Origin: Candidatus Bathyarchaeota archaeon
GTDB lineage: Archaea > Thermoproteota > Bathyarchaeia > JAPDIZ01
Assembly (NCBI GenBank): GCA_029259355.1
Contig: JAPDIZ010000002.1
Coordinates: 186,001 to 250,000, forward strand
Reading direction: 5' to 3'
DNA: 64,000 nucleotides
In this document: piece by piece, positions 1 through 64,000 of the stretch
How positions within the stretch are numbered: the stretch's first letter is position 1
How the letters are laid out: each line of letters begins with the position of its first letter
Position numbers and translations under genes: made by a program
Notes under the pieces: generated by a model
What the model was told of the DNA's origin: nothing
The model's input: only the letters and a program-made list of their open reading frames with translations
The model's database searches: none

Positions 1-62
1 TCACACATGCTTACACCACTAAGCAAGACGTAGACGCGAGATAAAACTGTTTATCTGAGCGG

Positions 63-1352
63 CTACCTCCTCTCAATGAGCTCTTTGAGGACCGAAAGAA
101 AGCCTGGCTTGTGAGGTCTGGCAACTTTGGGCTTAACTATGGGCCTCCCCGTTATGCATGCGAGGCAAACGTTTTTGCCCAAAATCTTCCTCAGCGCAGC
201 AACTGGCAAAGCCTTTACGCCAGTTTCCTCAAGCTCTTCTCTCCTAATGGGATGAAGCGCTGCAAAGCAGGACCTCTTGGGTATAGGTAACACGGAATAA
301 GCTAGTACTTGGCTTGCCCCAAAGCCTCTGAGAATAGCGCTAACCTGCCTCAGCTCGGTGAAGGTTGGCGGTAGGCCGCACACGAGCGCAACGGAGCCCA
401 CCTCCTCAAAGCCTTTGGAGAGGGCTTCTCTGTAGAATGGTATGCCTAAGTACTCGGAGAAGCCTATAGCTATCTCCGCATCGCTTTGCCTCAAACAGAC
501 AACGGCTTCGAGGTAGTCATTTTGGGCGATGCTTGCGAGAGCCCACCCAAGGCTTATTCTAAGATCCCTAACCAGCCCACCCTCAATGAAGGTTTCGGGA
601 GAGAGGTGTCCCACAAGCTCCATGCAGCATACGCGAGCGTCTCCCTGAAACAGCGGGTACCTACCAACCACACCTCCTGCTCTTCCTATTCTTTTATCGG
701 ATAGCACCAACACCTCTCCTGGCCTAATCTCAGCGAGGAGCCTTCCACCAACCGACTCGATCGCACAGCTCTCCGAAGCTACTAGCATGAAGTTTTCTCC
801 CACAGCTCCCAGAAACAGAGGCTTTAGCCCACGCGGATCTCTCGCAGCAATGATGTCGCCATCTCCCGCTAACACCGCAAGCGCGTACCCCCCATCAACC
901 TCCTCCATCACCCCACTGAAGGCGTCTACCCAATCCGAGCATATCCCGTACTCGGATGCCAAAGCGATTGAAAAGACTTCCACATCCTCCCATGTCTCAA
1001 ACCTACAGCCCATCATCGCATACGTAGCTCTGAGCCGAGCGGGGTCGGAGAGCTTGCCGTCAAGAGAAGTCGCAAACACTGGCTTCTCACGACGTATGAA
1101 GGGCTGGATCTCCTGGCCTACATAGCCGATGGCGTAGGGAGACCTTAGCTGGCTCATCAGCTCATCTGGGGGAGAGGAAGAGGAGGCTTCGACGGGCTTG
1201 GTGAAAGTTACGAACCGATCCTCGTCCTCAAAGGCACATATGCTCATCCTTCCTCCTCCCCTATGCTTAAGCGCGTAGAGCATCCTCCAGAGAAGGGGGG
1301 TGGAGTTTGCGTACCTATCGAGTGAGTAGACAGCGGCTATGCCGCTAACCAG
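63..1352 (-). CDS. PurF-like protein, probable pseudoenzyme
   Basis: Homologue of amidophosphoribosyltransferase (first step of purine synthesis) over its whole length of about 429 aa. The N-terminal glutamine-amidotransferase (Ntn) half shows AARDPRGLKPLFLG and RPGEVLVL; the C-terminal phosphoribosyltransferase half ends in a PurF-like CLACITGRPI block. The key residues are gone. The catalytic N-terminal Cys of the usual MCGIFGVY is Ser (VSGIAAVY), and the PRPP loop usually written VDDSIVRGTT reads VCGLPPTFTE. It therefore probably does not make phosphoribosylamine; a regulatory or scaffold role is inferred. Start: a GTG at 1367 has no ribosome site, whereas CTG at 1352 lies 7 nt after GGAGGG and gives MVSGIAAVY, matching the family N-terminus. 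It lies 54 bp downstream of the helicase gene. Family membership is secure; function is unknown. Confidence 0.8.
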   Translation of the reverse strand: MVSGIAAVYSLDRYANSTPLLWRMLYALKHRGGGRMSICAFEDEDRFVTFTKPVEASSSSPPDELMSQLRSPYAIGYVGQEIQPFIRREKPVFATSLDGKLSDPARLRATYAMMGCRFETWEDVEVFSIALASEYGICSDWVDAFSGVMEEVDGGYALAVLAGDGDIIAARDPRGLKPLFLGAVGENFMLVASESCAIESVGGRLLAEIRPGEVLVLSDKRIGRAGGVVGRYPLFQGDARVCCMELVGHLSPETFIEGGLVRDLRISLGWALASIAQNDYLEAVVCLRQSDAEIAIGFSEYLGIPFYREALSKGFEEVGSVALVCGLPPTFTELRQVSAILRGFGASQVLAYSVLPIPKRSCFAALHPIRREELEETGVKALPVAALRKILGKNVCLACITGRPIVKPKVARPHKPGFLSVLKELIERR

Positions 1353-1406
1353 CCAGAATCCCTCCACCTCAGTACGGCATCGCCCACCGCAAGCTACCGC
1401 CTCTTT

Positions 1407-4277
1407 TTACCAAAAACTCCTCTTAAGCGCTTTCCTCTCAGCCTCCAGAACAAGCTCGAAGAGCTTATCGCAAACTCTACTTTCTTTGGCAAGCACCTCC
1501 TTAGCGTCTCTCGGCGTAACCTTCTTGCCAGCTAGAACCAGAGCAGCGACCCATCCGTACCTGCTCACTAGCTCCGCAGACTCTTCGAGCTGCTTCAGCA
1601 ACCTCTGATCTCTTTCGCTCACAGCCTTGCCCTGCTTCTCGAGAAGCCTCCTCACTCTATCCTCTGCCTCAGGCGAGACCGCTAACCTCGTAGAGCCGCA
1701 TACGGAGCACTTGGGCTGTGGCGGGAGATCCTTGATCTGCTTTATCTCAACGTACTCTCCACAATCCAAACAAGCAAAGGTCCTAGCTTCGTTTAGGAGC
1801 CTAGCCCTAGCCGACTCCACCAAAATCCTGTGCATCTTCTCAGGCGGGATGAGGTCGGTTTTCCTGCTTATTCTCTCCATTCCAAGTTTGGCGATGGGGG
1901 AAAGGCCCTCCTCTAAGACGCAGACCTCTATCTCGCCCCCCCGAATCCTGCGCAGAACCTCCACCGTGTTCTCGACATCTACGTCTTGGCTCAGAGCATC
2001 CTTCACAGCCTCTTCGAAGATAGCGGTCTGCTCAAAGCTCTTGATGAGCTGGTTGAGCGACACACTGCTGAAATCTGCGTGCTTGGATACGGCGCCAAAC
2101 TTCCTCGCAACGTGCAGCAGCCTTCGCTTGAATAAGCCCGTGTTGACTAGAGAAGCGATGGTCTTCTGCCTCACCTCATCGGCGTTAACTTGGGAGAGCT
2201 CCCTGATAATATCCGCTACTTGCTGGGCTGAAATACCAGCGGGAGCGTGAATAACCACTCTATAGGGGTCTTGCTGTACCGCCACCGACTGCCCAAGCAC
2301 GTTAGAGAGCTCTTGACCCACCAGCCTGGCCAATGTTCTATTTACGAGAGAGCCAAAACTTGCGTGAACAATGACATATTCTCCCCACTCTTCCACAGTC
2401 ACCCTCTTGTCCGTTGGCACAGGAAGCCCCATCTTCGCCTGCTCATAGGTCTCCTGAAGCGCTCTCCCCAAGTCTTCAACGGAAATAGGGTACTTCTTCG
2501 CGAGCTTAGCGGCTACGTACTCCAAGCTTCTCCCCTTTTTGACCGATTCCTCTACATATCTTCGGATCGCACCAACCTCCATAGCCACTTCAAAGGGAAC
2601 AGGTATTTCCTCTCCAACCCAGCTGGGTATGGCTCCAGTCGGGTCTGACAGTGGCTTGACGTATATCCTGTCGCCGTAGATGTGAGTGATTTTCCATGGA
2701 GCTCCCCTTACGATGAACTTAGTCCCAGGTTCGCCGTATTCCGCGACAAAGGCTTCGTCAAGAATGCCCACCGGAGTATCTGTGGTCTCATCGATGACCA
2801 AGTACTGCTTCTCATCAGGAATCATTGATAGGTTCTCGAAGTAATACTCATAGAAGTCTTTGACTCTAGCAGGTCTTAAGACAACTCGATCCTCGAAGGA
2901 AACCCATGCCAGCCTAGGATATCTCGTGTACATGTAGGTAAGCACTTTCTCCAGGTCCTCTTCGGTGAGGTCTCTGTAAGGGTAGGCATTTCTGAAGAGG
3001 TGGAGGACGTCATCAAACCTCCATCTCCTCCACTGCGTCAGCAGCCCCGCTATCTGGTGGGTTAGGGCGTCGTAGGGCTTCTCTGGTATGTAGACGGGCT
3101 CGAGCTCCTCGCGGTAAGCCCTCCTAGCTATCACCATAGCCTCTAGTGTGTCGTCTGAGTCCATGGTGATGATGACTCCCTTAGCCATACGTCCGATCCT
3201 GTGGCCGCTTCTCCCAACCCTCTGTATCAACCTAGTGACTTGGCGTGGGCTCATGTACTGTATGCACAGCTCGACGCGCCCCACGTCTATGCCGAGTTCC
3301 AAGCTGCTGGTAGATACCAACCCCTTCAGAGCTCCGCTCTTCAAGCCCTGCTCAGCTGATATCCTAGCGGGTTTAGCGAGGGAGCCATGGTGGATGCTTA
3401 TGGGAAAGTCCACGTCCCACACGCGGAAGCGACTGGCGAGGACCTCCGCAATAGCCCTGGTGTTAGTAAAGAGGAGGACGGATTCGTGCTTTTCAATTAT
3501 CTCGCGCATCACCCTCAGCCTAGCCGCTACCTCTGGATGCGTATAGACCTTCGCTGCAAGCTCGAAGTCTTGGGGTTCTGGAGCGGGGTATAGGACCTCT
3601 AGCTTGATCTTCCTCGCAACGGAGACGCGCACTATTTCACACTGACGGTTCGTCCCTACCAAGAACTTAGCGACCCTCTCCGGAGTGCCTATGGTGGCGG
3701 ACAAGCCAATCACTTGAAAATCCCTTTTGGCGACCCACCGAATCCTCTCCAGAGCTAAGGAGAGCTGGCTGCCACGTTTATCGCAAGCGAGTTCATGGAC
3801 CTCGTCAACGATGACCCACCTCACTGCGCGGAGGTGTTTGCTCATCACCTTTCCAGGGAGTATGGCTTGAAGAGTTTCGGGGGTGGTGATGAGCATGTCG
3901 GGTGGACTCTTAGCCTGCTTGCTCCTCTCGCTCACCTCAGTGTCTCCATGCCTAACAGCGACCTTCACACCCAGCTTCTCGCACCACCACTCAAGCCTCT
4001 CCAGCAAGTCTCTGTTGAGCGCTCTCAAAGGGGTGATGTAGAGGATTTTTATGCCTGGAGGCTTCTCCACCCACTCCAAAAACATCTGCAGAACTGGAAG
4101 CACCACAGCCTCGGTTTTGCCCGTGCCCGTTGGAGCGATCAGCAACACGTTTTTCCCAGATAGCACTACTGGAATCGCTTTTTCTTGAGGCTCCGTTAGC
4201 TTATGGAATCCCCTCTCCTTTAAAAGCTTCCGAATGGGTTTTGAAAGGAACTCGATAGCTGACGATTCCCTCTTCAT
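1407..4277 (-). CDS. lhr: Lhr-type superfamily 2 helicase
   Basis: Large ATP-dependent helicase of the archaeal Lhr family, thought to act in DNA repair or on RNA-DNA hybrids. At 956 aa it matches the Lhr core. Visible motifs: Q-motif LTEPQEKAIP (about 27-36), Walker A APTGTGKT (48-55), DEVH box (158-161) followed by the Lhr-typical CDKRGSQLSLALERI, SAT in GLSATIG, and motifs V/VI STSSLELGIDVG and QRVGRSGHR. The later part should hold the winged helix and Lhr domain 4. A C-terminal CLDC...CSVC pair looks like a zinc-binding addition seen in many archaeal copies. It is transcribed toward the PurF-like gene and diverges from the methyltransferase gene. The ATG start is unambiguous. Confidence 0.93.
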   Translation of the reverse strand: MKRESSAIEFLSKPIRKLLKERGFHKLTEPQEKAIPVVLSGKNVLLIAPTGTGKTEAVVLPVLQMFLEWVEKPPGIKILYITPLRALNRDLLERLEWWCEKLGVKVAVRHGDTEVSERSKQAKSPPDMLITTPETLQAILPGKVMSKHLRAVRWVIVDEVHELACDKRGSQLSLALERIRWVAKRDFQVIGLSATIGTPERVAKFLVGTNRQCEIVRVSVARKIKLEVLYPAPEPQDFELAAKVYTHPEVAARLRVMREIIEKHESVLLFTNTRAIAEVLASRFRVWDVDFPISIHHGSLAKPARISAEQGLKSGALKGLVSTSSLELGIDVGRVELCIQYMSPRQVTRLIQRVGRSGHRIGRMAKGVIITMDSDDTLEAMVIARRAYREELEPVYIPEKPYDALTHQIAGLLTQWRRWRFDDVLHLFRNAYPYRDLTEEDLEKVLTYMYTRYPRLAWVSFEDRVVLRPARVKDFYEYYFENLSMIPDEKQYLVIDETTDTPVGILDEAFVAEYGEPGTKFIVRGAPWKITHIYGDRIYVKPLSDPTGAIPSWVGEEIPVPFEVAMEVGAIRRYVEESVKKGRSLEYVAAKLAKKYPISVEDLGRALQETYEQAKMGLPVPTDKRVTVEEWGEYVIVHASFGSLVNRTLARLVGQELSNVLGQSVAVQQDPYRVVIHAPAGISAQQVADIIRELSQVNADEVRQKTIASLVNTGLFKRRLLHVARKFGAVSKHADFSSVSLNQLIKSFEQTAIFEEAVKDALSQDVDVENTVEVLRRIRGGEIEVCVLEEGLSPIAKLGMERISRKTDLIPPEKMHRILVESARARLLNEARTFACLDCGEYVEIKQIKDLPPQPKCSVCGSTRLAVSPEAEDRVRRLLEKQGKAVSERDQRLLKQLEESAELVSRYGWVAALVLAGKKVTPRDAKEVLAKESRVCDKLFELVLEAERKALKRSFW

Positions 4278-4348
4278 AACAACTACTTCTCAGTACTTCT
4301 TACGAAAAAAGCCAAAAGCAAACACCCTCATTAAAGTTCCGTATAAAG

Positions 4349-4864
4349 ATGATCGAGCTGGCGAGAGCGGCTCACGTGGTAGCGCATCTAGTGGTCGCTG
4401 CTCTCACAGCGCTCCTCATCGCGTTTGCGATACTCCAGACCATGTGGGCTGGTTCGGAGGCTCTGCTCTATGCTGGCTTAGCGCTTATCATTTTAGGAGA
4501 GCTTCTACTGGCGGTGGGCCACGCTCAGCTTCGGAAATGTGGAGAGGTGCGCCGAAGACCGCTTTCGACCGAGACGTCGAAGCTCGTTGATTCGGGAGTG
4601 TACGCGCTTATTCGCCACCCGATCTACGAAGGCTACATCTTGTTCGCCACAGGTCTTGCACTAGTATCGCAGCATCCCCTTGCGTTGGTGTCGGCCGCGC
4701 TTGTCTCACTACTCACTTATTTAGAAATGGTTAAGGAGGAGAGGAAAAACTTTGAGAAGTTTGGCGAAGCCTATAGGCGGTACATGGATTCGGTACCTAG
4801 AGCAAACCTAGCACTGGGACTGTATCGGCTGCTTAATCGTAGAAAGGCTGGCATCGAGCGGTAG
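4349..4864 (+). CDS. Isoprenylcysteine/phospholipid methyltransferase-like membrane protein
   Basis: A 171-residue membrane protein of the ICMT/PEMT methyltransferase superfamily, which uses S-adenosylmethionine at the membrane. Two hydrophobic segments (about 8-30 and 36-56) are followed by the family signature RHPIYEGY (89-96), another hydrophobic pair (about 97-125) and the conserved EE (130-131) and FGEAYRRYM ending. In archaea the substrate is usually unknown; lipid or small isoprenoid substrates are possible. It is a single gene, divergent from the helicase, with a short spacer that contains a TATA-like stretch near 4337-4343. Confidence 0.8.
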   Translation: MIELARAAHVVAHLVVAALTALLIAFAILQTMWAGSEALLYAGLALIILGELLLAVGHAQLRKCGEVRRRPLSTETSKLVDSGVYALIRHPIYEGYILFATGLALVSQHPLALVSAALVSLLTYLEMVKEERKNFEKFGEAYRRYMDSVPRANLALGLYRLLNRRKAGIER

Positions 4865-4942
4865 CTCATAGCTTTTTTCGGAAAATGAAACAAGGTGCAA
4901 ATTGGGCATTTATTCGGTAGAATTGGTGATGGTTGTACAAAA

Positions 4943-4952
4943 GGCTTTTATC
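4943..4952 (+). promoter_or_regulatory. TATA box of the zinc-ribbon gene
   Basis: GCTTTTATCA at 4944-4953 resembles an archaeal TATA element. A start site about 25 nt downstream (near 4973) would leave a short leader with GGTGAG just before the ATG at 5000. Confidence 0.4.
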
Positions 4953-4999
4953 ACGCATGAATATGCTATACATCAGCGACCAAGTGGGATTGGTGAGAT

Positions 5000-5200
5000 A
5001 TGGCGGAAAAAGCCTCCATAAAGTGCCCCAGCTGCGGGACTGAGGTGGAGAAGCCCAAGAAGACGTGGCCCCTTATTGGTAGGCCAGCTAGGGATGGAAG
5101 CCGTATCAAGCTCATGATTGGGCAGTTCGAGTGCCCCAGGTGTGGAAGGAAGTTCAAGGTAGCGGTTAAGAAGGAGAGGATACCTCCAGAGGGGCGGTGA
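5000..5200 (+). CDS. Small zinc-ribbon protein resembling chromatin protein Cren7
   Basis: A 66-residue basic protein with two CxxC knuckles (KCPSCG near residue 9 and ECPRCG near residue 45), so probably one structural zinc. From memory, the stretch between and after the knuckles resembles Cren7, the SH3-like chromatin protein of Crenarchaeota: KKTWPLIGRPARDGSRIKL against EKVWALAPKGRKGVKIGL, then a GxF...GRKFK strand against GLF...GKYFR. I infer a zinc-containing relative that may bind DNA; a plain zinc-ribbon protein is the alternative. ATG start with GGTGAG immediately upstream. It has its own promoter and lies beside other information-processing genes (TBP is 1 kb downstream). Confidence 0.6.
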   Translation: MAEKASIKCPSCGTEVEKPKKTWPLIGRPARDGSRIKLMIGQFECPRCGRKFKVAVKKERIPPEGR

Positions 5201-5255
5201 AGCCCCAGCAATAGGCAAACTTTATCTTCCCCTGCATTTTTATTTGGAGAAAGCC

Positions 5256-5633
5256 TTGACCACAGTAGAGATCTCAGAGCCCTTAGAAGGCTCAAAGCTT
5301 GGGCTGAGAACCATCCATAACATATACGTAGACGGTAGATGTATCGGCTACGTAGACGTGGGGTATCTGAGCAAAGAAGATGTCAAGACTTTCAGGAAGT
5401 ATACCAAGAGGAAGCTTAGGGCGGGGCAGCCCTTTGGTGTGCAGCTCTTCATCGACGCTCAAAAAGGTTGCTCGGCCAAGGAGCTCGGAGCCTCAACGCT
5501 TATTGAGATAATTAGGGAGGTTAAGAAGCGCTTCGCGGGCTTAGAGGACAGAGACATCTACGTGCTGGAGCTAACCAAAGATGGGCGCAAAAAACCCATT
5601 TGCAGGGGAGAAAACATCCCCGAAGACTTGTAG
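5256..5633 (+). CDS. Conserved-looking hypothetical protein
   Basis: I do not recognise this protein of about 125 aa. It is soluble, of mixed alpha/beta character, with one Cys pair far apart and no obvious metal site or membrane segment; the C-terminus is charged. Two starts are possible. TTG at 5256 has GGAG 7 nt upstream, while TTG at 5244 lies about 25 nt after the TATA-like AACTTTATCTT and could be leaderless. The signal peptidase gene starts 4 nt after its stop (or overlaps it by 53 nt if the upstream ATG is used), so the two are probably cotranscribed. Confidence 0.6.
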   Translation: MTTVEISEPLEGSKLGLRTIHNIYVDGRCIGYVDVGYLSKEDVKTFRKYTKRKLRAGQPFGVQLFIDAQKGCSAKELGASTLIEIIREVKKRFAGLEDRDIYVLELTKDGRKKPICRGENIPEDL

Positions 5634-5637
5634 CGCT

Positions 5638-6147
5638 ATGCGCTCGAAAGCGCGTAGGCTTTTGCAGAACCCACTTGCTCAGCTCGCTATTCTATTAGTC
5701 ATTGCATATTCTGCTTCACAAGGACTGTGGTGGGCTCTCCAAGCAGCTATGGGGTCAGAGTACCCTTGGGGATACGTTCCATCTCAGAGCATGTACCCAA
5801 CGCTTCAAGCAGGGGATCTTGTCCTCATACAGGGGGTGGATCCTAGGGAACTCAGGGTTGGCGACATTATTGTGTACAAATCCTCTCTTAGCCCAAGTGG
5901 GTTCGTCTCCCACAGAGTGATCGAAATCAGAGAGGAGAATGGTAAGCTGGTATTCGTTACTAAGGGAGACAATAACCCAGAGCCAGATCCGTACCCCGTT
6001 AGCCAAGACGACGTTGTTGGGAGAGTTGTCGGACCGCTTTTCGATAACAGGTACGGAATTCCACTCGTGGGCTACTTGTTTCAGTACAATGCAATTCTAA
6101 TTCCTGTTATAATCGTACTCGTAGCGATTTTTCTCTGGAAGGAGTGA
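5638..6147 (+). CDS. Type I signal peptidase, archaeal/ER (Sec11) type
   Basis: Membrane protease that removes Sec signal peptides at the outer face of the membrane. With the ATG at 5638 it is 169 aa. A transmembrane helix covers about residues 14-34. The nucleophile Ser51 lies in PSQSMYPTL, His92 in FVSHRVIEI (the archaeal/ER type uses His where bacteria use Lys), and Asp111 in TKGDNN. A second helix closes the protein (about 148-165). The upstream in-frame ATG at 5581 would add 19 residues and overlap the previous gene; I prefer 5638, although neither start has a strong ribosome site. Confidence 0.9.
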   Translation: MRSKARRLLQNPLAQLAILLVIAYSASQGLWWALQAAMGSEYPWGYVPSQSMYPTLQAGDLVLIQGVDPRELRVGDIIVYKSSLSPSGFVSHRVIEIREENGKLVFVTKGDNNPEPDPYPVSQDDVVGRVVGPLFDNRYGIPLVGYLFQYNAILIPVIIVLVAIFLWKE

Positions 6148-6186
6148 TGAAACTTGTTCTGGAGAATGCTTTATACCTTATAAGAA

Positions 6187-6198
6187 GATTTTATAAAC
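6187..6198 (+). promoter_or_regulatory. Promoter of the TBP gene
   Basis: GATTTTATAAAC is a good archaeal TATA element. A second one, CCTTATAAGA, lies just upstream at 6177-6186, and CTTTTATAGG follows at 6211-6220. A start near 6219 would give a leader of about 25 nt that carries GGAGG. Closely stacked TATA-like elements in front of the TBP gene could allow self-regulation, but this is inference. Confidence 0.5.
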
Positions 6199-6243
6199 TA
6201 AGCCCTCTCCCTTTTATAGGAGGATTCGGAAGGAGGCTTTCTT

Positions 6244-6807
6244 TTGCCAAAGACGAAAGCTGTTATAAACATAGAAAACGTCGTGGCATCAGCCACGCTT
6301 CCACAGACAATAGACCTTAACTCCATAGTGAAGAACTTCCCAAGCGTAGAGTATAAGCCTGAGCAGTTCCCCGGCTTAGTCTTTAGGCTAAAGAAGCCCA
6401 AGACAGCTACCTTGATCTTTAGCTCAGGAAAGATGGTTTGTACGGGCGCTAAGTCTGAGAGCCAAGCGAAGAAGGCAGTAAATAAAGTGGTTCAGGAGCT
6501 GAAGAATGGTGGAATAGTTATTGTGGGGAGACCGGAGGTACAAATACAAAACATTGTGGCGTCGGCTAGTTTGGGTGGCAAGGTAGATTTGGAGAAGGCT
6601 GCGTTTGCCCTCGGAAAAACTATGTATGAACCTGAGCAGTTTCCAGGGCTAATATACAGGATGGATGATCCCAAGGTTGTGATTTTGCTCTTCGCAAGCG
6701 GAAAGCTCGTGTGCACGGGGGCAAAGCACGAAGAAGAAGTCTACAAAGCGGTTGAGAAGCTCCACCAGATGTTAGAGGAAGAGGAAATCATCTACTACGA
6801 GGACTAA
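6244..6807 (+). CDS. tbp: TATA-box binding protein
   Basis: General transcription factor that binds the TATA box and recruits TFB and RNA polymerase. At 187 aa it is the usual archaeal length. It has the two direct repeats of the saddle fold: INIENVVASATL...PEQFPGLVFRL...LIFSSGKMVCTGAKS (about 8-70) and IQNIVASASL...PEQFPGLIYRM...LLFASGKLVCTGAKH (about 99-160). A short acidic tail (EEEEIIYYED) follows. The start is TTG at 6244 with GGAGG 7 nt upstream. The 3' end overlaps the convergent deoC gene by 20 bp. Confidence 0.97.
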   Translation: MPKTKAVINIENVVASATLPQTIDLNSIVKNFPSVEYKPEQFPGLVFRLKKPKTATLIFSSGKMVCTGAKSESQAKKAVNKVVQELKNGGIVIVGRPEVQIQNIVASASLGGKVDLEKAAFALGKTMYEPEQFPGLIYRMDDPKVVILLFASGKLVCTGAKHEEEVYKAVEKLHQMLEEEEIIYYED

Positions 6808-7489
6808 GCGCTTCGGCTTCATGGACGATTTGATAAGCGCTGCTAGTCCCTATTACATCAGCGCCAGCCTCTAGCAGTTTTAAGAGCTGCGAAAGCGTCC
6901 TAATGCCTCCAGCAGCCTTTATCCCAATGCGATCCCCCACAACCTCTCTGATGAGCCTCACGTCAGCTGGGTCGGCTCCACTTGGCCCAAAACCAGTCGA
7001 TGTCTTGATGAAGTCAGCTCCAGCTGAGGCAGCTATTCTGCAAGCCTCAATCTTCTCGTCTCGGCTTAGGTAGCAGCACTCGATTATCGCCTTTACGGCT
7101 TTAGCACCAGACCTCTTCGCAGCAGCCACCACCCTCCTCAGGTCGCGCTCGACCTCGGCTAAGTCACCAGATTTGAGCGCGCCAATGTTAATGACCACAT
7201 CCACCTCTGAAGCGCCTGCTTGAACAGCATATGCTGCCTCCCTCACCTTCACCTCAGTAGCTGAGGCTCCCAGTGGAAAGCCTACCGTCGAGCAGACGAG
7301 GACACCCGTTCCCCTTAGAAGCGAGGATGCGAGGGGAGCGAGCCAAGAGTTTACGCAGACAGCCCTAACGCCGAGTTCAACTGCTTCCCTACAGACCCTC
7401 TTCAGATCCTCTTTTGTAACATCTGGTTTGAGAGCGCTGTAATCGATTATGGAGGCTATTTGTCGAGGAGAGAGGCTCAACTCCTCCAT
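6788..7489 (-). CDS. deoC: Deoxyribose-phosphate aldolase
   Basis: Reversible cleavage of 2-deoxyribose 5-phosphate to glyceraldehyde 3-phosphate and acetaldehyde, in nucleoside salvage. A 233-residue TIM barrel. The Schiff-base lysine is K162 in DFIKTSTGF; K191 in IGIKAAGGIR and D97 in VDVVINIG are the other conserved catalytic residues. ATG start. Its first 13 bases overlap the end of the upstream phosphoribosyltransferase gene, so the two form one operon that plausibly links pentose and nucleobase salvage. It converges on the TBP gene. Confidence 0.96.
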   Translation of the reverse strand: MEELSLSPRQIASIIDYSALKPDVTKEDLKRVCREAVELGVRAVCVNSWLAPLASSLLRGTGVLVCSTVGFPLGASATEVKVREAAYAVQAGASEVDVVINIGALKSGDLAEVERDLRRVVAAAKRSGAKAVKAIIECCYLSRDEKIEACRIAASAGADFIKTSTGFGPSGADPADVRLIREVVGDRIGIKAAGGIRTLSQLLKLLEAGADVIGTSSAYQIVHEAEALSPRSR

Positions 7490-8124
7490 CTCCTCGCCGC
7501 GTTCAGCAAAGCCAATACCTCTTCGTCAGATGTTTGGCTGAAGTCTTCGTAGAACTGCCCTATGGCGAAGAACGGAAACGGTGTTGCTAAGCAAACCACA
7601 TCATCCACAAGCTTCTCCACCTCAACTATGGTCTCTTCTGGTGCGACGGGGACTGCTACCACTAGCTTCGAGGGCTTCATCTTTTTAACCATCTCTATCG
7701 AGGCAAAAATCGTCGCGCCTGTTGCCAGCCCATCGTCTACCAATATCGCAATTCTCCCCTCAAGACTGGGAATGGGCTTATCTCCTCTGTAGAGTTTAAC
7801 CCTCCTCCTCAGCTCAGAGAGCTGGTTCTCTATCTCTTTGCTGAGGTAGTCGCTAGAGACACCGAGCTTGTTGATTAGGTCTTGGTTTAGGTAGAGAGAC
7901 CCATCCTCTGCTATGGCCCCTACGCCCAGCTCGGGATTTCCGGGAGAGCCGAGCTTTCTGGAAACAAGCACCTCAAGCTCAGCTCCAAGCGCTTTGGCAA
8001 CCTCATACCCAACAACCACACCTCCTCGAGGCAGCGCTAGTACGATCGCGCCTCCTCCAGAGTAACCCCTCCTCGCAAGCTCCTCAGCGAGCCTTCTACC
8101 CGCATCTACCCTGTCTCTAAACAA
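7477..8124 (-). CDS. Predicted phosphoribosyltransferase (COG1926 type)
   Basis: Type I phosphoribosyltransferase fold, 215 aa from the chosen start. The PRPP loop ILVDDGLATGATI (two Asp near 130-131) is intact. The N-terminus reads FRDRVDAGRRLAEEL, followed by ALPRGGVVVGYEVA, both typical of this family. The substrate base is not known for the family. The TTG at 8124 follows GGAGG by 10 nt and gives the family N-terminus MFRDR; a GTG at 8145 would add seven residues. It overlaps deoC by 13 bp and diverges from the ABC permease. Confidence 0.88.
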   Translation of the reverse strand: MFRDRVDAGRRLAEELARRGYSGGGAIVLALPRGGVVVGYEVAKALGAELEVLVSRKLGSPGNPELGVGAIAEDGSLYLNQDLINKLGVSSDYLSKEIENQLSELRRRVKLYRGDKPIPSLEGRIAILVDDGLATGATIFASIEMVKKMKPSKLVVAVPVAPEETIVEVEKLVDDVVCLATPFPFFAIGQFYEDFSQTSDEEVLALLNAARRWRS

Positions 8125-8185
8125 GACAAGCCACGCCTCCAACACCTAAACAGACTTTATTAGACGGCATCCTTCTTAAGGTAGC

Positions 8186-9490
8186 TTGAATAGAAAAAAC
8201 AAAGCTTGGTTACAACGGTGGATTAGAGTGGCTATTCCCTACACCGAGCTGACCAAGCTTGCCTTCAGCGCTTTGAAAGAGAGGAAGGTACGCTCCATCC
8301 TCACTACCATGATGGTCATAATCGGAGTTACTCTCATCACAGCGCTAAATGGTTTTCTAGCCGGCACTGAGGTAAGGGTTACTGAGCAGTTCAGCACCTT
8401 GGGCGCTAACGTCATCTGGGTATACTCCACATCCTCAGCTATGGTGCTAACCCCGAGCGTGGCCAACAACATAAAGGCGATAAATGGCGTGCAGGACGTG
8501 GCCCCCGTCGTTATGCAGAGCGCTACGGTAACCATCGGAGGAACTGAGAAGTCGGTAGTGGTGTTGGGCATCGACCAAAGCAAGCTGAACTTAATCTTTC
8601 CGACAGTAGAGGTTGAGGAAGGGGCCTACGTACCCTACACCAGCTCGTATGGTGCCCTCTTAGGCTCGAGCGTTGCGCAGGTTGAGGGAAGGAAGGCGGT
8701 CTCCGTCGGCCAGACTGTCACCATAAAGTACTTCAAGCTTGAGGGAGGGAGGTCTATCCCTCAGCAGAAGACTTTGAGAGTTGAGGGAATTTTGGCCCCA
8801 GCAGGCGCAGGAGGTTTCTTCTCTATAGACACCATGATACTAGTTTCAACACCCGCTGCGCAGTCGATGTTTGGCAAGGGAAACTCCTACGACAGCATAT
8901 TAGTGGTAGCTGAGAGCGAGGGTGTAGTGTCCGATGTCGCGAAGAAGATTAAGGAAGCCTATCCCCAAGTGGAAGCGCTTACGTGGAAGGGGCTACTGAA
9001 CGCGATAAAGACTATCGTTGGCACGCTTCAGGCTATGGGCAATGCCATAGCAAGCGTTTCGCTCATGGTAGCTGCTGTAGGGATATTGGCATCTCTCTAC
9101 ACGTCGGTTGTTGAAAGGACTAGAGAGATCGGGCTTCTCAAGGCCTTGGGCTTCACCAGCAGAGACGTAGCGATGCAATTTCTCTTCGAAGCAATCCTCA
9201 TAGGAGCAATAGGAGGAATTATCGGTAATGTTTTGGGAGTTGGGCTCGCCTACCTCTTAGCCTACATCGTTGCCCAATATAGGAAGACTTCGTTAGGAGC
9301 TTGGCAGGAGGCAAGTACCGAGATGAGTACCTATGGCTCACCCATATCACCGTACACCCCGCCCATCTTCACCCCTTGGATATTTGTATCCACTTGGATG
9401 TTCGCTGTGATCGTCAGCGCACTAGCTGGCGTATACCCTGCGATAAGAGCGGCTAAGCTAGACCCGGTGGAAGCACTTAGAAGGGAGTAA
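8186..9490 (+). CDS. MacB/FtsX-type ABC transporter permease
   Basis: A 434-residue membrane protein with the MacB-like layout: one helix near residues 38-58, a large extracytoplasmic domain (about 60-280), then three helices (about 285-308, 330-365 and 400-422). The FtsX signature VVERTREIGLLKALGFTSRDV and the closing PAIRAAKLDPVEALRRE are clear. Such permeases export peptides, lipids or drugs, or transmit force to cell-wall enzymes, together with a separate ATPase. No ATPase or adaptor gene is next to it, so partners must lie elsewhere. The start is TTG at 8186; the TATA-like ACTTTATTAG about 30 nt upstream would make the message nearly leaderless. Confidence 0.88.
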   Translation: MNRKNKAWLQRWIRVAIPYTELTKLAFSALKERKVRSILTTMMVIIGVTLITALNGFLAGTEVRVTEQFSTLGANVIWVYSTSSAMVLTPSVANNIKAINGVQDVAPVVMQSATVTIGGTEKSVVVLGIDQSKLNLIFPTVEVEEGAYVPYTSSYGALLGSSVAQVEGRKAVSVGQTVTIKYFKLEGGRSIPQQKTLRVEGILAPAGAGGFFSIDTMILVSTPAAQSMFGKGNSYDSILVVAESEGVVSDVAKKIKEAYPQVEALTWKGLLNAIKTIVGTLQAMGNAIASVSLMVAAVGILASLYTSVVERTREIGLLKALGFTSRDVAMQFLFEAILIGAIGGIIGNVLGVGLAYLLAYIVAQYRKTSLGAWQEASTEMSTYGSPISPYTPPIFTPWIFVSTWMFAVIVSALAGVYPAIRAAKLDPVEALRRE

Positions 9491-9495
9491 GAAGG

Positions 9496-10848
9496 CTATT
9501 GCTTCAAAAGCTTCTTATACTTTTCCGCAAGAGGCAGTCCAACACTCGAGATCATCCTAGCTAGCTCGTAGTCCTTGATGTTGTGGTAGCGCTCACGGGT
9601 GTCGAACTCATGCTTAACCATCTCCACAATCTTCACCACCCTTGGATCGTCCTCGTCCAGCTCAAGCCCCGTCATACGCTTGATCTCCATCACGATTCCG
9701 TGCCTACCCGAGCCAGGCCCTATAGCGATTCTGCGCTCCTGCCCCACAAGCTCAGGCGGATAGGCTTCGTAAGTTAGGGGCAGAGCCTTGATTCCGTGTT
9801 GGTGTATCCCTGACTTGTGTTCGAAAGCTGAGTCACCCACAATCGACTTGTTTATGGGCATATGGTAGTTTAGCGCGGAGGCGATGAAGTTAGCAGTTTG
9901 TCTCAGAAGGTGTAGCTTCCAGTGCTTCTTGATTCCGTGGTGTATATAGCAGTTCATCATAATGACCTCAGTTTCAGCGTTGCCAGTTCTATCGCCTAAG
10001 CCAAGGAAGGTTGTGCTTACGTAGAACTTGTCGTAGAGCCCTGAAGCAGCTCTTATGGCGGCCATTGTGTTTGCGACCGCATTGCCTAAGTCATTGTGTG
10101 CATGTATCTCGAGGTAGGGAATCTTGGTTTCCTCCTTGATCTTCTTTATCTTGGCTGGAATACCGATTGGTAGGGGAGCCTCTGGCCATGAGCGAGCGAT
10201 GCCAACAGTGTCGCATATCCTATATACCTTTGCCCCTGCTTCGGCTACGGCGTTTATGAACTCTCTCTCAAACCCCCAGTCGGCTCTAGTGCTGTCCTCA
10301 CCGTGTACGAAAACTGTTAGCCCATGGTCTACCGCATATTCAACCAACGACACCACGCGATCGACGAGCTCCTCACAAGTCTTGTCTGGCCACTTCTCGA
10401 AGTGGATGTACGACACTGGGTGGGAGAGCCCTATTTGGCTGAAGTCTAGCTTGAGCGAGCGGTCGATGTCTTCCTTGGAGCCCCGGCACCAATTAGCGAG
10501 GACGTCACTCAAGCCCATCTCGTGCATCAGCCTAATGCCCTCTACGTCGTTTGAGGTGAAGCTCTTTACCTCAATACGCTCAACGCCCAGCTCGTAGAGC
10601 ATACAAGCGATTTTGCACATATCCTCAGGTGATGGGGTTATTAAGCCAGACATCTGCACGCCTTCGCGTAGCGTAGTGTCGTCGATGATGACATCTACAT
10701 CGAGGGGCTCGGGCGGGTAGATCATTTCCCTAAGCCTTTCCCAATCCTCCTCCCTGAACTCGTAGGGCGAGAGGTCTCTAATCCTTTTGATAAACTCCCT
10801 ACGCTCGCGCTCTTCTTGGCTGAAGTCCCTGCGCAGCATGAGGGACAT
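9496..10848 (-). CDS. Homocitrate/2-isopropylmalate synthase family enzyme
   Basis: DRE-TIM metallolyase that condenses acetyl-CoA with a 2-oxo acid. The metal site IDDTTLREG (about 56-63) and HAHNDLGNAVANT (about 249-261) are intact, and GIHQHG and GPGSGRHG occur later. It has no long C-terminal regulatory domain, as expected for homocitrate-synthase-like forms. The substrate cannot be fixed from sequence: homocitrate, isopropylmalate, citramalate and Re-citrate synthases all belong here. LeuC/LeuD and a beta-decarboxylating dehydrogenase for the next steps lie 14 kb away. The longest frame starts at 10893, but a TATA element at 10863-10872 implies transcription begins near 10845, so the ATG at 10848 (or 10839) is preferred. 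Confidence 0.88.
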   Translation of the reverse strand: MSLMLRRDFSQEERERREFIKRIRDLSPYEFREEDWERLREMIYPPEPLDVDVIIDDTTLREGVQMSGLITPSPEDMCKIACMLYELGVERIEVKSFTSNDVEGIRLMHEMGLSDVLANWCRGSKEDIDRSLKLDFSQIGLSHPVSYIHFEKWPDKTCEELVDRVVSLVEYAVDHGLTVFVHGEDSTRADWGFEREFINAVAEAGAKVYRICDTVGIARSWPEAPLPIGIPAKIKKIKEETKIPYLEIHAHNDLGNAVANTMAAIRAASGLYDKFYVSTTFLGLGDRTGNAETEVIMMNCYIHHGIKKHWKLHLLRQTANFIASALNYHMPINKSIVGDSAFEHKSGIHQHGIKALPLTYEAYPPELVGQERRIAIGPGSGRHGIVMEIKRMTGLELDEDDPRVVKIVEMVKHEFDTRERYHNIKDYELARMISSVGLPLAEKYKKLLKQ

Positions 10849-10861
10849 GGTATAAGCCATG

Positions 10862-10872
10862 CCGTATAAAAA
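10862..10872 (-). promoter_or_regulatory. TATA box of the homocitrate-synthase-like gene
   Basis: On the minus strand this reads GTTTTTATACG, a strong TATA element. It ends 14 nt before the ATG at 10848, so the transcript would begin at or very near that codon (leaderless). This argues against the upstream in-frame starts at 10893 and 10860. Confidence 0.5.
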
Positions 10873-10918
10873 CCTTATTTCAAAAATGTTCAAAATCCTT
10901 GATATAGTTAAAGAACAA

Positions 10919-11569
10919 CTACTCCCTTAGCAAATCCCTTCTCTTTGAGCGAACTTGCTTGATGATGAGGGAGTACTGCTCTGGGTCTAGTACCTCGAGG
11001 TCGAGGAGCCTCTTAGCCACTTCGGTTATGCCCATAAGCGCTCTAAGCCTTACACCCATCTTTCGCAGCTTGTCCGCTCCCCCCTCTTCCCTGTCGATTA
11101 GCACCACCACATCCTCAACTACACCACCCTCAGCTCGCATAGCATCGACACCTGCTGCGATCGAGTTTCCCGTGGTAATGAGGTCGTCTATGATAAGGAC
11201 TTTATCTCCTGGATTGAGCAACCCCTCAACCCTACGCTCCCTTCCATACGACTTGGCTTCTCTCCTAACGTAGAGAAAGGGCTTGCCGAGCTCGTAGGCT
11301 ACGACGGCTGCGAACGCCATTCCAGCAGTTGGGATGGCACATATCCTGTCAAAGGAGTCTAGCCCAACCTCTCCCTCGATAAACTTGGTGTATGCATGGC
11401 AGATTCTTCGCATAGCTGCTGGGTCGCTGGGAACTAATCTGAGGTCTATGTAGTAGGGGCTCAGCGCTCCGCTGGAGAGAGTAAATGTGCCGAATTTTAT
11501 TGCCCCCATTCTGATTAGGATTTCACATACCTCATCTTTGAGTTGGTCCCAGCTTTTCACGACAGGCAC
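10919..11569 (-). CDS. pyrE: Orotate phosphoribosyltransferase
   Basis: Converts orotate and PRPP to orotidine 5-phosphate in pyrimidine synthesis. The 216 aa show the full family pattern: LSSGALSPYYIDLR (about 31-44), TAGMAFAAVVAYELGKP (81-97) and the PRPP loop VLIIDDLITTGNS (124-136). The gene follows the metallo-hydrolase gene with only a few bases between stop and start and is probably cotranscribed with it. No other pyrimidine gene is in the window. Confidence 0.95.
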   Translation of the reverse strand: MPVVKSWDQLKDEVCEILIRMGAIKFGTFTLSSGALSPYYIDLRLVPSDPAAMRRICHAYTKFIEGEVGLDSFDRICAIPTAGMAFAAVVAYELGKPFLYVRREAKSYGRERRVEGLLNPGDKVLIIDDLITTGNSIAAGVDAMRAEGGVVEDVVVLIDREEGGADKLRKMGVRLRALMGITEVAKRLLDLEVLDPEQYSLIIKQVRSKRRDLLRE

Positions 11570-11572
11570 CTG

Positions 11573-12256
11573 CTACGGATACTTGTACACCCTATCTCTC
11601 TCTATGACCTTGGTCTTGATCTTGGGAGCTTCTCTAGACAGAATCTCCACAAACTCCCTTAAGCGAGTTCCGTGGTAGGGTATGGCTAGCCCAGGCTCGA
11701 CGAGCTTAGCTATCTCCGCACCAGACTGTGGAGAAGCTCCAGGAGCTATTCCGACGGTGCAGAAGGCGATGTCTGGCCTGTAGGTTTGCCCAATTCTTCT
11801 CATCTCCGCAAAGGGAGCGCTGTCGCTTGTGTGGTAGACGACCACCCCATCCTCCGTCGATACGACGTAGGTCACTGGCGTTACTGCGGGGTGTACGCTG
11901 GGCTCAACGTTGACCACGATCTCGTTTACCTCGATTTTGTCGCCAACCTTGGCTTCGATGAGGTCTAAGGACGGTATCATCCCCTTAAGCCTAGCGTAGG
12001 ACGTGGGGTCGGCCACTACCTTGCACTTGTTGGCTGCGTATATGTCCCCAACGAGCGATTCATCCAAGTGATCGAAGTGCTCGTGTGTTATGAACACAAC
12101 ATCGATCGGAGGAAGCTCCTCAACCCTAACCTCCACCGGGTCAAATATGAGCGTCTTTTTAGAGGTTTTTAACAACACACCAGCGTATCCATTGAACCAT
12201 ACGTAGCCAAGCTCGCCCCTACTAACAGACATTTTAGCAACGTCTTTGACAGGCAT
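11573..12256 (-). CDS. UPF0173-type metallo-beta-lactamase-fold hydrolase
   Basis: A 227-residue metal-dependent hydrolase of the UlaG-like branch. The metal motif HEHFDH lies at 58-63, preceded by TLIFDP and followed by a VHP motif and AIPYHGTR near the end. Substrate unknown; the family is widespread in archaea. The ATG at 12256 has GGGG upstream; a second in-frame ATG lies eight codons later. It is the first gene of a minus-strand run with pyrE and diverges from the LarA-like gene. Confidence 0.88.
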   Translation of the reverse strand: MPVKDVAKMSVSRGELGYVWFNGYAGVLLKTSKKTLIFDPVEVRVEELPPIDVVFITHEHFDHLDESLVGDIYAANKCKVVADPTSYARLKGMIPSLDLIEAKVGDKIEVNEIVVNVEPSVHPAVTPVTYVVSTEDGVVVYHTSDSAPFAEMRRIGQTYRPDIAFCTVGIAPGASPQSGAEIAKLVEPGLAIPYHGTRLREFVEILSREAPKIKTKVIERDRVYKYP

Positions 12257-12327
12257 GCCTTTACCCCTGCCTACGCTTTATGCGCGGTTTATTTAAAGAT
12301 GTTTTTGGGAGCTTTGTGAGGTGAGCC

Positions 12328-13530
12328 TTGGACGTTTGGGTGCCCTACGGCAAGACGCAGGTTTTCTGCAGAATCCCAAGCGAAGTGGATTTGGAAGTGC
12401 TTGAGCCACGCTTAGACGGCGTGAGCCAAGATCAGCTTCTTGAGCGCGTAAGAGAAATAGACCTACCGAGCAGCGTGCAGAGGGTGTTCATAGCTGCTGA
12501 TCCCTTCCCATTCTGCGCAAGAGAAATCAACCTGATATCCGAGCTGATGAAACACTTGCTTGAGCAGAGGAGTGTAGAAATCACCGTGTGCTTTGGATGC
12601 GGAGAAGCCGACGGCGTAGAAGCGTTGGATGAAGTAGGCGCTGCTTTGAGAAAGCCCAGAGCACAGCTCGTGGTTAACTCGGGAAGTGGTATTGAGTACG
12701 AGGGCTTAAGCGGGTTAAGCGGTCCCGTCTTGAGAAGGCATCGAGAAGCAGATTACAGGGTGGTGGTGAGCTGGCTTAGGCCATCGAAAGTCTTTGGAGC
12801 TTTCGGCGTTCCGCAGACGCTAGCCCACGCCTCCCTCCACCCGGAGGCTTTGGCAAAGCAGAGGTTGGAGCTAGTTGAGGAAGCGCTTAGAGAAGAGGAT
12901 CCTCTCGCGGTCAGGGGAACAGTTGGAGGGTTGGAGGCGGACTTCGCCATCCAGCTGTTGAGGAGGGAAGATGGAAGCCTCTACGGGTTTTGGGCAGGGG
13001 AGCCCACGAAGTGCTACGTAGAAGGCGTCAGAGCCTTCTCAGAAGCGTTTGCTCAAGAGGTTAGGGGCGCTTGCGATGCGGTTTTGGCGAGCGCGGGCGG
13101 ATACCCCGTAGACACTTATCTCGTTTCGTCTGTGGATGCTCTTGCCATGTCTGCTGATCTAGTAGAGGGAGGTGGGAAAACCCTCCTCTTCATTGCTGAG
13201 TGCGGCTCGGGGATAGGCTCAGAGGCATTTGCGTTAGCACTGCAGAAGTGCCCAACGTCTAGGGAGCTGAGGGAGTGGGCGGCGCGAAAGCCGTTGATCA
13301 GCGTTAGCCAGGCGCTTCTCGCAAGAGCGGTATCTGAGAAGGTCGGTGGAGTTATGGTCACAGCTGCTCCAAAGACCTACGTAGAGGATATGATGGGGTT
13401 TCTTCACGCAGATACTCTGCGAGAGGGAGCAGAGGCGATCAACCTCGCGAGGAAGAAGAGGGTGTGCGTCCTCAGAAACGCTTCAGTGGTTAGGAGATGG
13501 AGAGCGGCACAAAGCAAAGCAAAAGCATAG
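12328..13530 (+). CDS. Divergent LarA-like (lactate racemase superfamily) protein
   Basis: A 400-residue protein with the LarA architecture. It opens VWVPYGKTQV and later carries DAVLASAGGYPVDTYLVSS followed by FIAECGSGIGSEAF, both typical of nickel-dependent lactate racemases. The central block that in LarA holds the cofactor lysine and catalytic histidines (usually an EPH...GGRK pattern) instead reads LRPSKVFGAFGVPQ, and the expected HD motif is replaced by NSGSGIEYEG. It may therefore not bind the nickel-pincer cofactor, or may act on a different 2-hydroxy acid. TTG start after GAGGTGA. Its last 41 bp overlap the convergent protease gene. Confidence 0.72.
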   Translation: MDVWVPYGKTQVFCRIPSEVDLEVLEPRLDGVSQDQLLERVREIDLPSSVQRVFIAADPFPFCAREINLISELMKHLLEQRSVEITVCFGCGEADGVEALDEVGAALRKPRAQLVVNSGSGIEYEGLSGLSGPVLRRHREADYRVVVSWLRPSKVFGAFGVPQTLAHASLHPEALAKQRLELVEEALREEDPLAVRGTVGGLEADFAIQLLRREDGSLYGFWAGEPTKCYVEGVRAFSEAFAQEVRGACDAVLASAGGYPVDTYLVSSVDALAMSADLVEGGGKTLLFIAECGSGIGSEAFALALQKCPTSRELREWAARKPLISVSQALLARAVSEKVGGVMVTAAPKTYVEDMMGFLHADTLREGAEAINLARKKRVCVLRNASVVRRWRAAQSKAKA

Positions 13531-14623
13531 CTGGAACCAAGACTGCGGCAACAGCTCTCCTCCACCAACTCAGCGGCGACACGTCGTCGAGCGCACCTGG
13601 GTGGCCTCCGCCCATTGCGAACAACAGTATGAGGAGCGCCATCAGAAACCAGCCCGTAGCGAACATTACAACTATGGCGAGGAACGTAGCCACCTGATGC
13701 CACCTTTCACCGAGGCACGCCCTTACTATGTGCCCACCGTCAAGCTGCCAGGCTGGGAGTAGGTTTAGGAAGGTTATGATGCAGCCGATCCAAGCCGCAA
13801 AGCCTATTGGATGGTATAGCAGGCGAAAGCCCTTGGGCACTAGGTTCATCGCTGCGACCAAGAGCTGCAATAGAAGTGGAGCACCGACCTCTCTCACGAG
13901 CCCCTGCTCTTTCCACACCTCAACTTGTGTTTCTGGAACTATTGGGGAGAGCTGTAGGCCAATTACGGCTATGAGGATGGTGGCTACGAAGCCAGCTATT
14001 GGACCCGATATTCCAGTATCGAACAGCTCGTCTCTGTTGACTGGAGGCTCTTTTTGCGAGATGACTGCTCCAAAGGTCCCTATTCCAAAGGGAAAAGGCG
14101 GAGCTGGTATGAAGTAGGGCGGGGTAGCGGAGATTCGGTGATAGTCGCTGGCGAGCTTATGGCCAAATTCGTGCAAGCCGATGATTGCTAAGAGAGCGAG
14201 GGTGAAGGCGAAGGATTGGAGGAGGAGCGAGAAAAGGTCTCTAGCAAGGCCCAGAAGAGGATTTGAGGCCATCATGTACCCCGAAATCGACACGGTGGCA
14301 AACGTTGCTGCGAACAGAGCTAGGTTTATCCTCACGTCGGATTTCTTCACGGGAGGCTTTGGAAGCACCTTTATGACTAGGCGACTACCCTCCCACCTGA
14401 GGAACGGCATAAGGTTCATCGGCTTAAGCGAGTACACAAGCTGTTTGAAGCGATCCTTGGTGTCGCTAACCGGGGCTATGTAGAACAAGAAAGCCCCGTA
14501 CTCCACATACGACTCGTTTACTGGAAACAGAGCTTCGACAGCTTCTCTAACTCTTGGGTAGCTCTCTATGGGTACTGCGCTGAAGGGTTGATCTGAGGAC
14601 AACTTCCTATACTTACCCCACAC
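13490..14623 (-). CDS. Site-2-protease-like M50 zinc metalloprotease
   Basis: Intramembrane zinc protease of 377 aa. The metal site HEFGH (151-155) lies in a hydrophobic segment, and the third ligand motif LPAWQLDGGH comes near residue 290. About seven hydrophobic helices flank them, and a soluble N-terminal domain of about 95 residues precedes. The CPBP-type NPDG is replaced by LDGG, as in many archaeal S2P homologues. The likely role is cleaving membrane-bound regulators; the target is unknown. The GTG at 14623 lies upstream of the probable transcription start set by the TATA element at 14633-14644, so TTG at 14602 is an alternative start. Confidence 0.88.
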   Translation of the reverse strand: MWGKYRKLSSDQPFSAVPIESYPRVREAVEALFPVNESYVEYGAFLFYIAPVSDTKDRFKQLVYSLKPMNLMPFLRWEGSRLVIKVLPKPPVKKSDVRINLALFAATFATVSISGYMMASNPLLGLARDLFSLLLQSFAFTLALLAIIGLHEFGHKLASDYHRISATPPYFIPAPPFPFGIGTFGAVISQKEPPVNRDELFDTGISGPIAGFVATILIAVIGLQLSPIVPETQVEVWKEQGLVREVGAPLLLQLLVAAMNLVPKGFRLLYHPIGFAAWIGCIITFLNLLPAWQLDGGHIVRACLGERWHQVATFLAIVVMFATGWFLMALLILLFAMGGGHPGALDDVSPLSWWRRAVAAVLVPAMLLLCFVPLSIS

Positions 14624-14632
14624 AAACCTAAT

Positions 14633-14644
14633 CTTAAAAACGCA
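14633..14644. promoter_or_regulatory. Shared TATA region of the protease and acetyltransferase genes
   Basis: Only 36 bp separate the two divergent starts. TCTTAAAAACGC contains the only clear TATA-like element and could serve both strands. On the plus strand it predicts a start at or near the ATG at 14660, that is, a leaderless acetyltransferase mRNA. Confidence 0.4.
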
Positions 14645-14659
14645 TAGCCAGCTAGTTAA

Positions 14660-15193
14660 ATGTTAGCGAAGCAGCAGCCAACAGAAGCACAAGGTGGTTT
14701 GAGCTTGGCGGTGGTGAGGAGAGCTACCGACGCAGACATAAATCAGGTGGTTTCGGTCAACTACAGGTGCTTACCCGAGAACTACGCCCCAAGCTTCTTC
14801 AGAGACCTTCACCAGCGCTTCCCAAACACCTTCTACGTATGCGAAATAGATGGCCGCGTAGTCGGGTACATCATGTGCAGGATAGAGTTTGGCCGCTCAG
14901 ACCTCAACAACTTTTCGCTCATCCGCAAGGGACACGTAGTGTCGATTGCTGTCTTGCCCGAGCACAGGAGGAAGGGCTTCGGAACCGCTCTCCTAAAGGC
15001 CGCTCTCTCCGGCATGGTCGAGTACGGCGCCAAGGAGGCTTTTCTCGAGGTGAGAGTATCGAATACGCCAGCAATCGAGCTCTACAAAAAGATGGGCTTT
15101 GAGATAAAGAGAGTTGAGAGAAGGTACTACGTCGACGGAGAGGACGCTTACGTCATGGCTAGGAAGCTTCCGCCAGAGCCGTCATCGATTTAA
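14660..15193 (+). CDS. GNAT N-acetyltransferase, archaeal Ard1/RimI type
   Basis: Acetyl-CoA-dependent N-terminal protein acetyltransferase, 177 aa. The acetyl-CoA loop RRKGFGTALL (about 103-112) follows the strand HVVSIAVLPEH, and the closing LEVRVSNTPAIELYKKMGF is the Ard1/RimI hallmark. The archaeal versions acetylate Ser, Ala or Thr N-termini of many proteins; Alba is a known archaeal acetylation target, which fits an organism that carries alba nearby, but this is inference. The first 18 residues are a polar extension. ATG start, probably leaderless. Confidence 0.92.
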   Translation: MLAKQQPTEAQGGLSLAVVRRATDADINQVVSVNYRCLPENYAPSFFRDLHQRFPNTFYVCEIDGRVVGYIMCRIEFGRSDLNNFSLIRKGHVVSIAVLPEHRRKGFGTALLKAALSGMVEYGAKEAFLEVRVSNTPAIELYKKMGFEIKRVERRYYVDGEDAYVMARKLPPEPSSI

Positions 15194-15277
15194 GAGAAGA
15201 CCTGCTACATACCGTTTCGCCTAGCTAGGTGTGTTTGGTGAAGATAGGCGGATAATCTGAGCCATAGCGATGATGAT

Positions 15278-16396
15278 CTATGAGAGCAGATGGATGTTCC
15301 CTATCCTTATGTTCTTCAACCCCGCTCTTTCCGCCGATTCCCTACACTCCTGCGCTTGCTTCTTGCTCGTAGTAGGTAGGTCGTTCATGACGTACTGCGG
15401 GTAAAACGCCAGCAGAGTATATGGGATTCTCTCGTCAATGGATGCTATGAGCTCTGCTATCTTGCCAACCTCTTCCGCATCCACGTACCCGGGAACGAGG
15501 AGGGTGCTAGCCGTAACCACCCAAGGAACATCTCTCGCGCTGAAGTAGCTCTTTGCGATTCTCTCGAAGTTTTTGAGAACAGGCTTGTTTGATACCCCAC
15601 AGAGAGCTATCGAAAGGGGCTCACTCCAAGCCTTCAAGTCGAACTTAAACGTTCCTCCCGATTCCAGCGAAAGCTGAGCAGCTTCGTCGGCAAACCTCTT
15701 CGCCATGTAGCCGTTAGTCTCCCAGCATATCCTCATGATCCTACCCTCGTCTTTCGCCCTCTCATAGGCTAATCGGCTTACGCGCAGAGCATAGGGCATT
15801 TGTGGAGAGGGATCTCCACCAAACCAGCATATGCAGGAGACTCGAGGGGTGGCTTTTGATGCCAGCTCCTCAGCCGACACCACGGGGGATAGCGCAGCCG
15901 TACTCCTCCTAAAATGCCAGTTTTGGCAGAAGAGGCAATCGAAGCTACACGCTGTCATAAACACCGCGAGGTTTGAGTAGCCGTACTCAGCGGTCTGCTT
16001 GTATGCGTACTTGGGGTAGCCAGCCCCCGTACACCCAGCGCAGAACCACCAAGCAACGCAGTTGGTGGGCAGTGGGTCGTAGTACCACTCCAACAACCCG
16101 CGGTCAGGGGTGCCAGCCACCCTAACCAGCTTTCCTCCTTCGTTGAACACCAAGCCGCAGTAGCCCTTCTCCCCCTCTGGGATTACGCAGTTGTTTGCGC
16201 AGAAGCCGCACCTAACGCCCCCCTCAGACCTAGGGGGTTTTGGCGGTAGCGTGAAGATAGCTCGGCTCTCGGCGTGGACGCGATCGGTGACCTCCAAGGC
16301 TTCTTCTGGCTTGTTGATTATGCACCTCTTGCAAACACCGAGCTTGCTAGATATGGTCTCGCTAGAAGATCCACAGACTACACACTTTCCACACAT
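15278..16396 (-). CDS. Radical SAM protein, PFL-activase/AmmeMemoRadiSam-like
   Basis: A 372-residue radical SAM enzyme of the COG1313/COG1180 type. The [4Fe-4S]-SAM motif is CSFDCLFCQNW (Cys 150, 154, 157). The N-terminal part adds CGKCVVCG and VCKRC zinc-like knuckles and CGFCANNC...GYCG, a pattern shared with PFL-activase-like archaeal proteins. Substrate unknown. It begins 49 bp after the end of cdhA on the same strand and could be cotranscribed, so a role in maturing or activating a one-carbon enzyme is possible but unproved. ATG start. Confidence 0.88.
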   Translation of the reverse strand: MCGKCVVCGSSSETISSKLGVCKRCIINKPEEALEVTDRVHAESRAIFTLPPKPPRSEGGVRCGFCANNCVIPEGEKGYCGLVFNEGGKLVRVAGTPDRGLLEWYYDPLPTNCVAWWFCAGCTGAGYPKYAYKQTAEYGYSNLAVFMTACSFDCLFCQNWHFRRSTAALSPVVSAEELASKATPRVSCICWFGGDPSPQMPYALRVSRLAYERAKDEGRIMRICWETNGYMAKRFADEAAQLSLESGGTFKFDLKAWSEPLSIALCGVSNKPVLKNFERIAKSYFSARDVPWVVTASTLLVPGYVDAEEVGKIAELIASIDERIPYTLLAFYPQYVMNDLPTTSKKQAQECRESAERAGLKNIRIGNIHLLS

Positions 16397-16445
16397 GCGT
16401 TCTCAAAAGATTGGAGGAGTGCAGTTCTAAAAAGGTGTTGGAGCC

Positions 16446-18800
16446 CTACTTCTTCACCCTTACCAAGCGCTCGACAATCGTTGGGTCCACCGTCGGCTCT
16501 GGAAACGGCTTCCAGCCCTTTGACTTTAGGAACTCCAGTATCTCGTCCTTCATGGTTGTGGGTATGTCAGCTTCTGTCCTTACAAACAGCGGCAGGTCTT
16601 CGGGAAGCCCTCCGTAGAACCTTCTGTAGAGGTCTATGTAGTGAGTTAGCTTGATCATTCTGCCCTTATTGGTGTCGTTTGGCCTTATGCACAGCTTGGT
16701 TGCTAAAACCATCGCCTCCTCCTTGGTCTCAGCTACGCAGATTAAGTGCTCTGGCGCAGGCCCCACAAACACCTTTTCGCCAGTTCTGGCGTTGTAGACG
16801 TACCAGTCCTCTAGCTTATCCTGTCTACCTAGATACTGCCTCCTGTACTTGGCTCCGTGTGGTCCAGTTATCACTGGAACACCCCATCTATTGAAGCCGG
16901 TTGCTATGGACGCTGCCTTCTGCGACATAGCTCCCCAAGCAATTCCGCAGGCACCGACTCTGTTGAGGATGTAGTCCGCAATTTCCTCAAAGTTTGCTCT
17001 AAGGGGTCTTTTTGCGAATATATTAGCTATCTTGATAGCTGCACCCGCTATGTGAGCGTTGGATACGCAGGAGCCGCAGTTGACGACACCGCCCGCATCA
17101 AATACTCCGGGGTACTTCTCATACACCGTTAGACCGTCTTCGTCTCTCCAGTATCCAGCGTCAATGGCTTCACACCCAGTCAGCACTACGATGTAGTTTC
17201 TCTTAGCAAATTCGTCGCACATTTCAGCTACGTCTCTACCACCAAATGGGTAGTTAGCGCAGCCTACAAGCGCAATGACGCCAGGTATCTCTCCTAGGAC
17301 TATGGGCGCACCGACTTCACGTATCTCCGTGTCTCGGATTGGGCCTCTCCCAGCTCTTATCTTATACTTCTCCGTCTTTATCTTGTGCTCCGCAGCCTTC
17401 ATCATAACAGTCACTATCGGTATATTGGCTCTGCAGTCATGCTCGCACCTACCGCATCCGCTGCACCACTCATATAGTTCAGCAAACAGCGTAAAGTCTC
17501 CTTTTGCCGCCGCCTTAACCGCGTCGCGTACTGGGAAGCTGTTGGGACAGTTGCGCACGCAATTCATGCAGTCAACGCACTTTTCGCAAAGCTTGATGAT
17601 CTCCTCCTTCTCCGGAACAAGCTTGTAGGTCTTTCTTTGAGGCGCAAGCGCTACCGCAACCCTTACCGCTACCTCGGCCGCTTTCTCTGGTTCCTCGATG
17701 AATACCCCTGTTCTGCCGCTCAACAATTCGTTGACGATAGCGTCTACGGGTTCGTGTGTCATGTCTGGTAAGCCTAAGCATTTCTTATCGCTACACGCGA
17801 TCACTTTTGCCTTGATCTTCTCGGCTTCCTCTACGATGTCCGTTCTAATGCACTGCTCATCGACGACTATTACATCTGGGACCCCGGTTCTTACGTACTT
17901 GAGTTGCCTACTGAGGGAACCGACTATTTTTGCTCTCTGCGCCTTCCTATACCTCGTCACGTCTATTGCCGTGCAGCAGACTCCGCACACCTCTACTGCA
18001 TCGTACAGACCAGCCTCATGGAGATAGTCAATGATCGCGATGCCAAACATCGGGTTATGGCCTATCAGGAAGATCACTGGCTTTGTTATGTCCACGGTTC
18101 CAAAGCCCAGTTCAATCAAGGGGGCATCTGGGTCTCCTCTGGGGAAGTCGAAGCCCACTATCTCAGCGATGTCAGCAACTTCTTTAGCGAGGTTGTCCAG
18201 CATTCCGATGTGAAGAGCTTTTGACTCATAGTCGAGGTAATGGCCTTCTTGCCCAAAGTGGGTTGCGTCCAAGCACTGAACAATCTGATCGCTTATGTAG
18301 TCGAGCACAACCTCTAGGTCGCCTAACCGCCTTGGCCTGATTCCACAAACAGTTCTTGTAATCGGAGCCTCTAGAAAGACCTCTTCTCCCATGTCTATCG
18401 GGTAGTCTCTCCCCTTCTTCTCGATCAAGTATTCGAGTACGTGTCTCGCGTGTGCGCAGTGCGCAGATGCACCCATGCAGCACGCGACCAAGACAATTCT
18501 CGCTTGTTGCGTAGCTATGTCTAAGCCACAGGCGCCCCTTCTGTCGCGTGAGAGGTTGCATTTACCAAAAGTGCAGAGGCAGCACATGTCACAGAAGGGT
18601 GCGTAGAAGGGCTTGTAGCGGCTCAAGAGTTTAAAGTCCCAACTCCTCAATGAAGTAATCTTTGGGAATGGCGTTGGACCCAGCGGCTCTTCCCAAGGCT
18701 CCTCCTCGACTATGCGTCCAATAGAAACGTCGATGCCCTTTGCCTCGACTATGTCCGTCTTTAGCTCTTTAATCCTAATCAAAGCAGATTCGCCGCTCAA
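16446..18800 (-). CDS. cdhA: CO dehydrogenase/acetyl-CoA synthase alpha subunit
   Basis: Carries the CO-oxidising/CO2-reducing active site of the archaeal CODH/ACS complex (Wood-Ljungdahl pathway). At 784 aa it is full length. Visible in order: PFCDMCCLCTFGKC (cluster B/D region), CMGASAHCAHARH, two ferredoxin-type sets CEKCVDCMNCVRNCP and CSGCGRCEHDC, then C-cluster blocks VGCANYPFGGRD, NCGSCVSNAHIAG and GACGIAWGAMSQ. All expected ligands appear present, so the enzyme should be active. TTG start after AGGTG. The genes for the epsilon, beta, gamma and delta subunits are not adjacent, which is unusual because they normally form one operon. A radical SAM gene follows. Confidence 0.96.
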   Translation of the reverse strand: MSGESALIRIKELKTDIVEAKGIDVSIGRIVEEEPWEEPLGPTPFPKITSLRSWDFKLLSRYKPFYAPFCDMCCLCTFGKCNLSRDRRGACGLDIATQQARIVLVACCMGASAHCAHARHVLEYLIEKKGRDYPIDMGEEVFLEAPITRTVCGIRPRRLGDLEVVLDYISDQIVQCLDATHFGQEGHYLDYESKALHIGMLDNLAKEVADIAEIVGFDFPRGDPDAPLIELGFGTVDITKPVIFLIGHNPMFGIAIIDYLHEAGLYDAVEVCGVCCTAIDVTRYRKAQRAKIVGSLSRQLKYVRTGVPDVIVVDEQCIRTDIVEEAEKIKAKVIACSDKKCLGLPDMTHEPVDAIVNELLSGRTGVFIEEPEKAAEVAVRVAVALAPQRKTYKLVPEKEEIIKLCEKCVDCMNCVRNCPNSFPVRDAVKAAAKGDFTLFAELYEWCSGCGRCEHDCRANIPIVTVMMKAAEHKIKTEKYKIRAGRGPIRDTEIREVGAPIVLGEIPGVIALVGCANYPFGGRDVAEMCDEFAKRNYIVVLTGCEAIDAGYWRDEDGLTVYEKYPGVFDAGGVVNCGSCVSNAHIAGAAIKIANIFAKRPLRANFEEIADYILNRVGACGIAWGAMSQKAASIATGFNRWGVPVITGPHGAKYRRQYLGRQDKLEDWYVYNARTGEKVFVGPAPEHLICVAETKEEAMVLATKLCIRPNDTNKGRMIKLTHYIDLYRRFYGGLPEDLPLFVRTEADIPTTMKDEILEFLKSKGWKPFPEPTVDPTIVERLVRVKK

Positions 18801-18882
18801 CGCAAGGCACCTGCGTTAAGCCTTTGGCAACCTAAACAAACGACGCTGTTTAAAAAACTTATGAGTAAAGCCGAAGGCTAAG

Positions 18883-19149
18883 CTACTCCCTTGTAAGCAC
18901 TATCTCGATCGTTGATACCCCTCTCGGAGCCTCCTCACCCAATACTTCTGTCCCTATCTTGACTTCGCACTTCACGGACTCGCCCATTCTTCGCTTGACT
19001 ATTTCGGCGACATCTACAGCTTTGGAGATCTGCTTTCCCCTTGCTTTTAGAACGATCTCGTTGGCTCCTTGGCTAAGCTGAACCAATGCAGCTAAGGCGT
19101 AGTTCATGGCAGGCTTTCTGCCGATCCTAATCACATTTTGCTCTGACAC
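18883..19149 (-). CDS. albA: DNA/RNA-binding protein Alba
   Basis: Abundant archaeal chromatin and RNA-binding protein, 88 aa, forming dimers. The signature IRIGRKPAMNYALA holds the lysine (K12) equivalent to the acetylation-regulated K16 of Sulfolobus Alba, followed by ISKAVDVAEIVKRRM and the closing IEIVLTRE strand. GTG start with GGGGG 7 nt upstream. It stands alone, 82 bp upstream of cdhA and downstream of rpo6, all on the minus strand. Confidence 0.96.
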   Translation of the reverse strand: MSEQNVIRIGRKPAMNYALAALVQLSQGANEIVLKARGKQISKAVDVAEIVKRRMGESVKCEVKIGTEVLGEEAPRGVSTIEIVLTRE

Positions 19150-19257
19150 TTCACAACCCCCGCTTTGCCTACCCCGCCAGTCGCGATGCTATACCCTATA
19201 GGCGAGGTGCACAACCTACTAAAACAAGGTATTGTTTTAAAGATTTGGGTGGGTTTG

Positions 19258-19569
19258 CTACGGCCTCAGCTTCTCCTTCTTTTCAAGCTCCAAGAGCTGC
19301 TTAAGCGGTACGTCTTGATAAGTCCCATCTGGTAGGGTTCTACGTATCGTTATGGGGAGTATTCCCGACTTAAGCTCCAACAAAGCAATCTCTACGGGGT
19401 TAGTAACGCCTTCAGGGACTTCTATTAGCACTGGAGCGCCCATAGCTATTTGAAGAGCCCTTGCACCGACTATCCTCGCCCTCTCGAACCTCGTTAGCCT
19501 CGGAGGCCCAATAAGGATTTGTTGGGAGGTTTGTGCTGAGCTAGTCGAATTCCGTCTTTCCTCCTCCAG
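19258..19569 (-). CDS. rpo6: RNA polymerase subunit Rpo6 (RpoK)
   Basis: Small essential RNA polymerase subunit (eukaryotic Rpb6, bacterial omega). The conserved core [20 protein letters not shown], then [27 protein letters not shown] and TLPDGTYQ is intact. The N-terminal start is unclear. ATG at 19644 and TTG at 19635 lie far inside the thermosome gene and lack a ribosome site. CTG at 19569 follows GAGGG by 8 nt and gives 103 aa, close to family length. I use the CTG. Even so the gene overlaps the thermosome 3' end by 29 nt in another frame, so the two are probably translationally coupled. Confidence 0.9.
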
Positions 19570-21220
19570 CTTCTTCTCCCTCTTCTCCCTCTCCAGTCTT
19601 CGATGGCTCTTTGGTCTCGAGCTTGGCCGCAGCAATAACGTCATCTATCTTTAATATCATTGTCGCTGCTTCGGTCACTGACTTAACTACTTGCTTCTTC
19701 ACCATCACAGGCTCGAAGATAGCTCGCTCCCACATATCAGCTACCTTGCCAGCCTCCATGTCGATACCTGCCCAAAGCTCCCCCTTGTCGTGCTTAGACC
19801 TTAGCTCCACAATCATGTCGATTGGGTCTAGGCCAGCATTTTCGGCTAGCGTCATCGGAATCGACTCCAGAGCCTCCGCAAACGCCAGCGCAGCTAGCTG
19901 CTCTCTTCCGCTTAAGCTCTCAGCCCACTTGCGAAGCCTTCTAACGACCTCGACTTCTGGAGCTCCTCCTCCAGCCAGCAGCTTCGGCTCCTTGATGACA
20001 TCCCTTATCACGCAGAGCGCATCATGCAACGAACGCTCGGCTTCGTCAACAACTCTCTCAGCTCCTCCTCTGAGCAGTATGGTCACTGCCTTGGGGTTCT
20101 TGCATCCCTCGATAAATGTCATCTTTTCATCTCCAACCTTCTTCTCCTCAACTACCTCAGCCTCTCCTAGGTCGTCGGGCGTTAGGTCCTCTATTTTGCT
20201 GACGATCTTGGCGCCCGTTGCCTTGGCGATCTTCTCTATGTCGGAGGACTTGATGCGCCTACAAGCCAATATGCCCTTCTTAGCCAAGAAGTGCTGAGCC
20301 ACGTCGTCGATGCCCTTTTGGCACATCACCACGTTCGCGCCTGTGGAGGCGAGCTTCTCCACCATGTCTCTGAGCATGCGATTTTCTTCGTCGATAAAGG
20401 CCTTCATCTGCTCGGGGTCTTCGATGTGTAGCTTAGCGTCAAACTCGGTCTTCTTAACCTCTAGCGCGCATTCGAGGAGAGCGATCTTGGCCTTCTCAAC
20501 CCTCTTGGGCATCCCTGGGTGGACAACTTCCTTGTCGAGCACGATGCCCTTGACCATCTGCGTATCGCTTATTGAGCCGCCAGCCTTCTTCTGGATCTTT
20601 ACGTCGTCGATGTCTATCTTCCACTCGCCATTGACTTTCTCAGCTACCTGCAGAATAGCCTCAACCGCTAGGTTGGCTAGGTAGTCTCTCGCCTCAGCCA
20701 CGAACTTGCTAGCCAGCGCCGTCATAGCCACTTTCCTCAGCATCTCCTTGTCGGTGGGGTCTACTGGAACGGCGATTTCGTCCAAGTACTTGAGGGCTTC
20801 TTCGGCCGCTCTTCGGTAGCCGTCGATTATTATCACTGGGTGTATCTCCTTTGCAATGAGGTCTTCTGCCTTAGCCAACAGCTCTCCAGCTAAGACCACA
20901 GCCGTGGTAGTTCCGTCGCCAACCTCCTTATCCTGCGTCTTAGCAACCTCGACCATCATCTTGGCAGCGGGGTGCTGCACATCCATCTCGTCCAGTATGG
21001 TGGCACCGTCGTTGGTGATGGTTACGTCTCCGAAGGTGTCTACCAACATCTTATCCATTCCCTTAGGCCCTAGAGAGCTCTTGACGATCTCTGCGATGAT
21101 GCGTGCCGCCATTATGTTGTTGTGCTGAGCATCTCTTCCTCTAGCCCGTGTGGTTCCCTCCTTTAGTATGAGTATTGGCTGGCCAGTTTCGGTGACTGCA
21201 GGGATAGCTGTTGCGCTCAT
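19541..21220 (-). CDS. thsA: Thermosome (group II chaperonin) subunit
   Basis: ATP-dependent protein-folding chaperonin that builds double rings. About 559 aa with every hallmark: [34 protein letters not shown] (nucleotide loop), the TNDGATIL strand, [16 protein letters not shown], and [14 protein letters not shown] in the equatorial part. The C-terminus is a flexible acidic, Gly-rich tail ([17 protein letters not shown]) rather than the common GGM repeats. The ATG at 21220 has GGTGAT directly upstream; GTG at 21229 is less likely. The tail region overlaps rpo6. Confidence 0.97.
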
Positions 21221-21323
21221 ATTTATCACCCAAAAACTTAGCTGGGCTTTTGATTAATAGCGCTTCAATAAAAACTTTTCGAAAATCTCCTTCGGAGCAT
21301 CTGGACTACCGCGCAAGCAGCGG

Positions 21324-22580
21324 CTATTGATCCTCCTCGACGCAGAGCCTAAGCTCTCTCAGCGCATCCAAGAAATCCCCATAGACCAAAACTTGGTGGT
21401 TTCCTAGCAGCTCGACCTTATCGAGCAGAGACCTATCCACCTCGAGCCTAGCTTGTGTTCTGCAGAGAGATTCTAGACCCAGTGGTGAGTCGATTACGCG
21501 TACGCGATGAGCTCGAATTACTGGCTTGATGGGGGATGTGTGGAGCAGCACAGCATCTCCCTTTGGCAGCGAAACTCTCAAAGAAACGCTTTTTCCAGAC
21601 TCGAAGTGGGTCGTAAGCTCGATGGGTTTTTGCGCAAGGCTCGTTGGCGCTGTGCAATGAGCGAGTACAACCTCTCCAGCGTCCGCATCTATTTGAGCGA
21701 GGTTTGCCATCCAAGGAACTTCTCCGCAGAGCGCGTAGCCGATAGCCATTGCTGAAAGCGCCCACAGATCAGCTTCGCAAGCCGCTACAACCCCCTCTCC
21801 GCAGAGGAGAGCAAGCGTGAGGCATGGAGCCACCCCCAACTTCTCAATCACGGGGAAGCAGTCAATGGTGAAAGCGTCAAAGCCCTCCTCCGCAAGCCAG
21901 CTCCTAACCGCTAGGTACATCTTGGTGGCATCCCTCACCCAATCGGGTTTGAGGGAGCCGAGGACGAAGTTGCCGCGTGAGCGCAAAAACTCCTCTACGT
22001 CGAGAAGATCAATCGAACTCATCCTGCTCTGAAGAGCCTCTATGCTTTTGAAGGTTATAGCTACTCCAAACAGCCTCTCCACATCCCTCGCATCTTCCCG
22101 CAGCTTTTCCCAAGTCCCGTCATCTCCCACAACGAGTGCTCTCAAACCCCTTATGCGCTTGGCCGCAGCTCTAGCCACCAGCCTGTTCACAAGCTTTTTG
22201 GGGCATTGGTGGGGTTCGCCATAGACTAAGTAACCCCTCCAAACCCCTCTCCTCCTCATTTTCTCGATCGCGCTCAGCGCAGAGGGCAGGCTGTTATTGC
22301 GGGAATACGCCCATATCCAAGCTCTTTCGCCAGCTACTAGCTCAGCCACTGCTCTGCTAGTTCCGCCACTAGCTGCGAAAACGACTACTTCGTCAAACCT
22401 TCCAAACTCTCGCTTGAGAGCGCTCAGCTCGTTTGTTCGGGGAAAGATTCTGGACTCAACGTCAGCTTTGCTGAGCTTAAGAGCGGCTTGTGCGCGCTCT
22501 GCTTCAGCCAACACCCTCCTCTCGTGTAAAGGGCCTGCAACGGAGATCAGCAGAACCTTTGGCGAAAACTCCTCAGCCAA
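21324..22580 (-). CDS. L-fucose/L-arabinose isomerase-fold protein
   Basis: About 418 aa, resembling the L-fucose isomerase-like family (COG2407). The N-terminal half looks like two Rossmann-type domains (VVVFAASGGTSRAVAELV, ALVVGDD); the C-terminal half has the family features ACEADLWALSAMAIGY and VVLAHCTAPTSLA. True substrate unknown; many archaeal members are not proven sugar isomerases. TTG at 22580 has GGAGG 7 nt upstream and overlaps the moaA stop region by 8 nt, so the two are an operon. A GTG at 22586 is the alternative start. Confidence 0.75.
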   Translation of the reverse strand: MAEEFSPKVLLISVAGPLHERRVLAEAERAQAALKLSKADVESRIFPRTNELSALKREFGRFDEVVVFAASGGTSRAVAELVAGERAWIWAYSRNNSLPSALSAIEKMRRRGVWRGYLVYGEPHQCPKKLVNRLVARAAAKRIRGLRALVVGDDGTWEKLREDARDVERLFGVAITFKSIEALQSRMSSIDLLDVEEFLRSRGNFVLGSLKPDWVRDATKMYLAVRSWLAEEGFDAFTIDCFPVIEKLGVAPCLTLALLCGEGVVAACEADLWALSAMAIGYALCGEVPWMANLAQIDADAGEVVLAHCTAPTSLAQKPIELTTHFESGKSVSLRVSLPKGDAVLLHTSPIKPVIRAHRVRVIDSPLGLESLCRTQARLEVDRSLLDKVELLGNHQVLVYGDFLDALRELRLCVEEDQ

Positions 22581-23508
22581 CCTCACTCCTCCTCAGCTGG
22601 TAAAAGGGGCGGCGGCGCTTGACAGCTTCAACGATAGCTTTCTTTACGCTACTTAAGCTGCCTTCGCTGAGCGCTGGGTATAGGTCTACGCAGTTGTCTT
22701 CTCTCATCAAGCACGGCTTTAGCCTTCCATCAGGCGTTAGCCTAATTCGCCTACAGTTCATGCAGAACTCGGTGTTGTGGAATGGCCTAACGAGCTCCAC
22801 CACGCCCCCATTCCTCAGGTAGTAGACTCTTCGCCTATGAAGCGCTCTTGTAACGATCTTCTCTGCTCTCTGAGCAAGCGCTTTCTCGACTTCGTCGAGG
22901 GGTACGAAGTGCTTTTCGAAGAAATCTCGCGAAACGCCTACGGGCTCTAGCTCGATGAGCTGCAAAACCGCTCCCCTGCTCCTAGCAAACTCTAGCATAT
23001 GCGGGATCTCCTCGTAGTTTAGCCCAGCCATGACCACGAAGTTCACCTTAAGCGGCGAGAGCCCATGCTCGATCGCCGCGTCGATACCCTCGACTACTTT
23101 TTGAAGCGGGTAGGTGCTCCTGGTGATGAGCTTATAGGTCTCCGGATCTAAGGAGTCGAGGCTGACGTTCACCCTCCTCAGCCCAGCTCTCGCCAAGTCT
23201 TGTGCGTACTCGGCTAAGAGCGTTCCGTTGGTTGTCATAGAAACCTCTTTGACTCCTCTCTGAGAAGAAATCGCCTCGACTACATCGACTATATCGCTTC
23301 TTACGAGAGGCTCTCCTCCAGTGATCTTGAACTTAGCTATGCCTAGGTCTACAGCAGCTTCGACCACCCTCGCGATCTCCTCAGGAGTGAGCTCCCTAGC
23401 AGCTGAAGAAACTCCTTCTCTGTGGCAGTAGACACACCTTAGGTTACAGGAAGTAGTGATGGAGATCCTCATGCTCGTAACTGGTCTTCCATAGGAGTCT
23501 ATCAGCAA
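22573..23508 (-). CDS. moaA: GTP 3',8-cyclase MoaA
   Basis: Radical SAM enzyme that rearranges GTP in the first step of molybdopterin synthesis. 311 aa. The SAM cluster is CNLRCVYC (Cys 21, 25, 28); the C-terminal substrate cluster is CMNCRRIRLTPDGRLKPC. KITGGEPLVR and SMTTNGTLL are typical. The cofactor would serve the tungsten aldehyde oxidoreductase encoded near 46-48 kb. TTG start at 23508. It overlaps the downstream isomerase-like gene. Confidence 0.95.
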   Translation of the reverse strand: MLIDSYGRPVTSMRISITTSCNLRCVYCHREGVSSAARELTPEEIARVVEAAVDLGIAKFKITGGEPLVRSDIVDVVEAISSQRGVKEVSMTTNGTLLAEYAQDLARAGLRRVNVSLDSLDPETYKLITRSTYPLQKVVEGIDAAIEHGLSPLKVNFVVMAGLNYEEIPHMLEFARSRGAVLQLIELEPVGVSRDFFEKHFVPLDEVEKALAQRAEKIVTRALHRRRVYYLRNGGVVELVRPFHNTEFCMNCRRIRLTPDGRLKPCLMREDNCVDLYPALSEGSLSSVKKAIVEAVKRRRPFYQLRRSEVG

Positions 23509-23572
23509 GCTAGTGCACCACGTTATGCATAGCTATGCATAACAATGGGATAAAAGGGTTTGTGAAAGGAGA

Positions 23573-23764
23573 CTACCGCTCCACCCTCTTCGGCTTAATC
23601 CTCTGAAGAAGCGTGAGCATGTAGAGCAGCCTAAAGCACCTGTTGCATACGTATCTGCGGACGGGGATGCTTTCGTAGCAGATGACGTAGTACCGGGCTT
23701 CTCTTCCACACCTGTAGCACACCTCTCGCTTTCCAGCGGGTCCGTAGAGCACTATGGGGGTCAA
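23573..23764 (-). CDS. Small zinc-finger protein
   Basis: A 63-residue basic protein with two CxxC pairs, CYRCGREARYY and YVCNRCFRLL, which should bind one zinc, and a basic C-terminus (RIKPKRVER). I do not recognise a named family; a DNA/RNA-binding or ribosome-associated role is only a guess. TTG at 23764 is preceded by GGTGAGG. A TATA-like ATATGTATATG lies about 35-45 bp upstream on the minus strand (23797-23808). Confidence 0.6.
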   Translation of the reverse strand: MTPIVLYGPAGKREVCYRCGREARYYVICYESIPVRRYVCNRCFRLLYMLTLLQRIKPKRVER

Positions 23765-24060
23765 AGCCTCACCACAGCTTCATTTGTTGTTTAACACATA
23801 TACATATATGTCATATTTTATGGTTGCGTTACTCATGAGGTACTTCTATGTGGATAAGCCACGTGCTAGATATCATTTTCAAAAATATGCTTAAAATGGG
23901 TCAATTTTTTGAAAAAAATTTAGGAGGTATGCACTCTTCAATAACCTTTTCAGGTTCCAAAATCATTATTCTCTAATCAATAATGCAAAGGCTACGCGTT
24001 GGTGACGTGTAGACAGAAACGGCTTTAGGCGAGTCGTGTTGTGTAGAAGTGCGATGCACC
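23765..24060. other. AT-rich spacer between two small genes
   Basis: Nearly 300 bp, much richer in A+T than the rest of the window. It holds the palindrome ACATATATGT (23802-23811, within the promoter of the zinc-finger gene), an A/T inverted repeat AATTTTTT-G-AAAAAAATT (23903-23920), and just after it GGAGG followed by a 15-codon frame from ATG at 23929. I see no convincing gene or structured RNA. Confidence 0.5.
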
Positions 24061-24234
24061 ATGCGGTCTGGTCGGAAGAAGTATAGGACAGTGGGGCTGC
24101 CAGAAACCCTCTATCTTGAGTGCGAAAGGGTTGTGAGAGAGGGGCTCTACGGATACTCCTCGGTTTCGGAGTTTGTTAAAGACGCTGTTAGGAGAAGGTT
24201 AGAGGAGATTAAGGAGAAGATGCAGAACCGCTGA
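24061..24234 (+). CDS. Ribbon-helix-helix (CopG-like) DNA-binding protein
   Basis: A 57-residue protein with the RHH pattern: a short basic beta strand (KYRTVGLPETLYLECERV), a turn with YGYSSVSEFVKDAVRRRL and a charged C-terminal helix. Such proteins bind DNA as dimers and usually repress their own promoter or a neighbour. No toxin gene is adjacent, so it is more likely a free-standing regulator than an antitoxin. ATG at 24061 is preferred; GTG at 24049 would add four residues. Its target may lie in the AT-rich spacer. Confidence 0.75.
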   Translation: MRSGRKKYRTVGLPETLYLECERVVREGLYGYSSVSEFVKDAVRRRLEEIKEKMQNR

Positions 24235-24274
24235 CGCAGAGAAAATTTTTCCCACATCCTTCTCCCCCGAGAAT

Positions 24275-24287
24275 TGATTTAAATAAA
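24275..24287 (+). promoter_or_regulatory. Promoter of the leuC-leuD-dehydrogenase operon
   Basis: TGATTTAAATAAA is a good archaeal TATA element. It predicts transcription from about 24305, leaving a leader of about 20 nt with GGTGA 6 nt before the TTG start of the operon's first gene. Confidence 0.45.
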
Positions 24288-24327
24288 CGAGGCTCTCTAT
24301 GCAACAAGCCGTTACGGGTGAAGCTGC

Positions 24328-25587
24328 TTGGGCAAAACCATAGCTGAGAAGCTACTGAGCAGAGCAGCTGGCAAAGATGTTAGCGCAGGAGACATAGTGG
24401 TTGCAAGCATAGACCTAGCCATGACCCACGACGGATCTGGCCACCTAGCGATAAGAGCGATGAAGAGCATGGGCGGAGAAAGAGTGTGGGATCCCTCTAA
24501 GGTTAAGATAGTCATCGACCACGTCGCTCCAAGCGCCTTCGACCGAACCTCAGACATACACAACGAGCTTAGGGAGTTTGCCCACCAGCAAGAGGTGCAG
24601 CTCTACGACGTGGGGTCTGGGATATGCCACCAGCTCATGATCGAAGACCACGTGTGCCCAGGCATGCTCGCCGTAGCCACAGACTCCCACACTTGCAGCT
24701 ACGGAGCGCTGGGAGCCTTCGGCACAGGGATAGGCGCTACCGAGATGGGGGCGGTGCTTATGCTAGGGAAGCTCTGGTTCATGGTTCCCGAAACCATCAA
24801 AATAGTTTTGAGCGGGTCGCCGCCTCCGCTCACGCTCCCCAAAGACATCGTGCTGTTCGTAGCTGGCGAGGTAGGGGTTGATGGAGCAACTTATAGAGCC
24901 ATCGAGTACGAGGGCGATGCTGTGCGGGAGATGAGCGTTTCGGGCAGGATCACTCTATGCAACATGGCGGTGGAGATGGGAGCAAAAACAGGTTTTGTAT
25001 CCACTGACGAAAAGACTCGAGAATACCTCGCTAAAGTGGGTAGGGAATCGTGCTTCCAAGAGGTTACTCCAGACCCCGACGCTGAGTATCACGACGTGAT
25101 AGAGCTTGAGGTAGATGGGCTTGAGCCCGTGGTAGCTTGCCCAAGCCAAGTGGACAACGTCAGAGCTGTGGCAGAGGTCGACGACGTCGAAGTGAACCAA
25201 GTGTTCATTGGCTCCTGCACCAACGGAAGGCTTGAAGATCTGCTCATAGCCGCCCAAATCCTCGACGGCAAAAGAGTTCACCCCAGCGTCAGAGCGATAG
25301 TAATCCCAGCGTCTCGCAGGGTTTTCCTCGAAGCCCTTAAGCTGAGGGTTATCGAAAAGCTCGCTAAAGCTGGATGTGTCATCGCTCCACCGGGATGCGG
25401 CCCATGCGCTGGAGCTCACATGGGGGTGCTGGGTAAGGGAGAGGTCTGCGTATCTACATCCAACAGAAACTTCGTTGGGAGAATGGGCAGCCCAGACGCT
25501 AAGGTATACCTAGCCTCTCCCGCAACAGCAGCCGCGTCCGCCTTGACGGGGAGGATAACCGATCCGAGGGAGGTGCTGAATAGGTGA
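24328..25587 (+). CDS. leuC: 3-Isopropylmalate dehydratase/homoaconitase large subunit
   Basis: Large subunit (419 aa) of the two-subunit archaeal aconitase-family hydro-lyase. It binds a [4Fe-4S] cluster through Cys in [21 protein letters not shown] and PPGCGPCAG. Archaeal enzymes of this type act on isopropylmalate, citramalate or homocitrate-type substrates, and the sequence alone does not decide. TTG start after GGTGA. The next two genes overlap one another, giving a compact operon that covers isomerisation and oxidative decarboxylation. Confidence 0.92.
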
Positions 25588-26108
25588 GCTCCCACGTGTT
25601 TAGGGGAAGGGTTTGGAAGTTTGGAGACAACGTCACAACAGATGAGATAATTCCTGGGAGGTATCGCTTCAAAACCGATGACATAGGGGAGTGGGCTAAG
25701 CACGTTCTCGAAGGAGCTGACCCCGAGTTCCCCAAAAAGGTTAGGCCAGGCGACGTAGTGGTAGCTGGTAAGAACTTTGGAAGTGGGTCTAGCCGAGAGC
25801 CAGCTCCACTCGTGATAAAGCACGCCGGGATCTCCGCGGTTATTGCCAAGTCCTTTGCCCGCATATTCTTCAGAAACGCCATCAACGTAGGCTTGCCCGT
25901 AGTGATCTGCGAGCAGCTGCCCGACGTAACTGAGGCAGGAGATGTTGTTGAGGTGGATTTGGAGAAGGGCATGGTGAGAAACCTAACCAAGTCTGTGGAG
26001 TTTGCAGCCACCAAAATCCCTAACTTCCTCATGCAGATACTGATGGATGGAGGGCTTGTTGAGCACATAAGGAAGAGGGGAGGCGCGGTTTGGCAAGATA
26101 TAGGGTAG
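25584..26108 (+). CDS. leuD: 3-Isopropylmalate dehydratase/homoaconitase small subunit
   Basis: Small subunit of the dehydratase, 174 aa. It has the swivelling-domain motifs [17 protein letters not shown] at the start and [18 protein letters not shown] near residue 60. The substrate-recognition loop after DEIIPGRY (the YLRT region in LeuD) reads RFKTDD, which differs from classic isopropylmalate enzymes and leaves open citrate or homocitrate as substrate. GTG start overlaps the leuC stop by 4 nt; its 3' end overlaps the dehydrogenase by 19 nt. Confidence 0.92.
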
Positions 26109-27109
26109 CTGTGATACCTGGAGACGGTGTTGGGCCAGAGGTTATGTCCGCTACGCTAAGGGTTTTAGAGGCAGCTGGCTTCGACGCTGAATTCGTCATG
26201 TGCGAAGCTGGATACGCCTACTGGAAGAAGACTGGTAAGCAGATATCGGACGAAACCTTTGACAACATTAGAAGCTCAGACGCCGTCTTGAAGGGGCCTA
26301 CGCAGACCCCTCCGGGGCCACAGACCTTTAAGAGCGTAGCGGTTACTCTTCGACAAACCTTCGACCTATACGCCAACCTCAGACCGCTTAAGGCGAGAGA
26401 GGGGGTTCCCTGTCTAAGGCCCGACATGGACATCGTGGTGGTTAGGGAGAACACAGAAGGCCTCTACAAGGGCATCGAGTATAGGCTAACCAGTGACGTA
26501 GCCACCAGCGTAAGGGTGATTACGCGAAAAGGTTCTGAGCGCATAGCAAGGTTCGCCTTCGAATACGCCAAAAGCCATGGGAGAAAGCGCGTAACCTGCG
26601 TCCATAAAGCAAACATCATGAAGGAGAGCTGTGGCTTGTTTAGAGAGGTTTGTGCTGAGGTGGCGAAGCAGTATCCAGAGATCGAGTTCAACGAGATGCA
26701 CGTAGATGCCGCAGCTATGCGCATAGTGACCAACCCCAAGGATCTAGACGTGATAGTAACCACCAACCTATTCGGCGACATACTCTCAGACGAGATAGCT
26801 GGCTTTATTGGAGGAGTTGGCATGGCACCAGGAGCCAACGTAGGGGATAGGTACGCCATGTTTGAGCCAGTTCACGGAACTGGCCCAGGCAGAGCTGGGA
26901 AAAACCTCGCCAATCCATCCGCGATGATCTTATCCGCTGTCTTGATGCTCGACTACCTCGGGGAAAAGGAATTAGCGTGGAAGGTTGAGGAAGCGCTTAA
27001 CCTCACGCTCAAGGAGAGGAAAGCAGTCACCATAGACTTGGGCGGAACCGCTAAGACCACCGAGATGATGGAGGAGATCGTGAGAAACTTGGACAGAGTT
27101 GGGGGATGA
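26090..27109 (+). CDS. Isocitrate/homoisocitrate/3-isopropylmalate dehydrogenase family
   Basis: NAD(P)-dependent beta-decarboxylating dehydrogenase, 339 aa. Family motifs: PGDGVGPEV at the N-terminus, NTEGLYKG near residue 125, [14 protein letters not shown], and [25 protein letters not shown]. The substrate helix reads [18 protein letters not shown]. Isopropylmalate enzymes normally have ELGLFANLRP-type residues there, whereas NAD isocitrate and homoisocitrate enzymes have RxxFDLYANVRP, so I lean to isocitrate or homoisocitrate. TTG start 6 nt after GGAGG, overlapping leuD. With the synthase at 9.5-10.8 kb it could run a citrate/2-oxoglutarate or lysine-type route. Confidence 0.85.
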
Positions 27110-27110
27110 T

Positions 27111-27497
27111 TTGTCTCTAGTCCACAAGCCTAGAGCAGGTGTTGTCGTAGAGGTTGAGGGAGCGGGAGCTGTTGAGTGCACGCTTGTGAGAGTATACGCC
27201 CCGAGGACCTTCGAGACGCTCGTCTCCCGCCTCCCTATACACACCGTCTTAGCCAGAGGAGATGGGTACGTCTACTTCCCAGTTGACATCAGAAGAGGTG
27301 TTGAGAAGCCTAGGCGAGAGGCCGAGGCGGGGTGGGTTGCTTACTGGCCTAGGGGAGATGCTCTCTGCCTCTTCGAGAAAAAAGTCTCTATGCCAACGCC
27401 CATAAACCTGCTAGGAGAGGTTAAGGGAGACCTCACCATCCTAGGGAGCGCTAAGCGAGGAGCTAAAGCCGTCATCTCGGTAGCGGTTGAGGTATAG
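27111..27497 (+). CDS. Cyclophilin-like protein (TM1367/COG2164 family)
   Basis: About 128 aa with the fold and motifs of TM1367: VYFPVDI (usually IYFSTPV), GWVAYWPRGDALCLFEKK (usually GDVGYWPPGKALCLFFGK) and a closing GEVKGDLTILGSAKRG. Cyclophilin-like beta barrel, but enzymatic activity of the family is unproved. It starts one base after the dehydrogenase stop (TTG at 27111 behind GGGGGAT) and is the last gene of that operon. It converges on eS25 with 1 bp between the stops. Confidence 0.78.
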   Translation: MSLVHKPRAGVVVEVEGAGAVECTLVRVYAPRTFETLVSRLPIHTVLARGDGYVYFPVDIRRGVEKPRREAEAGWVAYWPRGDALCLFEKKVSMPTPINLLGEVKGDLTILGSAKRGAKAVISVAVEV

Positions 27498-27498
27498 C

Positions 27499-27813
27499 TC
27501 AGCTTCTTGGGGAAAGGCAGTATATCCTGAGCCTACCCCCGCCACCTACTAGCTGGAGATCTCCGCTGCTGTGGAGCTTCTTAAGCAGCTGCTTGGCTAC
27601 GCTTAGCCTAAGCCCCCACCGAGACGAAACGGTGTAGGGCGTGATAGCTCTCATCTTCCCAAGTTCCTCGAGAAGCTCTTCGCGCGTGATTGCGGGCTCG
27701 TGTATGGAGCCTATGGTCTTGGGCTTAGCCGCTTTCTCCTCAGACTCCTTCCTCACGAACTCTCTCCGCTTCTTTGCGAGAGATCTAAGGGGTTTTTTCT
27801 TCTTTCCACCCAA
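27499..27813 (-). CDS. rps25e: Small-subunit ribosomal protein eS25
   Basis: A 104-residue basic ribosomal protein of the archaeal/eukaryotic small subunit. The basic N-terminus GGKKKKPLRSLAKKRREF is followed by the winged-helix core AITPYTVSSRWGLRLSVAKQ, then LLKKLHSSGDLQLV and RLRIYCLS. It is patchily distributed in archaea and mostly found in TACK and Asgard lineages. TTG start, with GGTGG upstream. Confidence 0.92.
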   Translation of the reverse strand: MGGKKKKPLRSLAKKRREFVRKESEEKAAKPKTIGSIHEPAITREELLEELGKMRAITPYTVSSRWGLRLSVAKQLLKKLHSSGDLQLVGGGGRLRIYCLSPRS

Positions 27814-27857
27814 CCGCTTACACCACCGTGTAGACGCACCAAAGCGTGCTTAAACCG

Positions 27858-27863
27858 TTATAA
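27858..27863 (+). promoter_or_regulatory. TATA box of the DUF763 gene
   Basis: TTATAA within CCGTTATAAGCG. A start about 25 nt downstream falls at or next to the ATG at 27885, which opens a five-codon frame ending at the TGA that overlaps the CTG start of the DUF763 gene. Confidence 0.45.
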
Positions 27864-27898
27864 GCGTTGCTGAGAATCCAAAACATGGGTGCTCTGCT

Positions 27899-28993
27899 CT
27901 GAAGCGCACTGGAGTAGCTCAGCTACCCCTTCACCGGGGGAAAGCGCCTCCTTGGCTCGTCTCCCGCATGAGGAGCCTCGCAGCTCAGATGGTTCAGCTC
28001 TTGGTAGCGGAGTATGGTAGATCCGAGTTTTTGAAGAGGATCTCAAACCCCTACTGGTTCCAGTGCTTGGGTTGCGTTCTCGGATACGACTGGCACTCCT
28101 CTGGCGTGACCACGGTGACTACAGCGGTGCTGAGAGACGCGTTAAGCCAAATCGACGTCGGAATCTACTGCTGTGGGGGGAAGGGAAAGCGGTCGCTGCT
28201 CACGCTTGAGGAGCTGGAGTGGATGGGTGCTGAGGCTGGGCTAAGCGACTCGTCCATTGAGAGGCTGAAGTACGCTAGTAGGATGAGTGCAAAGGTAGAC
28301 AACGCACTGGTTCAGGACAGGTACGAGCTCTACCACCACACAATATTCTTCACAGAGGATGGGGATTGGGCTGTTATCCAGCAGGGAATGTGCCCACAGG
28401 ACAAAACCGCTAGGAGATACCACTGGCTCTCGAAGGGGGTTTCTAGCTTTGTGGTAACGCCCCACTCAGGAATCGCGGGAGAGCGAGTGAGGGAGTGCGT
28501 ACTCGACATGACGGCTAGGGAGAGCCTCGAGTGTCAGCGCGTGTGCGTGGACTTGGTCAATGAGGGAGTGGATAAGCTCGCCAGAGACGTGAGGGTGGTT
28601 AGGGATAGGGGGCAGCAGCTGCTCGACAAGTGGGTATCGGGTGAGGAGGTTTTGGTTCTTCCGTGGAGGGTAAACTGGGATGCGCTCAGAAGAGCATACG
28701 AGCTTAAGCCGAGAACCTATGAGGAGTTGGTTTCTCTCAGCGGAATAGGGCTCAGAACTATAAGAGGGCTTGCACTAGTAGCTGAGCTGCTGTACGGAAC
28801 TCCTCCTTCTTGGAAAGACCCCGTCAAGTTCTCCTTTGCATTTGGTGGAAAAGACGGCGTACCTTTTCCAGTAGATAAAAAGTCCATGGATGAGGCCATA
28901 TCTGTGCTTCGAGACGTTGTGAAGCAGCTGAGGATAGATGAATCTCGAAGAGAGAACATCCTCAAGACCTTGCTCAGACTCTCCGCACCCTAG
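27899..28993 (+). CDS. DUF763 family protein (COG1415)
   Basis: Archaeal/bacterial family of unknown function, sometimes linked to DNA metabolism; 364 aa. The core is unmistakable: NPYWFQCLGCVLGYDWHSSG, TYEELVSLSGIGLRTIRGLA (helix-hairpin-helix-like) and DPVKFSFAFGGKDGVPFPV. The family N-terminus, usually MKRTGIADLPLHGGKAPRWL, is present in frame here as (L)KRTGVAQLPLHRGKAPPWL only if translation starts upstream of the first in-frame ATG (27968). The codon in the Met position is CTG at 27899. There is no ATG/GTG/TTG in frame there and no ribosome site. Start codon therefore unusual; see findings. Confidence 0.88.
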   Translation: MKRTGVAQLPLHRGKAPPWLVSRMRSLAAQMVQLLVAEYGRSEFLKRISNPYWFQCLGCVLGYDWHSSGVTTVTTAVLRDALSQIDVGIYCCGGKGKRSLLTLEELEWMGAEAGLSDSSIERLKYASRMSAKVDNALVQDRYELYHHTIFFTEDGDWAVIQQGMCPQDKTARRYHWLSKGVSSFVVTPHSGIAGERVRECVLDMTARESLECQRVCVDLVNEGVDKLARDVRVVRDRGQQLLDKWVSGEEVLVLPWRVNWDALRRAYELKPRTYEELVSLSGIGLRTIRGLALVAELLYGTPPSWKDPVKFSFAFGGKDGVPFPVDKKSMDEAISVLRDVVKQLRIDESRRENILKTLLRLSAP

Positions 28994-29121
28994 GATCTGC
29001 TAAAGGCTTTCCACTCGCTTACAACTATACTTGAAGTGCAAAAAACTTAAAATAGAAAGTCTGGTGTTTTACTATTAACGCATTACTGAGAAGAAACCCT
29101 TCGTTTTGTAGCACCAACTTC

Positions 29122-29150
29122 GTTTAAATCCTCGGAGCAGAAAAAGCTCC
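29122..29150 (+). promoter_or_regulatory. Promoter with inverted repeat before the inositol-phosphate synthase gene
   Basis: GTTTAAAT at 29122-29129 is the TATA element. Directly after it comes GGAGC-AGAAAAA-GCTCC (29134-29150), an inverted repeat sitting between the TATA box and the expected start near 29151. A repressor bound there would block initiation; this is inference. Confidence 0.4.
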
Positions 29151-29186
29151 TTCATTCCTCGTTTGAAGCGTTGGAGGGATGGGAGA

Positions 29187-30257
29187 ATGGGTGAGGTACG
29201 GGTAGCTATAGCGGGTGTTGGGAACTGCGCATCCTCCCTAGTTCAGGGAGTCTTCTACTACAGGGACGCTAGGGAAGATGAGATGGTTCCAGGGCTTATG
29301 CACACAAGGTTCGGCGACTACCACGTAAGCGACATAAAGTTCGTAGCAGCCTTCGATGTCAACACCGAGAAAGTTGGGAGAGACTTAAGCGAAGCTATCT
29401 TCGCTTACCCAAACAACACAAGGAGGTTCTGTGAAGTACCGTATCTAGGCGTAAAGGTGATGAGGGGGCCGACGCTCGACGGCATAGGCAAGTACCTAAA
29501 GGATGCCATTGTGGAGTCGAATGAGGAGCCCGTAGACGTTGCGGAGGTTCTCAGAGAGACCAAGGCGGATGTCCTCGTAAACTACGTCCCCGTCGGAAGC
29601 GAGCAAGCAGCTCGCTGGTATGCTCAGCAAGCCATTGAAGCTGGCTGCGCTTACGTAAACTGCATGCCAGTATTCATTGCCTCAGACCCTGTTTGGCAGA
29701 AGAAGTTCGAGGACGCTGGGCTGCCAGTAGCTGGAGACGACATCATGAGTCAGCTGGGAGCCACAGTGCTCCACAAGACCATAGTGGATCTACTGGTGAG
29801 CAGGGGTGTGGTGGTCGAGGAGAGCTACCAGCTCAACATAGGCGGGGATACGGACTTCCTCAACATGCTCGAGCGCGAGAGACTTGAGTCCAAGAAGATA
29901 AGCAAAACCGAGGCGGTTCAGTCCATGGTCCCCTACAAGGTCCCGCTCCACATAGGGCCAAGCGACTACATCGAGTTTCTGCAAAACAAGAAGATTTGCT
30001 ACATATGGATAAAGGGCAGGTACTTCGGCGACACCCCGCTAACCATCGACATAAAACTCGATGTGTGGGACGCTCCCAACAGCGCTGGCGTAGTCATCGA
30101 CGCCATCAGAGCGGCGAAGATAGCTCTTGACCGAGGAATAGCCGGGCCCCTCATCAGCGTATCAGCCTACGCCTTCAAGTACCCACCGGTTCAAGCCCCC
30201 CCGAAGATAGCGAAGCAGTGGGTTGAGGAGTTTATAGAGGGCAAGAGAGAACGGTAG
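29187..30257 (+). CDS. ino1: Myo-inositol-1-phosphate synthase
   Basis: NAD-dependent cyclisation of glucose 6-phosphate to inositol 1-phosphate, used for archaeal inositol lipids or the thermolyte di-myo-inositol phosphate. 356 aa. Rossmann start [16 protein letters not shown]; conserved [32 protein letters not shown], the [11 protein letters not shown] motif and a [18 protein letters not shown] ending. ATG at 29187 is preceded by GGAGGGATGGGAG; TTG at 29163 in the same frame is less likely. Single gene with its own promoter. Confidence 0.96.
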
Positions 30258-30267
30258 AGAGGAAGCC

Positions 30268-30420
30268 CTACCTACCCTCACCTCTCCAAAGCTCTCTTTT
30301 TAGCAGGTCTCGAACAGCCGCTCTAATAGCCGAGCTTCGGCTAGGGTACATACCAGACCTCACCAGCTCATCCAAGCCTTCTATGAGTGCTTCCGGGAGC
30401 TTGACAGTCACCAGCTTCAT
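30268..30420 (-). CDS. Ribbon-helix-helix regulator, 50 aa
   Basis: A short frame on the minus strand, ATG at 30420 to TAG at 30268. The product begins MKLVTVKLPEALIEGLDELV, continues RSGMYPSRSSAIRAAVRDLL and ends KRELWRGEGR, a textbook CopG/ParD-like RHH domain: DNA-contacting strand, helix, SRSSAIR turn, helix. GGTGAG lies 5 nt upstream and a TATA element (CTATAAAAGAG) about 45 bp upstream. An 18-bp imperfect palindrome sits between promoter and gene, suggesting autoregulation. Convergent with ino1, 10 bp after its stop. No toxin partner is visible. Confidence 0.82.
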   Translation of the reverse strand: MKLVTVKLPEALIEGLDELVRSGMYPSRSSAIRAAVRDLLKRELWRGEGR

Positions 30421-30431
30421 ATGCGCTCACC

Positions 30432-30449
30432 GTATTACGTTTGTAACAC
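30432..30449. promoter_or_regulatory. Palindromic operator candidate of the RHH gene
   Basis: GTATTACGTTTGTAACAC contains arms TTAC/GTAA around GTTT, and the outer GT/AC also pair. The site covers the expected transcription start (about 25 nt from the TATA element at 30463-30473, minus strand) and lies 12 bp from the RHH start codon. It is the natural place for an RHH dimer pair to autorepress. Confidence 0.45.
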
Positions 30450-30813
30450 TCCCTCCGAGAGCTCTTTTATAGACTTATTTCCCAAGAAGCTGTCCAAATT
30501 TACCGCGTACCTGAGATTATGCAAGGCTCATTGGGCTAAGACGGGGAGGGGGAAGAGCCCTGGTAACAGCTTCTTCCAAATCCTAGGGGCTGAAGAAGAC
30601 TTCTTTCTCGAAAAAGGGCTTGGCTAAGCATCCTAACGAGCTGAGGAATCAGATATGGTTATAGGTGGATGAACTCCTCTTATAAGGGGGTGATGAGCGG
30701 ATAGCCCGTTGCGGCTCTCCATGCCGAGAGGACGGAAAGGCGAACCCCTTTAGAAAACGATATTAGCACATTGAGAGGCATTGATGTTCTCGTATCTACT
30801 GAGATGAGCTTCG
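30450..30813. other. Intergenic stretch with a possible structured leader
   Basis: No convincing gene. 30463-30473 is the RHH promoter on the minus strand. On the plus strand TTATAA (30670-30675) could drive the DUF92 gene, and the RNA after it can fold: CCGT (30706-30709) with ACGG (30732-30735) enclosing CTCTC (30715-30719) with GAGAG (30726-30730). AAGGGG near 30675 can also pair with CCCCTT near 30746. A structured leader or small RNA is possible; I do not recognise a known class. Confidence 0.35.
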
Positions 30814-31623
30814 ATGTTTGCCGAGCTTCTGCTCGAGATAGCTGTTGTCGCATTAGTTGGCATAGCCTCCTTCGCTGTAGGAGCAGTGGACTTCTCGGGT
30901 TTTCTAGCAGCACTCTTCCTAGGCTCTGTGATAATCGCGCTACCACCCGAGGGGTGGAGGTTCTTCTCGGTGCTCCTTACCTGCCACATACTAACCTATG
31001 GCTCGACGAGGTACAAGCTCTCGCAGAAGGCAGCTCTGGGTGTGGCTCAGTCGAAGGGGGGTGCGAGGAGGTGGTCCAACGTAGCAGCCAACGTAGGGGT
31101 TGCAGCTGCGCTTGCCGCAGCGTACTCGCAAAGCCCCACGCCTCTAGTAGCCGCTAGCTTCGTGGGAGCCATCAGCGCCGCAACCAGCGACACGCTCTCA
31201 ACCGAGATAGGCCTTCTATCCTCTTCCCCGCCTAAGCTCATCACATCGCCTAAGCAGAGGGTTGAGCCCGGGTTCTCTGGAGGGGTTACGCTTCTCGGGA
31301 TACTCGTTGCAGTAGTGGGTGGATGCGTGATAGGAGGAGTTTCTCAGCTGCTGGGGGTTTTGCCCACCAGCCTAGTCGGTGCGGTGGTGTTGGGGGGAGC
31401 TTCCGGGCTAGCGGGGTCGTTGTTTGACAGCTTGCTAGGCGCTACCGTACAACAGATATACCTGTGTGAGAGGTGTAGGAAGCTTGTTGAAGAGAAGGTC
31501 CACTGTGGACAGCCTACGAAGAGGGTGAGGGGGATCCCCCCAATAGAGAACAACTTCGTAAACCTTCTCGCAACAATAGTTGGAGCAGCCTCCGCATCTG
31601 CTACGCTCCTATCATTAGTGTAG
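30814..31623 (+). CDS. DUF92 membrane protein (phytyl/prenyl-phosphate kinase-like)
   Basis: Integral membrane protein of 269 aa, TIGR00297/DUF92. Glycine- and alanine-rich helices span most of it, with conserved KGGARRWSNVAANVG, AAATSDTLSTEIGLLS and KRVEPGFSGGVTLLG-type blocks (here KQRVEPGFSGGVTLLG) and a GSLFDSLLGATVQ stretch near the end. A CERC...HCG pair may bind metal. Plant and cyanobacterial relatives (VTE6) phosphorylate phytyl phosphate; in archaea a role in recycling geranylgeranyl or similar prenyl phosphates for lipids is plausible. The B3/4 gene follows within 10 bp. Confidence 0.85.
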   Translation: MFAELLLEIAVVALVGIASFAVGAVDFSGFLAALFLGSVIIALPPEGWRFFSVLLTCHILTYGSTRYKLSQKAALGVAQSKGGARRWSNVAANVGVAAALAAAYSQSPTPLVAASFVGAISAATSDTLSTEIGLLSSSPPKLITSPKQRVEPGFSGGVTLLGILVAVVGGCVIGGVSQLLGVLPTSLVGAVVLGGASGLAGSLFDSLLGATVQQIYLCERCRKLVEEKVHCGQPTKRVRGIPPIENNFVNLLATIVGAASASATLLSLV

Positions 31624-31632
31624 GTGGTTGCC

Positions 31633-32313
31633 GTGATCTCGTTTGATGAGGAGGTTGTGGCTAGATACGAGGGAATGGTGCTGGGCTTAGCCAAGATAGT
31701 GGGAGTTAGGGTGGAGAAGTCGTCGGAGGATTTCCTTGACTATGAGCACAGGGTTCTATTGGGTTTTAGGCAGAGGTACAAGCTCGATGAGCTGAAGGAC
31801 GACCCTGTGATCAGGGCGTACAGGGACTTCTACTGGCGCATGGGAATAGACCCCACCAAGACGAGGCCATCCAGCGAGGCGCTCGCTAGGAGGGTCTTAA
31901 GAGGGCAGAGCTTGCCAAAGATAAACAACGTCGTAGACGCCTACAACCTCGCCTCCATGGAGACGCTAGTGTCGATGGGTGCATACGACGACGAAAAGAT
32001 CGACTACCCCCTTACGCTGAGGTTTGCCAAGCCTGGGGAGGAGTTTGTGGGCATAGGCAGAGGTGCTGAGAAGCTAAGAGGTGGGGAGCTTGTGTTGGCA
32101 GACTCCTCCAAGATAATCAACGTCTACCCCTACAGAGACTCCGAGCACACCAAGGTGGTGGAGGATACGCAGGAGGTTTTGCTGGTGGTAGCAGGAGTTC
32201 CGGGGCTAAGCAACGACCTCATCTATAGAGCTACCGAAAAGGCTTGTAGGTACATAACGAGGTTTTGCGGCGGAACCTACAGCTTCCAAACCATCAGAGT
32301 GTTCAAAAGCTAG
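31633..32313 (+). CDS. B3/B4 tRNA-binding domain protein
   Basis: About 226 aa, made of the B3/B4 domain otherwise found in the phenylalanyl-tRNA synthetase beta chain, here free-standing. Typical features: YRDFYWRMGIDPTKTRPSSEALARR, LPKINNVVDAYNLASMETLVSMGAYD and GELVLADSSKIINVYPYRDSE. Stand-alone versions may edit mischarged tRNA or bind amino-acid-like ligands; not proven. GTG at 31633 follows AGGTG by 6 nt. Its end overlaps the convergent unknown gene by 11 bp. Confidence 0.85.
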   Translation: MISFDEEVVARYEGMVLGLAKIVGVRVEKSSEDFLDYEHRVLLGFRQRYKLDELKDDPVIRAYRDFYWRMGIDPTKTRPSSEALARRVLRGQSLPKINNVVDAYNLASMETLVSMGAYDDEKIDYPLTLRFAKPGEEFVGIGRGAEKLRGGELVLADSSKIINVYPYRDSEHTKVVEDTQEVLLVVAGVPGLSNDLIYRATEKACRYITRFCGGTYSFQTIRVFKS

Positions 32314-33025
32314 GCACTATGGGCAGATCCTCTATGCTCACGATCTTTAGGTAGAGATATCTAGCGTCGACGGTGCTTTTCGAGAAGGAGACCTCCTCAC
32401 CTCTAGGCTTAGACGCCCTATACTTTATGAACGGGCCGGAGGGAGAGCTTCTTAGTCTCACGAAGTAGAAGATGGGCAGAGCGTCGGCGTTGTAGTAGTG
32501 CTCGAAGGGAATGCAAGCTCCCAAGATATCGACTCCGTTTCTCCTAAAGTGCCAAATGGGGTACTGAATCCCATTTCTAGCTGAGGCGGAGAGAAGCGCT
32601 CTCGCGAGCGAAGCAACGTCGTCTACCTCGGCAATAACCGGAGCAGGAGGCAGGTTGTATCTCCCCTCAACAGCTTCTACGAATATCCTCGGAGGCTTCT
32701 TAAGGTGAACGACCAGCGCGTATTTGTACTTGGGGTCTTCGGCTTCGTTGGAGAAGAAGTGCTCCTCCCTCTCACCACCGCTTCTGTAGGCTAGGAAGGC
32801 GCTAGGCGGGCTGTCGATCCTCGCGTAGGCGAATATGGGTAGGTCTCCGCCCCAATAAGTGTAGGAGAGCATGGTGCCGATGAAGCTTCGCCTACCTACC
32901 TTGAAGAACCACAGCTGTGTGGCATCTTCTACGAGTGCGAGCACCAGCCTCGCCAAGTCGAGAGTGGTTTGGACGCGTATGGGTATGGGCGGATCTACAG
33001 GCATAGGCTCAAGCCTGTGCAACAA
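32303..33025 (-). CDS. Hypothetical protein with internal tandem duplication
   Basis: Unrecognised 240-residue soluble protein made of two similar halves. Half one (about 17-112) has LARLVLAL, WFFKVGRRSFIG, DLPIFAYARIDSPPSAFLAYR and EEHFFSNEAEDPKYKYALVV. Half two (about 128-235) has LARALLSA, WHFRRNGVDILG, ALPIFYFVRLRSSPSGPFIKYR and EEVSFSKSTVDARYLYLKIV, in the same order. Each half looks like an alpha helix followed by a beta sheet. It lies 9 bp downstream of the DUF72 gene on the same strand and is probably cotranscribed. No function can be assigned. Confidence 0.7.
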   Translation of the reverse strand: MLHRLEPMPVDPPIPIRVQTTLDLARLVLALVEDATQLWFFKVGRRSFIGTMLSYTYWGGDLPIFAYARIDSPPSAFLAYRSGGEREEHFFSNEAEDPKYKYALVVHLKKPPRIFVEAVEGRYNLPPAPVIAEVDDVASLARALLSASARNGIQYPIWHFRRNGVDILGACIPFEHYYNADALPIFYFVRLRSSPSGPFIKYRASKPRGEEVSFSKSTVDARYLYLKIVSIEDLPIVPSF

Positions 33026-33034
33026 AGATCCCCC

Positions 33035-33790
33035 CTACTCCTCAGCCAACATTTCTGCAAAGCGGCGCGCATCATCCTTCATGTAGACGTTGTTGAACAT
33101 TACGTACACTTCAGACTTCCCCGCGTCCACGAGCCCGAGCACCTTCTCTTTCAACGAAGCGAGGTCTGCGTCGGTGTACTTGTAGCGGTAGTTGATCTCA
33201 CGCTCCAATCCGTGTAGGCGAGTGTAGGCTATCTCGTGGTCGGAGACGGGGTCTCGCTTGAGCAGGTCAACGACGTGTATCAGGTCAAGCCTATCGCAGA
33301 TTTGCTTAACTAGCTTTGGGTTGTCGAACCAAGTCTTGTGCCTAGGCTCCCAAGCGATTTCCAAGCCCTTCCGGTTCACGCTTCCGAAGAAAGCCTCCAT
33401 GTTCTCCACGTTTTCGTCGGTGGCGGTGAAGCCTGGGGGCATTTGGACCACACACACCCTCGCCTCTAGGAGAGAGCATATCCTACGCGTGTTCTCCCAC
33501 GCCTCGAAGTTTTCCTCCGTCGGCCTAAGCAGCCCATACCTATTGACCATGTCTGGGGTTACCTCTATGCCAGCCTTCTTCCAAGTGGGGCTGGTGGGGG
33601 GGTGGGTTATGGCTTGAAACGCCTTGACTGCAAACTCGAAATCGTAGGGGGCCTCAGCCCTCCACTTCTCAGCGGTTTGTTCCGTAGGCAGCTTGTAGAA
33701 GGTTTGCTGAACCTCTACGACGGGAAAAAGCTCGTAGTACCTCTTCCTCGATAGAGGGAATCCGCAGCATCCGACCTTTACGGGCTCCAC
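33035..33790 (-). CDS. DUF72 family protein (YecE-like)
   Basis: TIM-barrel-like family of unknown function, 251 aa. Characteristic pieces: VKVGCCGFPLSRKRYYELFPVVEVQQTFY (first strand and helix), FEFAVKAFQAITHPPTSP, VQMPPGFTATDENVENMEAFF, EIAWEPRHKTWF and YTRLHGLEREINYRYKYTD, then YVMFNNVYMKDDARRFAEML. GTG at 33790 lies 6 nt after GGAGG; a GTG at 33805 would overlap the Lrp-domain gene by 4 nt. Genes downstream and upstream on the same strand suggest a three-gene operon. Confidence 0.9.
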   Translation of the reverse strand: MEPVKVGCCGFPLSRKRYYELFPVVEVQQTFYKLPTEQTAEKWRAEAPYDFEFAVKAFQAITHPPTSPTWKKAGIEVTPDMVNRYGLLRPTEENFEAWENTRRICSLLEARVCVVQMPPGFTATDENVENMEAFFGSVNRKGLEIAWEPRHKTWFDNPKLVKQICDRLDLIHVVDLLKRDPVSDHEIAYTRLHGLEREINYRYKYTDADLASLKEKVLGLVDAGKSEVYVMFNNVYMKDDARRFAEMLAEE

Positions 33791-33801
33791 ACTCACCCTC
33801 C

Positions 33802-34038
33802 TCACACAGCTGAAATGAGGGTTATGGTGCGAACGACGTTCGGCATCTTCCTGATCTTGGTCACTATTTCGTCGAGCTCGCTCATGCTCTCAACCTCTAT
33901 CCTCACCACGATATCGTACTCTCCATACACCACTCTGGTCTCGGTTATCTCAGAGCCGATGCTCTGTATCTCTTCAACGAGGTCGTGCTCTTTGCCTATC
34001 TCTGAAACGATGAGCAGATAGGCTATTATAGATGCCAA
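33802..34038 (-). CDS. Stand-alone Lrp/AsnC effector (RAM) domain
   Basis: A 78-residue protein that consists only of the ligand-binding/oligomerisation domain of Lrp/AsnC regulators, without the DNA-binding helix-turn-helix. The ferredoxin-like beta-alpha-beta pattern is visible: AYLLIVSEIG, DLVEEIQSI, ETRVVYGEYDIVVRIE, ELDEIVTKIRKMPNVVRTITLI. Such SraD-like proteins may bind amino acids or associate with full Lrp proteins. TTG start with GGAGGG 6 nt upstream. Confidence 0.88.
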   Translation of the reverse strand: MASIIAYLLIVSEIGKEHDLVEEIQSIGSEITETRVVYGEYDIVVRIEVESMSELDEIVTKIRKMPNVVRTITLISAV

Positions 34039-34079
34039 GCGAAACCCTCCAAAACAAGCTCCTTAACCAGCGATATAAG

Positions 34080-35267
34080 CTACTCGCTCAGGAGGCTTCT
34101 AGCCAGCTTAGCCGCAAATAGCGGGTGCCTAAGCAGCTTAGCACCAACTCTCGCAATGTTCAAGCCGTTCGCTAAGTCAATGATGTCCTCTCCGCTCAGA
34201 ATGGTAGCGAGCTCGTTTAGCTCGCTGTCAGACAGCTTTGAGATCAGCTTCTGCGCCCTCAAGCTTCTTCGTATCCTCTGACCCCAGTACTTGTCGTACT
34301 CGCTTGGGTACTCCGCCAAGAAGTCAGCGGAGGTGTCGCCAGCCTTCACTGCTTCAGCAGCCACTCTTCCCGCGATCTTGCCCGCTGCAATGCTCGAGTG
34401 TATGCCTCCGCCCGTAAGGGGTATGACCTGCCCAGCTGCGTCGCCGCAGAGCATCACCCCATCATCGACTATCTTGGGCAGTTGACCGCCTACGGGTACA
34501 GTCGCTGCTCCAACTTCGACGACTTTTGCGGAGGAGAACCGCTTTGGGTGGTTTTGGATGAAGGCGTCTAGGTACTTCTTAGCATTTGCTCCCTTTACAC
34601 CTATTCCCACATTGGCGACATCCCCACCTTTTGGGAAGATCCAGACGTATCCGTGCGGAGCTACAGAGCTTCCGACAAAGAACTCCAAAGTGCTTTCGTC
34701 TAGGCCTTGACAGCCCACTATCTTGTACTGGATGCAGGAGACTAGGTCGAGGCGGTGTTCCGCAAAGAACTTTTTAGCAACCACTGAGCCCACGCCATCG
34801 CAGCCTACCACCACCTTAGCCAGCAGCTCAGACCTAGGGTGTGGAGCAGAGGTCTTGACCGCTATCAGCCCACCCTCTACGCGCTGAAAGTCCTTTGCCG
34901 CTGTGTTGACCCAGATCTCAGCGCCTTCCTTGGCCGCAAGCCTAGCCATTTCGAGGAGGAACAGCCTCTTCTCGATTATGTAGCCTCCCTCAAAGCCCAG
35001 CGCACCAGCCGATATCTCGATGTATCTAGACTCGTCTGGTGCATAGACGACGACGTGGTCTACGTTGCTCAGCGCCACGAACTTAGGAGATGGCTGCACC
35101 TCAGCGGTGTCGAGTGTTGCTCTGGATATCGCCTCTCCACACACCTTCTCCCCAAGCTTTCTCGACGCCTCAAGCACAACCACGCTTACACCTGCTCTCG
35201 CAGCCATTCGAGCAGCCATGAGACCAGCTGGGCCAGCGCCTACTACGACTACGTCGAACTCCTTCAT
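34080..35267 (-). CDS. Geranylgeranyl reductase family flavoprotein
   Basis: FAD enzyme of 395 aa that, in archaea, saturates the isoprenoid chains of ether lipids (digeranylgeranylglycerophospholipid reductase). FAD motif VVVGAGPAGLMAARMAARAG at the N-terminus, KVCGEAISR, the VGCDGVGSVVAKK strand, the PxGYVWIFPKG motif (APHGYVWIFPKG) and GDAAGQVIPLTGGGIHSSI. ATG start. It diverges from the gene at 35334 across a short spacer with a TATA-like TATAATTGG. The DUF92 gene nearby may also concern prenyl lipids. Confidence 0.9.
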   Translation of the reverse strand: MKEFDVVVVGAGPAGLMAARMAARAGVSVVVLEASRKLGEKVCGEAISRATLDTAEVQPSPKFVALSNVDHVVVYAPDESRYIEISAGALGFEGGYIIEKRLFLLEMARLAAKEGAEIWVNTAAKDFQRVEGGLIAVKTSAPHPRSELLAKVVVGCDGVGSVVAKKFFAEHRLDLVSCIQYKIVGCQGLDESTLEFFVGSSVAPHGYVWIFPKGGDVANVGIGVKGANAKKYLDAFIQNHPKRFSSAKVVEVGAATVPVGGQLPKIVDDGVMLCGDAAGQVIPLTGGGIHSSIAAGKIAGRVAAEAVKAGDTSADFLAEYPSEYDKYWGQRIRRSLRAQKLISKLSDSELNELATILSGEDIIDLANGLNIARVGAKLLRHPLFAAKLARSLLSE

Positions 35268-35333
35268 TCACTCCCCTCGCAACCGCTCACCTCATTAACC
35301 CAGCTTTCGTATAATTGGGTTTTCGGTGATTCG

Positions 35334-36062
35334 TTGACAAGTATCCGAATGCCCAAAGTTTTGGTGGGTAGCTCGCCATTCTTAGCTGCTGGACAATTTG
35401 GGCATAGAAGCCTAGAGTATCTGAGGAGGTTTGTTGAGAGACCAGAAGCAGTGGCGGAAGTCGTTGAAGAAGCGCTTAGAGTAGGCGTAAGAGGGGTTCA
35501 GCCAGTCGCTTACGAGTACATCCTCGAAGGGTTTAAGCTAGCTATGGAGAGGACTGGCGTAGAGGCTTGCGTCGTTGGCTCGACTACGCCTGATGACGTG
35601 CTTGGCTCAATAGAAGACCTCGCCCGCTATGGAGCTGACGCTATCCTACTGCATGGAGAAGTTGCTGACTCCCTCCCCCCACTTCGGTTGGAGGAGTTAT
35701 TTAGGAGGATCGAGAGGCTTGGAGCTATTCCCGGCATTGCCACCCACAGACCAGTCTCTACTCTGAGGAGGCTAATCTCCCACAGAGTAAAGCTTCCCGT
35801 GGCAATGGTCCCGGTAAACGCGTTGGGAGCTTTTATGAGGGATAAAGAAGCTCTCCTCCAAATCCTGTCGAAGAGGGAATTTTTGGCTATTGCCAAGAAG
35901 CCACTCGCGGCTGGGCGCCTCGAGCCCGAAAAAGCTCTTCGATACCTCTTCGAAGAAGTGAAGATAGATTGTGTGGCGATTGGGGTTGCGTCGGTGGAGG
36001 AGGCGAGGGAGACGTTCTCCAAAGCACTTGAGATTGCTCAAAGAGCGCCTAGCAGTCTATAA
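35334..36062 (+). CDS. Hypothetical protein, probable TIM barrel
   Basis: Unrecognised protein of 242 aa. Alternating strands and helices (VLVGSSPFLAAGQFG, ACVVGSTTPDDVLGSIEDLARYGADAILLHG, IPGIATHRP, VAMVPVN, LAIAKKPLAAGRL, CVAIGVASVEEARETF) suggest a TIM-barrel enzyme; the KKPLAAGRL and final IGVAS strands resemble phosphate-binding ends of aldolase-like barrels. The frame is open upstream into the reductase gene on the other strand, but that part is antisense. TTG at 35334 has GGTGAT just upstream; ATG at 35349 lacks a ribosome site. Confidence 0.7.
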   Translation: MTSIRMPKVLVGSSPFLAAGQFGHRSLEYLRRFVERPEAVAEVVEEALRVGVRGVQPVAYEYILEGFKLAMERTGVEACVVGSTTPDDVLGSIEDLARYGADAILLHGEVADSLPPLRLEELFRRIERLGAIPGIATHRPVSTLRRLISHRVKLPVAMVPVNALGAFMRDKEALLQILSKREFLAIAKKPLAAGRLEPEKALRYLFEEVKIDCVAIGVASVEEARETFSKALEIAQRAPSSL

Positions 36063-36669
36063 GCGATAGCGCAGCCATGTAGGCTCCATACTCGGAGAGC
36101 TCTCTGCTATCTGCGCCACAGACAATCACCACATCCCCCTCACCAAGCTCAAACTTGGACAAAAGCTCCTCAGCACCCTCAGGCCAAACCTCACTAAGCT
36201 CTGGGCCGTTTGGAGGAAGTATTAGCCTTCCCCCACTCTGAACGAGGACGAGCGCACCTCTTGCGCCAGCTCGCACAGCCTCATCTCTCTGCTCCATACC
36301 CGCTCTAACCTTCTTCGACGCTTCCCTAACCCTGATGGCGTACGCAAAGCCCCCGACCTGGGGTATTTCGGCTTCTATGGGAGCTCCTTGAGCGACGCGT
36401 TCCCTAACCCCTTCCAAAAGCTTCCTACCCTTTTCGGTTAGCCAACAACCCCTTCTGTCGGCTTCGACGAGGCCTGCGTTTTTCATTCGCGTGAGCAGTG
36501 TTCTGACGGAGCCCTCGCCAATGCCCAACTTTCTAGAAAGAGCTATTCTCCCAACTCTTTCCTCGCCAATTAGTTCGAGAGCCTTAACCGCGTGGTATAT
36601 TGTGAACTGGGGAAGGGGGCCAGCTTTCTCTTCAAGCGCTTCCTCAAGCTCTCTAAGAGACATGCTCAA
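36049..36669 (-). CDS. DUF4443-type winged-helix regulator
   Basis: A 206-residue protein with an N-terminal winged helix: IALSRKLGIGEGSVRTLLTRMKNAGLVEADRRGCWLTEKGRKLL (about 42-85). The C-terminal half is a separate ligand-binding-like domain with GALVLVQSGGRLILPPNG and VVIVCGADSRELSEYGAYMAAL, matching archaeal DUF4443 proteins. Ligand and targets are unknown; position beside btuD leaves open a corrinoid or metal sensor role. It overlaps the convergent TIM-barrel gene by 14 bp. TTG start. Confidence 0.75.
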   Translation of the reverse strand: MSMSLRELEEALEEKAGPLPQFTIYHAVKALELIGEERVGRIALSRKLGIGEGSVRTLLTRMKNAGLVEADRRGCWLTEKGRKLLEGVRERVAQGAPIEAEIPQVGGFAYAIRVREASKKVRAGMEQRDEAVRAGARGALVLVQSGGRLILPPNGPELSEVWPEGAEELLSKFELGEGDVVIVCGADSRELSEYGAYMAALSLIDC

Positions 36670-36728
36670 ACACCATTCGCTAAATCCCTTGGCTTAGGCA
36701 GCTTAAAAAGCGTAAGCTGCGCTCGCTT

Positions 36729-37964
36729 TCAGAGGCTCTCCAACTCATCAACCGATGAGACGGTTCTCGCGCCAAGAGACTTTAGCTTACGCAGGAGTTC
36801 GGTAGCTCTGCCCCCGGTAAAGTCCCATCTCTCACCCCAGCGATTTCCCAAGATCACAACAGGCTTTCCACGCTCAGCAGTCTCCACCAAAGCTTGTAGG
36901 TTCTTCAGGTTGCCTTGTCCAAATGGCGTGGGGACCAAGACTAAGATGTCTGCAGACGCCATAGCTTCGAGGTTTCGCTTCACCGCCTCCTCAGATATTG
37001 GGGAAAATGGGGCTTCGCTCACAACCTCTATGCCAAGGTCTTGGCAAACCTGGTAGTCGGTGTCCAAGACGTTTAGCACACCAGCGGATACGTCGTAGCC
37101 CCTCTCGACAAGCTCGTGGAGAACAGGCTCCCCCGACCCTCCTCCGCACACAACGTGCACTCGCTTCCCCACCTTCCTAAAGCGCTTGACTGGCTTAAGC
37201 GGGATTACGTAGAGAGCGTTGGTGGTGGGATGCCTCCTCACCGCAACATCCACTCCAAAAACTCGTCGTATGTTCTCCACTGTCAGAACCTCCCCTGAAC
37301 TCCCCGCGGCCACCACTCGACCGTCTTTGAGCATGACGACTTTGTCGCAGAAGCGGCTGACGAGGTTTAGGTCGTGGGACACAGCGAGAGCTGCGATCCC
37401 GCCATCTACGAGCTTTCGCAGAAGCTGCATGGTCTCGAGCTGATAGGCTATGTCGAGATTTGCTACGGGCTCGTCTAGAAGCAAAACCTTCGGCTCTTGA
37501 GCAAGGGCTCTAGCTATGAAAACCCTCTGCCTCTCTCCCCCGCTTAGCTCGGTTATCCTCCTGTTGGCGAGGTGGAGGGTGTTGGTAGCTTCCAGCGCTT
37601 TCCTAACTACTTCATAGTCTCTCTGAGACTCAAGCGAAAGCCTCCCAAGGTGTGGGTTCCTCCCCATCATCACCACATCAAAGACCGTGAAGCCAAAGTA
37701 CGTCGTAGGCTCTTGCGGAACAACGCCGACTTTCTTCGCGACTTCTCGAGGAGACATCTCAGCTACTTCTCGCTCACCGATGTACACCGCCCCCACCTTT
37801 GGCTTAAGAACCCCAGCCACCGTCTTGAGCAGGGTGGTTTTCCCAGCCCCGTTGGGCCCAACCACGCCTACGAGCTCGCCTTCATCAACCTCTAGCTCAA
37901 CGTCTCTGAGCGCCTCGATGGATTGGTAAGCGAAGGTTACACCGACTACCCTCAGGTAAACCAA
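36729..37964 (-). CDS. btuD: Cobalamin ABC transporter ATPase with C-terminal extension
   Basis: ATPase of the corrinoid importer, 411 aa. Residues 1-250 are a FecE/BtuD-type ABC domain: Walker A GPNGAGKTTLLK (about 36-47), Q-loop VPQEPTTYFG, signature ELSGGERQRVFIARALAQEP, Walker B VLLLDEPVANLD and H-loop VSHDLN. An additional domain of about 140 residues follows (HVVCGGGSGEPVLHELVERG, ADILVLVPTPFGQGNLKNLQ, PVVILGNRW) with a Rossmann-like look; long BtuD proteins of this kind are known in some archaea. It starts 15 bp after the btuC stop in a btuF-btuF-btuC-btuD operon. Confidence 0.9.
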   Translation of the reverse strand: MVYLRVVGVTFAYQSIEALRDVELEVDEGELVGVVGPNGAGKTTLLKTVAGVLKPKVGAVYIGEREVAEMSPREVAKKVGVVPQEPTTYFGFTVFDVVMMGRNPHLGRLSLESQRDYEVVRKALEATNTLHLANRRITELSGGERQRVFIARALAQEPKVLLLDEPVANLDIAYQLETMQLLRKLVDGGIAALAVSHDLNLVSRFCDKVVMLKDGRVVAAGSSGEVLTVENIRRVFGVDVAVRRHPTTNALYVIPLKPVKRFRKVGKRVHVVCGGGSGEPVLHELVERGYDVSAGVLNVLDTDYQVCQDLGIEVVSEAPFSPISEEAVKRNLEAMASADILVLVPTPFGQGNLKNLQALVETAERGKPVVILGNRWGERWDFTGGRATELLRKLKSLGARTVSSVDELESL

Positions 37965-37979
37965 TTCCCCAACACCTGC

Positions 37980-39053
37980 TTAGAGCGCATACTCACCCTT
38001 TTTGCGCTTAAGGAGGTAGATGAAGAAAGGGGCTCCAGCGAGAGCCGTTATCAAGCCGACGGGAAGCTCCCCGGGCGCGTATGCGACTCGAGCTACAGCA
38101 TCACACGACATCACCAACGAAGCCCCCACCAAAGCGGAAGCGGGGACGAGCACCCTGTGGTCTGGGCCAACCGCTAACCTCGTCAAGTGTGGGACGATGA
38201 GCCCCACGAAGCCTATCAAGCCACTCACCGATACCGCAGCAGCGGTCATCAGCGAAGCCGCAGCCACCAACACTCGCCTAACGTGCTCAACCTCTACGCC
38301 TAGGTAGGAAGCGGATTCCTCCCCAAACAACATGATGTTCAGGTCTCTTGCGTAGAGCATGGACACAAGCAAACCAGCTAAGAACAGGGGAGCAGTTGCG
38401 TACACGTCGCTCCAGCTAGCAGCCCAAAGCCCTCCCATTAGCCAAAACACTATAGCGTGTAGCCTCTCCCCAGCAACCACCTCCAGAAACATGATGAGAG
38501 ACGAGAGGAATATGCTGACGGCTATTCCCGAGAGTAGCAGCGTGGTTGGCGGAGCCGTGGAGCCAACTCTCGCGATGTTGTAGACCACGTAGACCGTTGC
38601 GAGCGCAAACGCGAACGCAATCACAGGCGTTGCGCTTACCCCGGGAGCAAGAGATAGCCCAAGCAGAATCGAGACGGCAGCGCCCAAGCCAGCGCCAGCC
38701 GACACGCCGATGACGTATGGATCAGCCATTGGGTTTCTGAAGATTCCCTGGAAAAGAGCTCCCGCAGCAGCTAGCGAAGCTCCTACGAACCAGCCCAAAA
38801 CCACCCTTGGAAGCCTATACTCCACCACTATGACCTCCTCTACGCCAGATACCTCGATGCTCTTAACGAGCTCGCTTATGATCGGCGTCCTTCTCGCCAC
38901 AGCTATGGCTACGCTTTCGAAGGAGATGCTGGTGCTCCCCACGCCCAGCGAGACCACAGCCACCACCACGGAGGCAGAGAATAGAGCGAAGAGAGTGGCT
39001 AGCCACCTCGCATACCTCGCTCGATATTCGTCGATTGCTTGAGGCCTATTCAT
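37980..39053 (-). CDS. btuC: Cobalamin/iron-siderophore ABC permease
   Basis: FecCD-family inner membrane permease, 357 aa, with about ten hydrophobic helices. Signatures: RLPRVVLGWFVGASLAAAGALFQGIFRNPMADPYVIGVSAGAGLGA and the GLIGFVGLIVPHLTRLAVGPDHRVLVP loop that contacts the ATPase, then GELPVGLITALAGAPFFIYLL. Substrate corrinoid rather than iron is inferred from the cobalamin genes next to it. ATG start; overlaps the signal-less binding-protein gene by 4 nt. Confidence 0.93.
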   Translation of the reverse strand: MNRPQAIDEYRARYARWLATLFALFSASVVVAVVSLGVGSTSISFESVAIAVARRTPIISELVKSIEVSGVEEVIVVEYRLPRVVLGWFVGASLAAAGALFQGIFRNPMADPYVIGVSAGAGLGAAVSILLGLSLAPGVSATPVIAFAFALATVYVVYNIARVGSTAPPTTLLLSGIAVSIFLSSLIMFLEVVAGERLHAIVFWLMGGLWAASWSDVYATAPLFLAGLLVSMLYARDLNIMLFGEESASYLGVEVEHVRRVLVAAASLMTAAAVSVSGLIGFVGLIVPHLTRLAVGPDHRVLVPASALVGASLVMSCDAVARVAYAPGELPVGLITALAGAPFFIYLLKRKKGEYAL

Positions 39054-39880
39054 AGCCCTAGCTCCTCTAGCTCCCTGCTGAGCCGCTTGACTACGTTGAT
39101 GAAGGATGGGCCAGAGTGGGAGAGAGGGAGCTCCTGCTCCAACCTGACCAAAACCCTGTTGGCTCTAACCGCGGAGATGTTCGCCCAACCGCGCTCGCGA
39201 AACAGCTTCTCAGGAGGTGCTTGATCCACATCCCTTTTGGTTTCGTATACCAGCACCACGGCGTCAGGTGATTTCTCAACAACTTCTTCGAAGCTTGGGG
39301 TGAAGTAGGCCTCTAGCTTTTGCGCAAAGATGTTTTGGTAACCAGCTAGCCTGAGGTAGTCTGTTATGAAGGAGAGGGCTCCAGCCGTTATCGAGTACTT
39401 TCCAGGCCAAATCTCTACGTACACGCTTCCTCTCGGAGGCTCGATCCCCATCTGCGACATCTCACGAGAGATTTGAGCAGCTAGCTTTCTCGCCCTATCC
39501 CCTAGCCCAAGCAAAGAGCCTATGACCACCAAGTTGTCCAATATGCCGTAGACCGTTTTCGGCGTAGGTATGGGGATTACCGAGAAACCAGCTTTCGCAA
39601 GCTCTTCTGAAACCGAGCGCTGAATGCCAGTGGTAGTGAAGACTAGGTCAGGGTCTGCGGACTTGAGCCGCTCTAGGTTGGCTTGGGTGGGTGAGCCAAC
39701 AACTGGCTTCCTAATCCCTTTGACATACACGGGACACCAGGACGAAATGCCTACGAGCCTGTCCTCAGCACCAAGCAAAACTATAGCGTCGGTTATCGAG
39801 GGGTATAGGCTGACCACCCTCTCAGGCGATTCCGGAACCTCTACGTATCGCCTCAGTATCTCGTGGAAGAACTTTGGCAA
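39050..39880 (-). CDS. BtuF-like binding protein without signal peptide
   Basis: A 276-residue periplasmic-binding-protein fold with the BtuF pattern RVVSLYPSITDAIVLLGAEDRLVGISSWCP and DLVFTTTGIQRSVSEEL. Unlike the neighbouring BtuF, the N-terminus (MPKFFHEILRRYVEVPESPE) is charged and has no hydrophobic signal segment. The start is firm: TTG 7 nt after GGAGG. It may therefore stay in the cytoplasm as a corrinoid carrier or buffer, or be exported in another way. It overlaps btuC by 4 nt. Confidence 0.82.
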   Translation of the reverse strand: MPKFFHEILRRYVEVPESPERVVSLYPSITDAIVLLGAEDRLVGISSWCPVYVKGIRKPVVGSPTQANLERLKSADPDLVFTTTGIQRSVSEELAKAGFSVIPIPTPKTVYGILDNLVVIGSLLGLGDRARKLAAQISREMSQMGIEPPRGSVYVEIWPGKYSITAGALSFITDYLRLAGYQNIFAQKLEAYFTPSFEEVVEKSPDAVVLVYETKRDVDQAPPEKLFRERGWANISAVRANRVLVRLEQELPLSHSGPSFINVVKRLSRELEELGL

Positions 39881-39915
39881 CAGCTTTCCTCCAAGATGCG
39901 GAGTTCGCCTTTTCC

Positions 39916-40863
39916 TTAGCCAGTAATGTGTTTAGGCATTTCGACGCCAAACACCTCTGGGTAGAATATCTTTGCCAGCATCTCCACTCCATCAGCTATC
40001 CTTGGCCCAGGCCTCTCTATCATGCTCGCTGCAGAACCTGTTATGACGTATACCCTTCCGCTTTTCACAGCGTTTACCTCGCTCCACCCGGGCATAGACT
40101 CTATCTTTGCGATCGCGTCTTCGTAGGAAAACTCCATCATCGAGGTGAAGACTATGACATCGGGGTTTTTAGCGACCACAGACTCTGGGCTGACCACGAT
40201 CCACCCCTGCTTTTCGGCAAACACGTTTTCCCCACCCGCCTTAGCGATAGCATCGTTTACAAATGTGTTGGAGCCAGAGGCGTAAATGGGCTCAAGCCAG
40301 CAGATGTACAATACCCTCACCTTGGTCTGCTGAGCAGAAACCTTCTGCTCAACTTGTGAAATCTTCAGCTTCATCGAGAGAATCAGCTCCCCCGCCTCAG
40401 CTTCTTTGCCAGTCGCTTTTCCAACAAGCTCTATGTCATGGTATACGTCGTCGATGGTTTTGGGGTCTAAGACTATGACGGGTACGCCCAGCTCCTCCAA
40501 CCGCTCTATGGTCTCCGGGGGCGTTATCGTGCTAGCCAAAACGAGGTCTGGCTGTAGGCTGATCACCTTCTCAACATCTACATTCGCTGGACCACCTACC
40601 TTGGTGACGCTGAGAGCCTCTGGAGGGTAGTCGCAGTAGGTCGTTACGCCAACTACTTTATCGCCTAAGCCAAGCGCGTATAGGATCTCCGTGCAGCTTG
40701 GGGCAAGCGACACAATTCGCTCAGGCTTTTTCTCTATCGATACAGCTCTGCCTAAGTCGTCCGTTATCTCAGCGTGGATCTGCTGGCTGGTGGTGCTTAA
40801 GACCAAGGAGATGGCGAGGAGGAATATGGCAAAGGCGGCTAGCAGGTAGAGCTTTTTCCTCAA
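39916..40863 (-). CDS. btuF: Corrinoid-binding protein with signal peptide
   Basis: Extracytoplasmic binding protein of 315 aa. An N-terminal hydrophobic segment (KKLYLLAAFAIFLLAISLVL, about 3-22) acts as signal peptide or anchor. The family motifs RIVSLAPSCTEILYALGLGDKVVGVTTYCDYPPEA and LVLASTITPPETIERLEELGVPV are clear, as is RPGPRIADGVEMLAKIFYP near the end. First gene of the uptake operon, divergent from the salvage operon. TTG start behind GGGTGG. Confidence 0.93.
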   Translation of the reverse strand: MRKKLYLLAAFAIFLLAISLVLSTTSQQIHAEITDDLGRAVSIEKKPERIVSLAPSCTEILYALGLGDKVVGVTTYCDYPPEALSVTKVGGPANVDVEKVISLQPDLVLASTITPPETIERLEELGVPVIVLDPKTIDDVYHDIELVGKATGKEAEAGELILSMKLKISQVEQKVSAQQTKVRVLYICWLEPIYASGSNTFVNDAIAKAGGENVFAEKQGWIVVSPESVVAKNPDVIVFTSMMEFSYEDAIAKIESMPGWSEVNAVKSGRVYVITGSAASMIERPGPRIADGVEMLAKIFYPEVFGVEMPKHITG

Positions 40864-40899
40864 TCAGCCACCCCTCGGGTTTGGTTGGATTATCCAGCC

Positions 40900-40910
40900 A
40901 TAATATTTAA
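40900..40910 (+). promoter_or_regulatory. Promoter of the corrinoid salvage operon
   Basis: ATAATATTTAA is a strong TATA element. It predicts initiation near 40930, that is, at the GTG 40929 or TTG 40932 codons of the first gene, so the message is probably leaderless. Only 65 bp separate it from the start of btuF on the other strand, too short for a cobalamin riboswitch. Confidence 0.5.
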
Positions 40911-40928
40911 TGCTTGTTCCCAAAAAGT

Positions 40929-42122
40929 GTGTTGAGGTATCTGAGCACCGGAGAGTGCGCGGAGATTAAGGCGCTTTTGGTGGTAGCAGACGGGGTGAGC
41001 GATAGGCCGATCCAAGAGCTGAGTGGGAAGACCCCCCTAGAAACCGCTCGAAGAAGCGGGTTGGATTGGGTGGCAGAAAACGGCGTATCTGGCTTAATCG
41101 ATCCCGTGGCTCCAGGAGTAGTGGTTGATAGCGATGTCGCAAACATGGCGATGCTGGGGTGCGATCCCTCGAGGTACTATAGAGGGAGGGGTGCGATAGA
41201 AGCAGCTGGCGTGGGACTGGAGGTGAGGGAAGGCGATGTGGCGCTGCGGTGCAACTACGCGCTGGTTTCACGCAGCGGCATCCTCATACACCCAAGGGTT
41301 TCGATAAACGAGGGCTTAGCCAAGGAACTTGAGCTAGTGATAAACGAGGTTGCTGAAGAGTTCGGAGCGGAGTTCAGGCATTCCATGGGCTTTAGGTGCG
41401 TCCTCGTCTTGCGTGAAGCTGGGCCCATACGAAAGATCGAGCTTCCAACAGCGAGGAGCGTAGGGCAAAAGCCTATGGTGCGGGGATCAGAATTAGCTAA
41501 CGTCCTCAACGAGCTGGTTTGGCGCATAAGTCGACGCCTACAAGGCTTGGGGGATGGTGTTCCCAACTTCGTCCTGCCTTGGGCAGCTGGTGAAGCCACG
41601 TCCTTACCCAGCTTTCGAGAAGTCCATGGGCTTAGAGCGGCTTGCGTCGCTGGGGTTGGGCTCATCAAAGGATTATGTAGGCTTATGGGCATGGAGGTCC
41701 TCGAAATCCAAGGCGCAACGGGAGACATCGATACAAACTACCTCGAAAAAGCTAGGGCTGCCGTACGCCTCCTCAACAACTACGACTTCATCTACGTACA
41801 CGTAGAAGCCCCTGATGAGGCTAGCCATAGGAAGAGCCTCGCTCAAAAGCAGTGGGCTATTTTCCAGATAGGGAGGCTTGTCGAGCACGTGCTCTCCCAC
41901 ACAGACCTAGACGACTTAGTCGTAGCCGTCTTAGGTGATCACACCACCTCGACTCGGCTTGGAGAGCACGTAGCAGATCCAGCTCCCATCTCCATATACT
42001 CCTCAGAGGCATTGCGAGATGGAGTGCGGCGCTTTACGGAGAGAGATGCGGCGAGGGGAGGGCTTCGAAGGCTAAGGGGAGTTGACATCCTCCCCTTGAT
42101 TAAGGATCTTATGGGGGCTTAG
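40929..42122 (+). CDS. ApgM-like phosphatase/phosphomutase in cobalamin operon
   Basis: Alkaline-phosphatase-superfamily member related to archaeal cofactor-independent phosphoglycerate mutase; about 397 aa. Conserved metal and nucleophile blocks: VVADGVSDRPIQELSGKTPLETA, DVANMAMLGCDPSRYYRGRGAIEAAG, YVHVEAPDEASHRKS and VVAVLGDHTTSTRLGEH. As the first gene of a cobalamin operon and 4 bp from cobD, it may serve as the alpha-ribazole-5-phosphate (or cobalamin-5-phosphate) phosphatase that is otherwise missing, rather than in glycolysis. Start set by the promoter: GTG 40929, leaderless; TTG 40914 is the longest alternative. Confidence 0.85.
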   Translation: MLRYLSTGECAEIKALLVVADGVSDRPIQELSGKTPLETARRSGLDWVAENGVSGLIDPVAPGVVVDSDVANMAMLGCDPSRYYRGRGAIEAAGVGLEVREGDVALRCNYALVSRSGILIHPRVSINEGLAKELELVINEVAEEFGAEFRHSMGFRCVLVLREAGPIRKIELPTARSVGQKPMVRGSELANVLNELVWRISRRLQGLGDGVPNFVLPWAAGEATSLPSFREVHGLRAACVAGVGLIKGLCRLMGMEVLEIQGATGDIDTNYLEKARAAVRLLNNYDFIYVHVEAPDEASHRKSLAQKQWAIFQIGRLVEHVLSHTDLDDLVVAVLGDHTTSTRLGEHVADPAPISIYSSEALRDGVRRFTERDAARGGLRRLRGVDILPLIKDLMGA

Positions 42123-42126
42123 GTTC

Positions 42127-43224
42127 TTGGGAGTCTTCGACCAGTCGCATGGGGGCAACGTCTGGCTAGCTTCTCGCCAACTCGGAGTCTCTGCTGACTC
42201 GATAATCGACTTCAGCTCCAGCATAAACCCGCTAGCTCCTCCTCAGCGGGTAATAGCAGCTATCGAGAAAGCGCTGAGGTGGGTACACCTCTACCCCGAC
42301 GACGGTTGCTTGGAGCTCGCTCAGCGCATAGCGGAAGAGACTGGCTTGGGCAGGGATTGCGTAGTCGTTGGAAACGGCTCCGTAGAGCTTATCTGGGCAT
42401 CTGCTTCTGCGCTACTGCGACGGGAAAATCGCGTACTCATTCCTCAACCAACTTTTGCGGAGTATGAGAGAGCTTGCGCATCGGCTGGAGCACGTATCGA
42501 AAACCTCTTGATTGATCCGTGGCGATACTCCGAGGAGGTTGTGGAGAAGCTTCTCGAGTCGCTTGATGTGGACGTGGATGCCCTCTACCTCTGCAACCCA
42601 AACAACCCAACAGGTGATTTGCTCAGTCCAAAGAGGATTTTGGAGCTCGCTGAAGAGGCGCAAGCTAAGAAAGCGCTTCTATTTGTGGACGAGGCTTTCT
42701 GCGAGTTCGACGTTGACTACCCCAAGAACTCGGTTGCTCAGCTCGTTGAATCCCTCGAAAACCTCGTGGTGTTTAGAAGCTTCACCAAGTTCTACGGGCT
42801 AGCTGGGCTAAGGGTTGGCTACGCCCTAGCCTCCAAAGAAGTAGCTAAGCGAATAGCTAGCGCAAAACCTCCTTGGTCGGTCAACACCCTTGCTCAAGAA
42901 GCAGCAAAGGAGGCTCTTGGAGATAGGGAGTTTGGGGAGCGATCTAGGCGATTCCTTGAGCGAGAGCGCGAGTGGCTTCTCCAACAGCTCAAACGGTTTG
43001 AGCCACTTAGGCCCAAGCCTTCCGCAGCCAACTTCTTGCTGTTCGAAGTAGGGGGCATGACTTCAACTGAGTTGGCGGAGAAGCTGCTTCTCAGAAGGGT
43101 CTTGGTTAGGGATTGCCAAAGCTTTCGAGGATTGGGCAAGCGCTTCATCAGGGTGTCGGTCAAGCTGAGGGAGCACAACGAAGCGCTTCTGAAGGCGCTG
43201 GAGGAAGCTCTCCATGACGACTAA
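42127..43224 (+). CDS. cobD: L-threonine-O-3-phosphate decarboxylase
   Basis: PLP enzyme making (R)-1-amino-2-propanol phosphate, the linker of the cobalamin nucleotide loop. 365 aa of the HisC-like aminotransferase fold. The opening HGGNVWLASRQL followed by IDFSSSINPLAPP is the CobD hallmark; CNPNNPTGD and the PLP lysine in SFTKFYGLAGLRVGY (about residue 220) follow. TTG start. Overlaps cobQ by 11 nt. It sits with cbiB, which uses its product. Confidence 0.93.
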   Translation: MGVFDQSHGGNVWLASRQLGVSADSIIDFSSSINPLAPPQRVIAAIEKALRWVHLYPDDGCLELAQRIAEETGLGRDCVVVGNGSVELIWASASALLRRENRVLIPQPTFAEYERACASAGARIENLLIDPWRYSEEVVEKLLESLDVDVDALYLCNPNNPTGDLLSPKRILELAEEAQAKKALLFVDEAFCEFDVDYPKNSVAQLVESLENLVVFRSFTKFYGLAGLRVGYALASKEVAKRIASAKPPWSVNTLAQEAAKEALGDREFGERSRRFLEREREWLLQQLKRFEPLRPKPSAANFLLFEVGGMTSTELAEKLLLRRVLVRDCQSFRGLGKRFIRVSVKLREHNEALLKALEEALHDD

Positions 43225-44734
43225 AGCACTCATGATTCAGGGAACAGCCAGCCACGTCGGCAAGTCCCTCATAGTCGCTGCATTGTGCAGGATGCTCGCT
43301 CAGAGAGGGCTTAGGGTGGCGCCGTTTAAGGCGCAGAACATGTCGCTGAACTCCTACGCAACACCCGATGGGCGCGAAATAGCGAGAGCTCAAGCGCTTC
43401 AAGCCCTGGCCGCTGGTGTTGAGCCAGAGGCGGAGATGAACCCCATTCTGCTTAAGCCAAAGGGAGGTGCGTTGTCTCAAGTCGTTTTGCTGGGAAGGCC
43501 CTACGCCGACTTGTCGGCTCGAGAATACTACAGCAGCTTTGCGCCGAAAACTGGGTGGTCGGTGGTTAAGGAGGCGCTTGAGAGGCTCATGAAGAGGTAC
43601 GATGTCGTGATTATCGAGGGCGCTGGCAGCCCAGCTGAGATAAACCTACACAAGTGGGAGATTGCCAACATGAGGGTAGCTGAGTACGCAAAGGCGCCTG
43701 TGGTGCTGGTTGCGGACATCGACCGAGGAGGCGCTTTCGCCAGCATAGTTGGAACCATGAGATTGCTTAAGCCAAGGCATAGGAAGCTTGTCGCTGGATA
43801 CCTCCTCAACAAGTTTCGAGGAGATTTGGAGATTCTGCGCCCAGCGATGGACGCCGTGGAGAGGTATACGGGCAAGCGCTTCTTCGGGGTAATTCCCTAC
43901 GTCGAGGGGTTGTTTCTCCCAGCAGAAGACTCTGTTTCGCTTGAGGAGCCCACATCAGCTCCTGGAGAAGTGGATGTGGCTGTGGTTAGGCTTCCCAAGA
44001 TATCCAACTTCACCGACTTCGACCCACTAGGCTTGGTCGAAGATGTTTCAGTTAGGTTTGTGCGCAGCCCCAGCGAGCTGGGGTGCCCAGACTTGGTTAT
44101 TCTACCCGGAACCAAGAACACTGTCCAAGACCTTCGTTGGCTTTGGGAAAGCGGATTTGCCAAAGAGCTCATCGAAATAGCCCACAGCGGCACCTGCCTC
44201 ATCGGGATCTGCGGAGGCTACCAAATGATTGGCCACAAAGTTGTTGACGAAACAGGAGTTGAGGGAGGGACCCCTTGCTCGCTAGAGGGTTTGGGGCTTT
44301 TGGATGCGGAGACGCGGTTTTCCGAGTACTCAAAGATTACCCGAAGAGTTTGGGCTGAGGTGGTTGCTAACCACCCCATGACGTCTATGGCGCTAGGCGA
44401 GGTGATAAGCGGGTACGAGATCCACATGGGCAAGACCTTCGTTGGCGCTGAAGCCGAGCCTCTCCTAAAGCTCGTTGGGCAGAACAGGCTCGATGGAGCA
44501 GTTAGCAAAGAGCTCAACGTCTTAGGCACATACCTCCACGGGCTATTCGACGACCCTCCGCTCAGGAACTCGGTGCTCAGCTACATCGCTTTTAAGAAGA
44601 AGAGAGCGCTTCGTGCATCAAGCCTTGAAAGCGTGCGGAGTGCTTGGCTTTCGAGCTTAGACCGCTTCTGCAGAGTGTTCGTCGAAAGCGTAGATATCCA
44701 AGAGCTCCTCCGCCTTGTGGGGATAGAGAGTTGA
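43214..44734 (+). CDS. cobQ: Cobyric acid synthase
   Basis: Amidates the corrin side chains (adenosylcobyrinic diamide to cobyric acid). 506 aa with an N-terminal ATPase half (IQGTASHVGKSLIVAALCR, FKAQNMSLNSYATPDGREIARAQA) and a C-terminal class I glutamine amidotransferase half with nucleophile Cys in GICGGYQMIG (about residue 333) and a histidine in LHGLFDDP. In a salvage-only organism it could re-amidate imported or CbiZ-cleaved corrinoids; CbiZ yields cobyric acid, so the two act near the same point. ATG start; overlaps both neighbours. Confidence 0.95.
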   Translation: MTTKALMIQGTASHVGKSLIVAALCRMLAQRGLRVAPFKAQNMSLNSYATPDGREIARAQALQALAAGVEPEAEMNPILLKPKGGALSQVVLLGRPYADLSAREYYSSFAPKTGWSVVKEALERLMKRYDVVIIEGAGSPAEINLHKWEIANMRVAEYAKAPVVLVADIDRGGAFASIVGTMRLLKPRHRKLVAGYLLNKFRGDLEILRPAMDAVERYTGKRFFGVIPYVEGLFLPAEDSVSLEEPTSAPGEVDVAVVRLPKISNFTDFDPLGLVEDVSVRFVRSPSELGCPDLVILPGTKNTVQDLRWLWESGFAKELIEIAHSGTCLIGICGGYQMIGHKVVDETGVEGGTPCSLEGLGLLDAETRFSEYSKITRRVWAEVVANHPMTSMALGEVISGYEIHMGKTFVGAEAEPLLKLVGQNRLDGAVSKELNVLGTYLHGLFDDPPLRNSVLSYIAFKKKRALRASSLESVRSAWLSSLDRFCRVFVESVDIQELLRLVGIES

Positions 44735-45753
44735 TCGAGTTTGAGGAATACCTCTTGTTTGCTGTCCTCCCCATAGCCGCATATGCGCTAGATGCGTTGC
44801 TCGGAGAACCTCCGAGGCTTGTCCATCCTACGGTGGCTATGGGGAAGCTTTGCGAGGTCTTTAAGCGAGTACTTAAGCGCAGGAGAGGGGTCTTGGCTAA
44901 AGCGCTTGGCGCCGCTTTGTGGCTTATGGTAGTTTCGTCTTCTTGCGTAGCTGCCTATGCGCTGATGTGGGCTGCCAAGGAATTAGTTGGGTGGGTAGGG
45001 CTAGTCCTCGCCGCGGTTTACCTGCTGAAGTGTAGCTTTGCAGTTAGGGACATGGAGGAGCACATATTGCCAGTTGCTCACGCTCTTCGAAGCGGAAACC
45101 TCTCCCTAGCTAGGAAGTTGGTGGCTAAGGCGGTTAGACGCCCAGTGGATTCGCTGGATGAGGAGCTTGTTGCTTCAGCAGCCATCGAAACGACTGCCGA
45201 GGGCTTTGTAGACGGCTTCGCCTCTCCGCTGTTCTACTACCCCTTGCTTGGGGTACTGGGCGCGTTAGCCTACAGAGCAGTAAACACTCTAGACTCGGAG
45301 GTTGGGTATAGGAATGAGCTTTACCGCGACGTTGGGTGGTTCTCAGCAAAAGCCGACACCGTAGCGAACTACTTGCCTGCGAGAATCGCTTCGCTGCACC
45401 TAATCATAGCTGGGTGGTTACTGGGCTGCGACTGGAGGAGAGGGCTGAGGGCGCTGCGCGAGTTCAGGAGAGAAACCGAAAGCGTCAACGCGGGATGGCC
45501 TATGTCGGTTATGGCGGGTTTGCTGGGGGTAAGGCTCGAGAAACGCGGCCACTACCAGCTTGGTTGGAGGCTAAGCGCCATAACCCCAGACCATGTGGAA
45601 AAGGCTCTGAAGGTGTTTAGGCTTGCTTCTCTGCTTTGGCTGGCTTCGGTAGCTGCGGCTTCCCTCGCTCTATCACATGTAGCTGGTCAGCAGATCGCCT
45701 TCGGGATTGCCCACGTTTTTCCAAAACTCGTTAATAGCGCAGCAGCTCCGTAG
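44731..45753 (+). CDS. cbiB: Adenosylcobinamide-phosphate synthase
   Basis: Membrane enzyme that attaches aminopropanol phosphate to cobyric acid. 340 aa with several hydrophobic helices. Conserved: YALDALLGEPPRLVHPTVAMG near the N-terminus, RPVDSLDEELVASAAIETTAEGFVDGFASPLFYY, AYRAVNTLDSEVGYRNELYRDVGWFSAK and ESVNAGWPMSVMAGLLGVRLEKRGHYQLG. The TTG at 44731 overlaps the cobQ stop (TTGA) and follows GGGGAT; the longer frame reaching back to 44644 is inside cobQ and not needed. Confidence 0.94.
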   Translation: MIEFEEYLLFAVLPIAAYALDALLGEPPRLVHPTVAMGKLCEVFKRVLKRRRGVLAKALGAALWLMVVSSSCVAAYALMWAAKELVGWVGLVLAAVYLLKCSFAVRDMEEHILPVAHALRSGNLSLARKLVAKAVRRPVDSLDEELVASAAIETTAEGFVDGFASPLFYYPLLGVLGALAYRAVNTLDSEVGYRNELYRDVGWFSAKADTVANYLPARIASLHLIIAGWLLGCDWRRGLRALREFRRETESVNAGWPMSVMAGLLGVRLEKRGHYQLGWRLSAITPDHVEKALKVFRLASLLWLASVAAASLALSHVAGQQIAFGIAHVFPKLVNSAAAP

Positions 45754-45772
45754 TGTTCAGGAGGTGTTTGCC

Positions 45773-46189
45773 TTGGCTAAGCGAGTCCTCATCGTTGACA
45801 GTGAGAGGTGTGTCGGCTGTCAGCTCTGCATGTATGCTTGTGCGAGGAGGTGGGGGGAGGGAGGCATCGCGAAGTCGATGATCTACATCAGGTCTCTCGG
45901 AGGCATAGAGAGGGGGTTTGCGGTCATCATATGCAGAGCGTGCGAAGACCCACCCTGTGCAAGGGTTTGCCCGGTAGATGCCATATCCAGGAGAGAAGGA
46001 GGCGGCGTATCTATAGATCCTCACAAGTGCATTGGGTGTGGGCTCTGCATCGAAACCTGTCCCTTTGGGGCCATTATATGGGATGAGGAATCCAGCAAGG
46101 CGAGAGTCTGCAACTACTGTGGGTACTGCGTGCGGTACTGCCCACACGGTGTTCTGAGGTTTGTTGAGGTTGAGGAGGTGGTTACTTGA
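45773..46189 (+). CDS. Four-cluster ferredoxin subunit
   Basis: A 138-residue electron-transfer protein with sixteen Cys arranged for four [4Fe-4S] clusters: CVGCQLCMYAC, CRACEDPPCARVCP, CIGCGLCIETCP and CNYCGYCVRYCP, as in HycB/DmsB-type subunits. TTG start, GGAGG 8 nt upstream. It ends inside the start of the aldehyde oxidoreductase gene (4 nt overlap), so it is very likely that enzyme's electron partner. Its place between cbiB and cbiZ is unusual. Confidence 0.9.
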   Translation: MAKRVLIVDSERCVGCQLCMYACARRWGEGGIAKSMIYIRSLGGIERGFAVIICRACEDPPCARVCPVDAISRREGGGVSIDPHKCIGCGLCIETCPFGAIIWDEESSKARVCNYCGYCVRYCPHGVLRFVEVEEVVT

Positions 46190-47940
46190 ACCCTGGAGAC
46201 CCTTTGCCGAGGGTGCTCTATATAGACTTGGAGAAGAAGAGGAGTTGGGTTGAGGAGAGGAAGGACCTTTTCGAAAAATACCTCGGTGGAGCGGGAGTTG
46301 CTATACATCTTCTTGAGGAGGAGTGCCCGAAGGGTGTAGACCCCCTCGATCCTCAAAACCCCATAGTATTCGCAGTAGGCCCACTCGTGGGCTTGTTTCC
46401 TTATGCATCCAAGACCGTCGCTATGTTCAAGTCTCCGCTTACGGGGAACTTAGGAGAGAGTCACGCAGGCGGTAGAAGCGCTACGAGCATACGCTTAGCT
46501 GGCTACGGAGCCATCGTGATAAGGGGAGGAAGCGAGCGCCCAGTCTACGTAGCCATCCACGGTGACAAGGTGTTTTTCAGAGATGCTTCCGCTTTGTGGG
46601 GCATGAGGAGCGCCTACGCAGTCGGTAGGGTGATAAGGGAGAGGGAGCCGGGAGCAGGCGTAAGGGCCATCATTAGGATTGGTAGAGCTGGGGAGAAGCT
46701 GGTTAGGTACGCTTGCGCGATAACCGAGACCTATAGGCACTTCGGAAGACTTGGCCTCGGAGCCGTGTTCGGGTGCAAGAAGCTGAAGGCGATCGTGGTT
46801 TCCGGGAAGAGGTCTTTGCCCGTCAGCAACCCAAAGAAATACAGAGAGGTGTATGACGAGATCTTCGAGCTAGGGGTTAGGTCTGAGCTCATGAAGAAGT
46901 ACCACGACCTAGGCACAGCAGCAAATGTGCTTCCGCTAAACGAAATGAAGGCGCTTCCTACTCGAAACCTGAGCAGTTCGTCGTTCGAGAAGGCCGAAGC
47001 CCTTTCTGGAGAGGAGCTTGCGCGGAACTTCTTGGGTAGGAGGGTGGCGTGCACCCATTGCCCAACGGGCTGCATACACCTCGCTGCGCTTAGAGAGCCC
47101 TACCCCGACGAGCCCTACTTCTACAAAACTGTGATGATTACCTACGACTACGAGCCCATCTACGCCTTAGGCACTATGCTGGGGATGGAGGACGCTAGGG
47201 GCTTTTTGAAGCTGATGGACATAGTCGAGGACATAGGGCTAGACGCTATGAGCACGGGCGTCGTGCTCGCATGGGTAACCGAAGCTCTGCAAAGGGGGTT
47301 GATCACTCTAGAAGATACGGCGGGAATCGAGCTTAGGTGGGGAGACTACGAGTCATACATCAAGGCAGTGGAGGCCATTGTGTCGCAGCCAAACCACTTC
47401 TTCGAGGCATTAGCCAAAGGCGTCGACTATGCCAGCAGCCACTACGGTGGGGAGGAGTTTGCGCTAGCTTTTGGCGGAAACGAAATGCCTGGCTACCACA
47501 CGGGGCCAGCGTGCTACATAGGGTACCTAACGGGTGCTAGGCACAGCCACCTGGACTCAGCTGGCTACAGCTTCGACGAAAAAACCAAGGAGTTTTCGCC
47601 TGAGGAAGCGGGCAGAGCTTTGGCTAGGGAGGAGAGCTGGAGGCAGATTCTCTCAAGCCTCGTCGTATGCTTCTTTGCCCGAGGGGTATACAGGCCAGCG
47701 CTCGTCTCGAAAGCTCTTAACGCAGCTGGCTTCGAGCTATCGGAGGAGGAGCTTCAGAAGCTCGGCGTGGAGATCTTGCGCAAAAAGCATGCGTTTAAGC
47801 GAAGAGAGGGCTACGACCCAGCTAAGCTGAGAATTCCCAAGAGGATCACCGAGGTGGAGGCTCCCCACGGCGTGATCACCGAGGAGTTTGTGAGGAAGGG
47901 GGTTGAGGCCTACTTCGAGGAGCTTGGACTCGATGTGTAG
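46186..47940 (+). CDS. Aldehyde:ferredoxin oxidoreductase family protein
   Basis: Tungsten/molybdenum bis-pterin enzyme of the AOR family, 584 aa, oxidising aldehydes (or reducing acids) with ferredoxin. N-terminal pterin-binding domain: EKYLGGAGVAIHLLEEE, ASKTVAMFKSPLTGNLGESHAGG. The cluster motif CTHCPTGC (about 289-296) and the later single Cys in SLVVCFFARG are present. Substrate unknown. The gene overlaps the four-cluster ferredoxin gene and precedes cbiZ with an 8-nt overlap, inside an otherwise purely corrinoid operon. MoaA at 22.6-23.5 kb would supply pterin. Confidence 0.92.
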   Translation: MNPGDPLPRVLYIDLEKKRSWVEERKDLFEKYLGGAGVAIHLLEEECPKGVDPLDPQNPIVFAVGPLVGLFPYASKTVAMFKSPLTGNLGESHAGGRSATSIRLAGYGAIVIRGGSERPVYVAIHGDKVFFRDASALWGMRSAYAVGRVIREREPGAGVRAIIRIGRAGEKLVRYACAITETYRHFGRLGLGAVFGCKKLKAIVVSGKRSLPVSNPKKYREVYDEIFELGVRSELMKKYHDLGTAANVLPLNEMKALPTRNLSSSSFEKAEALSGEELARNFLGRRVACTHCPTGCIHLAALREPYPDEPYFYKTVMITYDYEPIYALGTMLGMEDARGFLKLMDIVEDIGLDAMSTGVVLAWVTEALQRGLITLEDTAGIELRWGDYESYIKAVEAIVSQPNHFFEALAKGVDYASSHYGGEEFALAFGGNEMPGYHTGPACYIGYLTGARHSHLDSAGYSFDEKTKEFSPEEAGRALAREESWRQILSSLVVCFFARGVYRPALVSKALNAAGFELSEEELQKLGVEILRKKHAFKRREGYDPAKLRIPKRITEVEAPHGVITEEFVRKGVEAYFEELGLDV

Positions 47941-48604
47941 AAACTCTATTCCACACAGAGGGACTTCCATAGAGGGCGTGTGGGTAAGCATACGAGAAGA
48001 GTTTGCCGCTGTGTTTTCGCGTAAGCCGCTGAGAACTCTTAGCTCAGCTGTCTACAACGGTGGGTTGAGGAGAACCACCGCCCTCATCAACTTCTATGTG
48101 GATAAGGAGTTTGACCATCCGAGGCCTTGGGAGTATGTCTCCCAACAGCTGCAAATGTATGGGCTTCCGCAAGATGCGGCGGCTTTCTTAACAGCAGTTT
48201 CTCCGAGAGAAGCTGTAGTTGAGGAAGAGGAGGTTGATGGGATTAGAGCGCTAGCCCTCGTCACCGCTGGAACGTCTAACGTGGCGACAGCTGGAGACGA
48301 TGTAACTTTTGAGAGCTGGGGAACTATAAATGCTCTCGTAGTGGTTGATGCTAGGCTAACGCTGTCAGCGATGGTCAACGCAGTTCAAACAGCTACTGAG
48401 GCGAAGTGCGCTGCTCTTAGGAGTTGTGGGGTTAGGAGCCCCTATTCGAGAGACTACGCAACAGGCACCACCACAGATGCGCTGTGCATTGCGTGCACAC
48501 AGAGGGGGAGGACGGGGAGATACGCTGGAACAGCCACCGCAATTGGCTACTGCATCGCTAAGGTTGTGAGGAGAGCTGTTGAGAGAGCTTTGTGTGGAGG
48601 ATGA
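47933..48604 (+). CDS. cbiZ: Adenosylcobinamide amidohydrolase
   Basis: Removes the aminopropanol side chain from adenosylcobinamide to give adenosylcobyric acid, the archaeal cobinamide-salvage step. About 223 aa. Family features: RTLSSAVYNGGLRRTTALINFYV, FLTAVSPREAVVEEEEVDGIRALALVTAGTSNVATAGDD, and GTTTDALCIACTQRGRTGRYAGTATAIG. The ATG at 47933 overlaps the oxidoreductase stop and follows GGAGC; GTG at 47978 is a plausible later start. The short spacing to cobS supports one operon. Confidence 0.9.
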   Translation: MCRNSIPHRGTSIEGVWVSIREEFAAVFSRKPLRTLSSAVYNGGLRRTTALINFYVDKEFDHPRPWEYVSQQLQMYGLPQDAAAFLTAVSPREAVVEEEEVDGIRALALVTAGTSNVATAGDDVTFESWGTINALVVVDARLTLSAMVNAVQTATEAKCAALRSCGVRSPYSRDYATGTTTDALCIACTQRGRTGRYAGTATAIGYCIAKVVRRAVERALCGG

Positions 48605-48608
48605 GGCT

Positions 48609-49373
48609 TTGGGTGAGTTTTTGAAGGGAGTGAAGAGTGTTGTACACCTCTTCACGGTTTTTCCCATAAGCGCAGACTGGGACGTGGCTGAGGAAGCTGG
48701 AAAACACTGCTACCTACTCCCCCTCTTGGGAGCGCTGCTCGGCGCAACAGCGGCAGCGATCGCTTACCCTATTTCGCTGATCCCATCTCTTCGGTGGTTT
48801 GCCGGCTACCTCGCCATCGGGTTTCTGGTAGTTGCAAGCGGTGCTCTGCACGTAGACGGACTCATGGACTTTGGAGACGGCGTCCTCTGCACAGGTCCTA
48901 GGGAGAAGAGAATTGAAGCCATGAAGGATGAGAGCGTGGGGGCGGGGGGAGCTATACTGGGTTTTGCAGTCTTTGCAGCATCTGCTTCTGCAGTCTCCCA
49001 GATAGCCATGGAGGAGCTGCTGCCAGGTGTTGTGCTTGCTGAGGCTTTAGCTAAACTTTGGATGGGGGTAGGCGCTTTGGTGGGTAGATCAGCGCACCCT
49101 GGCTTTGGCTTAAGCTTCATCGAGGGGGCTAGGAGGGGATGGAGATGGGCGAAGCTGCTGCTATTGCTCATCTTTTCAGCTGCGATAGCTTTTCTCGTCG
49201 GTCTTCAGTGGTTGTTTGAGGTTTGGATCGCCTCTTCTCTAACCTTCCTAGCGGTTTTCCTTCTCGCGCACAAATTGTTCGGCGGGTTAACTGGAGATGT
49301 TTTTGGGGCTATAAACGAGCTCTGTAGGCTAGCTGTACTTTTAGCGGTGGTTGCGCGATGCGGAATTGCTTAA
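48609..49373 (+). CDS. cobS: Cobalamin-5-phosphate synthase
   Basis: Membrane enzyme joining adenosyl-GDP-cobinamide with alpha-ribazole (phosphate). 254 aa and about six hydrophobic helices. The catalytic signature is VASGALHVDGLMDFGDGVL, normally HLDGLADTADGL, followed by KRIEAMKDESVGAGGAILGF. TTG at 48609 lies 8 nt after GGAGG; GTG at 48594 would overlap cbiZ. The 3' end overlaps cobY by 16 nt. Confidence 0.94.
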   Translation: MGEFLKGVKSVVHLFTVFPISADWDVAEEAGKHCYLLPLLGALLGATAAAIAYPISLIPSLRWFAGYLAIGFLVVASGALHVDGLMDFGDGVLCTGPREKRIEAMKDESVGAGGAILGFAVFAASASAVSQIAMEELLPGVVLAEALAKLWMGVGALVGRSAHPGFGLSFIEGARRGWRWAKLLLLLIFSAAIAFLVGLQWLFEVWIASSLTFLAVFLLAHKLFGGLTGDVFGAINELCRLAVLLAVVARCGIA

Positions 49374-49999
49374 CTGCAGTGGTGATGGCGGGGGGTAGGG
49401 GCTCTAGGCTGAGGGGGCTAGTGGAGAAGCCTCTAGTTTGGCTGTGTGGAAAGCCCTTGATAGACTACGTGTTAGACGCTCTAGCCAGCTCATCTCTTGT
49501 GGGCGAAGTATTCGTCGCTGTCTCGAAGCACACCCCCTTAACTAGGGACTACGTGGAGAGGATGAGGGGGCTGCGGGCTGTCGAGACCCCTGCCAAGGGT
49601 TTCGTCCTTGATTACCAATTCGCATTAGAGAGGCTAGGCCTAGATAGCGCGCTCGTAGTCTCGTCCGACCTACCGCTGCTAAGGTCGAAAACCATCGACA
49701 GGCTGTCCGAAGTCTTTCTTAGCCGGGGGGTTGAGCTGGTTTGGGCTGCTGTTAAAGCCAGCGACTTGAGAAAGCTTGGGCTGAGGCCGAGGGAGGTCTT
49801 GGTAGAGGAAAGCGTTGAGCTCGCCCCCATAGGGCTTCTAGCTGTAGATAGCGTGTGTGTCCGAAAAGCCCATCTCTCGCAGAAAGCATACCCCCTTAAG
49901 GAGCCTCTGGAGGGCCTCAACGTAAACGATATGAGGAGTTGGGAGAAGGCGTTTGAGGCGGTGCAGAGAGGTTGGTTGGGAGAAAAACCCTCTCTCTAG
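49358..49999 (+). CDS. cobY: Adenosylcobinamide-phosphate guanylyltransferase
   Basis: Archaeal replacement of CobU: transfers GMP to adenosylcobinamide phosphate. 213 aa with a nucleotidyltransferase core: VVMAGGRGSRLRGLVEKPLVWLCGKPL, VVSSDLPLL (metal Asp) and the late GLLAVDS strand plus NVNDMRSWEKA. No kinase domain, as expected. ATG start inside the cobS 3' end; overlaps the transglutaminase gene by 28 nt. Completes the nucleotide-loop pathway with cobD, cbiB and cobS; cobT is not in the window. Confidence 0.93.
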   Translation: MRNCLTAVVMAGGRGSRLRGLVEKPLVWLCGKPLIDYVLDALASSSLVGEVFVAVSKHTPLTRDYVERMRGLRAVETPAKGFVLDYQFALERLGLDSALVVSSDLPLLRSKTIDRLSEVFLSRGVELVWAAVKASDLRKLGLRPREVLVEESVELAPIGLLAVDSVCVRKAHLSQKAYPLKEPLEGLNVNDMRSWEKAFEAVQRGWLGEKPSL

Positions 50000-51213
50000 C
50001 CATAGCTGTTGTAATTCTGCTCTCGGTTTTGCCAAGCGCTTTTGCTCTAAGCGAGGAGTGGTGGGTTTCGTATAGAGTTGTGGAGGAGGTTGTGCTCAAG
50101 AACGCTGGGGCTTCGCCCTATCCCTTAAGCGAGAGCGACAGGCGGATAAGGATATTCCCTTCTGAGGATAGGCAGAGGGTAGTTTCCTACGAAGCTGAGG
50201 TTGAGGTCAATGGACAGGAGGTGGCGGTCTCTAGCTTTCTGGAGAAAGACGTGAATGGCAACAACTTCTTGGAAGCTGACCTCCCTCCCATGCTCAGCTC
50301 AGGGAGCTGCCTTAGGATCAGACTTGTGCAGGTTGTTGAGGTCTATGTGGGGAGTCTATCGAGCAAGCTCACCCCCCAGCTTTTGGTCAAAAACAGCGGA
50401 AGCCTCAGCGACATCCCAGACCAGCTCAGAGAAGAGTTCTGCTTATCTAGTGGGGCGTGGGACCTTAACTCCTCCAAGATGCAGCACATATCCTCCATCG
50501 CAAAGAAGCTGGCTGGCGAAGACCAGAACGTTTTGAGCGTTGTGCTCAAGTTTGTGGAGTGGATAGGTGAGCACGTTCAATACCCTAGCGAGCCCAGTGG
50601 GCCTAGGTATCCATACGAGACCTATCCAGCTGAGGCAGCTGAGCAGCAGGGGTATGGAGTTGGAGATTGTGACGACCAAGCAAGCTTATTTATAGCTATG
50701 TGCCGGTCGGTCGGAATACCCGCATACCTCGAAGTGGGGTGCGTATACTTTCCCCAAGCCCAGCCAAAGGTGGTTTCGCTGTTGAACGAGAAGGTGATCT
50801 TTGAGCTTAGGCAGATTAGGTGGCATGGGTGGGCTATGGCCTACGTCCCGCCTTGGGGGTGGCTCCCCATAGACCTCACCATCGGCTTTAGCAAAACAGG
50901 CAATCCCCTAGACGCGGTGAGGAAGTCTGCCTACTTATCCCCCTCTACGGTCGTTTCGGAGGATGTCGTAGCCTCAGACTACGTAGCCGAATGGAGGAGT
51001 TTTGAGGAAAGCGTTTTGGAGTATGGCATAAAGCTCAGCCAAGTCGATGAGATGGAGGTCGTCGGATACTTCACCAAGCAGGTCAACTGGCCCGTGGTCT
51101 ACGCGGCGATAGCTTGCTTAGCCGCATACGTCGCAGCTCTTGCGTGGCTCTACACCAAAGTTAGGAAGAGATCTGCAATGCTTAGCAAAGGAAAAACAAG
51201 CTTTATTAGGTAG
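49972..51213 (+). CDS. Secreted/membrane-anchored transglutaminase-like protein
   Basis: 413 aa. An N-terminal signal segment (about 6-26, ending SAFALS), a beta-rich ectodomain, then a transglutaminase/protease-like core with Cys in GVGDCDDQASLFIAMCRSVGIP (about 232), His in WHGWAMAYVP (about 284) and Asp in WLPIDLTIG (about 300). A C-terminal helix (about 372-394) anchors it, leaving a basic cytoplasmic tail. Role unknown: crosslinking or processing of surface proteins. Although it overlaps cobY, its link to corrinoids is unclear; it may simply be cotranscribed. Confidence 0.83.
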   Translation: MVGRKTLSLAIAVVILLSVLPSAFALSEEWWVSYRVVEEVVLKNAGASPYPLSESDRRIRIFPSEDRQRVVSYEAEVEVNGQEVAVSSFLEKDVNGNNFLEADLPPMLSSGSCLRIRLVQVVEVYVGSLSSKLTPQLLVKNSGSLSDIPDQLREEFCLSSGAWDLNSSKMQHISSIAKKLAGEDQNVLSVVLKFVEWIGEHVQYPSEPSGPRYPYETYPAEAAEQQGYGVGDCDDQASLFIAMCRSVGIPAYLEVGCVYFPQAQPKVVSLLNEKVIFELRQIRWHGWAMAYVPPWGWLPIDLTIGFSKTGNPLDAVRKSAYLSPSTVVSEDVVASDYVAEWRSFEESVLEYGIKLSQVDEMEVVGYFTKQVNWPVVYAAIACLAAYVAALAWLYTKVRKRSAMLSKGKTSFIR

Positions 51214-51267
51214 AAATACTCCACTGAGCTCTGCTCAGCTCAGAGGTGAACGATTTGGCAGGCGATC

Positions 51268-52545
51268 GTGTTCCAGTCTCGTAACCGAGGCAACAACGCC
51301 TTCTTGTATGAGCGAGAGGTAGAGGTTGAGGGGCATCTCATCGATTCCATGATTCTCTCAAGGATTTTTGACCGCATAATGGATCTTGGCGGAGAGTTTG
51401 AGGTTCTCGAGTTTCGGATAGGCAAGCGAAAGCACGAGTACAGCTACGCAAGGCTTTTAGTGCGCGGAAAGTCTCCCGAGCACCTCGACCAAATCGTGAG
51501 CGAGCTCTACAGGCTTGGCGCGTGGTCTCCCACTCCGAAGGAGGTTAAGCTCGAGCCAGCGCCAGACGACCGAGTGCTTCCTGACGACTTTTACTCAACA
51601 ACTAACCACCCCACTTACATCTACTACAGGGGTAGGTGGATTGAAGTCGAGAACTTGGCAATGGACAAAGTCATCGTGGTTGACCCAGTCACCGAGAGAG
51701 CGTTCTGCAAGCGAATACTCGATGTAAAGAAGGGCGAGCTAATAGTGGTTGGGGAAGAGGGTCTTAGGATTAGGCCTCCAGAGAGACCTAGGGAAGGCGT
51801 GGGCATCTTCGAGTTCATGTCGAGCAAGGCTTCTTCGGAGAAGCCCTCGGTCTCCATAGTCAAGCACATTGCGAGGGATATGCACGAGATCAAGCGCAGG
51901 AGGGGTAGGATCGTCGTGGTAGCTGGACCAGCTGTGGTGCACACTGGAGCAGCTCCTGCCCTCGCCAAGATGATCAAGCTCGGATACGTAGATGTGCTGC
52001 TTTCGGGAAACGCCCTCGCTGTCCACGACGTGGAGTATGCGCTGTTTGGAACATCCCTTGGCGTCTACGTCGATACTGGCGTAGCTATGCTGAGAGGGCA
52101 CAGAAACCACCTAGCCGCAATCAATGAGATCATGAAAGCTGGTGGCCTGAGAAAAGCTGTGGAGAAGGGGGTACTCAAGTCCGGGATAATGTATGAGTGC
52201 ATAATCAACAACGTCCCATACGTACTTGCGGGGTCGATAAGAGACGACGGCCCATTACCTGACGTGGTAACCGACGTTATGGAGGCTCAGAAGCTTTATG
52301 CAGAGTATCTGCGAGACTCGGACATGGTCTTGATGCTTGCCACCATGCTTCACTCGATTGCAGCGGGGAATCTACTGCCCTCAACCACCAAGGTAGTTTG
52401 CGTGGACATCAACCCAGCAGTAGCCATCAAGCTGCTCGACAGAGGATCTGCCCAAGCAATCGGCGTGGTGTCAGATGTGGGGACTTTTCTGCCGCTTCTC
52501 GTTGAAGAGCTTGAGAGAATAAGGCTATCTGAAACCCCGTCTTAG
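51268..52545 (+). CDS. Archaeal ornithine cyclodeaminase (TIGR00300 family)
   Basis: About 425 aa of the LOR/SDH-region family, whose archaeal members convert ornithine to proline and ammonia. N-terminal EREVEVEGHLIDSMILSRIFDRIMDLGGEFEVLEF, central FMSSKASSEKPSV, and a nucleotide-binding C-terminal domain with VVVAGPAVVHTGAAPALAKMIKLGYVDVLLSGNALAVHD and ATMLHSIAAGNLLPS. The GTG at 51268 is used; a TTG at 51304 would remove twelve residues. Followed 10 bp later by the nitroreductase gene. Confidence 0.9.
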   Translation: MFQSRNRGNNAFLYEREVEVEGHLIDSMILSRIFDRIMDLGGEFEVLEFRIGKRKHEYSYARLLVRGKSPEHLDQIVSELYRLGAWSPTPKEVKLEPAPDDRVLPDDFYSTTNHPTYIYYRGRWIEVENLAMDKVIVVDPVTERAFCKRILDVKKGELIVVGEEGLRIRPPERPREGVGIFEFMSSKASSEKPSVSIVKHIARDMHEIKRRRGRIVVVAGPAVVHTGAAPALAKMIKLGYVDVLLSGNALAVHDVEYALFGTSLGVYVDTGVAMLRGHRNHLAAINEIMKAGGLRKAVEKGVLKSGIMYECIINNVPYVLAGSIRDDGPLPDVVTDVMEAQKLYAEYLRDSDMVLMLATMLHSIAAGNLLPSTTKVVCVDINPAVAIKLLDRGSAQAIGVVSDVGTFLPLLVEELERIRLSETPS

Positions 52546-52555
52546 GTGTTGAGCA

Positions 52556-53077
52556 TTGGACGTATTTGAGGCGATTAGGGGAAGGAGGAGCATAAGGAGC
52601 TACAGGCGCGAAGATTTGCCAGAAGAGCTCATGATAAAGCTCATCGACTGCGCTAGGTGGGCTCCCTCGGCGGGGAACCTACAGCCGTGGGAGTTTGTCA
52701 TCGTCAAAGAAGACTCCACCAAGAAAGCGTTGGCTAGAGCCGCTCTTGGGCAGTACTTCATAGCTGAAGCCCCCGTGGTCATCGTGGTCTGTGCAGACCA
52801 GAGGAGATCGGGTTGGGGCTATGGCAAGAGAGGAGTGCAGCTCTACTGCCTACAGGATACAGCAGCAGCTACCCAAAACCTGTTGCTAGCAGCACACGCG
52901 CTAGGGCTAGGCGCTTGCTGGGTCGGAGCCTTCGACGAGGAGGAGGTAGCTACCATTCTCCAGCTCCCCAAAGGGATGAGGCCAGTAGCTATCGTACCAG
53001 TGGGCTACCCAGCTGAGTCTCCCCCACCTCGCCCGAGGAGGAGCGTACACGAGATCACGCACTTCGAGAGCTTCTAG
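52556..53077 (+). CDS. Nitroreductase family flavoprotein
   Basis: FMN-dependent oxidoreductase of 173 aa. FMN-contact segments RRSIRSYRREDLPEE and ARWAPSAGNLQPWEFVIV open the protein; AATQNLLLAAHALGLGACWVG and VPVGYPAESPPPRPRR close it. Substrate unknown. One small-molecule possibility, given the neighbours, is a BluB-like role in lower-ligand supply, but nothing in the sequence supports it specifically. TTG 7 nt after AGGTG. The ligase gene starts directly after its stop. Confidence 0.9.
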   Translation: MDVFEAIRGRRSIRSYRREDLPEELMIKLIDCARWAPSAGNLQPWEFVIVKEDSTKKALARAALGQYFIAEAPVVIVVCADQRRSGWGYGKRGVQLYCLQDTAAATQNLLLAAHALGLGACWVGAFDEEEVATILQLPKGMRPVAIVPVGYPAESPPPRPRRSVHEITHFESF

Positions 53078-54892
53078 GTGACAACGTTAAAATCAGCGTT
53101 TACCCAAAACAGCTTTGGTGAATCAGAGTTGCTCTACTCAACTATTGCTGATGTCTACGAGAAGATAGAGCAGACTACGAAGAGGCTCGAGATGACGAGA
53201 TATCTAGTAGACCTCTTCAAGCAAACGCCTAAGGAGATAGTTGATAAGGTCGTTTACCTCACCATTGGTGAGCTCTATCCCCCCTACGTCGGCATAGAGC
53301 TAGGGATCGCTGAAAAGCTCGCCATCAAAGCAATCGCTAACTCGGCTGGAGTATCTGAGAAGGAGGTCCAGAACGTATTCAGAGAAGTAGGTGATCTGGG
53401 AAAAACTGCTGAGATGCTTCTTGAGAAGAGGAAGCAGGTTACGCTCTTCCACCAGCCCCTTACGGTGGAGCACGTCTACGAGACTCTTGAGAAGATTGCA
53501 CGAGCTACGGGCGAGGGAGCTCAGGACGTAAAGATAAGAAATTTGAGCGGATTGCTCAATAATGCCTCGCCAAAAGAAGCTCGTTACCTAGTTAGGATGG
53601 TCACTGGCCGCCTCAGGCTGGGCATAGCCGACATGACCGTACTCGACGCGTTAGCGATAGCGTTTGGTGGAGGCAAGGAGTTTAGGGAAGAGGTTGAGCG
53701 AGCATACAACCTATCGTCAGACCTAGGGTATGTGGCGAAGGTCATCGCTGAGCAAGGCTTAGAGGGCATTAGGAACTTCAGGGTTACAGTAGGAAGACCT
53801 ATCCGACCTATGCTGGCTGAAAGACTCACATCTCCACAAGAGATCTTGGAGAAGGTTGGCGGCAAAGCTATCGTAGAATTCAAGTACGACGGACTACGCA
53901 TACAGGCACACCTAACCCCAGATCAAGCTTGGCTGTTTTCGCGCAGGCTGGAAAACCTCACCAACCAGTTCCCCGACGTGGTTGAGGGGCTTAGAGAGGC
54001 GCTCAAGTGTAAGGAAGCCATCGTCGAGGGTGAGTGCGTGGCCATAGACCCCAACACGGGGGAGATGCTTCCCTTCCAAATGGTCGCCCACAGAAGAGGG
54101 AGGAAGTACGGCATAGAGGAGATGATTGAGGAAATCCCGGTAACGGTCTTCTTATTCGATGTCCTCTACGTCGATGGACAAGACTTCACCGTTAGGCCAT
54201 TTCTAGAGAGGAGGAAGGCTCTAGAGGAAGTCGTTGAGCCCACCGAGAGGATAAGGCTATCTGAGTACGCCATAGTCGATAACCCAGAGGTTCTCGACGA
54301 CTTCATGCACAAAGCCATCGAAAGCGGCTGCGAAGGAGTTATGGTGAAGTCGATAGGCGGAGACGCCATTTATCAAGCCGGGGCTAGGGGCTGGCTCTGG
54401 ATAAAGTACAAGCGAGACTACAGAAGCGAAATGGCCGACACCGTAGACCTAGTGGCGGTCGGAGCCTTCATGGGCCGTGGAAAGCGGGGCGGAACTTACG
54501 GAGCGCTACTCATGGCTGCTTACGACAAGGAGACAGATGCGTTCAAAACCGTTTGCAAGCTGGGAACAGGCTTCGACGACGAAACGCTTGCAGCGCTCCC
54601 CAAGATTTTCGAGCCCTACAAGATAGACCACAAACACCCCCGAGTCGATTCGAAGATAGAAGCGGATGTGTGGTTCGTACCCGCTAAGGTTTTGGAAGTC
54701 ATAGGCGCTGAACTCACCATAAGCCCATCGCATACTTGCGCGCTCGACGTAATCCGAAAAGGCTCTGGAATAGCCATAAGGTTCCCAAGGTTTACGGGTA
54801 GGTGGAGAGACGATAAGGCTCCTGAAGACGCGACCACTGTTCAGGAGATCGTGGAGATGTATAGAAGCCAGCTTAAGAGAGTCGAGGAGTAA
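53078..54892 (+). CDS. lig: ATP-dependent DNA ligase
   Basis: Archaeal/eukaryotic-type replicative DNA ligase, 604 aa. DNA-binding domain (about 1-235), adenylation domain with nucleophile Lys269 in VEFKYDGLRIQAH, motif III SRRLENLTNQFPDV, motif IV EGVMVKSIGG, motif V WLWIKYKRDY, and the OB-fold with RFTGRWRDDKAPEDATT. All motifs intact. GTG start abuts the nitroreductase stop. The end overlaps the convergent presenilin-like gene by 20 bp. Confidence 0.96.
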   Translation: MTTLKSAFTQNSFGESELLYSTIADVYEKIEQTTKRLEMTRYLVDLFKQTPKEIVDKVVYLTIGELYPPYVGIELGIAEKLAIKAIANSAGVSEKEVQNVFREVGDLGKTAEMLLEKRKQVTLFHQPLTVEHVYETLEKIARATGEGAQDVKIRNLSGLLNNASPKEARYLVRMVTGRLRLGIADMTVLDALAIAFGGGKEFREEVERAYNLSSDLGYVAKVIAEQGLEGIRNFRVTVGRPIRPMLAERLTSPQEILEKVGGKAIVEFKYDGLRIQAHLTPDQAWLFSRRLENLTNQFPDVVEGLREALKCKEAIVEGECVAIDPNTGEMLPFQMVAHRRGRKYGIEEMIEEIPVTVFLFDVLYVDGQDFTVRPFLERRKALEEVVEPTERIRLSEYAIVDNPEVLDDFMHKAIESGCEGVMVKSIGGDAIYQAGARGWLWIKYKRDYRSEMADTVDLVAVGAFMGRGKRGGTYGALLMAAYDKETDAFKTVCKLGTGFDDETLAALPKIFEPYKIDHKHPRVDSKIEADVWFVPAKVLEVIGAELTISPSHTCALDVIRKGSGIAIRFPRFTGRWRDDKAPEDATTVQEIVEMYRSQLKRVEE

Positions 54893-55649
54893 GGATCGCG
54901 GGGAAAAGCCCAAGCAGAAAACCTGCGAACACGATTATGGTTGCTGGGAAGAAGCCAACTTCCATCCAAGTCAGCAGGGGATAGGATACGGCAAAAGCTA
55001 CCGATATCCCGGTAGCAGCTTGCAGCGCACGTCTTCTTCCAAAGCGCTCCATCGCTTGGAGGCATAAGAGAGAAGCTATTAGGAAGTCTCCAAGCCCCAG
55101 CAAAACGTAGCCTTTAGCGGGAAACGTTGGCACCACCAACCCCACGGGGAGCCCAGCGGCAACTGCTTTTTCAGCGTACACCACCATAGACTTGGTTACG
55201 AAGACGTGAAGCACATCCACAGCTATGAGCAAGACGACGAAGAGCATAGTCTCTCTCCACCTAACCATAGAGGAAACTACCATCGAGAGCAGCAACGAGG
55301 TTAGCAAAGCGAGAAAAGCAAGGGCTACAGATGCACGTATGAAGTAGGATGCGAGCACGGAGAGCGGAAGCAGAAGAGCAGCTACTACTCTTGGGTACGC
55401 CATATACGTCAAAACGCCCAGGGATAGGCAAAAAGATCCTATGACCACGTACGGCAACAAGTATGTGGGTATGAGAGCAAGAACCGCGACTGCTAGGGCT
55501 ACGGCTAGAGCTATTCCAACCACTTGCTTTGCGCTGAGGCGCTCAAGCTGCGCAAACCTCTTCACGTTCTGGCTTACGCGGGGGTAGAGGTAAATAGCTG
55601 TAAGTAGGGATAGGAAGAGTACTGTAGGAAGCACTAAGTCAAACTCCAT
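54873..55649 (-). CDS. Presenilin/signal-peptide-peptidase-like aspartyl protease
   Basis: Polytopic membrane protein of 258 aa with about nine helices. It has the A22-type active-site pattern: Asp145 in LLIAVDVLHVF (usual YD, here VD), GLGD at 185-188 with Asp188, and PAIL at 250-253 in place of the PAL motif. Archaeal relatives (DUF1119/PSH) cut transmembrane helices. Loop length and motif order fit well. It is followed by nothing on its strand and preceded by the flippase-like gene 9 bp upstream, so the two may be cotranscribed. Confidence 0.83.
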   Translation of the reverse strand: MEFDLVLPTVLFLSLLTAIYLYPRVSQNVKRFAQLERLSAKQVVGIALAVALAVAVLALIPTYLLPYVVIGSFCLSLGVLTYMAYPRVVAALLLPLSVLASYFIRASVALAFLALLTSLLLSMVVSSMVRWRETMLFVVLLIAVDVLHVFVTKSMVVYAEKAVAAGLPVGLVVPTFPAKGYVLLGLGDFLIASLLCLQAMERFGRRRALQAATGISVAFAVSYPLLTWMEVGFFPATIIVFAGFLLGLFPAILTPRLS

Positions 55650-55658
55650 GTCGCCTCA

Positions 55659-56738
55659 CTACTCACTTCCCGCAGCAGAGTATAGCCTCAGCCTAAACAG
55701 CTCCCTTACGCCCATGCCGAGCCAAGCCAAGCCCATAGCACCAAGCGGAATGATGACCGCAACAACCAAGGCGTTGCTAACTAAGCTAACAGCAAATATC
55801 GTCTCCCACAGCTTAACCCCGAGTATCCCAGAGAAGATGACGGTCCAGAACACTTGATAGGTTCCGACGAAGCCAGGTGCAGCAGGGAAGAGGAAGACCA
55901 ACACCATAAGCATCGTGCCCAGCAGAGATTCGAGAAAAGATATCTTGACACCAAAAGCCGCGAAGAGGAAGATTGTTGAGAAAACCTGCACCAACCAAAT
56001 AGCTATCGATGTCAGCAGGATGAGCGAGGTGGCGCCTACGCCTTGGTAGACGCCCCTCATCCCGTCTATGGCCGACTTGGTTAGGGCGAGCAAACTCCTC
56101 TTCCACCTCTCTTTAAGCGGAAAAATCCTCAAAACAGCATTGACTAGCTTCAGAACCTTCTCCTCGTAGGCTACGCCAGCGAGCAGAAGCGCTAAGCAAG
56201 CAAGCGAAACAAGCGCAGCTGCTCTGAGGATGGATATGGGGCTTGCTAAAGCTGGGAGCCCATAGGAGAGAGCCAGCTCCTCGATGCCTTGGTAGAGCGA
56301 GGGGGGAGCGATGAGGAGAGCGGTAGCGGCTAGCACCACGACGGTTAAAAGGTCGAGCAACCTCTCGACGACGACTGAAGACATACACTCTGCGAAGCCT
56401 ATATCTTCCCGCCCCCCTACTATAAGCGCCTTAAGCACTTCCCCACCTATCCTCGTGGGAATGAGGATATTTGCAAAGTAACAAAGTATGGTAGCCCAGA
56501 AGGTGTTTGAGAGCCTAACTGAGTTCTTGACGGGGTTTAGGAGAAGCCTCCACCTATACGCTCTTATCGCGTAGAAGAGAAGCGATATAAGCGCAACAGC
56601 CAAAACCCATTGAAGCTGCACCCTCGATAGGATCAGAAGCAGCTCCCCCACGTTTACAAGGTAGAACATGATGGTGAGAACTGTTATCCCCAAAGCAGTT
56701 GAAGCGATTAGCTGAACGTTTTCTCTAATCCACTTCAG
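55659..56738 (-). CDS. Flippase-like UPF0104 membrane protein
   Basis: Lysylphosphatidylglycerol-synthase-type transmembrane domain protein (TIGR00374/UPF0104), about 359 aa, eight or so helices. Conserved: FYAIRAYRWRLLLNPV, LPTRIGGEVLKALIVGGREDIGFAECMSSVVVERLLD and FPAAPGFVGTYQVF. Likely a lipid or glycolipid flippase-like transporter. The longest standard start is TTG at 56693, inside the first helix; CTG at 56738 lies exactly 8 nt after GGAGG and adds LKWIRENVQLIASTA, a natural N-terminus. I use the CTG. Confidence 0.87.
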   Translation of the reverse strand: MKWIRENVQLIASTALGITVLTIMFYLVNVGELLLILSRVQLQWVLAVALISLLFYAIRAYRWRLLLNPVKNSVRLSNTFWATILCYFANILIPTRIGGEVLKALIVGGREDIGFAECMSSVVVERLLDLLTVVVLAATALLIAPPSLYQGIEELALSYGLPALASPISILRAAALVSLACLALLLAGVAYEEKVLKLVNAVLRIFPLKERWKRSLLALTKSAIDGMRGVYQGVGATSLILLTSIAIWLVQVFSTIFLFAAFGVKISFLESLLGTMLMVLVFLFPAAPGFVGTYQVFWTVIFSGILGVKLWETIFAVSLVSNALVVAVIIPLGAMGLAWLGMGVRELFRLRLYSAAGSE

Positions 56739-56861
56739 CTCAAAAACCTCCTTTCACCAGCGAATGCGAGCATGTCCTAATATAACTTTTCTACGTAATT
56801 GTTTAAAGCGGAGTAATGGAGATTTCTACCTGATGTGCGGAAACCGTCGGCGTGATGACTC

Positions 56862-57662
56862 TTGGTAGTATCCAAGGTTATAGCAGTAGCATCGGGAAAA
56901 GGTGGCGTTGGTAAAACCACTATTGCGGTCAACCTAGGTGTAGCCTTAGCTCTGCACGGCAAGAAAGCTCGCGTGCTAGACGCTGATATAGCTATGGCAA
57001 ACGTAAGCTTACACGTAGGGCTCGATGACGTGCCCGTAACACTTCACGAGGTCCTAGCTGGGGATGCTGATGTAGGAGATGCGATATACCATGTAATGAA
57101 GAACTTTGAAGTCGTTCCATGCGGTGTAACACTGTCTGGTTTTCAGAAAGCTACCCCCGATAGGCTTAGAGATGTTGTCATAGATCTCATCGAAGGCGTT
57201 GACTACCTCATAATCGACAGCCCACCAGGGCTTAACAGGGATAGCATATTGCCCATAGCCATCGCTGAGGAGGTTTTGCTCGTAGCGAATCCCGATATAG
57301 CCTCGATAATAGACACGGCGAAGACGAAAGCAATCGCTGATCTCATTGGCACAAACGTTTATGGAACGGTGATTAACAAGGCCACTTTTTCAGAAAAGAG
57401 CGTTGCTGTTGCCGAGATAGGTAAGACACTTGAAACAGAGATTGTTGCGGTTATCCCCGAAGACCCAGAGGTTAGAAAGGCGCTAATGGCAAGAAGACCC
57501 GTCCTTCTGTACAACAAAAAGGCTCCCGCCTCCCGCGCGTTCATGTCTTTTGCTGAGAGAATGATTGGCGAAACCCCCGCATACTACGACGAAGACCTCT
57601 TTAGGGAGAAGGAGGAGAGCATTTTATCTAGGTTTATCAAAGCAATTCTCAGGAAGAAGTAG
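56862..57662 (+). CDS. minD: MinD/ParA-family ATPase
   Basis: Deviant-Walker ATPase of 266 aa that dimerises on membranes or partners to position proteins. Walker A SGKGGVGKTT (11-20), switch I DADIAMANVSLHVGLDD, switch II YLIIDSPPGLNRDSI. The C-terminus LSRFIKAILRKK is amphipathic and basic and looks like a MinD membrane-targeting sequence. TTG start. It opens a block with PRC-barrel, roadblock and TackOD1-like genes, so it is more likely a regulator or positioner of that group than a cell-division MinD. Converges on the PRC-barrel gene with a 14-bp overlap. Confidence 0.93.
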   Translation: MVVSKVIAVASGKGGVGKTTIAVNLGVALALHGKKARVLDADIAMANVSLHVGLDDVPVTLHEVLAGDADVGDAIYHVMKNFEVVPCGVTLSGFQKATPDRLRDVVIDLIEGVDYLIIDSPPGLNRDSILPIAIAEEVLLVANPDIASIIDTAKTKAIADLIGTNVYGTVINKATFSEKSVAVAEIGKTLETEIVAVIPEDPEVRKALMARRPVLLYNKKAPASRAFMSFAERMIGETPAYYDEDLFREKEESILSRFIKAILRKK

Positions 57663-58530
57663 GCTTAACTTCGACTTCCACATTTAGGAGAATAACTTCT
57701 CCTATACACCTTATGGCGCTCCAAGGCACTACATTCTCAAGGAGAACCTCCACTACTTCCTCAGTTTCCCTTTCTGGTATAGGATACCCTTTCTCCTTAG
57801 CCCACTGCAATATCTCGTCGCTAGAAGGCGTTCTCGACTTCGGGATAGACAGATCACGCTTCACGATAGCGTACAGATTCCTCAAACTCTTCTCCTTAGT
57901 TAGCCTCTGTAATAGCTGATCTACATCCAGCTCTTTTTTGGTGATTTTTTCCTCTCTGCACAAAATCAGGCCTAAACCTTCTGCACTGTACGCCAGCTCC
58001 TTTACTCTTCCCACTATTCTAGCTTTAGCGTCTATAACGAGCTTTCCCACAATGTCACTTTCAGAAGTGATGCCCTTTAAGCCTGAGCTAGACTCTACCT
58101 CTCTAGCAAGTAGAACACACACACCCATAGGAGAGCTTCCAATATCCTTAATATCGCTCATCAATATGTTTGGAAAAGTCGCCACGACTTCCTTTGAAAC
58201 TTCCTTCATTGGGACCTCTATTCCCTTGTAAAGAGCATACTCAAGGATATCTTTATCAGTTGGAGGCTTGGTGAGCCCAAGTTCTCTAGAAACCTCTTTT
58301 TCAAGCTTTTTCTTAGGGTTTCCCCAGCCGCGGGAGAAGCTCTTGATAAGCATTTTCTTCAGCTCCTCGATATCGGGAGCTTCAACCTTAACCTCCTTAA
58401 CCTTCTTGATCTTTAGCGCAAAAGTGTTGTCTGACACAAGCAAAACATCTTCGACATTGCCAACGATGTTGCCAGCTAAGTCCACAACTAGCGCGCCGAT
58501 GAGCTGTTTTTTGGAGAAGTACACAGTCAA
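57649..58530 (-). CDS. Protein with two PRC-barrel domains
   Basis: About 293 aa. Two PRC-barrel-like segments: SKKQLIGALVVDLAGNIVGNVEDVLLV (about 6-32) and SESDIVGKLVIDAKARIVGRVKELAYS (about 155-181), separated by lysine-rich helices and ended by another helical pair and a short strand set (VVPWSAIRCIGEVILLNVE). PRC-barrels mediate protein interactions and in archaea are tied to cell division (CdpB, SepF-linked) and RNA processing. TTG at 58530 follows AGGTG by 6 nt; GTG at 58539 would add three residues. Convergent with minD. Confidence 0.78.
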   Translation of the reverse strand: MTVYFSKKQLIGALVVDLAGNIVGNVEDVLLVSDNTFALKIKKVKEVKVEAPDIEELKKMLIKSFSRGWGNPKKKLEKEVSRELGLTKPPTDKDILEYALYKGIEVPMKEVSKEVVATFPNILMSDIKDIGSSPMGVCVLLAREVESSSGLKGITSESDIVGKLVIDAKARIVGRVKELAYSAEGLGLILCREEKITKKELDVDQLLQRLTKEKSLRNLYAIVKRDLSIPKSRTPSSDEILQWAKEKGYPIPERETEEVVEVLLENVVPWSAIRCIGEVILLNVEVEVKPTSS

Positions 58531-58587
58531 CCCGTCCACCTAACCTATTTTAGCTTGGTCTTGCCTAAAAAGTGTGGAGGTTTGAGT

Positions 58588-58968
58588 GTGTCGGCAGACG
58601 TTCGCAAAGCCATCAAAGCAGTTGTTGAGTCTGTCTCACCTAGGGCGCTCATAAAGGAACTAGTCATCTTTGATAACCAAGGGCTTCCAGTTCACATTGA
58701 GCAAGGCATAGCTAACGAAGCCATAGTCGCTAAGCTTGAAGAGCTCGTGAGGATGCTAGCAGAACTTTCTTCAGAAACTTTAAACCAATCGATTGACAAG
58801 TTTGACATAAGAGTAGGAAAAGAAATGATAGTCATAAAAAGAATTTCCCAAGAGCTTTGGGGCGCAGCATTTGTTGAAAAAACCTCAACAAAAAAGCTCA
58901 TTTTGAGAGAATCCTTCTCCAAAAGAAACCATACGAAGCCTTGGGTAGTTGAGATGGAAGAAGCTTAG
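58588..58968 (+). CDS. Roadblock/LC7-like protein
   Basis: About 126 aa with the alpha-beta-beta-alpha-beta order of roadblock/MglB proteins: helix RKAIKAVVESV, strands ELVIFDNQGLPVHIEQ, helix AKLEELVRMLAELSSETL, strands DIRVGKEMIVIKRI and LWGAAFVEKTS. Similarity to the neighbouring roadblock protein is at pattern level, so the assignment is inference. GTG at 58588 lies 7 nt after GGAGG; the longer frame to 58555 is unnecessary. Roadblock proteins bind small GTPases or ATPases; MinD next door is a candidate partner. Confidence 0.65.
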   Translation: MSADVRKAIKAVVESVSPRALIKELVIFDNQGLPVHIEQGIANEAIVAKLEELVRMLAELSSETLNQSIDKFDIRVGKEMIVIKRISQELWGAAFVEKTSTKKLILRESFSKRNHTKPWVVEMEEA

Positions 58969-58994
58969 CGGAAATACTTTTATTACGGCGTCAG

Positions 58995-59007
58995 AGTAGT
59001 CACTACT
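58995..59007. promoter_or_regulatory. Perfect palindrome upstream of the roadblock promoter
   Basis: AGTAGT-C-ACTACT, a perfect 13-bp inverted repeat placed just before the TATA element ACTAAATATAAGG (59010-59022). This position is where archaeal activators or repressors bind. Confidence 0.4.
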
Positions 59008-59035
59008 TGACTAAATATAAGGGGGGTTAAATAGA

Positions 59036-59051
59036 GTAAGCGAGCGCTTAC
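59036..59051. promoter_or_regulatory. Perfect inverted repeat at the roadblock transcription start
   Basis: GTAAGCG-AG-CGCTTAC, arms of seven bases, centred about 26 bp after the TATA element, so on the expected transcription start. It could be an operator or a short hairpin in the leader (six-base stem with GAGC loop). Together with the palindrome at 58995 it brackets the TATA box. Confidence 0.45.
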
Positions 59052-59079
59052 GAGCAAGGAGAAACGGGGGACGGAGTAG

Positions 59080-59451
59080 ATGAGTATGGAGGAAAAGCTC
59101 AAGCTCCTTATGGAGAACTTAATGAACGAGGGAAGGGGGACTGTCAAGTCTGCTCTCCTAATAACGAACGATGGACTCCCCATAACTTATTTGAGCTCAA
59201 CAAGTGAGTTCGACGCTGAGCAGCTTGCTGCCCGCATACATTTGCTGGCTATGGACGCAAACGCGCTTTCTTCGGCTCTGGGGGGCCAAGCCGCAAGGAT
59301 AGATGTTAAGAAAGGCGATGGAAGTAATCTCGTAATTGCTGGCTTCTCAAAGGGATACTTAGCCGTTGAGACGTACCCCAACCCCAATATTGGGCTGATT
59401 TACCTCTTGATCTCAAAATACGCAGATGCGTTTGACTCAGCTCTTACCTAG
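59080..59451 (+). CDS. Roadblock/LC7 domain protein
   Basis: A 123-residue roadblock/LC7 (MglB-like) protein: helix EKLKLLMENLMNE, strands VKSALLITNDGLPITYLSS, helix EQLAARIHLLAMDANALSSALGG, strands RIDVKKGDGSNLVIAGFSKGYLAVETYP and the last helix LIYLLISKYADAF. Homologues regulate Ras-like GTPases in polarity and signalling. ATG at 59080, with an in-frame ATG two codons on. It heads a three- or four-gene plus-strand operon with two palindromes at its promoter. Confidence 0.88.
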   Translation: MSMEEKLKLLMENLMNEGRGTVKSALLITNDGLPITYLSSTSEFDAEQLAARIHLLAMDANALSSALGGQAARIDVKKGDGSNLVIAGFSKGYLAVETYPNPNIGLIYLLISKYADAFDSALT

Positions 59452-59473
59452 GGTTTGTTGGGTGAACTCGGTG

Positions 59474-60232
59474 ATGCTAACACCTGCTGGGAGGCTTAAA
59501 AAGCTTGAAGCGGTACATAGAGATTCTCCGTCTAAACTAGCTAGTGTTGTCATAGATCAAGTTTCGTCTTCCAAGCTTACTGGATATCTTCGCGTAGTAG
59601 GCAGGATGAATGGCGAGAGGCTAAGTGCAATTGTTTTGCTCAGAAGAGGTAATCCAGTTGCAACAGAAGTTAGAATTGGCGAAGAGATCTCTAAGGGAAT
59701 GAGGGGACTAGATGTCCTAAGGAGCTTTACCATAACCTCTGGAGTAGTTGAAGTGTACGAGCTAACTGATGAAGAGGTTGAACGAGCGCTTAGACTTAAT
59801 CCCGAAAATCTCATGGAGGCTGCCGAAACGCCTTCGCAAGAGCTTGTCCCCCTTACAGAGCAAGCGGTTGAGGAAATCCCCTCAGTTGAGGGAGAGGTCA
59901 GCGCCAAACCATCTCCGCCTGTGTTAGAGGAGGCGGAAACACGCTCCTCAGTAGAGGTCGCCGAAGCATCTTTTCCATCCGAAACTGCTATAGATTTGCC
60001 CAGTGACCTCCCCCTCGTCGAAGAAGTTGCTCAAACAAGCGAGTGGCCTGAATCTTTAGAAGAGCTTAAGCTAGAGGAGGCTCCTCGTGAAGAAGATAAG
60101 GCCTTGGACCTACCCCCAGAAGAGATAATCGAAGACGAAGAAGCGGCAATAGTAGCTCAGTTGAAGAAGATCACCTTACCCAAAAAAGAGGACGTAAGGA
60201 AAATACTGGAGAGAGAGGGGTTCCAGACGTAG
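59474..60232 (+). CDS. DUF2226-like protein with long acidic linker
   Basis: About 252 aa. The N-terminal domain (about 1-110: LTGYLRVVGRMNGERLSAIVLLRRGNPVATEVRIG, then SFTITSGVVEVYELTDEEVERAL) resembles archaeal DUF2226/DUF4388-type proteins that share operons with roadblock genes. It is followed by a disordered Glu/Pro/Ser-rich stretch of about 110 residues and a C-terminal helix (AQLKKITLPKKEDVRKILERE). The linker suggests a tether between partners. ATG at 59474 has GGTGA 8 nt upstream; the previous gene ends 22 bp before. Confidence 0.7.
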   Translation: MLTPAGRLKKLEAVHRDSPSKLASVVIDQVSSSKLTGYLRVVGRMNGERLSAIVLLRRGNPVATEVRIGEEISKGMRGLDVLRSFTITSGVVEVYELTDEEVERALRLNPENLMEAAETPSQELVPLTEQAVEEIPSVEGEVSAKPSPPVLEEAETRSSVEVAEASFPSETAIDLPSDLPLVEEVAQTSEWPESLEELKLEEAPREEDKALDLPPEEIIEDEEAAIVAQLKKITLPKKEDVRKILEREGFQT

Positions 60233-60247
60233 GCGGTGGTTAAATAG

Positions 60248-60766
60248 GTGAGCAAAGTACTGGGGATAAGAAAGCAACGAAGGAAGCAGAGCTTCACAAA
60301 CCTCCCCAAGCAAGTCGTCGGCGACGGCTTTAACATCGACCACTTTTTATCAAACATAGGCATAACGCCTCTTAGAACTCCATCGGCAGAGGAAGATCAT
60401 AGCAAAGTCGTATTTTTGGGAGAAAATGTTGAGGAACTTTCGCGAATACTCGAAGCTGAAGAATACCAGCTTCCACAAGAGAACGCTGAGATACTTCGTG
60501 AAGTCTTGCTTGAAGGAGGGCTAAGGCCTTTTTTCGACCCTCTTAAGGGGGCCTCCTATCCAACGCTTGAAGATAAGCTGAAAATGTCGTCTAGAGAAAT
60601 CGCTAAGCTGTTGGAGGAGCTTGAGAAAGAGGTTTTTTGGAGAAAACCCTTGCTTACAAGCTCCCCAGGTGTTCAAGGTGTGGAGCTGTTGCTCTCCTCA
60701 CGCTCACTGGATGCCCGAAGTGTGGTAACACTAACATCACTCGTGAGTCGCTGGTTGAGCACGTGA
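60248..60766 (+). CDS. N-terminal part of a TackOD1-like protein (frame-split)
   Basis: Frame of 172 aa. Residues 1-129 look genuine: basic start, mixed middle, and a helical end REIAKLLEELEKEVF that resembles the wing/helix leading into TackOD1 zinc fingers. After the run of six T at 60633-60638 the frame turns into an unlikely 43-residue tail (WRKPLLTSSPGVQG...), while the -1 frame continues with LEKTLAYKLPRCSRCG, just what the family expects. So the natural product is probably the fusion with the next entry, made by frameshift, RNA slippage or after correcting a missing T. GTG start 8 nt after GGTGG. Confidence 0.6.
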   Translation: MSKVLGIRKQRRKQSFTNLPKQVVGDGFNIDHFLSNIGITPLRTPSAEEDHSKVVFLGENVEELSRILEAEEYQLPQENAEILREVLLEGGLRPFFDPLKGASYPTLEDKLKMSSREIAKLLEELEKEVFWRKPLLTSSPGVQGVELLLSSRSLDARSVVTLTSLVSRWLST

Positions 60767-61575
60767 GGTGCGGGTATTTCGGCTCAGAGGAGTCGTTTAC
60801 AGGTGGCACGTGTCCACAATGCGGTAGAAAGATAAGAAATAAGTCTAAAGACCTTCGCACGGTTGGAAGCTGGTTTCACTGCCCTAAATGCAATTCGAGG
60901 TTTAGCGACTACAACATATTATATCTTTGTCAAGCTTGTGACAGCCGGTTCAGGCCAAGCGAGGTCGAGCTAACAGAGGTCTACACCTATACTATAAACT
61001 CAGCGAAAACTGAGGAGCTTAGGAAACAACTCACCGTACTACCTACCCTTAGAAAGTTCTTAGAGAGCCATGGGTTCGTGGTCGAATCTCCCAAAGCTCT
61101 TAAAGGCATTTCAGGAAATGTCCATAGATTCGACATAGTTGCTTGGAGGAATGGCGAAAAGTGGGTGTTCGATGTAGTAGTCATCAAAAAAGTCGCTCTC
61201 GAGAACAAACTCGTTCCTATCTCGGTAAAAGTAATCGACGTAAAAGCCTCAAAAGCATTCGTGATAGCAATTCCAAGCACAAGTGAGCAAGTAAAGAGAA
61301 CGGCTAACCTTCTCAACATCGAGGTCATAGACCTAGAAGACGCTACGTCTATAGAGTCTAAGCTATCCAAGTACTTAGCTGAGCTTTCCTCAATTTCCTC
61401 CGAGACCAAGTATAAGGGCGGCAGTCGCCAAGCCTACGAAAGTGGTGACAAAGCCGTAAATGAACACGTTCTCTCCAGAAAGCCTGCCGAGGAGAGCTCC
61501 CAGCAAAAACAGCAAAACGAGTGTGAGCAAAATAGAGAGCGCATAGGCCTGCTCTATGAGCATAGCGCCTCTTAA
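60637..61575 (+). CDS. TackOD1-like zinc-finger protein with nuclease-fold domain
   Basis: Frame of 312 aa. Residues 8-110 hold four CxxC sets: CSRCG...CPKCG, CGYF...CPQCGRKI, FHCPKCNSRF and LCQACDSRF, with LVEHVRCGYFG and RTVGSWFHCPKC between, the layout of the TACK output domain TackOD1. Residues 130-245 look like a restriction-endonuclease-fold domain (GISGNVHRFDIVAWRNGEKWVFDVVV, KAFVIAIPSTSEQVKRTANLLNIEVIDLED). The last 62 residues are polar, low complexity and antisense to the VIT gene. TTG at 60637 has AAAGAGG 4 nt upstream and could be a real start if the gene is split rather than frameshifted. Confidence 0.72.
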   Translation: MEKTLAYKLPRCSRCGAVALLTLTGCPKCGNTNITRESLVEHVRCGYFGSEESFTGGTCPQCGRKIRNKSKDLRTVGSWFHCPKCNSRFSDYNILYLCQACDSRFRPSEVELTEVYTYTINSAKTEELRKQLTVLPTLRKFLESHGFVVESPKALKGISGNVHRFDIVAWRNGEKWVFDVVVIKKVALENKLVPISVKVIDVKASKAFVIAIPSTSEQVKRTANLLNIEVIDLEDATSIESKLSKYLAELSSISSETKYKGGSRQAYESGDKAVNEHVLSRKPAEESSQQKQQNECEQNRERIGLLYEHSAS

Positions 61576-61986
61576 GCACAGAATGAAAGGCAATATGGCG
61601 ACAAAGGCAGGTATTGCTGGTGCAATCCCGTCTATCACGGCAAGTGCAACAGGCGCGAAGCGTGTGGCGTCTCCTATGACTGAGTTGCCGAGGTCAGCTA
61701 GCATCGCTTTCTCCAAGTCCTTAAGCCTCTTAATTCGCTCCGCTCTTTCCGAGATGTAGACCCCGGCGAAGCCAGAGATTCCCATAGCCAGCATTCCGCC
61801 GAGGCCAGCACTAACAATCATCGAAGGGTCTCTTGCACCCGCGACAAAAGCCCCCAGCACCACACCCAAGATAACCATGGCTCCGTCAAACGCGTTGATA
61901 ACGAAGTATCTTCTCCCTATCTCGCCCATCTCAGAGACGGAGGAATAGAGGCGAAACTTCTCAACTACTTCCCTAAGCCTCCGCAA
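61390..61986 (-). CDS. VIT family iron/manganese transporter-like protein
   Basis: Membrane protein of 198 aa related to vacuolar iron transporters (VIT1/CCC1). The first helix motif YFVINAFDGAMVILGVVLGAFVAGARDP and GLGGMLAMGISGFAGVYISERAER match the family; a soluble stretch RIKRLKDLEKAMLADL and three more helices follow. Cytosolic metal export or sequestration is inferred. Its C-terminal 62 codons overlap the TackOD1-like gene on the other strand; the VIT reading, a genuine transmembrane helix, is the constrained one. It follows the DUF211 gene by 11 bp. Confidence 0.88.
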   Translation of the reverse strand: MRRLREVVEKFRLYSSVSEMGEIGRRYFVINAFDGAMVILGVVLGAFVAGARDPSMIVSAGLGGMLAMGISGFAGVYISERAERIKRLKDLEKAMLADLGNSVIGDATRFAPVALAVIDGIAPAIPAFVAILPFILCLRGAMLIEQAYALSILLTLVLLFLLGALLGRLSGENVFIYGFVTTFVGLATAALILGLGGN

Positions 61987-61997
61987 CTGCTACCGCT

Positions 61998-62270
61998 TCA
62001 CCTCTTCTCTACAACTACCTCATCTACGCTGTGTATCTTTGCGCCAAACTTCTCCATAACATCCCTTATCTCCTTGTACTTGAACCCTGAGCCCTCTAAA
62101 ACGACTTTTATGGTCTCGGTCTCCACATCTACCTCCCTAATTACTATGTTAACCGTCTTTACTCCATCGACGCTTCCCAGAACCTCACCGAGCTCAAGTA
62201 TGGAGGGCTTGTGAGGCTTCAAAACATCCAGTACTACCTTAGTGAGAATCGGCGAGCCGCTATCTCCCAA
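61998..62270 (-). CDS. DUF211 family protein
   Basis: A 90-residue archaeal protein of the DUF211 family: LTKVVLDVLKPHKPSILELGEVLG, then VNIVIREVDVETETIKVVLEG and IRDVMEKFGAKIHSVDEVVV, a ferredoxin-like fold. Members often sit next to VIT transporters, as here, and may act as their regulatory or metal-binding subunit; function unproved. TTG start. Confidence 0.9.
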   Translation of the reverse strand: MGDSGSPILTKVVLDVLKPHKPSILELGEVLGSVDGVKTVNIVIREVDVETETIKVVLEGSGFKYKEIRDVMEKFGAKIHSVDEVVVEKR

Positions 62271-62355
62271 CTGCTTCTCTCACCCACTAAGACCCTGTAA
62301 GGCAATTATATGGTGAATTGCTTCACAGATTTTAATTATTCGGAGAACCATAGGC

Positions 62356-62970
62356 ATGGTTGAGCAGGGGTTGCTAAGTCAGCCCCGAGGCGGGGGCGCT
62401 TGGTTGGGTTTGGGTGAAGCAGAAAAGCTTGGTGAAGAAGAGATCAGGCGGTTGGCAGAGGCTAGAGCTTTTTTTGAGAAAAGAGCTAGAGAGCTTGAGC
62501 AGGAACTCGAAGGGCTTAAGCTAATCCTAGAGCTAATCGACAATGCTCTTGCTTCTGCAAGCTTCAAAAGGGCTACGGAGGTCGTGAAGCCGGCTGAGGA
62601 AGCCCCCCCAACTGAGTACAAGCGAGTAATACCCCTTAGGGCGGCTGATGGAACCCTCTTGGCAAACATGTACATAGGAGAAGACTTTGTGCAAGTTATT
62701 CCAGCTCAAGGCGTAAAGCTTTACACGTCCACCCCTCCCTTCCAGAGCTTTTTGGTGGGAAGGATTTTCGAAGCCATGCAAGAAAAGGATAGAGAAGACG
62801 CTCAGAGGGGGAAAATACCTCCAGACCAGATATTCTCCTATAAGATAGTTCAAGATGGGGATGAGCTGAAGAGCGTAATAATCAGAAACTACAGGGAAGA
62901 GAGGAGGCTTAGGGAGCTGAGAACGGCAATCAAGTGGACATTCGAGAAGATGAGAGAGAAGATAGCCTAG
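62356..62970 (+). CDS. Conserved hypothetical protein with N-terminal coiled coil
   Basis: 204 aa. A heptad-like helix (EEIRRLAEARAFFEKRARELEQELEGLKLILELI, about 28-61) precedes a short proline-rich hinge and a compact domain with strands RVIPLRAADGTLLANMYIGEDFVQVIPA, then FLVGRIFEAMQEKD, FSYKIVQDGDELKSVIIRNY and a final basic helix. I do not recognise a named family. ATG start. The ACT-domain gene begins 12 nt after its stop with the ribosome site spanning the stop codon, so the two are probably coupled. Confidence 0.75.
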   Translation: MVEQGLLSQPRGGGAWLGLGEAEKLGEEEIRRLAEARAFFEKRARELEQELEGLKLILELIDNALASASFKRATEVVKPAEEAPPTEYKRVIPLRAADGTLLANMYIGEDFVQVIPAQGVKLYTSTPPFQSFLVGRIFEAMQEKDREDAQRGKIPPDQIFSYKIVQDGDELKSVIIRNYREERRLRELRTAIKWTFEKMREKIA

Positions 62971-62982
62971 GAGGGTAGGCTC

Positions 62983-63468
62983 CTGAGGATAGAGATGGAC
63001 GTAGAGCTTGAGGACGTACCTGGCCAGCTCATCAAGGTACTCGAGCCCATAGCCAAGGGCGGGGGGAATATCGTCGGGGTTGTGCACCACAGAAACCACG
63101 CGAGAGGCTCTTTGGTCAAGGTGACGGTTACCTTTGACTTGAGCGAGCCGAAGAGGCTCGACGAAATCCTGAGCGAGCTGCGGAAGAGGAAGATATCCAT
63201 TCTGCGGATGGGCGGGGAGAGAAAGACGCACGCTATGACGGCTATCCTGATTGGGCACGTTTTCGCCACCAACATCAAGGACACCATAGACAGAGTTATG
63301 GCCACTGGAGCAGCTGTTCGAAAAGTCGATGCAAGGATAAAGAGTCCTGAAGAAGTTTCCTCAGTAAAGCTCATCATCGAAGCAGATACCGAGGAAGAGC
63401 TGACTAGGGCATGCCAAGAGCTTAAGAAAGCAGGTAGGGAGAAGGACCTCTTCATCATCAGGAGCTGA
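62983..63468 (+). CDS. ACT-domain regulatory protein
   Basis: About 161 aa. The N-terminal ACT domain MDVELEDVPGQLIKVLEPIAKGGGNIVGVVHHRNH binds small ligands, usually amino acids; a second ACT-like half follows (AILIGHVFATNIKDTIDRVMATGAAVRKVDARI...SVKLIIEAD). Next to homoserine dehydrogenase, it probably senses threonine or a related end product. Start: ATG at 62995 is 19 nt from the ribosome site, but CTG at 62983 is 7 nt from GGAGGG and gives LRIEMDVELEDVPGQ, the normal ACT N-terminus. I use the CTG. Confidence 0.87.
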   Translation: MRIEMDVELEDVPGQLIKVLEPIAKGGGNIVGVVHHRNHARGSLVKVTVTFDLSEPKRLDEILSELRKRKISILRMGGERKTHAMTAILIGHVFATNIKDTIDRVMATGAAVRKVDARIKSPEEVSSVKLIIEADTEEELTRACQELKKAGREKDLFIIRS

Positions 63469-63473
63469 GGCTT

Positions 63474-64000
63474 ATGAAAGTGGTTATCGCAGGGCTAGGT
63501 ACGGTAGGCAGAGGGCTGCTCAAGGCTCTGAGCAAGAAGAAGAGCGAGCTTTGGAGAGCTTATGAGTTCTCTCCCAAGGTAGTTGCTGCAGTCAAATCCG
63601 ACGGAGCTTTCCTCGACGAAAACGGACTCGACCCAGCCTCAGTGGTCTCATCTTTAGATGGCAGAGGCTATGAAGAACATTCGGCTTGGGTAAGCGGCTA
63701 CACCGCCCTAGAAGCCATAAGAGACCTCGATTTCGACGTTTTGGTGGAGGCAACCCCTACCAACGTTGAGAGCGGGGAGCCTGGGCTATCCCACATACTA
63801 ACAGCGCTTGAGCGGGAGAAAGACATAGTCACCTCCAATAAAGGACCTTTAGTAATAGCCTTCGAGAAACTGATGGAGGCTGCTCGAGAACGTGGGCGCA
63901 TTCTTAGGTACGAGGCTACGGTTGGCGGAGCGATGCCAGTCTTCAGTTTGGTCGAGAAGTGCCTCAGGGGGAACAAGATCACCGCGATCAAAGGGATTCT
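63474..64000 (+). CDS. hom: Homoserine dehydrogenase, truncated by window end
   Basis: First 175 or so residues of NADP-dependent homoserine dehydrogenase (aspartate to threonine/methionine). The Rossmann start VVIAGLGTVGRGLLKAL, VLVEATPTNVESGEPGLSH and the IVTSNKGPLVIAF motif are typical, as is RYEATVGGAMPVFS. ATG with GAGG just upstream, 5 bp after the ACT gene, which is a likely regulator. The threonine it makes would also feed CobD through threonine phosphate. Confidence 0.94.
   Translation, partial: MKVVIAGLGTVGRGLLKALSKKKSELWRAYEFSPKVVAAVKSDGAFLDENGLDPASVVSSLDGRGYEEHSAWVSGYTALEAIRDLDFDVLVEATPTNVESGEPGLSHILTALEREKDIVTSNKGPLVIAFEKLMEAARERGRILRYEATVGGAMPVFSLVEKCLRGNKITAIKGI

Follow-up and report, generated by a model that had tools for sequence, protein, structure and literature searches.

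CobD requires L-threonine O-3-phosphate; PduX is a GHMP kinase, and in Methanosarcina mazei a long CobD is fused to a kinase. The known makers of L-threonine O-3-phosphate are PduX and BluE (PMC7242693), and in a table on haloarchaea EC 2.7.1.177 is entered among the gaps of the pathway (PMC8305020). Three further papers concern relatives of the phosphoglycerate mutase family ApgM: CbiU of Dehalobacter restrictus (Dehre_1608), a TIGR02535 protein encoded in a corrinoid operon, has been proposed as an L-threonine kinase (PMC4285132); according to GapMind, mutation of BT2402 makes cells dependent on threonine, yet BT2402 did not complement E. coli thrB (PMC7311316); and ThrB2 has been proposed (PMC9026213). 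Apart from the proposal in PMC4285132, no archaeal threonine kinase of ApgM type was found in the literature searched, which lay mostly outside subscription journals and was accessible in part.

The window analysed here is a 64,000-nucleotide stretch of a contig from a Candidatus Bathyarchaeota archaeon, and it contains a cob operon whose first gene (40929..42122, plus strand) encodes an ApgM-family protein that we propose to be a phosphotransferase, namely an L-threonine kinase feeding CobD. The reading frame specifies 397 aa from a GTG start at 40929, or 402 aa from a TTG at 40914, and stops at 42122; cobD starts 4 nt past this stop, with a TTG at 42127. The first-pass annotation had described the gene as an ApgM relative standing first in the operon, 4 bp before cobD, and the open reading frame, PF01676/PF10143 and TIGR00306 all agree with that description. 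Downstream, on the same strand, lie cobD (42127..43224), for an L-threonine-phosphate decarboxylase of 365 aa without a C-terminal extension (TIGR01140, 322 bits, residues 8-358); cobQ/cbiP, for cobyric acid synthase (43214..44734; TIGR00313, 538 bits); cbiB (44644..45753; TIGR00380, 228 bits, with similarity to NF002281 from residue 41 of the mechanical ORF); a 4Fe-4S ferredoxin gene (45779..46189; Fer4 matches); an aldehyde:ferredoxin oxidoreductase gene (46186..47940; PF01314 and PF02730); cbiZ (47903..48604; PF01955, 192 bits, with similarity from residue 40); cobS (48579..49373; TIGR00317, 133 bits); and a probable cobY (49358..49999). Profiles over cut-off bear out cobD, cobQ, cbiB, cbiZ and cobS as they had been assigned. 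The earlier call of cobY is less secure, as NF045495 (85 bits, cut-off 250) and TIGR00454 (98 bits, cut-off 174.7) both score under their cut-offs. The earlier gene list was right in its cob genes but omitted the ferredoxin and the aldehyde:ferredoxin oxidoreductase between cbiB and cbiZ. These two genes (45779-47940) fill the slot that a cobT-like gene (identified by eye) holds in two related loci, L048 and L068; in the window genome cobT is present outside the operon, on contig C1 near 271.9 kb (TIGR00303, 403 bits). The product of cbiZ is without the CobZ half present in three relatives, and aligns to the bifunctional CbiS model NF038002 at profile positions 8-191 of 335 only.

Divergent from the operon, on the minus strand (36729..40863), are genes for an ABC importer comprising two binding proteins, a permease and an ATPase, which appears to be of corrinoid type (BtuFCD-like) by eye and by position. 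The one component compared with families, the binding protein encoded at 39916-40863, scored 175 bits with TIGR04281 (cut-off 325) and 123 bits with the BtuF model PRK03379 (cut-off 234), both below; homologues of the permease and ATPase occupy the equivalent place in L048 and L068. Beside the importer genes, a 206-aa protein (36049-36669, minus strand) matches MntR weakly (25 bits, cut-off 153), and proteins of like size stand at the equivalent place in L048, L068 and L213; this protein is a candidate corrinoid-responsive regulator. Sigma-70-type promoter patterns numbered 0 sites at the locus, as expected for an archaeal host.

All profile matches of the ApgM-like protein are to ApgM-type families. 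PF01676 (Metalloenzyme) and PF10143 (PhosphMutase) were both over cut-off, and the broad apgM model TIGR00306 was passed at 345 bits (cut-off 320); the scores with PRK04024, which describes canonical ApgM (343 bits against 489), with PRK04200 (282 against 426) and with TIGR02535, which describes proposed homoserine kinases (269 against 446.3), all lie below cut-off. Profile searches returned no match to TIGR03161 (CobZ) or PF00300. An AF2 model of the protein (pLDDT 94.5) had 2zkt as its best structural match (Z 47.6, 2.7 Å over 365 residues), and among its VIA-align structure matches none was named as a cobalamin phosphatase, which excludes nothing. Like CbiU, the protein belongs to the ApgM family, is encoded in a nucleotide-loop-assembly operon and is proposed to catalyse the same reaction; a PduX homologue is absent from the CbiU genome and, as far as GHMP kinases show, from the window genome. 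CbiU, however, is bacterial and, according to PMC4285132, has a TIGR02535 domain, whereas the window protein is archaeal, falls below the TIGR02535 cut-off and groups apart from that family, on the canonical side. With the L-threonine kinases PduX and BluE it would share reaction and pathway position, but in contrast to PduX it matches ApgM-type profiles only. The alpha-ribazole phosphatases CobZ and CobC also act in nucleotide loop assembly by phosphoryl chemistry, but no profile match is shared with them.

Relatives were collected by a scan of named genomes, for which the query was an alignment of five homologues, three of them already known to neighbour cobD or to belong to a cob operon; the best 80 loci were taken, and the clade may extend beyond these. 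Removal of rows identical over the last 330 residues and of rows of 330 residues or fewer reduced 161 proteins to 141, and trees were made from 39 rows, from 94 of the 141 and from 48 of those 94. In the 48-row tree (bootstrap/SH-aLRT), a TIGR02535-type group (100/100) stands without the window protein, a canonical group has support of 100/97, and a third group, which includes the window protein and which we named cob-type from the tree, has support of 94/79, below the highest class. The 94-row tree repeats the three groups, with supports of 100, 96 and 85, and the 39-row tree leaves the window placement undecided. In the tree the cob-type group stands on the same side as the canonical one, apart from TIGR02535, and the window row, whose branch of 1.2 is the longest end branch of the 48-row tree, is likely, but not certain, to belong within it. 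Reference rows were labelled canonical or TIGR02535-type by the presence or absence of Lys at column 293, and on the trees these labels coincided with clades, at one change each. The five other scanned loci that were scored (L061, L070, L081, L108 and L113) encode TIGR02535 proteins over cut-off. A distinct ApgM group, whose proteins measure about 430 aa and share a motif resembling H[LI]KGPDEP[GA]H, was also seen (L049, L242-L246, L261-L263, L267-L269, L272-L279, L281-L298); in many of the CobS-negative class members no other ApgM gene was seen, and in most CobS-positive ones it provides the second copy.

Residue counts were taken from the 141-row alignment, which holds 15 cob-type, 89 TIGR02535-type and 37 canonical rows. 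Ser68 (codon 41130..41132, plus strand), which we take from studies of iPGM to be the family nucleophile, is Ser in 138 rows (15/15 cob-type, 86/89 TIGR02535-type, 37/37 canonical), and the other three rows, all TIGR02535-type, have Thr. D21, D296, H300, D337, H338 and H347, the conserved Asp and His residues that on the same grounds presumably bind metal, are invariant over the 141 rows; three of them fall within codons 337-347 (41937..41969, plus strand), and Asp296 and His300 within codons 293-300 (EAPDEASH; 41805..41828, plus strand), where Glu293 stands beside them. Trp218 (codon 41580..41582, plus strand) takes the place of an Arg of canonical ApgM: the column, which had no part in row labelling, is Trp in all 15 cob-type and all 89 TIGR02535-type rows, and Arg in all 37 canonical rows. 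Column 293 is Glu in 13 of 15 cob-type (2 Gly) and 89/89 TIGR02535-type rows and Lys in 37/37 canonical rows, a split that is partly by construction since Lys293 set the labels; the scan patterns also include the 293/297 motif, so that the Glu counts of added rows are biased and those of Trp218 are unaffected. Of seven columns picked out as specific to canonical rows (122, 155, 174, 218, 220, 293 and 335), the window protein differs at six (R122P, H155F, D174T, R218W, K293E and T335L); at column 220 it keeps the canonical Ala, where 10 of the 15 members of its clade have Gly. Glu297 was considered as a further signature residue and dropped, since 6/37 canonical rows have it, as do most of the canonical-type rows inspected afterwards.

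As judged from the sequence, the serine phosphoryl-transfer machinery is retained and columns 218 and 293, a pair chosen by us and not by the authors of TIGR02535, match those of the proposed homoserine kinases; both columns probably touch the substrate, and the shared Trp218 and Glu293 may be ancestral. The canonical archaeal enzymes PH0037 (2zkt) and TA0347 (3idd) have the whole fold, the nucleophile and the metal ligands in common with the window protein, but these solved ApgM chains keep, in the alignments, Arg218 and Lys293, which it has lost. TIGR02535/ThrB2 proteins (BT2402) share with it the fold, the catalytic columns, Trp218 and Glu293, and a proposed transfer of phosphate to a hydroxy-amino acid; they differ in forming another clade, in having some loci with threonine genes (for example L063 and L236, by eye) and in gene neighbourhood.

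Among the loci listed with at least 700 bp downstream, cobD or cbiB follows immediately in 13 of 13 cob-type loci (12 cobD, 1 cbiB), and a cob gene is adjacent in 0/84 TIGR02535-type and 0/35 canonical loci; the 700-bp filter left out 1/14, 5/89 and 2/37 loci of the three types, respectively. When the window is added, together with L058, where the contig breaks off within cobD, all 15 distinct cob-type members among the loci listed stand directly before cobD (14) or cbiB (1). The best eight scan loci and L068 follow this arrangement, with the gene directly before cobD or, in L053, before cbiB; seven of these nine loci are named Bathyarchaeota or Bathycorpusculum and two Nitrososphaerota, and the clade probably belongs to Bathyarchaeia. 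In L048 (genome G019) and L068 (G052), whose ApgM-like proteins are 30-36% identical to that of the window, a divergent importer is followed by apgM-cobD-cbiB-(cobT-like, by eye)-cbiZ/cobZ-cobS, and hits to cobY lie beyond these genes. There is no cobD hit across the 21-kb locus of L053 (Bathyarchaeota SKYB89), where the ApgM-like gene is flanked on one side by genes of tetrapyrrole synthesis, read by eye as hemB, hemL, hemC, cobA and hemD, and on the other by cbiB (9992-12248); in L211 and L226 the slot of this gene is occupied by cobD.

A second CobD was observed at several loci (L196, L208, L212, L218, L221, L222 and L223), encoded after a protein of about 170-230 aa with a hydrophobic WFSMWF stretch, and with apparent glycosyltransferase genes (by eye) beside it on the opposite strand. 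In L216 (7243-8892) and L217 (7077-8738) a frame of about 550 aa looks as if the WFSMWF protein were fused to CobD. The role of this second CobD may be in a pathway of the membrane or envelope and not in B12 synthesis.

Cob-type genes occur in 10 genomes (G000, which is the window's own, G019, G043, G051, G052, G185, G271, G275, G303 and G319), and in all ten the CobD beside the gene lies in an open frame of 374-414 codons. The window genome (1.74 Mb, 9 contigs, 95.3% complete) encodes four GHMP kinases over cut-off, namely mevalonate kinase, homoserine kinase ThrB, shikimate kinase and beta-RFAP synthase, together with a fifth, sub-cut-off hit in a 68-codon frame, and none of its GHMP kinases is a candidate PduX. 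With a short CobD, and with other functions assigned to all four GHMP kinases, threonine phosphorylation has no other candidate among the families searched. In G001 and G007 a second ThrB-like GHMP match was considered as PduX and rejected, as it lies with isoprenoid-pathway genes and is by eye a mevalonate kinase.

Co-occurrence with cobS, which the first-pass annotation had raised for this subfamily, was followed in 54 same-class genomes: 33 CobS-positive, 20 CobS-negative (109 further negatives of the phylum being outside the count) and G052. The CobS-positive members comprise 9 with a cob-type gene, 18 with a TIGR02535-type gene, 0 with both and 6 with neither (G001, G007, G033, G279, G307 and G331); among the 20 CobS-negative genomes, 0 have a cob-type and 2 (G003 and G214) a TIGR02535-type gene. 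Either type is thus present in 27/33 CobS-positive versus 2/20 CobS-negative genomes (Fisher p 3e-7, uncorrected for kinship, with many genomes of one family), and the chance of zero overlap between the two types, were the labels independent, is 1.3e-4, again uncorrected for kinship. In G024, counted as CobS-negative, the cob operon is cut by the contig end and cobD-cobQ-cbiB stand without either type; this genome and the six CobS-positive genomes with neither type must therefore obtain threonine phosphate in some other way. The second ApgM copies in these genomes are of canonical type with Lys293, G052 having two fragments, one without the motif. ThrB is found in 8/10 cob-type versus 4/18 TIGR02535-type genomes, and ThrC in 18/18 of the latter; by this pattern the TIGR02535-type genes resemble homoserine kinases that perhaps act on threonine as well. 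A role of the cob-type gene as a homoserine kinase substitute was rejected, since 8/10 cob-type genomes have ThrB.

We propose from these sequence comparisons that the cob-type clade, separate from TIGR02535, takes the L-threonine kinase slot, and put the probability that the window gene is an L-threonine kinase (EC 2.7.1.177) feeding CobD at roughly 0.6. The first-pass annotation had taken the gene for a phosphatase of alpha-ribazole-5'-phosphate or cobalamin-5'-phosphate that replaces CobC/CobZ. Its report that these two are not recognisable holds for the whole window genome, in which neither TIGR03161 nor PF00300, presumably the Pfam family containing CobC, has a match at E<=1 (the CobC search covered the window genome alone); the operon's CbiZ without a CobZ half, the alkaline phosphatases among the fold matches of the model and the longest end branch of the window row also speak for a phosphatase. 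The clade, however, precedes cobD or cbiB in genomes that have CobZ: a CobZ match is present in 31/33 CobS-positive genomes (the exceptions being the window's own and G331), in G052 and in 0/20 CobS-negative genomes. Every one of these matches is below the curated cut-off of 152.5, at 121-146 bits as a rule and 38 and 42 in G001 and G007; all nine cob-type genomes other than the window's have one (124-146 bits), and the window genome alone is without. L048, L068 and L225 even have CobZ and CbiZ as one fused protein, encoded in the operon of the ApgM-like gene and a few genes after it (CbiS 235-244 bits, cut-off 250). Because the gene is kept before cobD in CobZ-bearing genomes, it is not there to replace CobZ, and because 9/9 other genomes carry CobZ, a missing phosphatase does not explain the operon position of the clade; G331, moreover, is CobS-positive without a CobZ match, yet has no cob-type gene. 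Phosphatase by displacement is rejected for the clade on its co-occurrence with a CobZ match in 9 of its 10 genomes, and such a replacement is quite unlikely for the window gene. It is slightly easier, though still unlikely, to imagine a dual role here, in which the threonine phosphorylation of the clade was joined by a phosphatase activity gained after CobZ loss: neither step has another candidate among the families searched in the window genome, the branch is long, and residues conserved in the clade have been lost (Arg301, for instance, where 14/15 cob-type rows have Asp), but the sequence bears no recognised sign of such a gain, and the phosphatase may sit in the roughly 5% of unassembled sequence or belong to an undescribed family. 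A bolder variant, in which one phosphotransferase moves phosphate from alpha-ribazole phosphate or cobalamin 5'-phosphate, via phosphoserine-68, to L-threonine, and neither an ATP-dependent kinase nor a hydrolytic phosphatase is needed, is the most improbable of the readings considered.

The other two alternatives concern the substrate. The pocket columns point to a substrate resembling an amino acid without telling serine, threonine and homoserine apart, so that the enzyme could phosphorylate another hydroxy-amino acid or alcohol, such as L-serine on the way to an ethanolamine-linked (nor-) cobamide; norcobamides are rare, and the downstream CobD passes the cut-off of the threonine-phosphate decarboxylase model, which makes this decidedly doubtful. 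An ordinary second phosphoglycerate mutase, placed in the operon by chance, would account for the TIGR00306 score and for Ala220, but it would have to be reconciled with a neighbourhood conserved over a diverged clade, with the missed PRK04024 cut-off and with the six changed columns of the seven. The first-pass annotation had suggested looking for another apgM in the window genome, and one is present: contig C2 carries a further PF10143 gene, a canonical ApgM by PRK04024 (567 bits, cut-off 489); the gene before cobD is not the genome's only phosphoglycerate mutase. The earlier assignment of the gene to cobalamin assembly by position is upheld. The glycolytic paralogue was rejected on the canonical copy and the changed columns, and is very improbable.

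For the preferred reading, L-threonine kinase, the following mechanism is suggested, in which substrate, donor and direction of phosphate transfer are inferred. An alkaline-phosphatase-superfamily phosphotransferase would make L-threonine O-3-phosphate and so supply CobD, whose gene begins 4 bp further on, with its substrate. Ser68, held between the two metal sites, would accept phosphate from a small-molecule donor (candidates are PEP, phosphoglycerate and ATP) and pass it to the hydroxyl of L-threonine; the change from Arg218/Lys293 to Trp218/Glu293 would fit the pocket to a hydroxy-amino acid instead of phosphoglycerate. CobD would then decarboxylate the threonine phosphate, and CbiB would join the product to cobyric acid.

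As far as the literature was searched, what is new is a clade outside TIGR02535, probably of Bathyarchaeia, that is tied to cobD and comes with a residue signature and the CobZ test. The Trp218/Glu293 columns would offer a simple way to stop the glycolytic annotation of such genes. If the proposal is true, a known gap in archaeal B12 synthesis would be filled, and a second branch of ApgM, either alongside TIGR02535 or independently, would have exchanged the role of a sugar-phosphate mutase for that of an amino-acid kinase.

Follow-up and report, generated by a model that had tools for sequence, protein, structure and literature searches.

The DNA considered here belongs to a 1.74-Mb assembly of a Bathyarchaeota archaeon (9 contigs, 95% complete). 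The window, that is, the whole stretch of 64,000 nucleotides that was analysed, is C1:186001-250000, and the genomes used for comparison are those of 60 relatives, all of the same class (Bathyarchaeia-like). The RadA protein of this genome finds its nearest matches, at 76%, mostly in Candidatus Bathyarchaeota records. Two overlapping open reading frames follow a gene with a match to DUF2226, which probably forms one transcription unit with the first of them, ORF A. The features of the locus are as follows.

59426..60232, + strand: upstream gene with a DUF2226 match, ending 15 nt before ORF A
60248..60766, + strand: ORF A, GTG start, 172 aa; profile match of 16.1 bits when taken alone, over profile positions 15-74
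60616..60664, + strand: strong hairpin enclosing the break, with arms GGAGCTTG (60616-60623) and CAAGCTCC (60657-60664) and inner GGTTTT/AAAACC
60625..60632, + strand: best-fit interval of the frame change according to join scores, GAAAGAGG, 5' of the T run
60628..60632, + strand: AGAGG, Shine-Dalgarno-like by its sequence, 4 nt before TTG 60637
60633..60638, + strand: T6 run, of a length that fits the family in frame B (Gly-Phe-Leu)
60637..61575, + strand: ORF B, TTG start, 312 aa, encoding zinc ribbons and a C-terminal restriction-endonuclease-like domain
61387..61575, + strand: 3' part of ORF B that overruns the usual family end, by about 63 codons, antisense to the gene at 61390-61986(-)

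The two ORFs share 130 nt and stand in frames 0 and -1. ORF A runs through ELEKEVF and then departs from the family, while the -1 frame goes on as ORF B and reads LEKTLAYKLPRCSRCG, just as the preliminary description of this DNA had it. The residues of ORF A up to about position 128 make up the N-terminal winged-helix-like part of a TackOD1 protein, and the final 43 or so are an out-of-frame reading. The T6 run is contained in GGTTTTTTGG at 60631-60640.

ORF B alone matches the Pfam TackOD1 family (PF18551) with 73.1 bits, starting at profile position 68, and the read-through protein reaches 94.8 bits with a continuous match over positions 37-188, across the junction; both values are above the curated cut-off of 32 bits. 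Against a purpose-built profile of 39 intact homologues, ORF A scores 16.1, ORF B 230.6 and the joined protein 267.1 bits, and the read-through segment LLEELEKE-GFLEKTLAYKLPRC aligns with the family without gaps. The family motifs, five CXXC and one HXXC, are present in ORF B as CSRC, CPKC, HVRC, CPQC, CPKC and CQAC, and these zinc-ribbon cysteines are among the invariant columns of an alignment that has ORF B as a row. Homologues occur in 43 of the 61 class members and, with few exceptions, are single ORFs of 320-350 aa that start 70-90 residues upstream of the zinc ribbons. Nearly all of the approximately 160 TackOD1 places in the class, among the matches listed, are single ORFs, and of the PF18551 matches listed for a broader set of 201 genomes, almost all have an open frame of about 330 aa or longer. 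The survey of family members turned up none that is naturally split. Comparison with relatives had been proposed as a check on the frameshift, and the frame break stands: the single uninterrupted reading frame of a TackOD1 gene is missing at this locus, and the frame is disrupted relative to intact homologues, as in a pseudogene. The first claim, that a -1 frame change breaks a single TackOD1-like gene, is borne out by the continuous match of the joined protein, and ORF A and ORF B are, to judge by their sequences, the halves of one gene and one protein. They are better annotated as one disrupted TackOD1 gene than as two hypothetical proteins.

Three further TackOD1 genes of this genome have open frames. 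A scan of genome contigs with ORF B turned up no relative, and hence no close one to show the ancestral state. Conservation of the gene neighbourhood was found in none of the relatives examined, so that no strict orthologue could be named.

The original product is predicted to be a zinc-binding, DNA-binding-like protein in which zinc ribbons follow a winged-helix-like N-terminus and precede a C-terminal domain of the restriction-endonuclease-like kind. In an AlphaFold2 model (pLDDT 90.4) of L008, the intact homologue closest to this gene, the N-terminal part is helical, a long strand runs into the zinc ribbons, and an alpha/beta domain forms the C-terminus; the break maps within the winged-helix part, to the turn that joins helix 59-68 to strand 72-82. 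Foldseek matches of this model include AF1548, the repair endonuclease NucS/EndoMS, and the nucleases Can2 and Card1, all of which we take to be restriction-endonuclease-like folds.

The break had been placed exactly at the T6 run. We scored every possible join of the two frames against the 39-homologue profile, and the best joins lie a few bases further upstream, in the 60625-60632 interval. Re-reading one base at 60631 gives the top score (267.1 bits), with 60625 (266.6 bits) and 60628 (266.3 bits) next; joins within the T run give 263.3 bits. The T-run joins score lower because of a single residue, which is Gly in the family and Val in frame A. In the junction column, 53 of 61 homologues have Gly and none of the 61 has Val; here frame B has GGT (60631-60633), coding for Gly, and frame A has GTT, coding for Val. 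After GGT, frame B continues with TTT TTG, that is, Phe-Leu, both normal in the family. The T6 run already has the length expected from the family, the frame change lies before it, and the run itself is probably not the lesion. It is likely to be a red herring: comparing the frames with the family places the lesion further upstream and weakens the case for slippage. We also asked whether the T run might undergo phase variation, an idea rejected because the run is short and already agrees with the family. The frame change, the single-gene ancestry and the position relative to the T run come directly out of these comparisons.

We assign a probability of roughly 0.6 to recent inactivation of one TackOD1 gene by a one-base frame break. 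Loss of frame by one base at about 60625-60632, just before T6, would have inactivated the gene; translation from GTG 60248 would then yield the N-terminal part and, up to 60766, an out-of-frame tail, without the zinc-ribbon half as part of this protein. The gene is apparently dispensable here, given the three intact paralogues and the broken family copies found elsewhere. Decay is favoured by two other homologues in the class (G001 and G028) that are broken independently and at different places. It is opposed by the zinc-binding cysteines, all of them intact, and by some 380 codons that remain open, so that the lesion, if real, must be recent. The frame change is probably present in living cells, and probably recent.

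The two independently broken homologues differ in detail. The one at G001:C13:20000-30000 (L006, L085), from another family, has its own -1 break about seven codons upstream of the equivalent position, and the homologue in G007, a congener, is intact. The one at G028:C39:42800-46300 (L083) is broken at least once in its zinc ribbons, with a probable second break downstream, and its counterpart in the congener G129 is intact. Two further candidates were dropped: the G102 homologue looks truncated where its contig ends, and that of G163 has a masked stretch upstream.

The 3' end of ORF B is unusual as well. Homologues end at a median of 3 residues past the last profile position, with one exception at 133 and the rest at no more than 21. 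The overlap of ORF B with the convergent gene 61390-61986(-) is 186 nt, the largest among 140 convergent pairs, for which the median is 4 and the next largest values are 160 and 97. Judged by this overlap statistic and the usual family length, the overrun fits a second lesion, either a lost stop or a second frame change; natural overlap is an admissible alternative. The gene carries both the overrun and the convergent overlap, and yet has kept all of its cysteines.

The alternative that survives best is an error of assembly or sequencing, in which the gene is intact in the cell and one base is missing from the contig. We regard it as unlikely. The remainder of the TackOD1 protein looks well kept, a lone one-base break interrupts another gene of this contig that is otherwise conserved (C1:435771), a G6 run is the place where an NTPase_I-T gene is split, and the exceptionally strong hairpin at the TackOD1 break is a plausible spot for an error. 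This reading is weakened by the position of the best break, which is outside a homopolymer, and by the frequency of such breaks, about one per 300 kb of conserved coding sequence, which is not above that in two other genomes. The hairpin (fold of 60610-60670) has z = -3.97 relative to shuffles, and none of 2143 same-GC stretches of 61 nt in the window folds as well, in a comparison for which the stretch was picked after the fold had been seen. It may mark a spot that is prone to mutation or to error.

Frame breaks were surveyed in contig C1 and parts of C2 and C5. An initial survey of 440 kb found almost no other breaks, and the picture changed when it was extended. A Viterbi scan based on codon usage covered 792 kb of this genome and 400 kb each of G038 and G131; strong frame switches inside open overlaps numbered 10 here and 0 in each of the other two, a count in which not every candidate was checked by homology, which makes the split between error and decay a rough one. 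Planted one-base losses were recovered by the scan in 19%, 12% and 25% of trials. Searches by tblastn with G038 and G131 proteins covered 300 kb of conserved coding sequence in this genome and returned three candidates: one clear one-base break (C1:435771, in a gene that we take to be DUF373-like), an insertion in the uS11 gene, and one apparent pair of adjacent genes. The corresponding numbers for the two relatives were 3 in 419 kb and 1 in 198 kb. Ten codon-usage switches, as against one clear break in 300 kb of conserved coding sequence, suggest that the breaks concentrate in poorly conserved genes; such clustering is what decay would give. Some of the broken genes, among them an acyl-CoA dehydrogenase gene on C2, have more than one lesion.

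Other broken genes were encountered along the way. The NTPase_I-T gene (PF01931; G000:C1:432362-432978, - strand) is split at the G6 run into two contiguous halves. A second copy of a GPN-loop GTPase gene (G000:C1:342526-343280, - strand) is frame-broken, and the copy at C1:441360-442076 is intact. A gene presumably for an acyl-CoA dehydrogenase, named from its sequence (G000:C2:46974-47547, + strand), switches frame at GGGGTTTTT and contains a stop codon in frame, as befits a multi-lesion pseudogene.

Two separate genes had also been suggested; ORF A would then encode a small protein, and TTG 60637 would be an independent start for ORF B. The ribosome site noted near this codon is indeed there, AGAGG at a 4-nt spacing, and every zinc-ribbon cysteine is kept in ORF B. 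On the other side, the surveyed family members include no naturally split homologue, and the tail of ORF A is 43 residues of unrelated reading. The cut would separate the third helix from the long strand that follows it, and since, in the model of the closest intact homologue, this lies inside the winged-helix part, it makes a poor domain border. On balance, separate translation is improbable.

Recoding, by -1 ribosomal slippage at TTT/TGG or by transcriptional slippage on U6, would yield some full-length protein. UUU in the P site could re-pair after slipping back by one base, GGAGGAG is found upstream of the site, and -1 frameshifting has been proven in one archaeal gene, fucA1 (PMC8211752). 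Both forms of slippage had been listed as options; they are disfavoured because the product would carry Val at the Gly position, where no homologue out of 61 has it, and because neither a recoding signal nor conservation of the site is seen. There is no X-XXY-YYZ slippery heptamer in the 0 frame, where the codons are GAG GTT TTT TGG (G GTT TTT TGG at the site). No stimulatory structure was found 5-9 nt downstream, the folds of 60640-60720 (z = -0.54) and 60645-60760 (z = 0.02) being ordinary. The shift is not shared by relatives: no homologue carries the site, and homologues read through in one frame. The hairpin surrounds the site of the frame change rather than following it, an arrangement unlike known -1 signals such as that of fucA1. 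We consider recoding very improbable, and its most specific form, -1 slippage of a single tRNA on TTT while a slow TGG codon occupies the A site, aided by the enclosing hairpin and GGAGGAG, more improbable still; if true, it would be the second cellular archaeal case besides fucA1.

A short intervening sequence, either a bulge-helix-bulge intron or a bypass, can practically be discounted: it is favoured by the strong hairpin at the site and by the putative intron of 22 nt that this genome has in its uS11 gene, but no excision of 2-119 bases restores the family alignment, any such skip being at least 6 bits worse than the one-base re-read and skips of about 20 nt being 18 bits worse.

The uS11 case may merit more attention than the TackOD1 break. 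The sole uS11 gene of the assembly (PF00411; G000:C1:560961-561339, - strand; L269/L270) contains a 22-nt interruption, TCGCCTCCTAGAGGCGGGGTAG, in a conserved loop. Removal of the 22 nt gives VRAPGGHGPKTPGPGA, identical to the sequence in G007, and none of the 55 relatives with a match has a stop or a split in this gene. A bulge-helix-bulge-like fold is predicted here (3-nt bulge AAT, 4-bp helix, internal loop), with its bulges at the boundaries of the 22 nt, which may represent a very short archaeal mRNA intron. At first the break in uS11 was taken to prove an assembly error of one base; we dropped this, as relatives reveal a 22-nt insertion and not a one-base loss. The putative intron warns against taking every broken gene of this genome for an error.

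Among the explanations listed in the preliminary description, then, true inactivation and assembly error remain, slippage is disfavoured by the Gly/Val column, and two genes are unlikely from the place of the cut and from the homologues. The most likely ranking puts inactivation first and assembly error next, and nothing points to special decoding at T6.

Three known systems invite comparison. The TackOD1 family (PF18551, arCOG06883; Galperin et al. 2018, PMC5847659), the function of which is described as obscure, is characterised by conserved cysteines in five CXXC motifs and one HXXC motif (PMC5847659); our locus resembles it in profile match, motifs and the wHTH-TackOD1 type of architecture, and differs in the frame break between the wHTH part and the zinc ribbons, in lacking a receiver domain, and in the approximately 63 extra 3' codons. 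The fucA1 gene of Sulfolobus solfataricus likewise consists of overlapping ORFs in the 0 and -1 frames that encode halves of one protein, and is expressed by a programmed -1 frameshift with A-AAA-AAT, a flanking stem-loop and rare codons (PMC8211752); the TackOD1 locus, in contrast, has no slippery heptamer, and its frame change fits best upstream of the T run. The closest likeness is to ordinary disrupted archaeal genes, i.e., single-indel pseudogenes, with which it shares the loss of frame by one base in otherwise open frames, the existence of intact relatives and membership in a dispensable multi-copy family, and from which no difference was seen.
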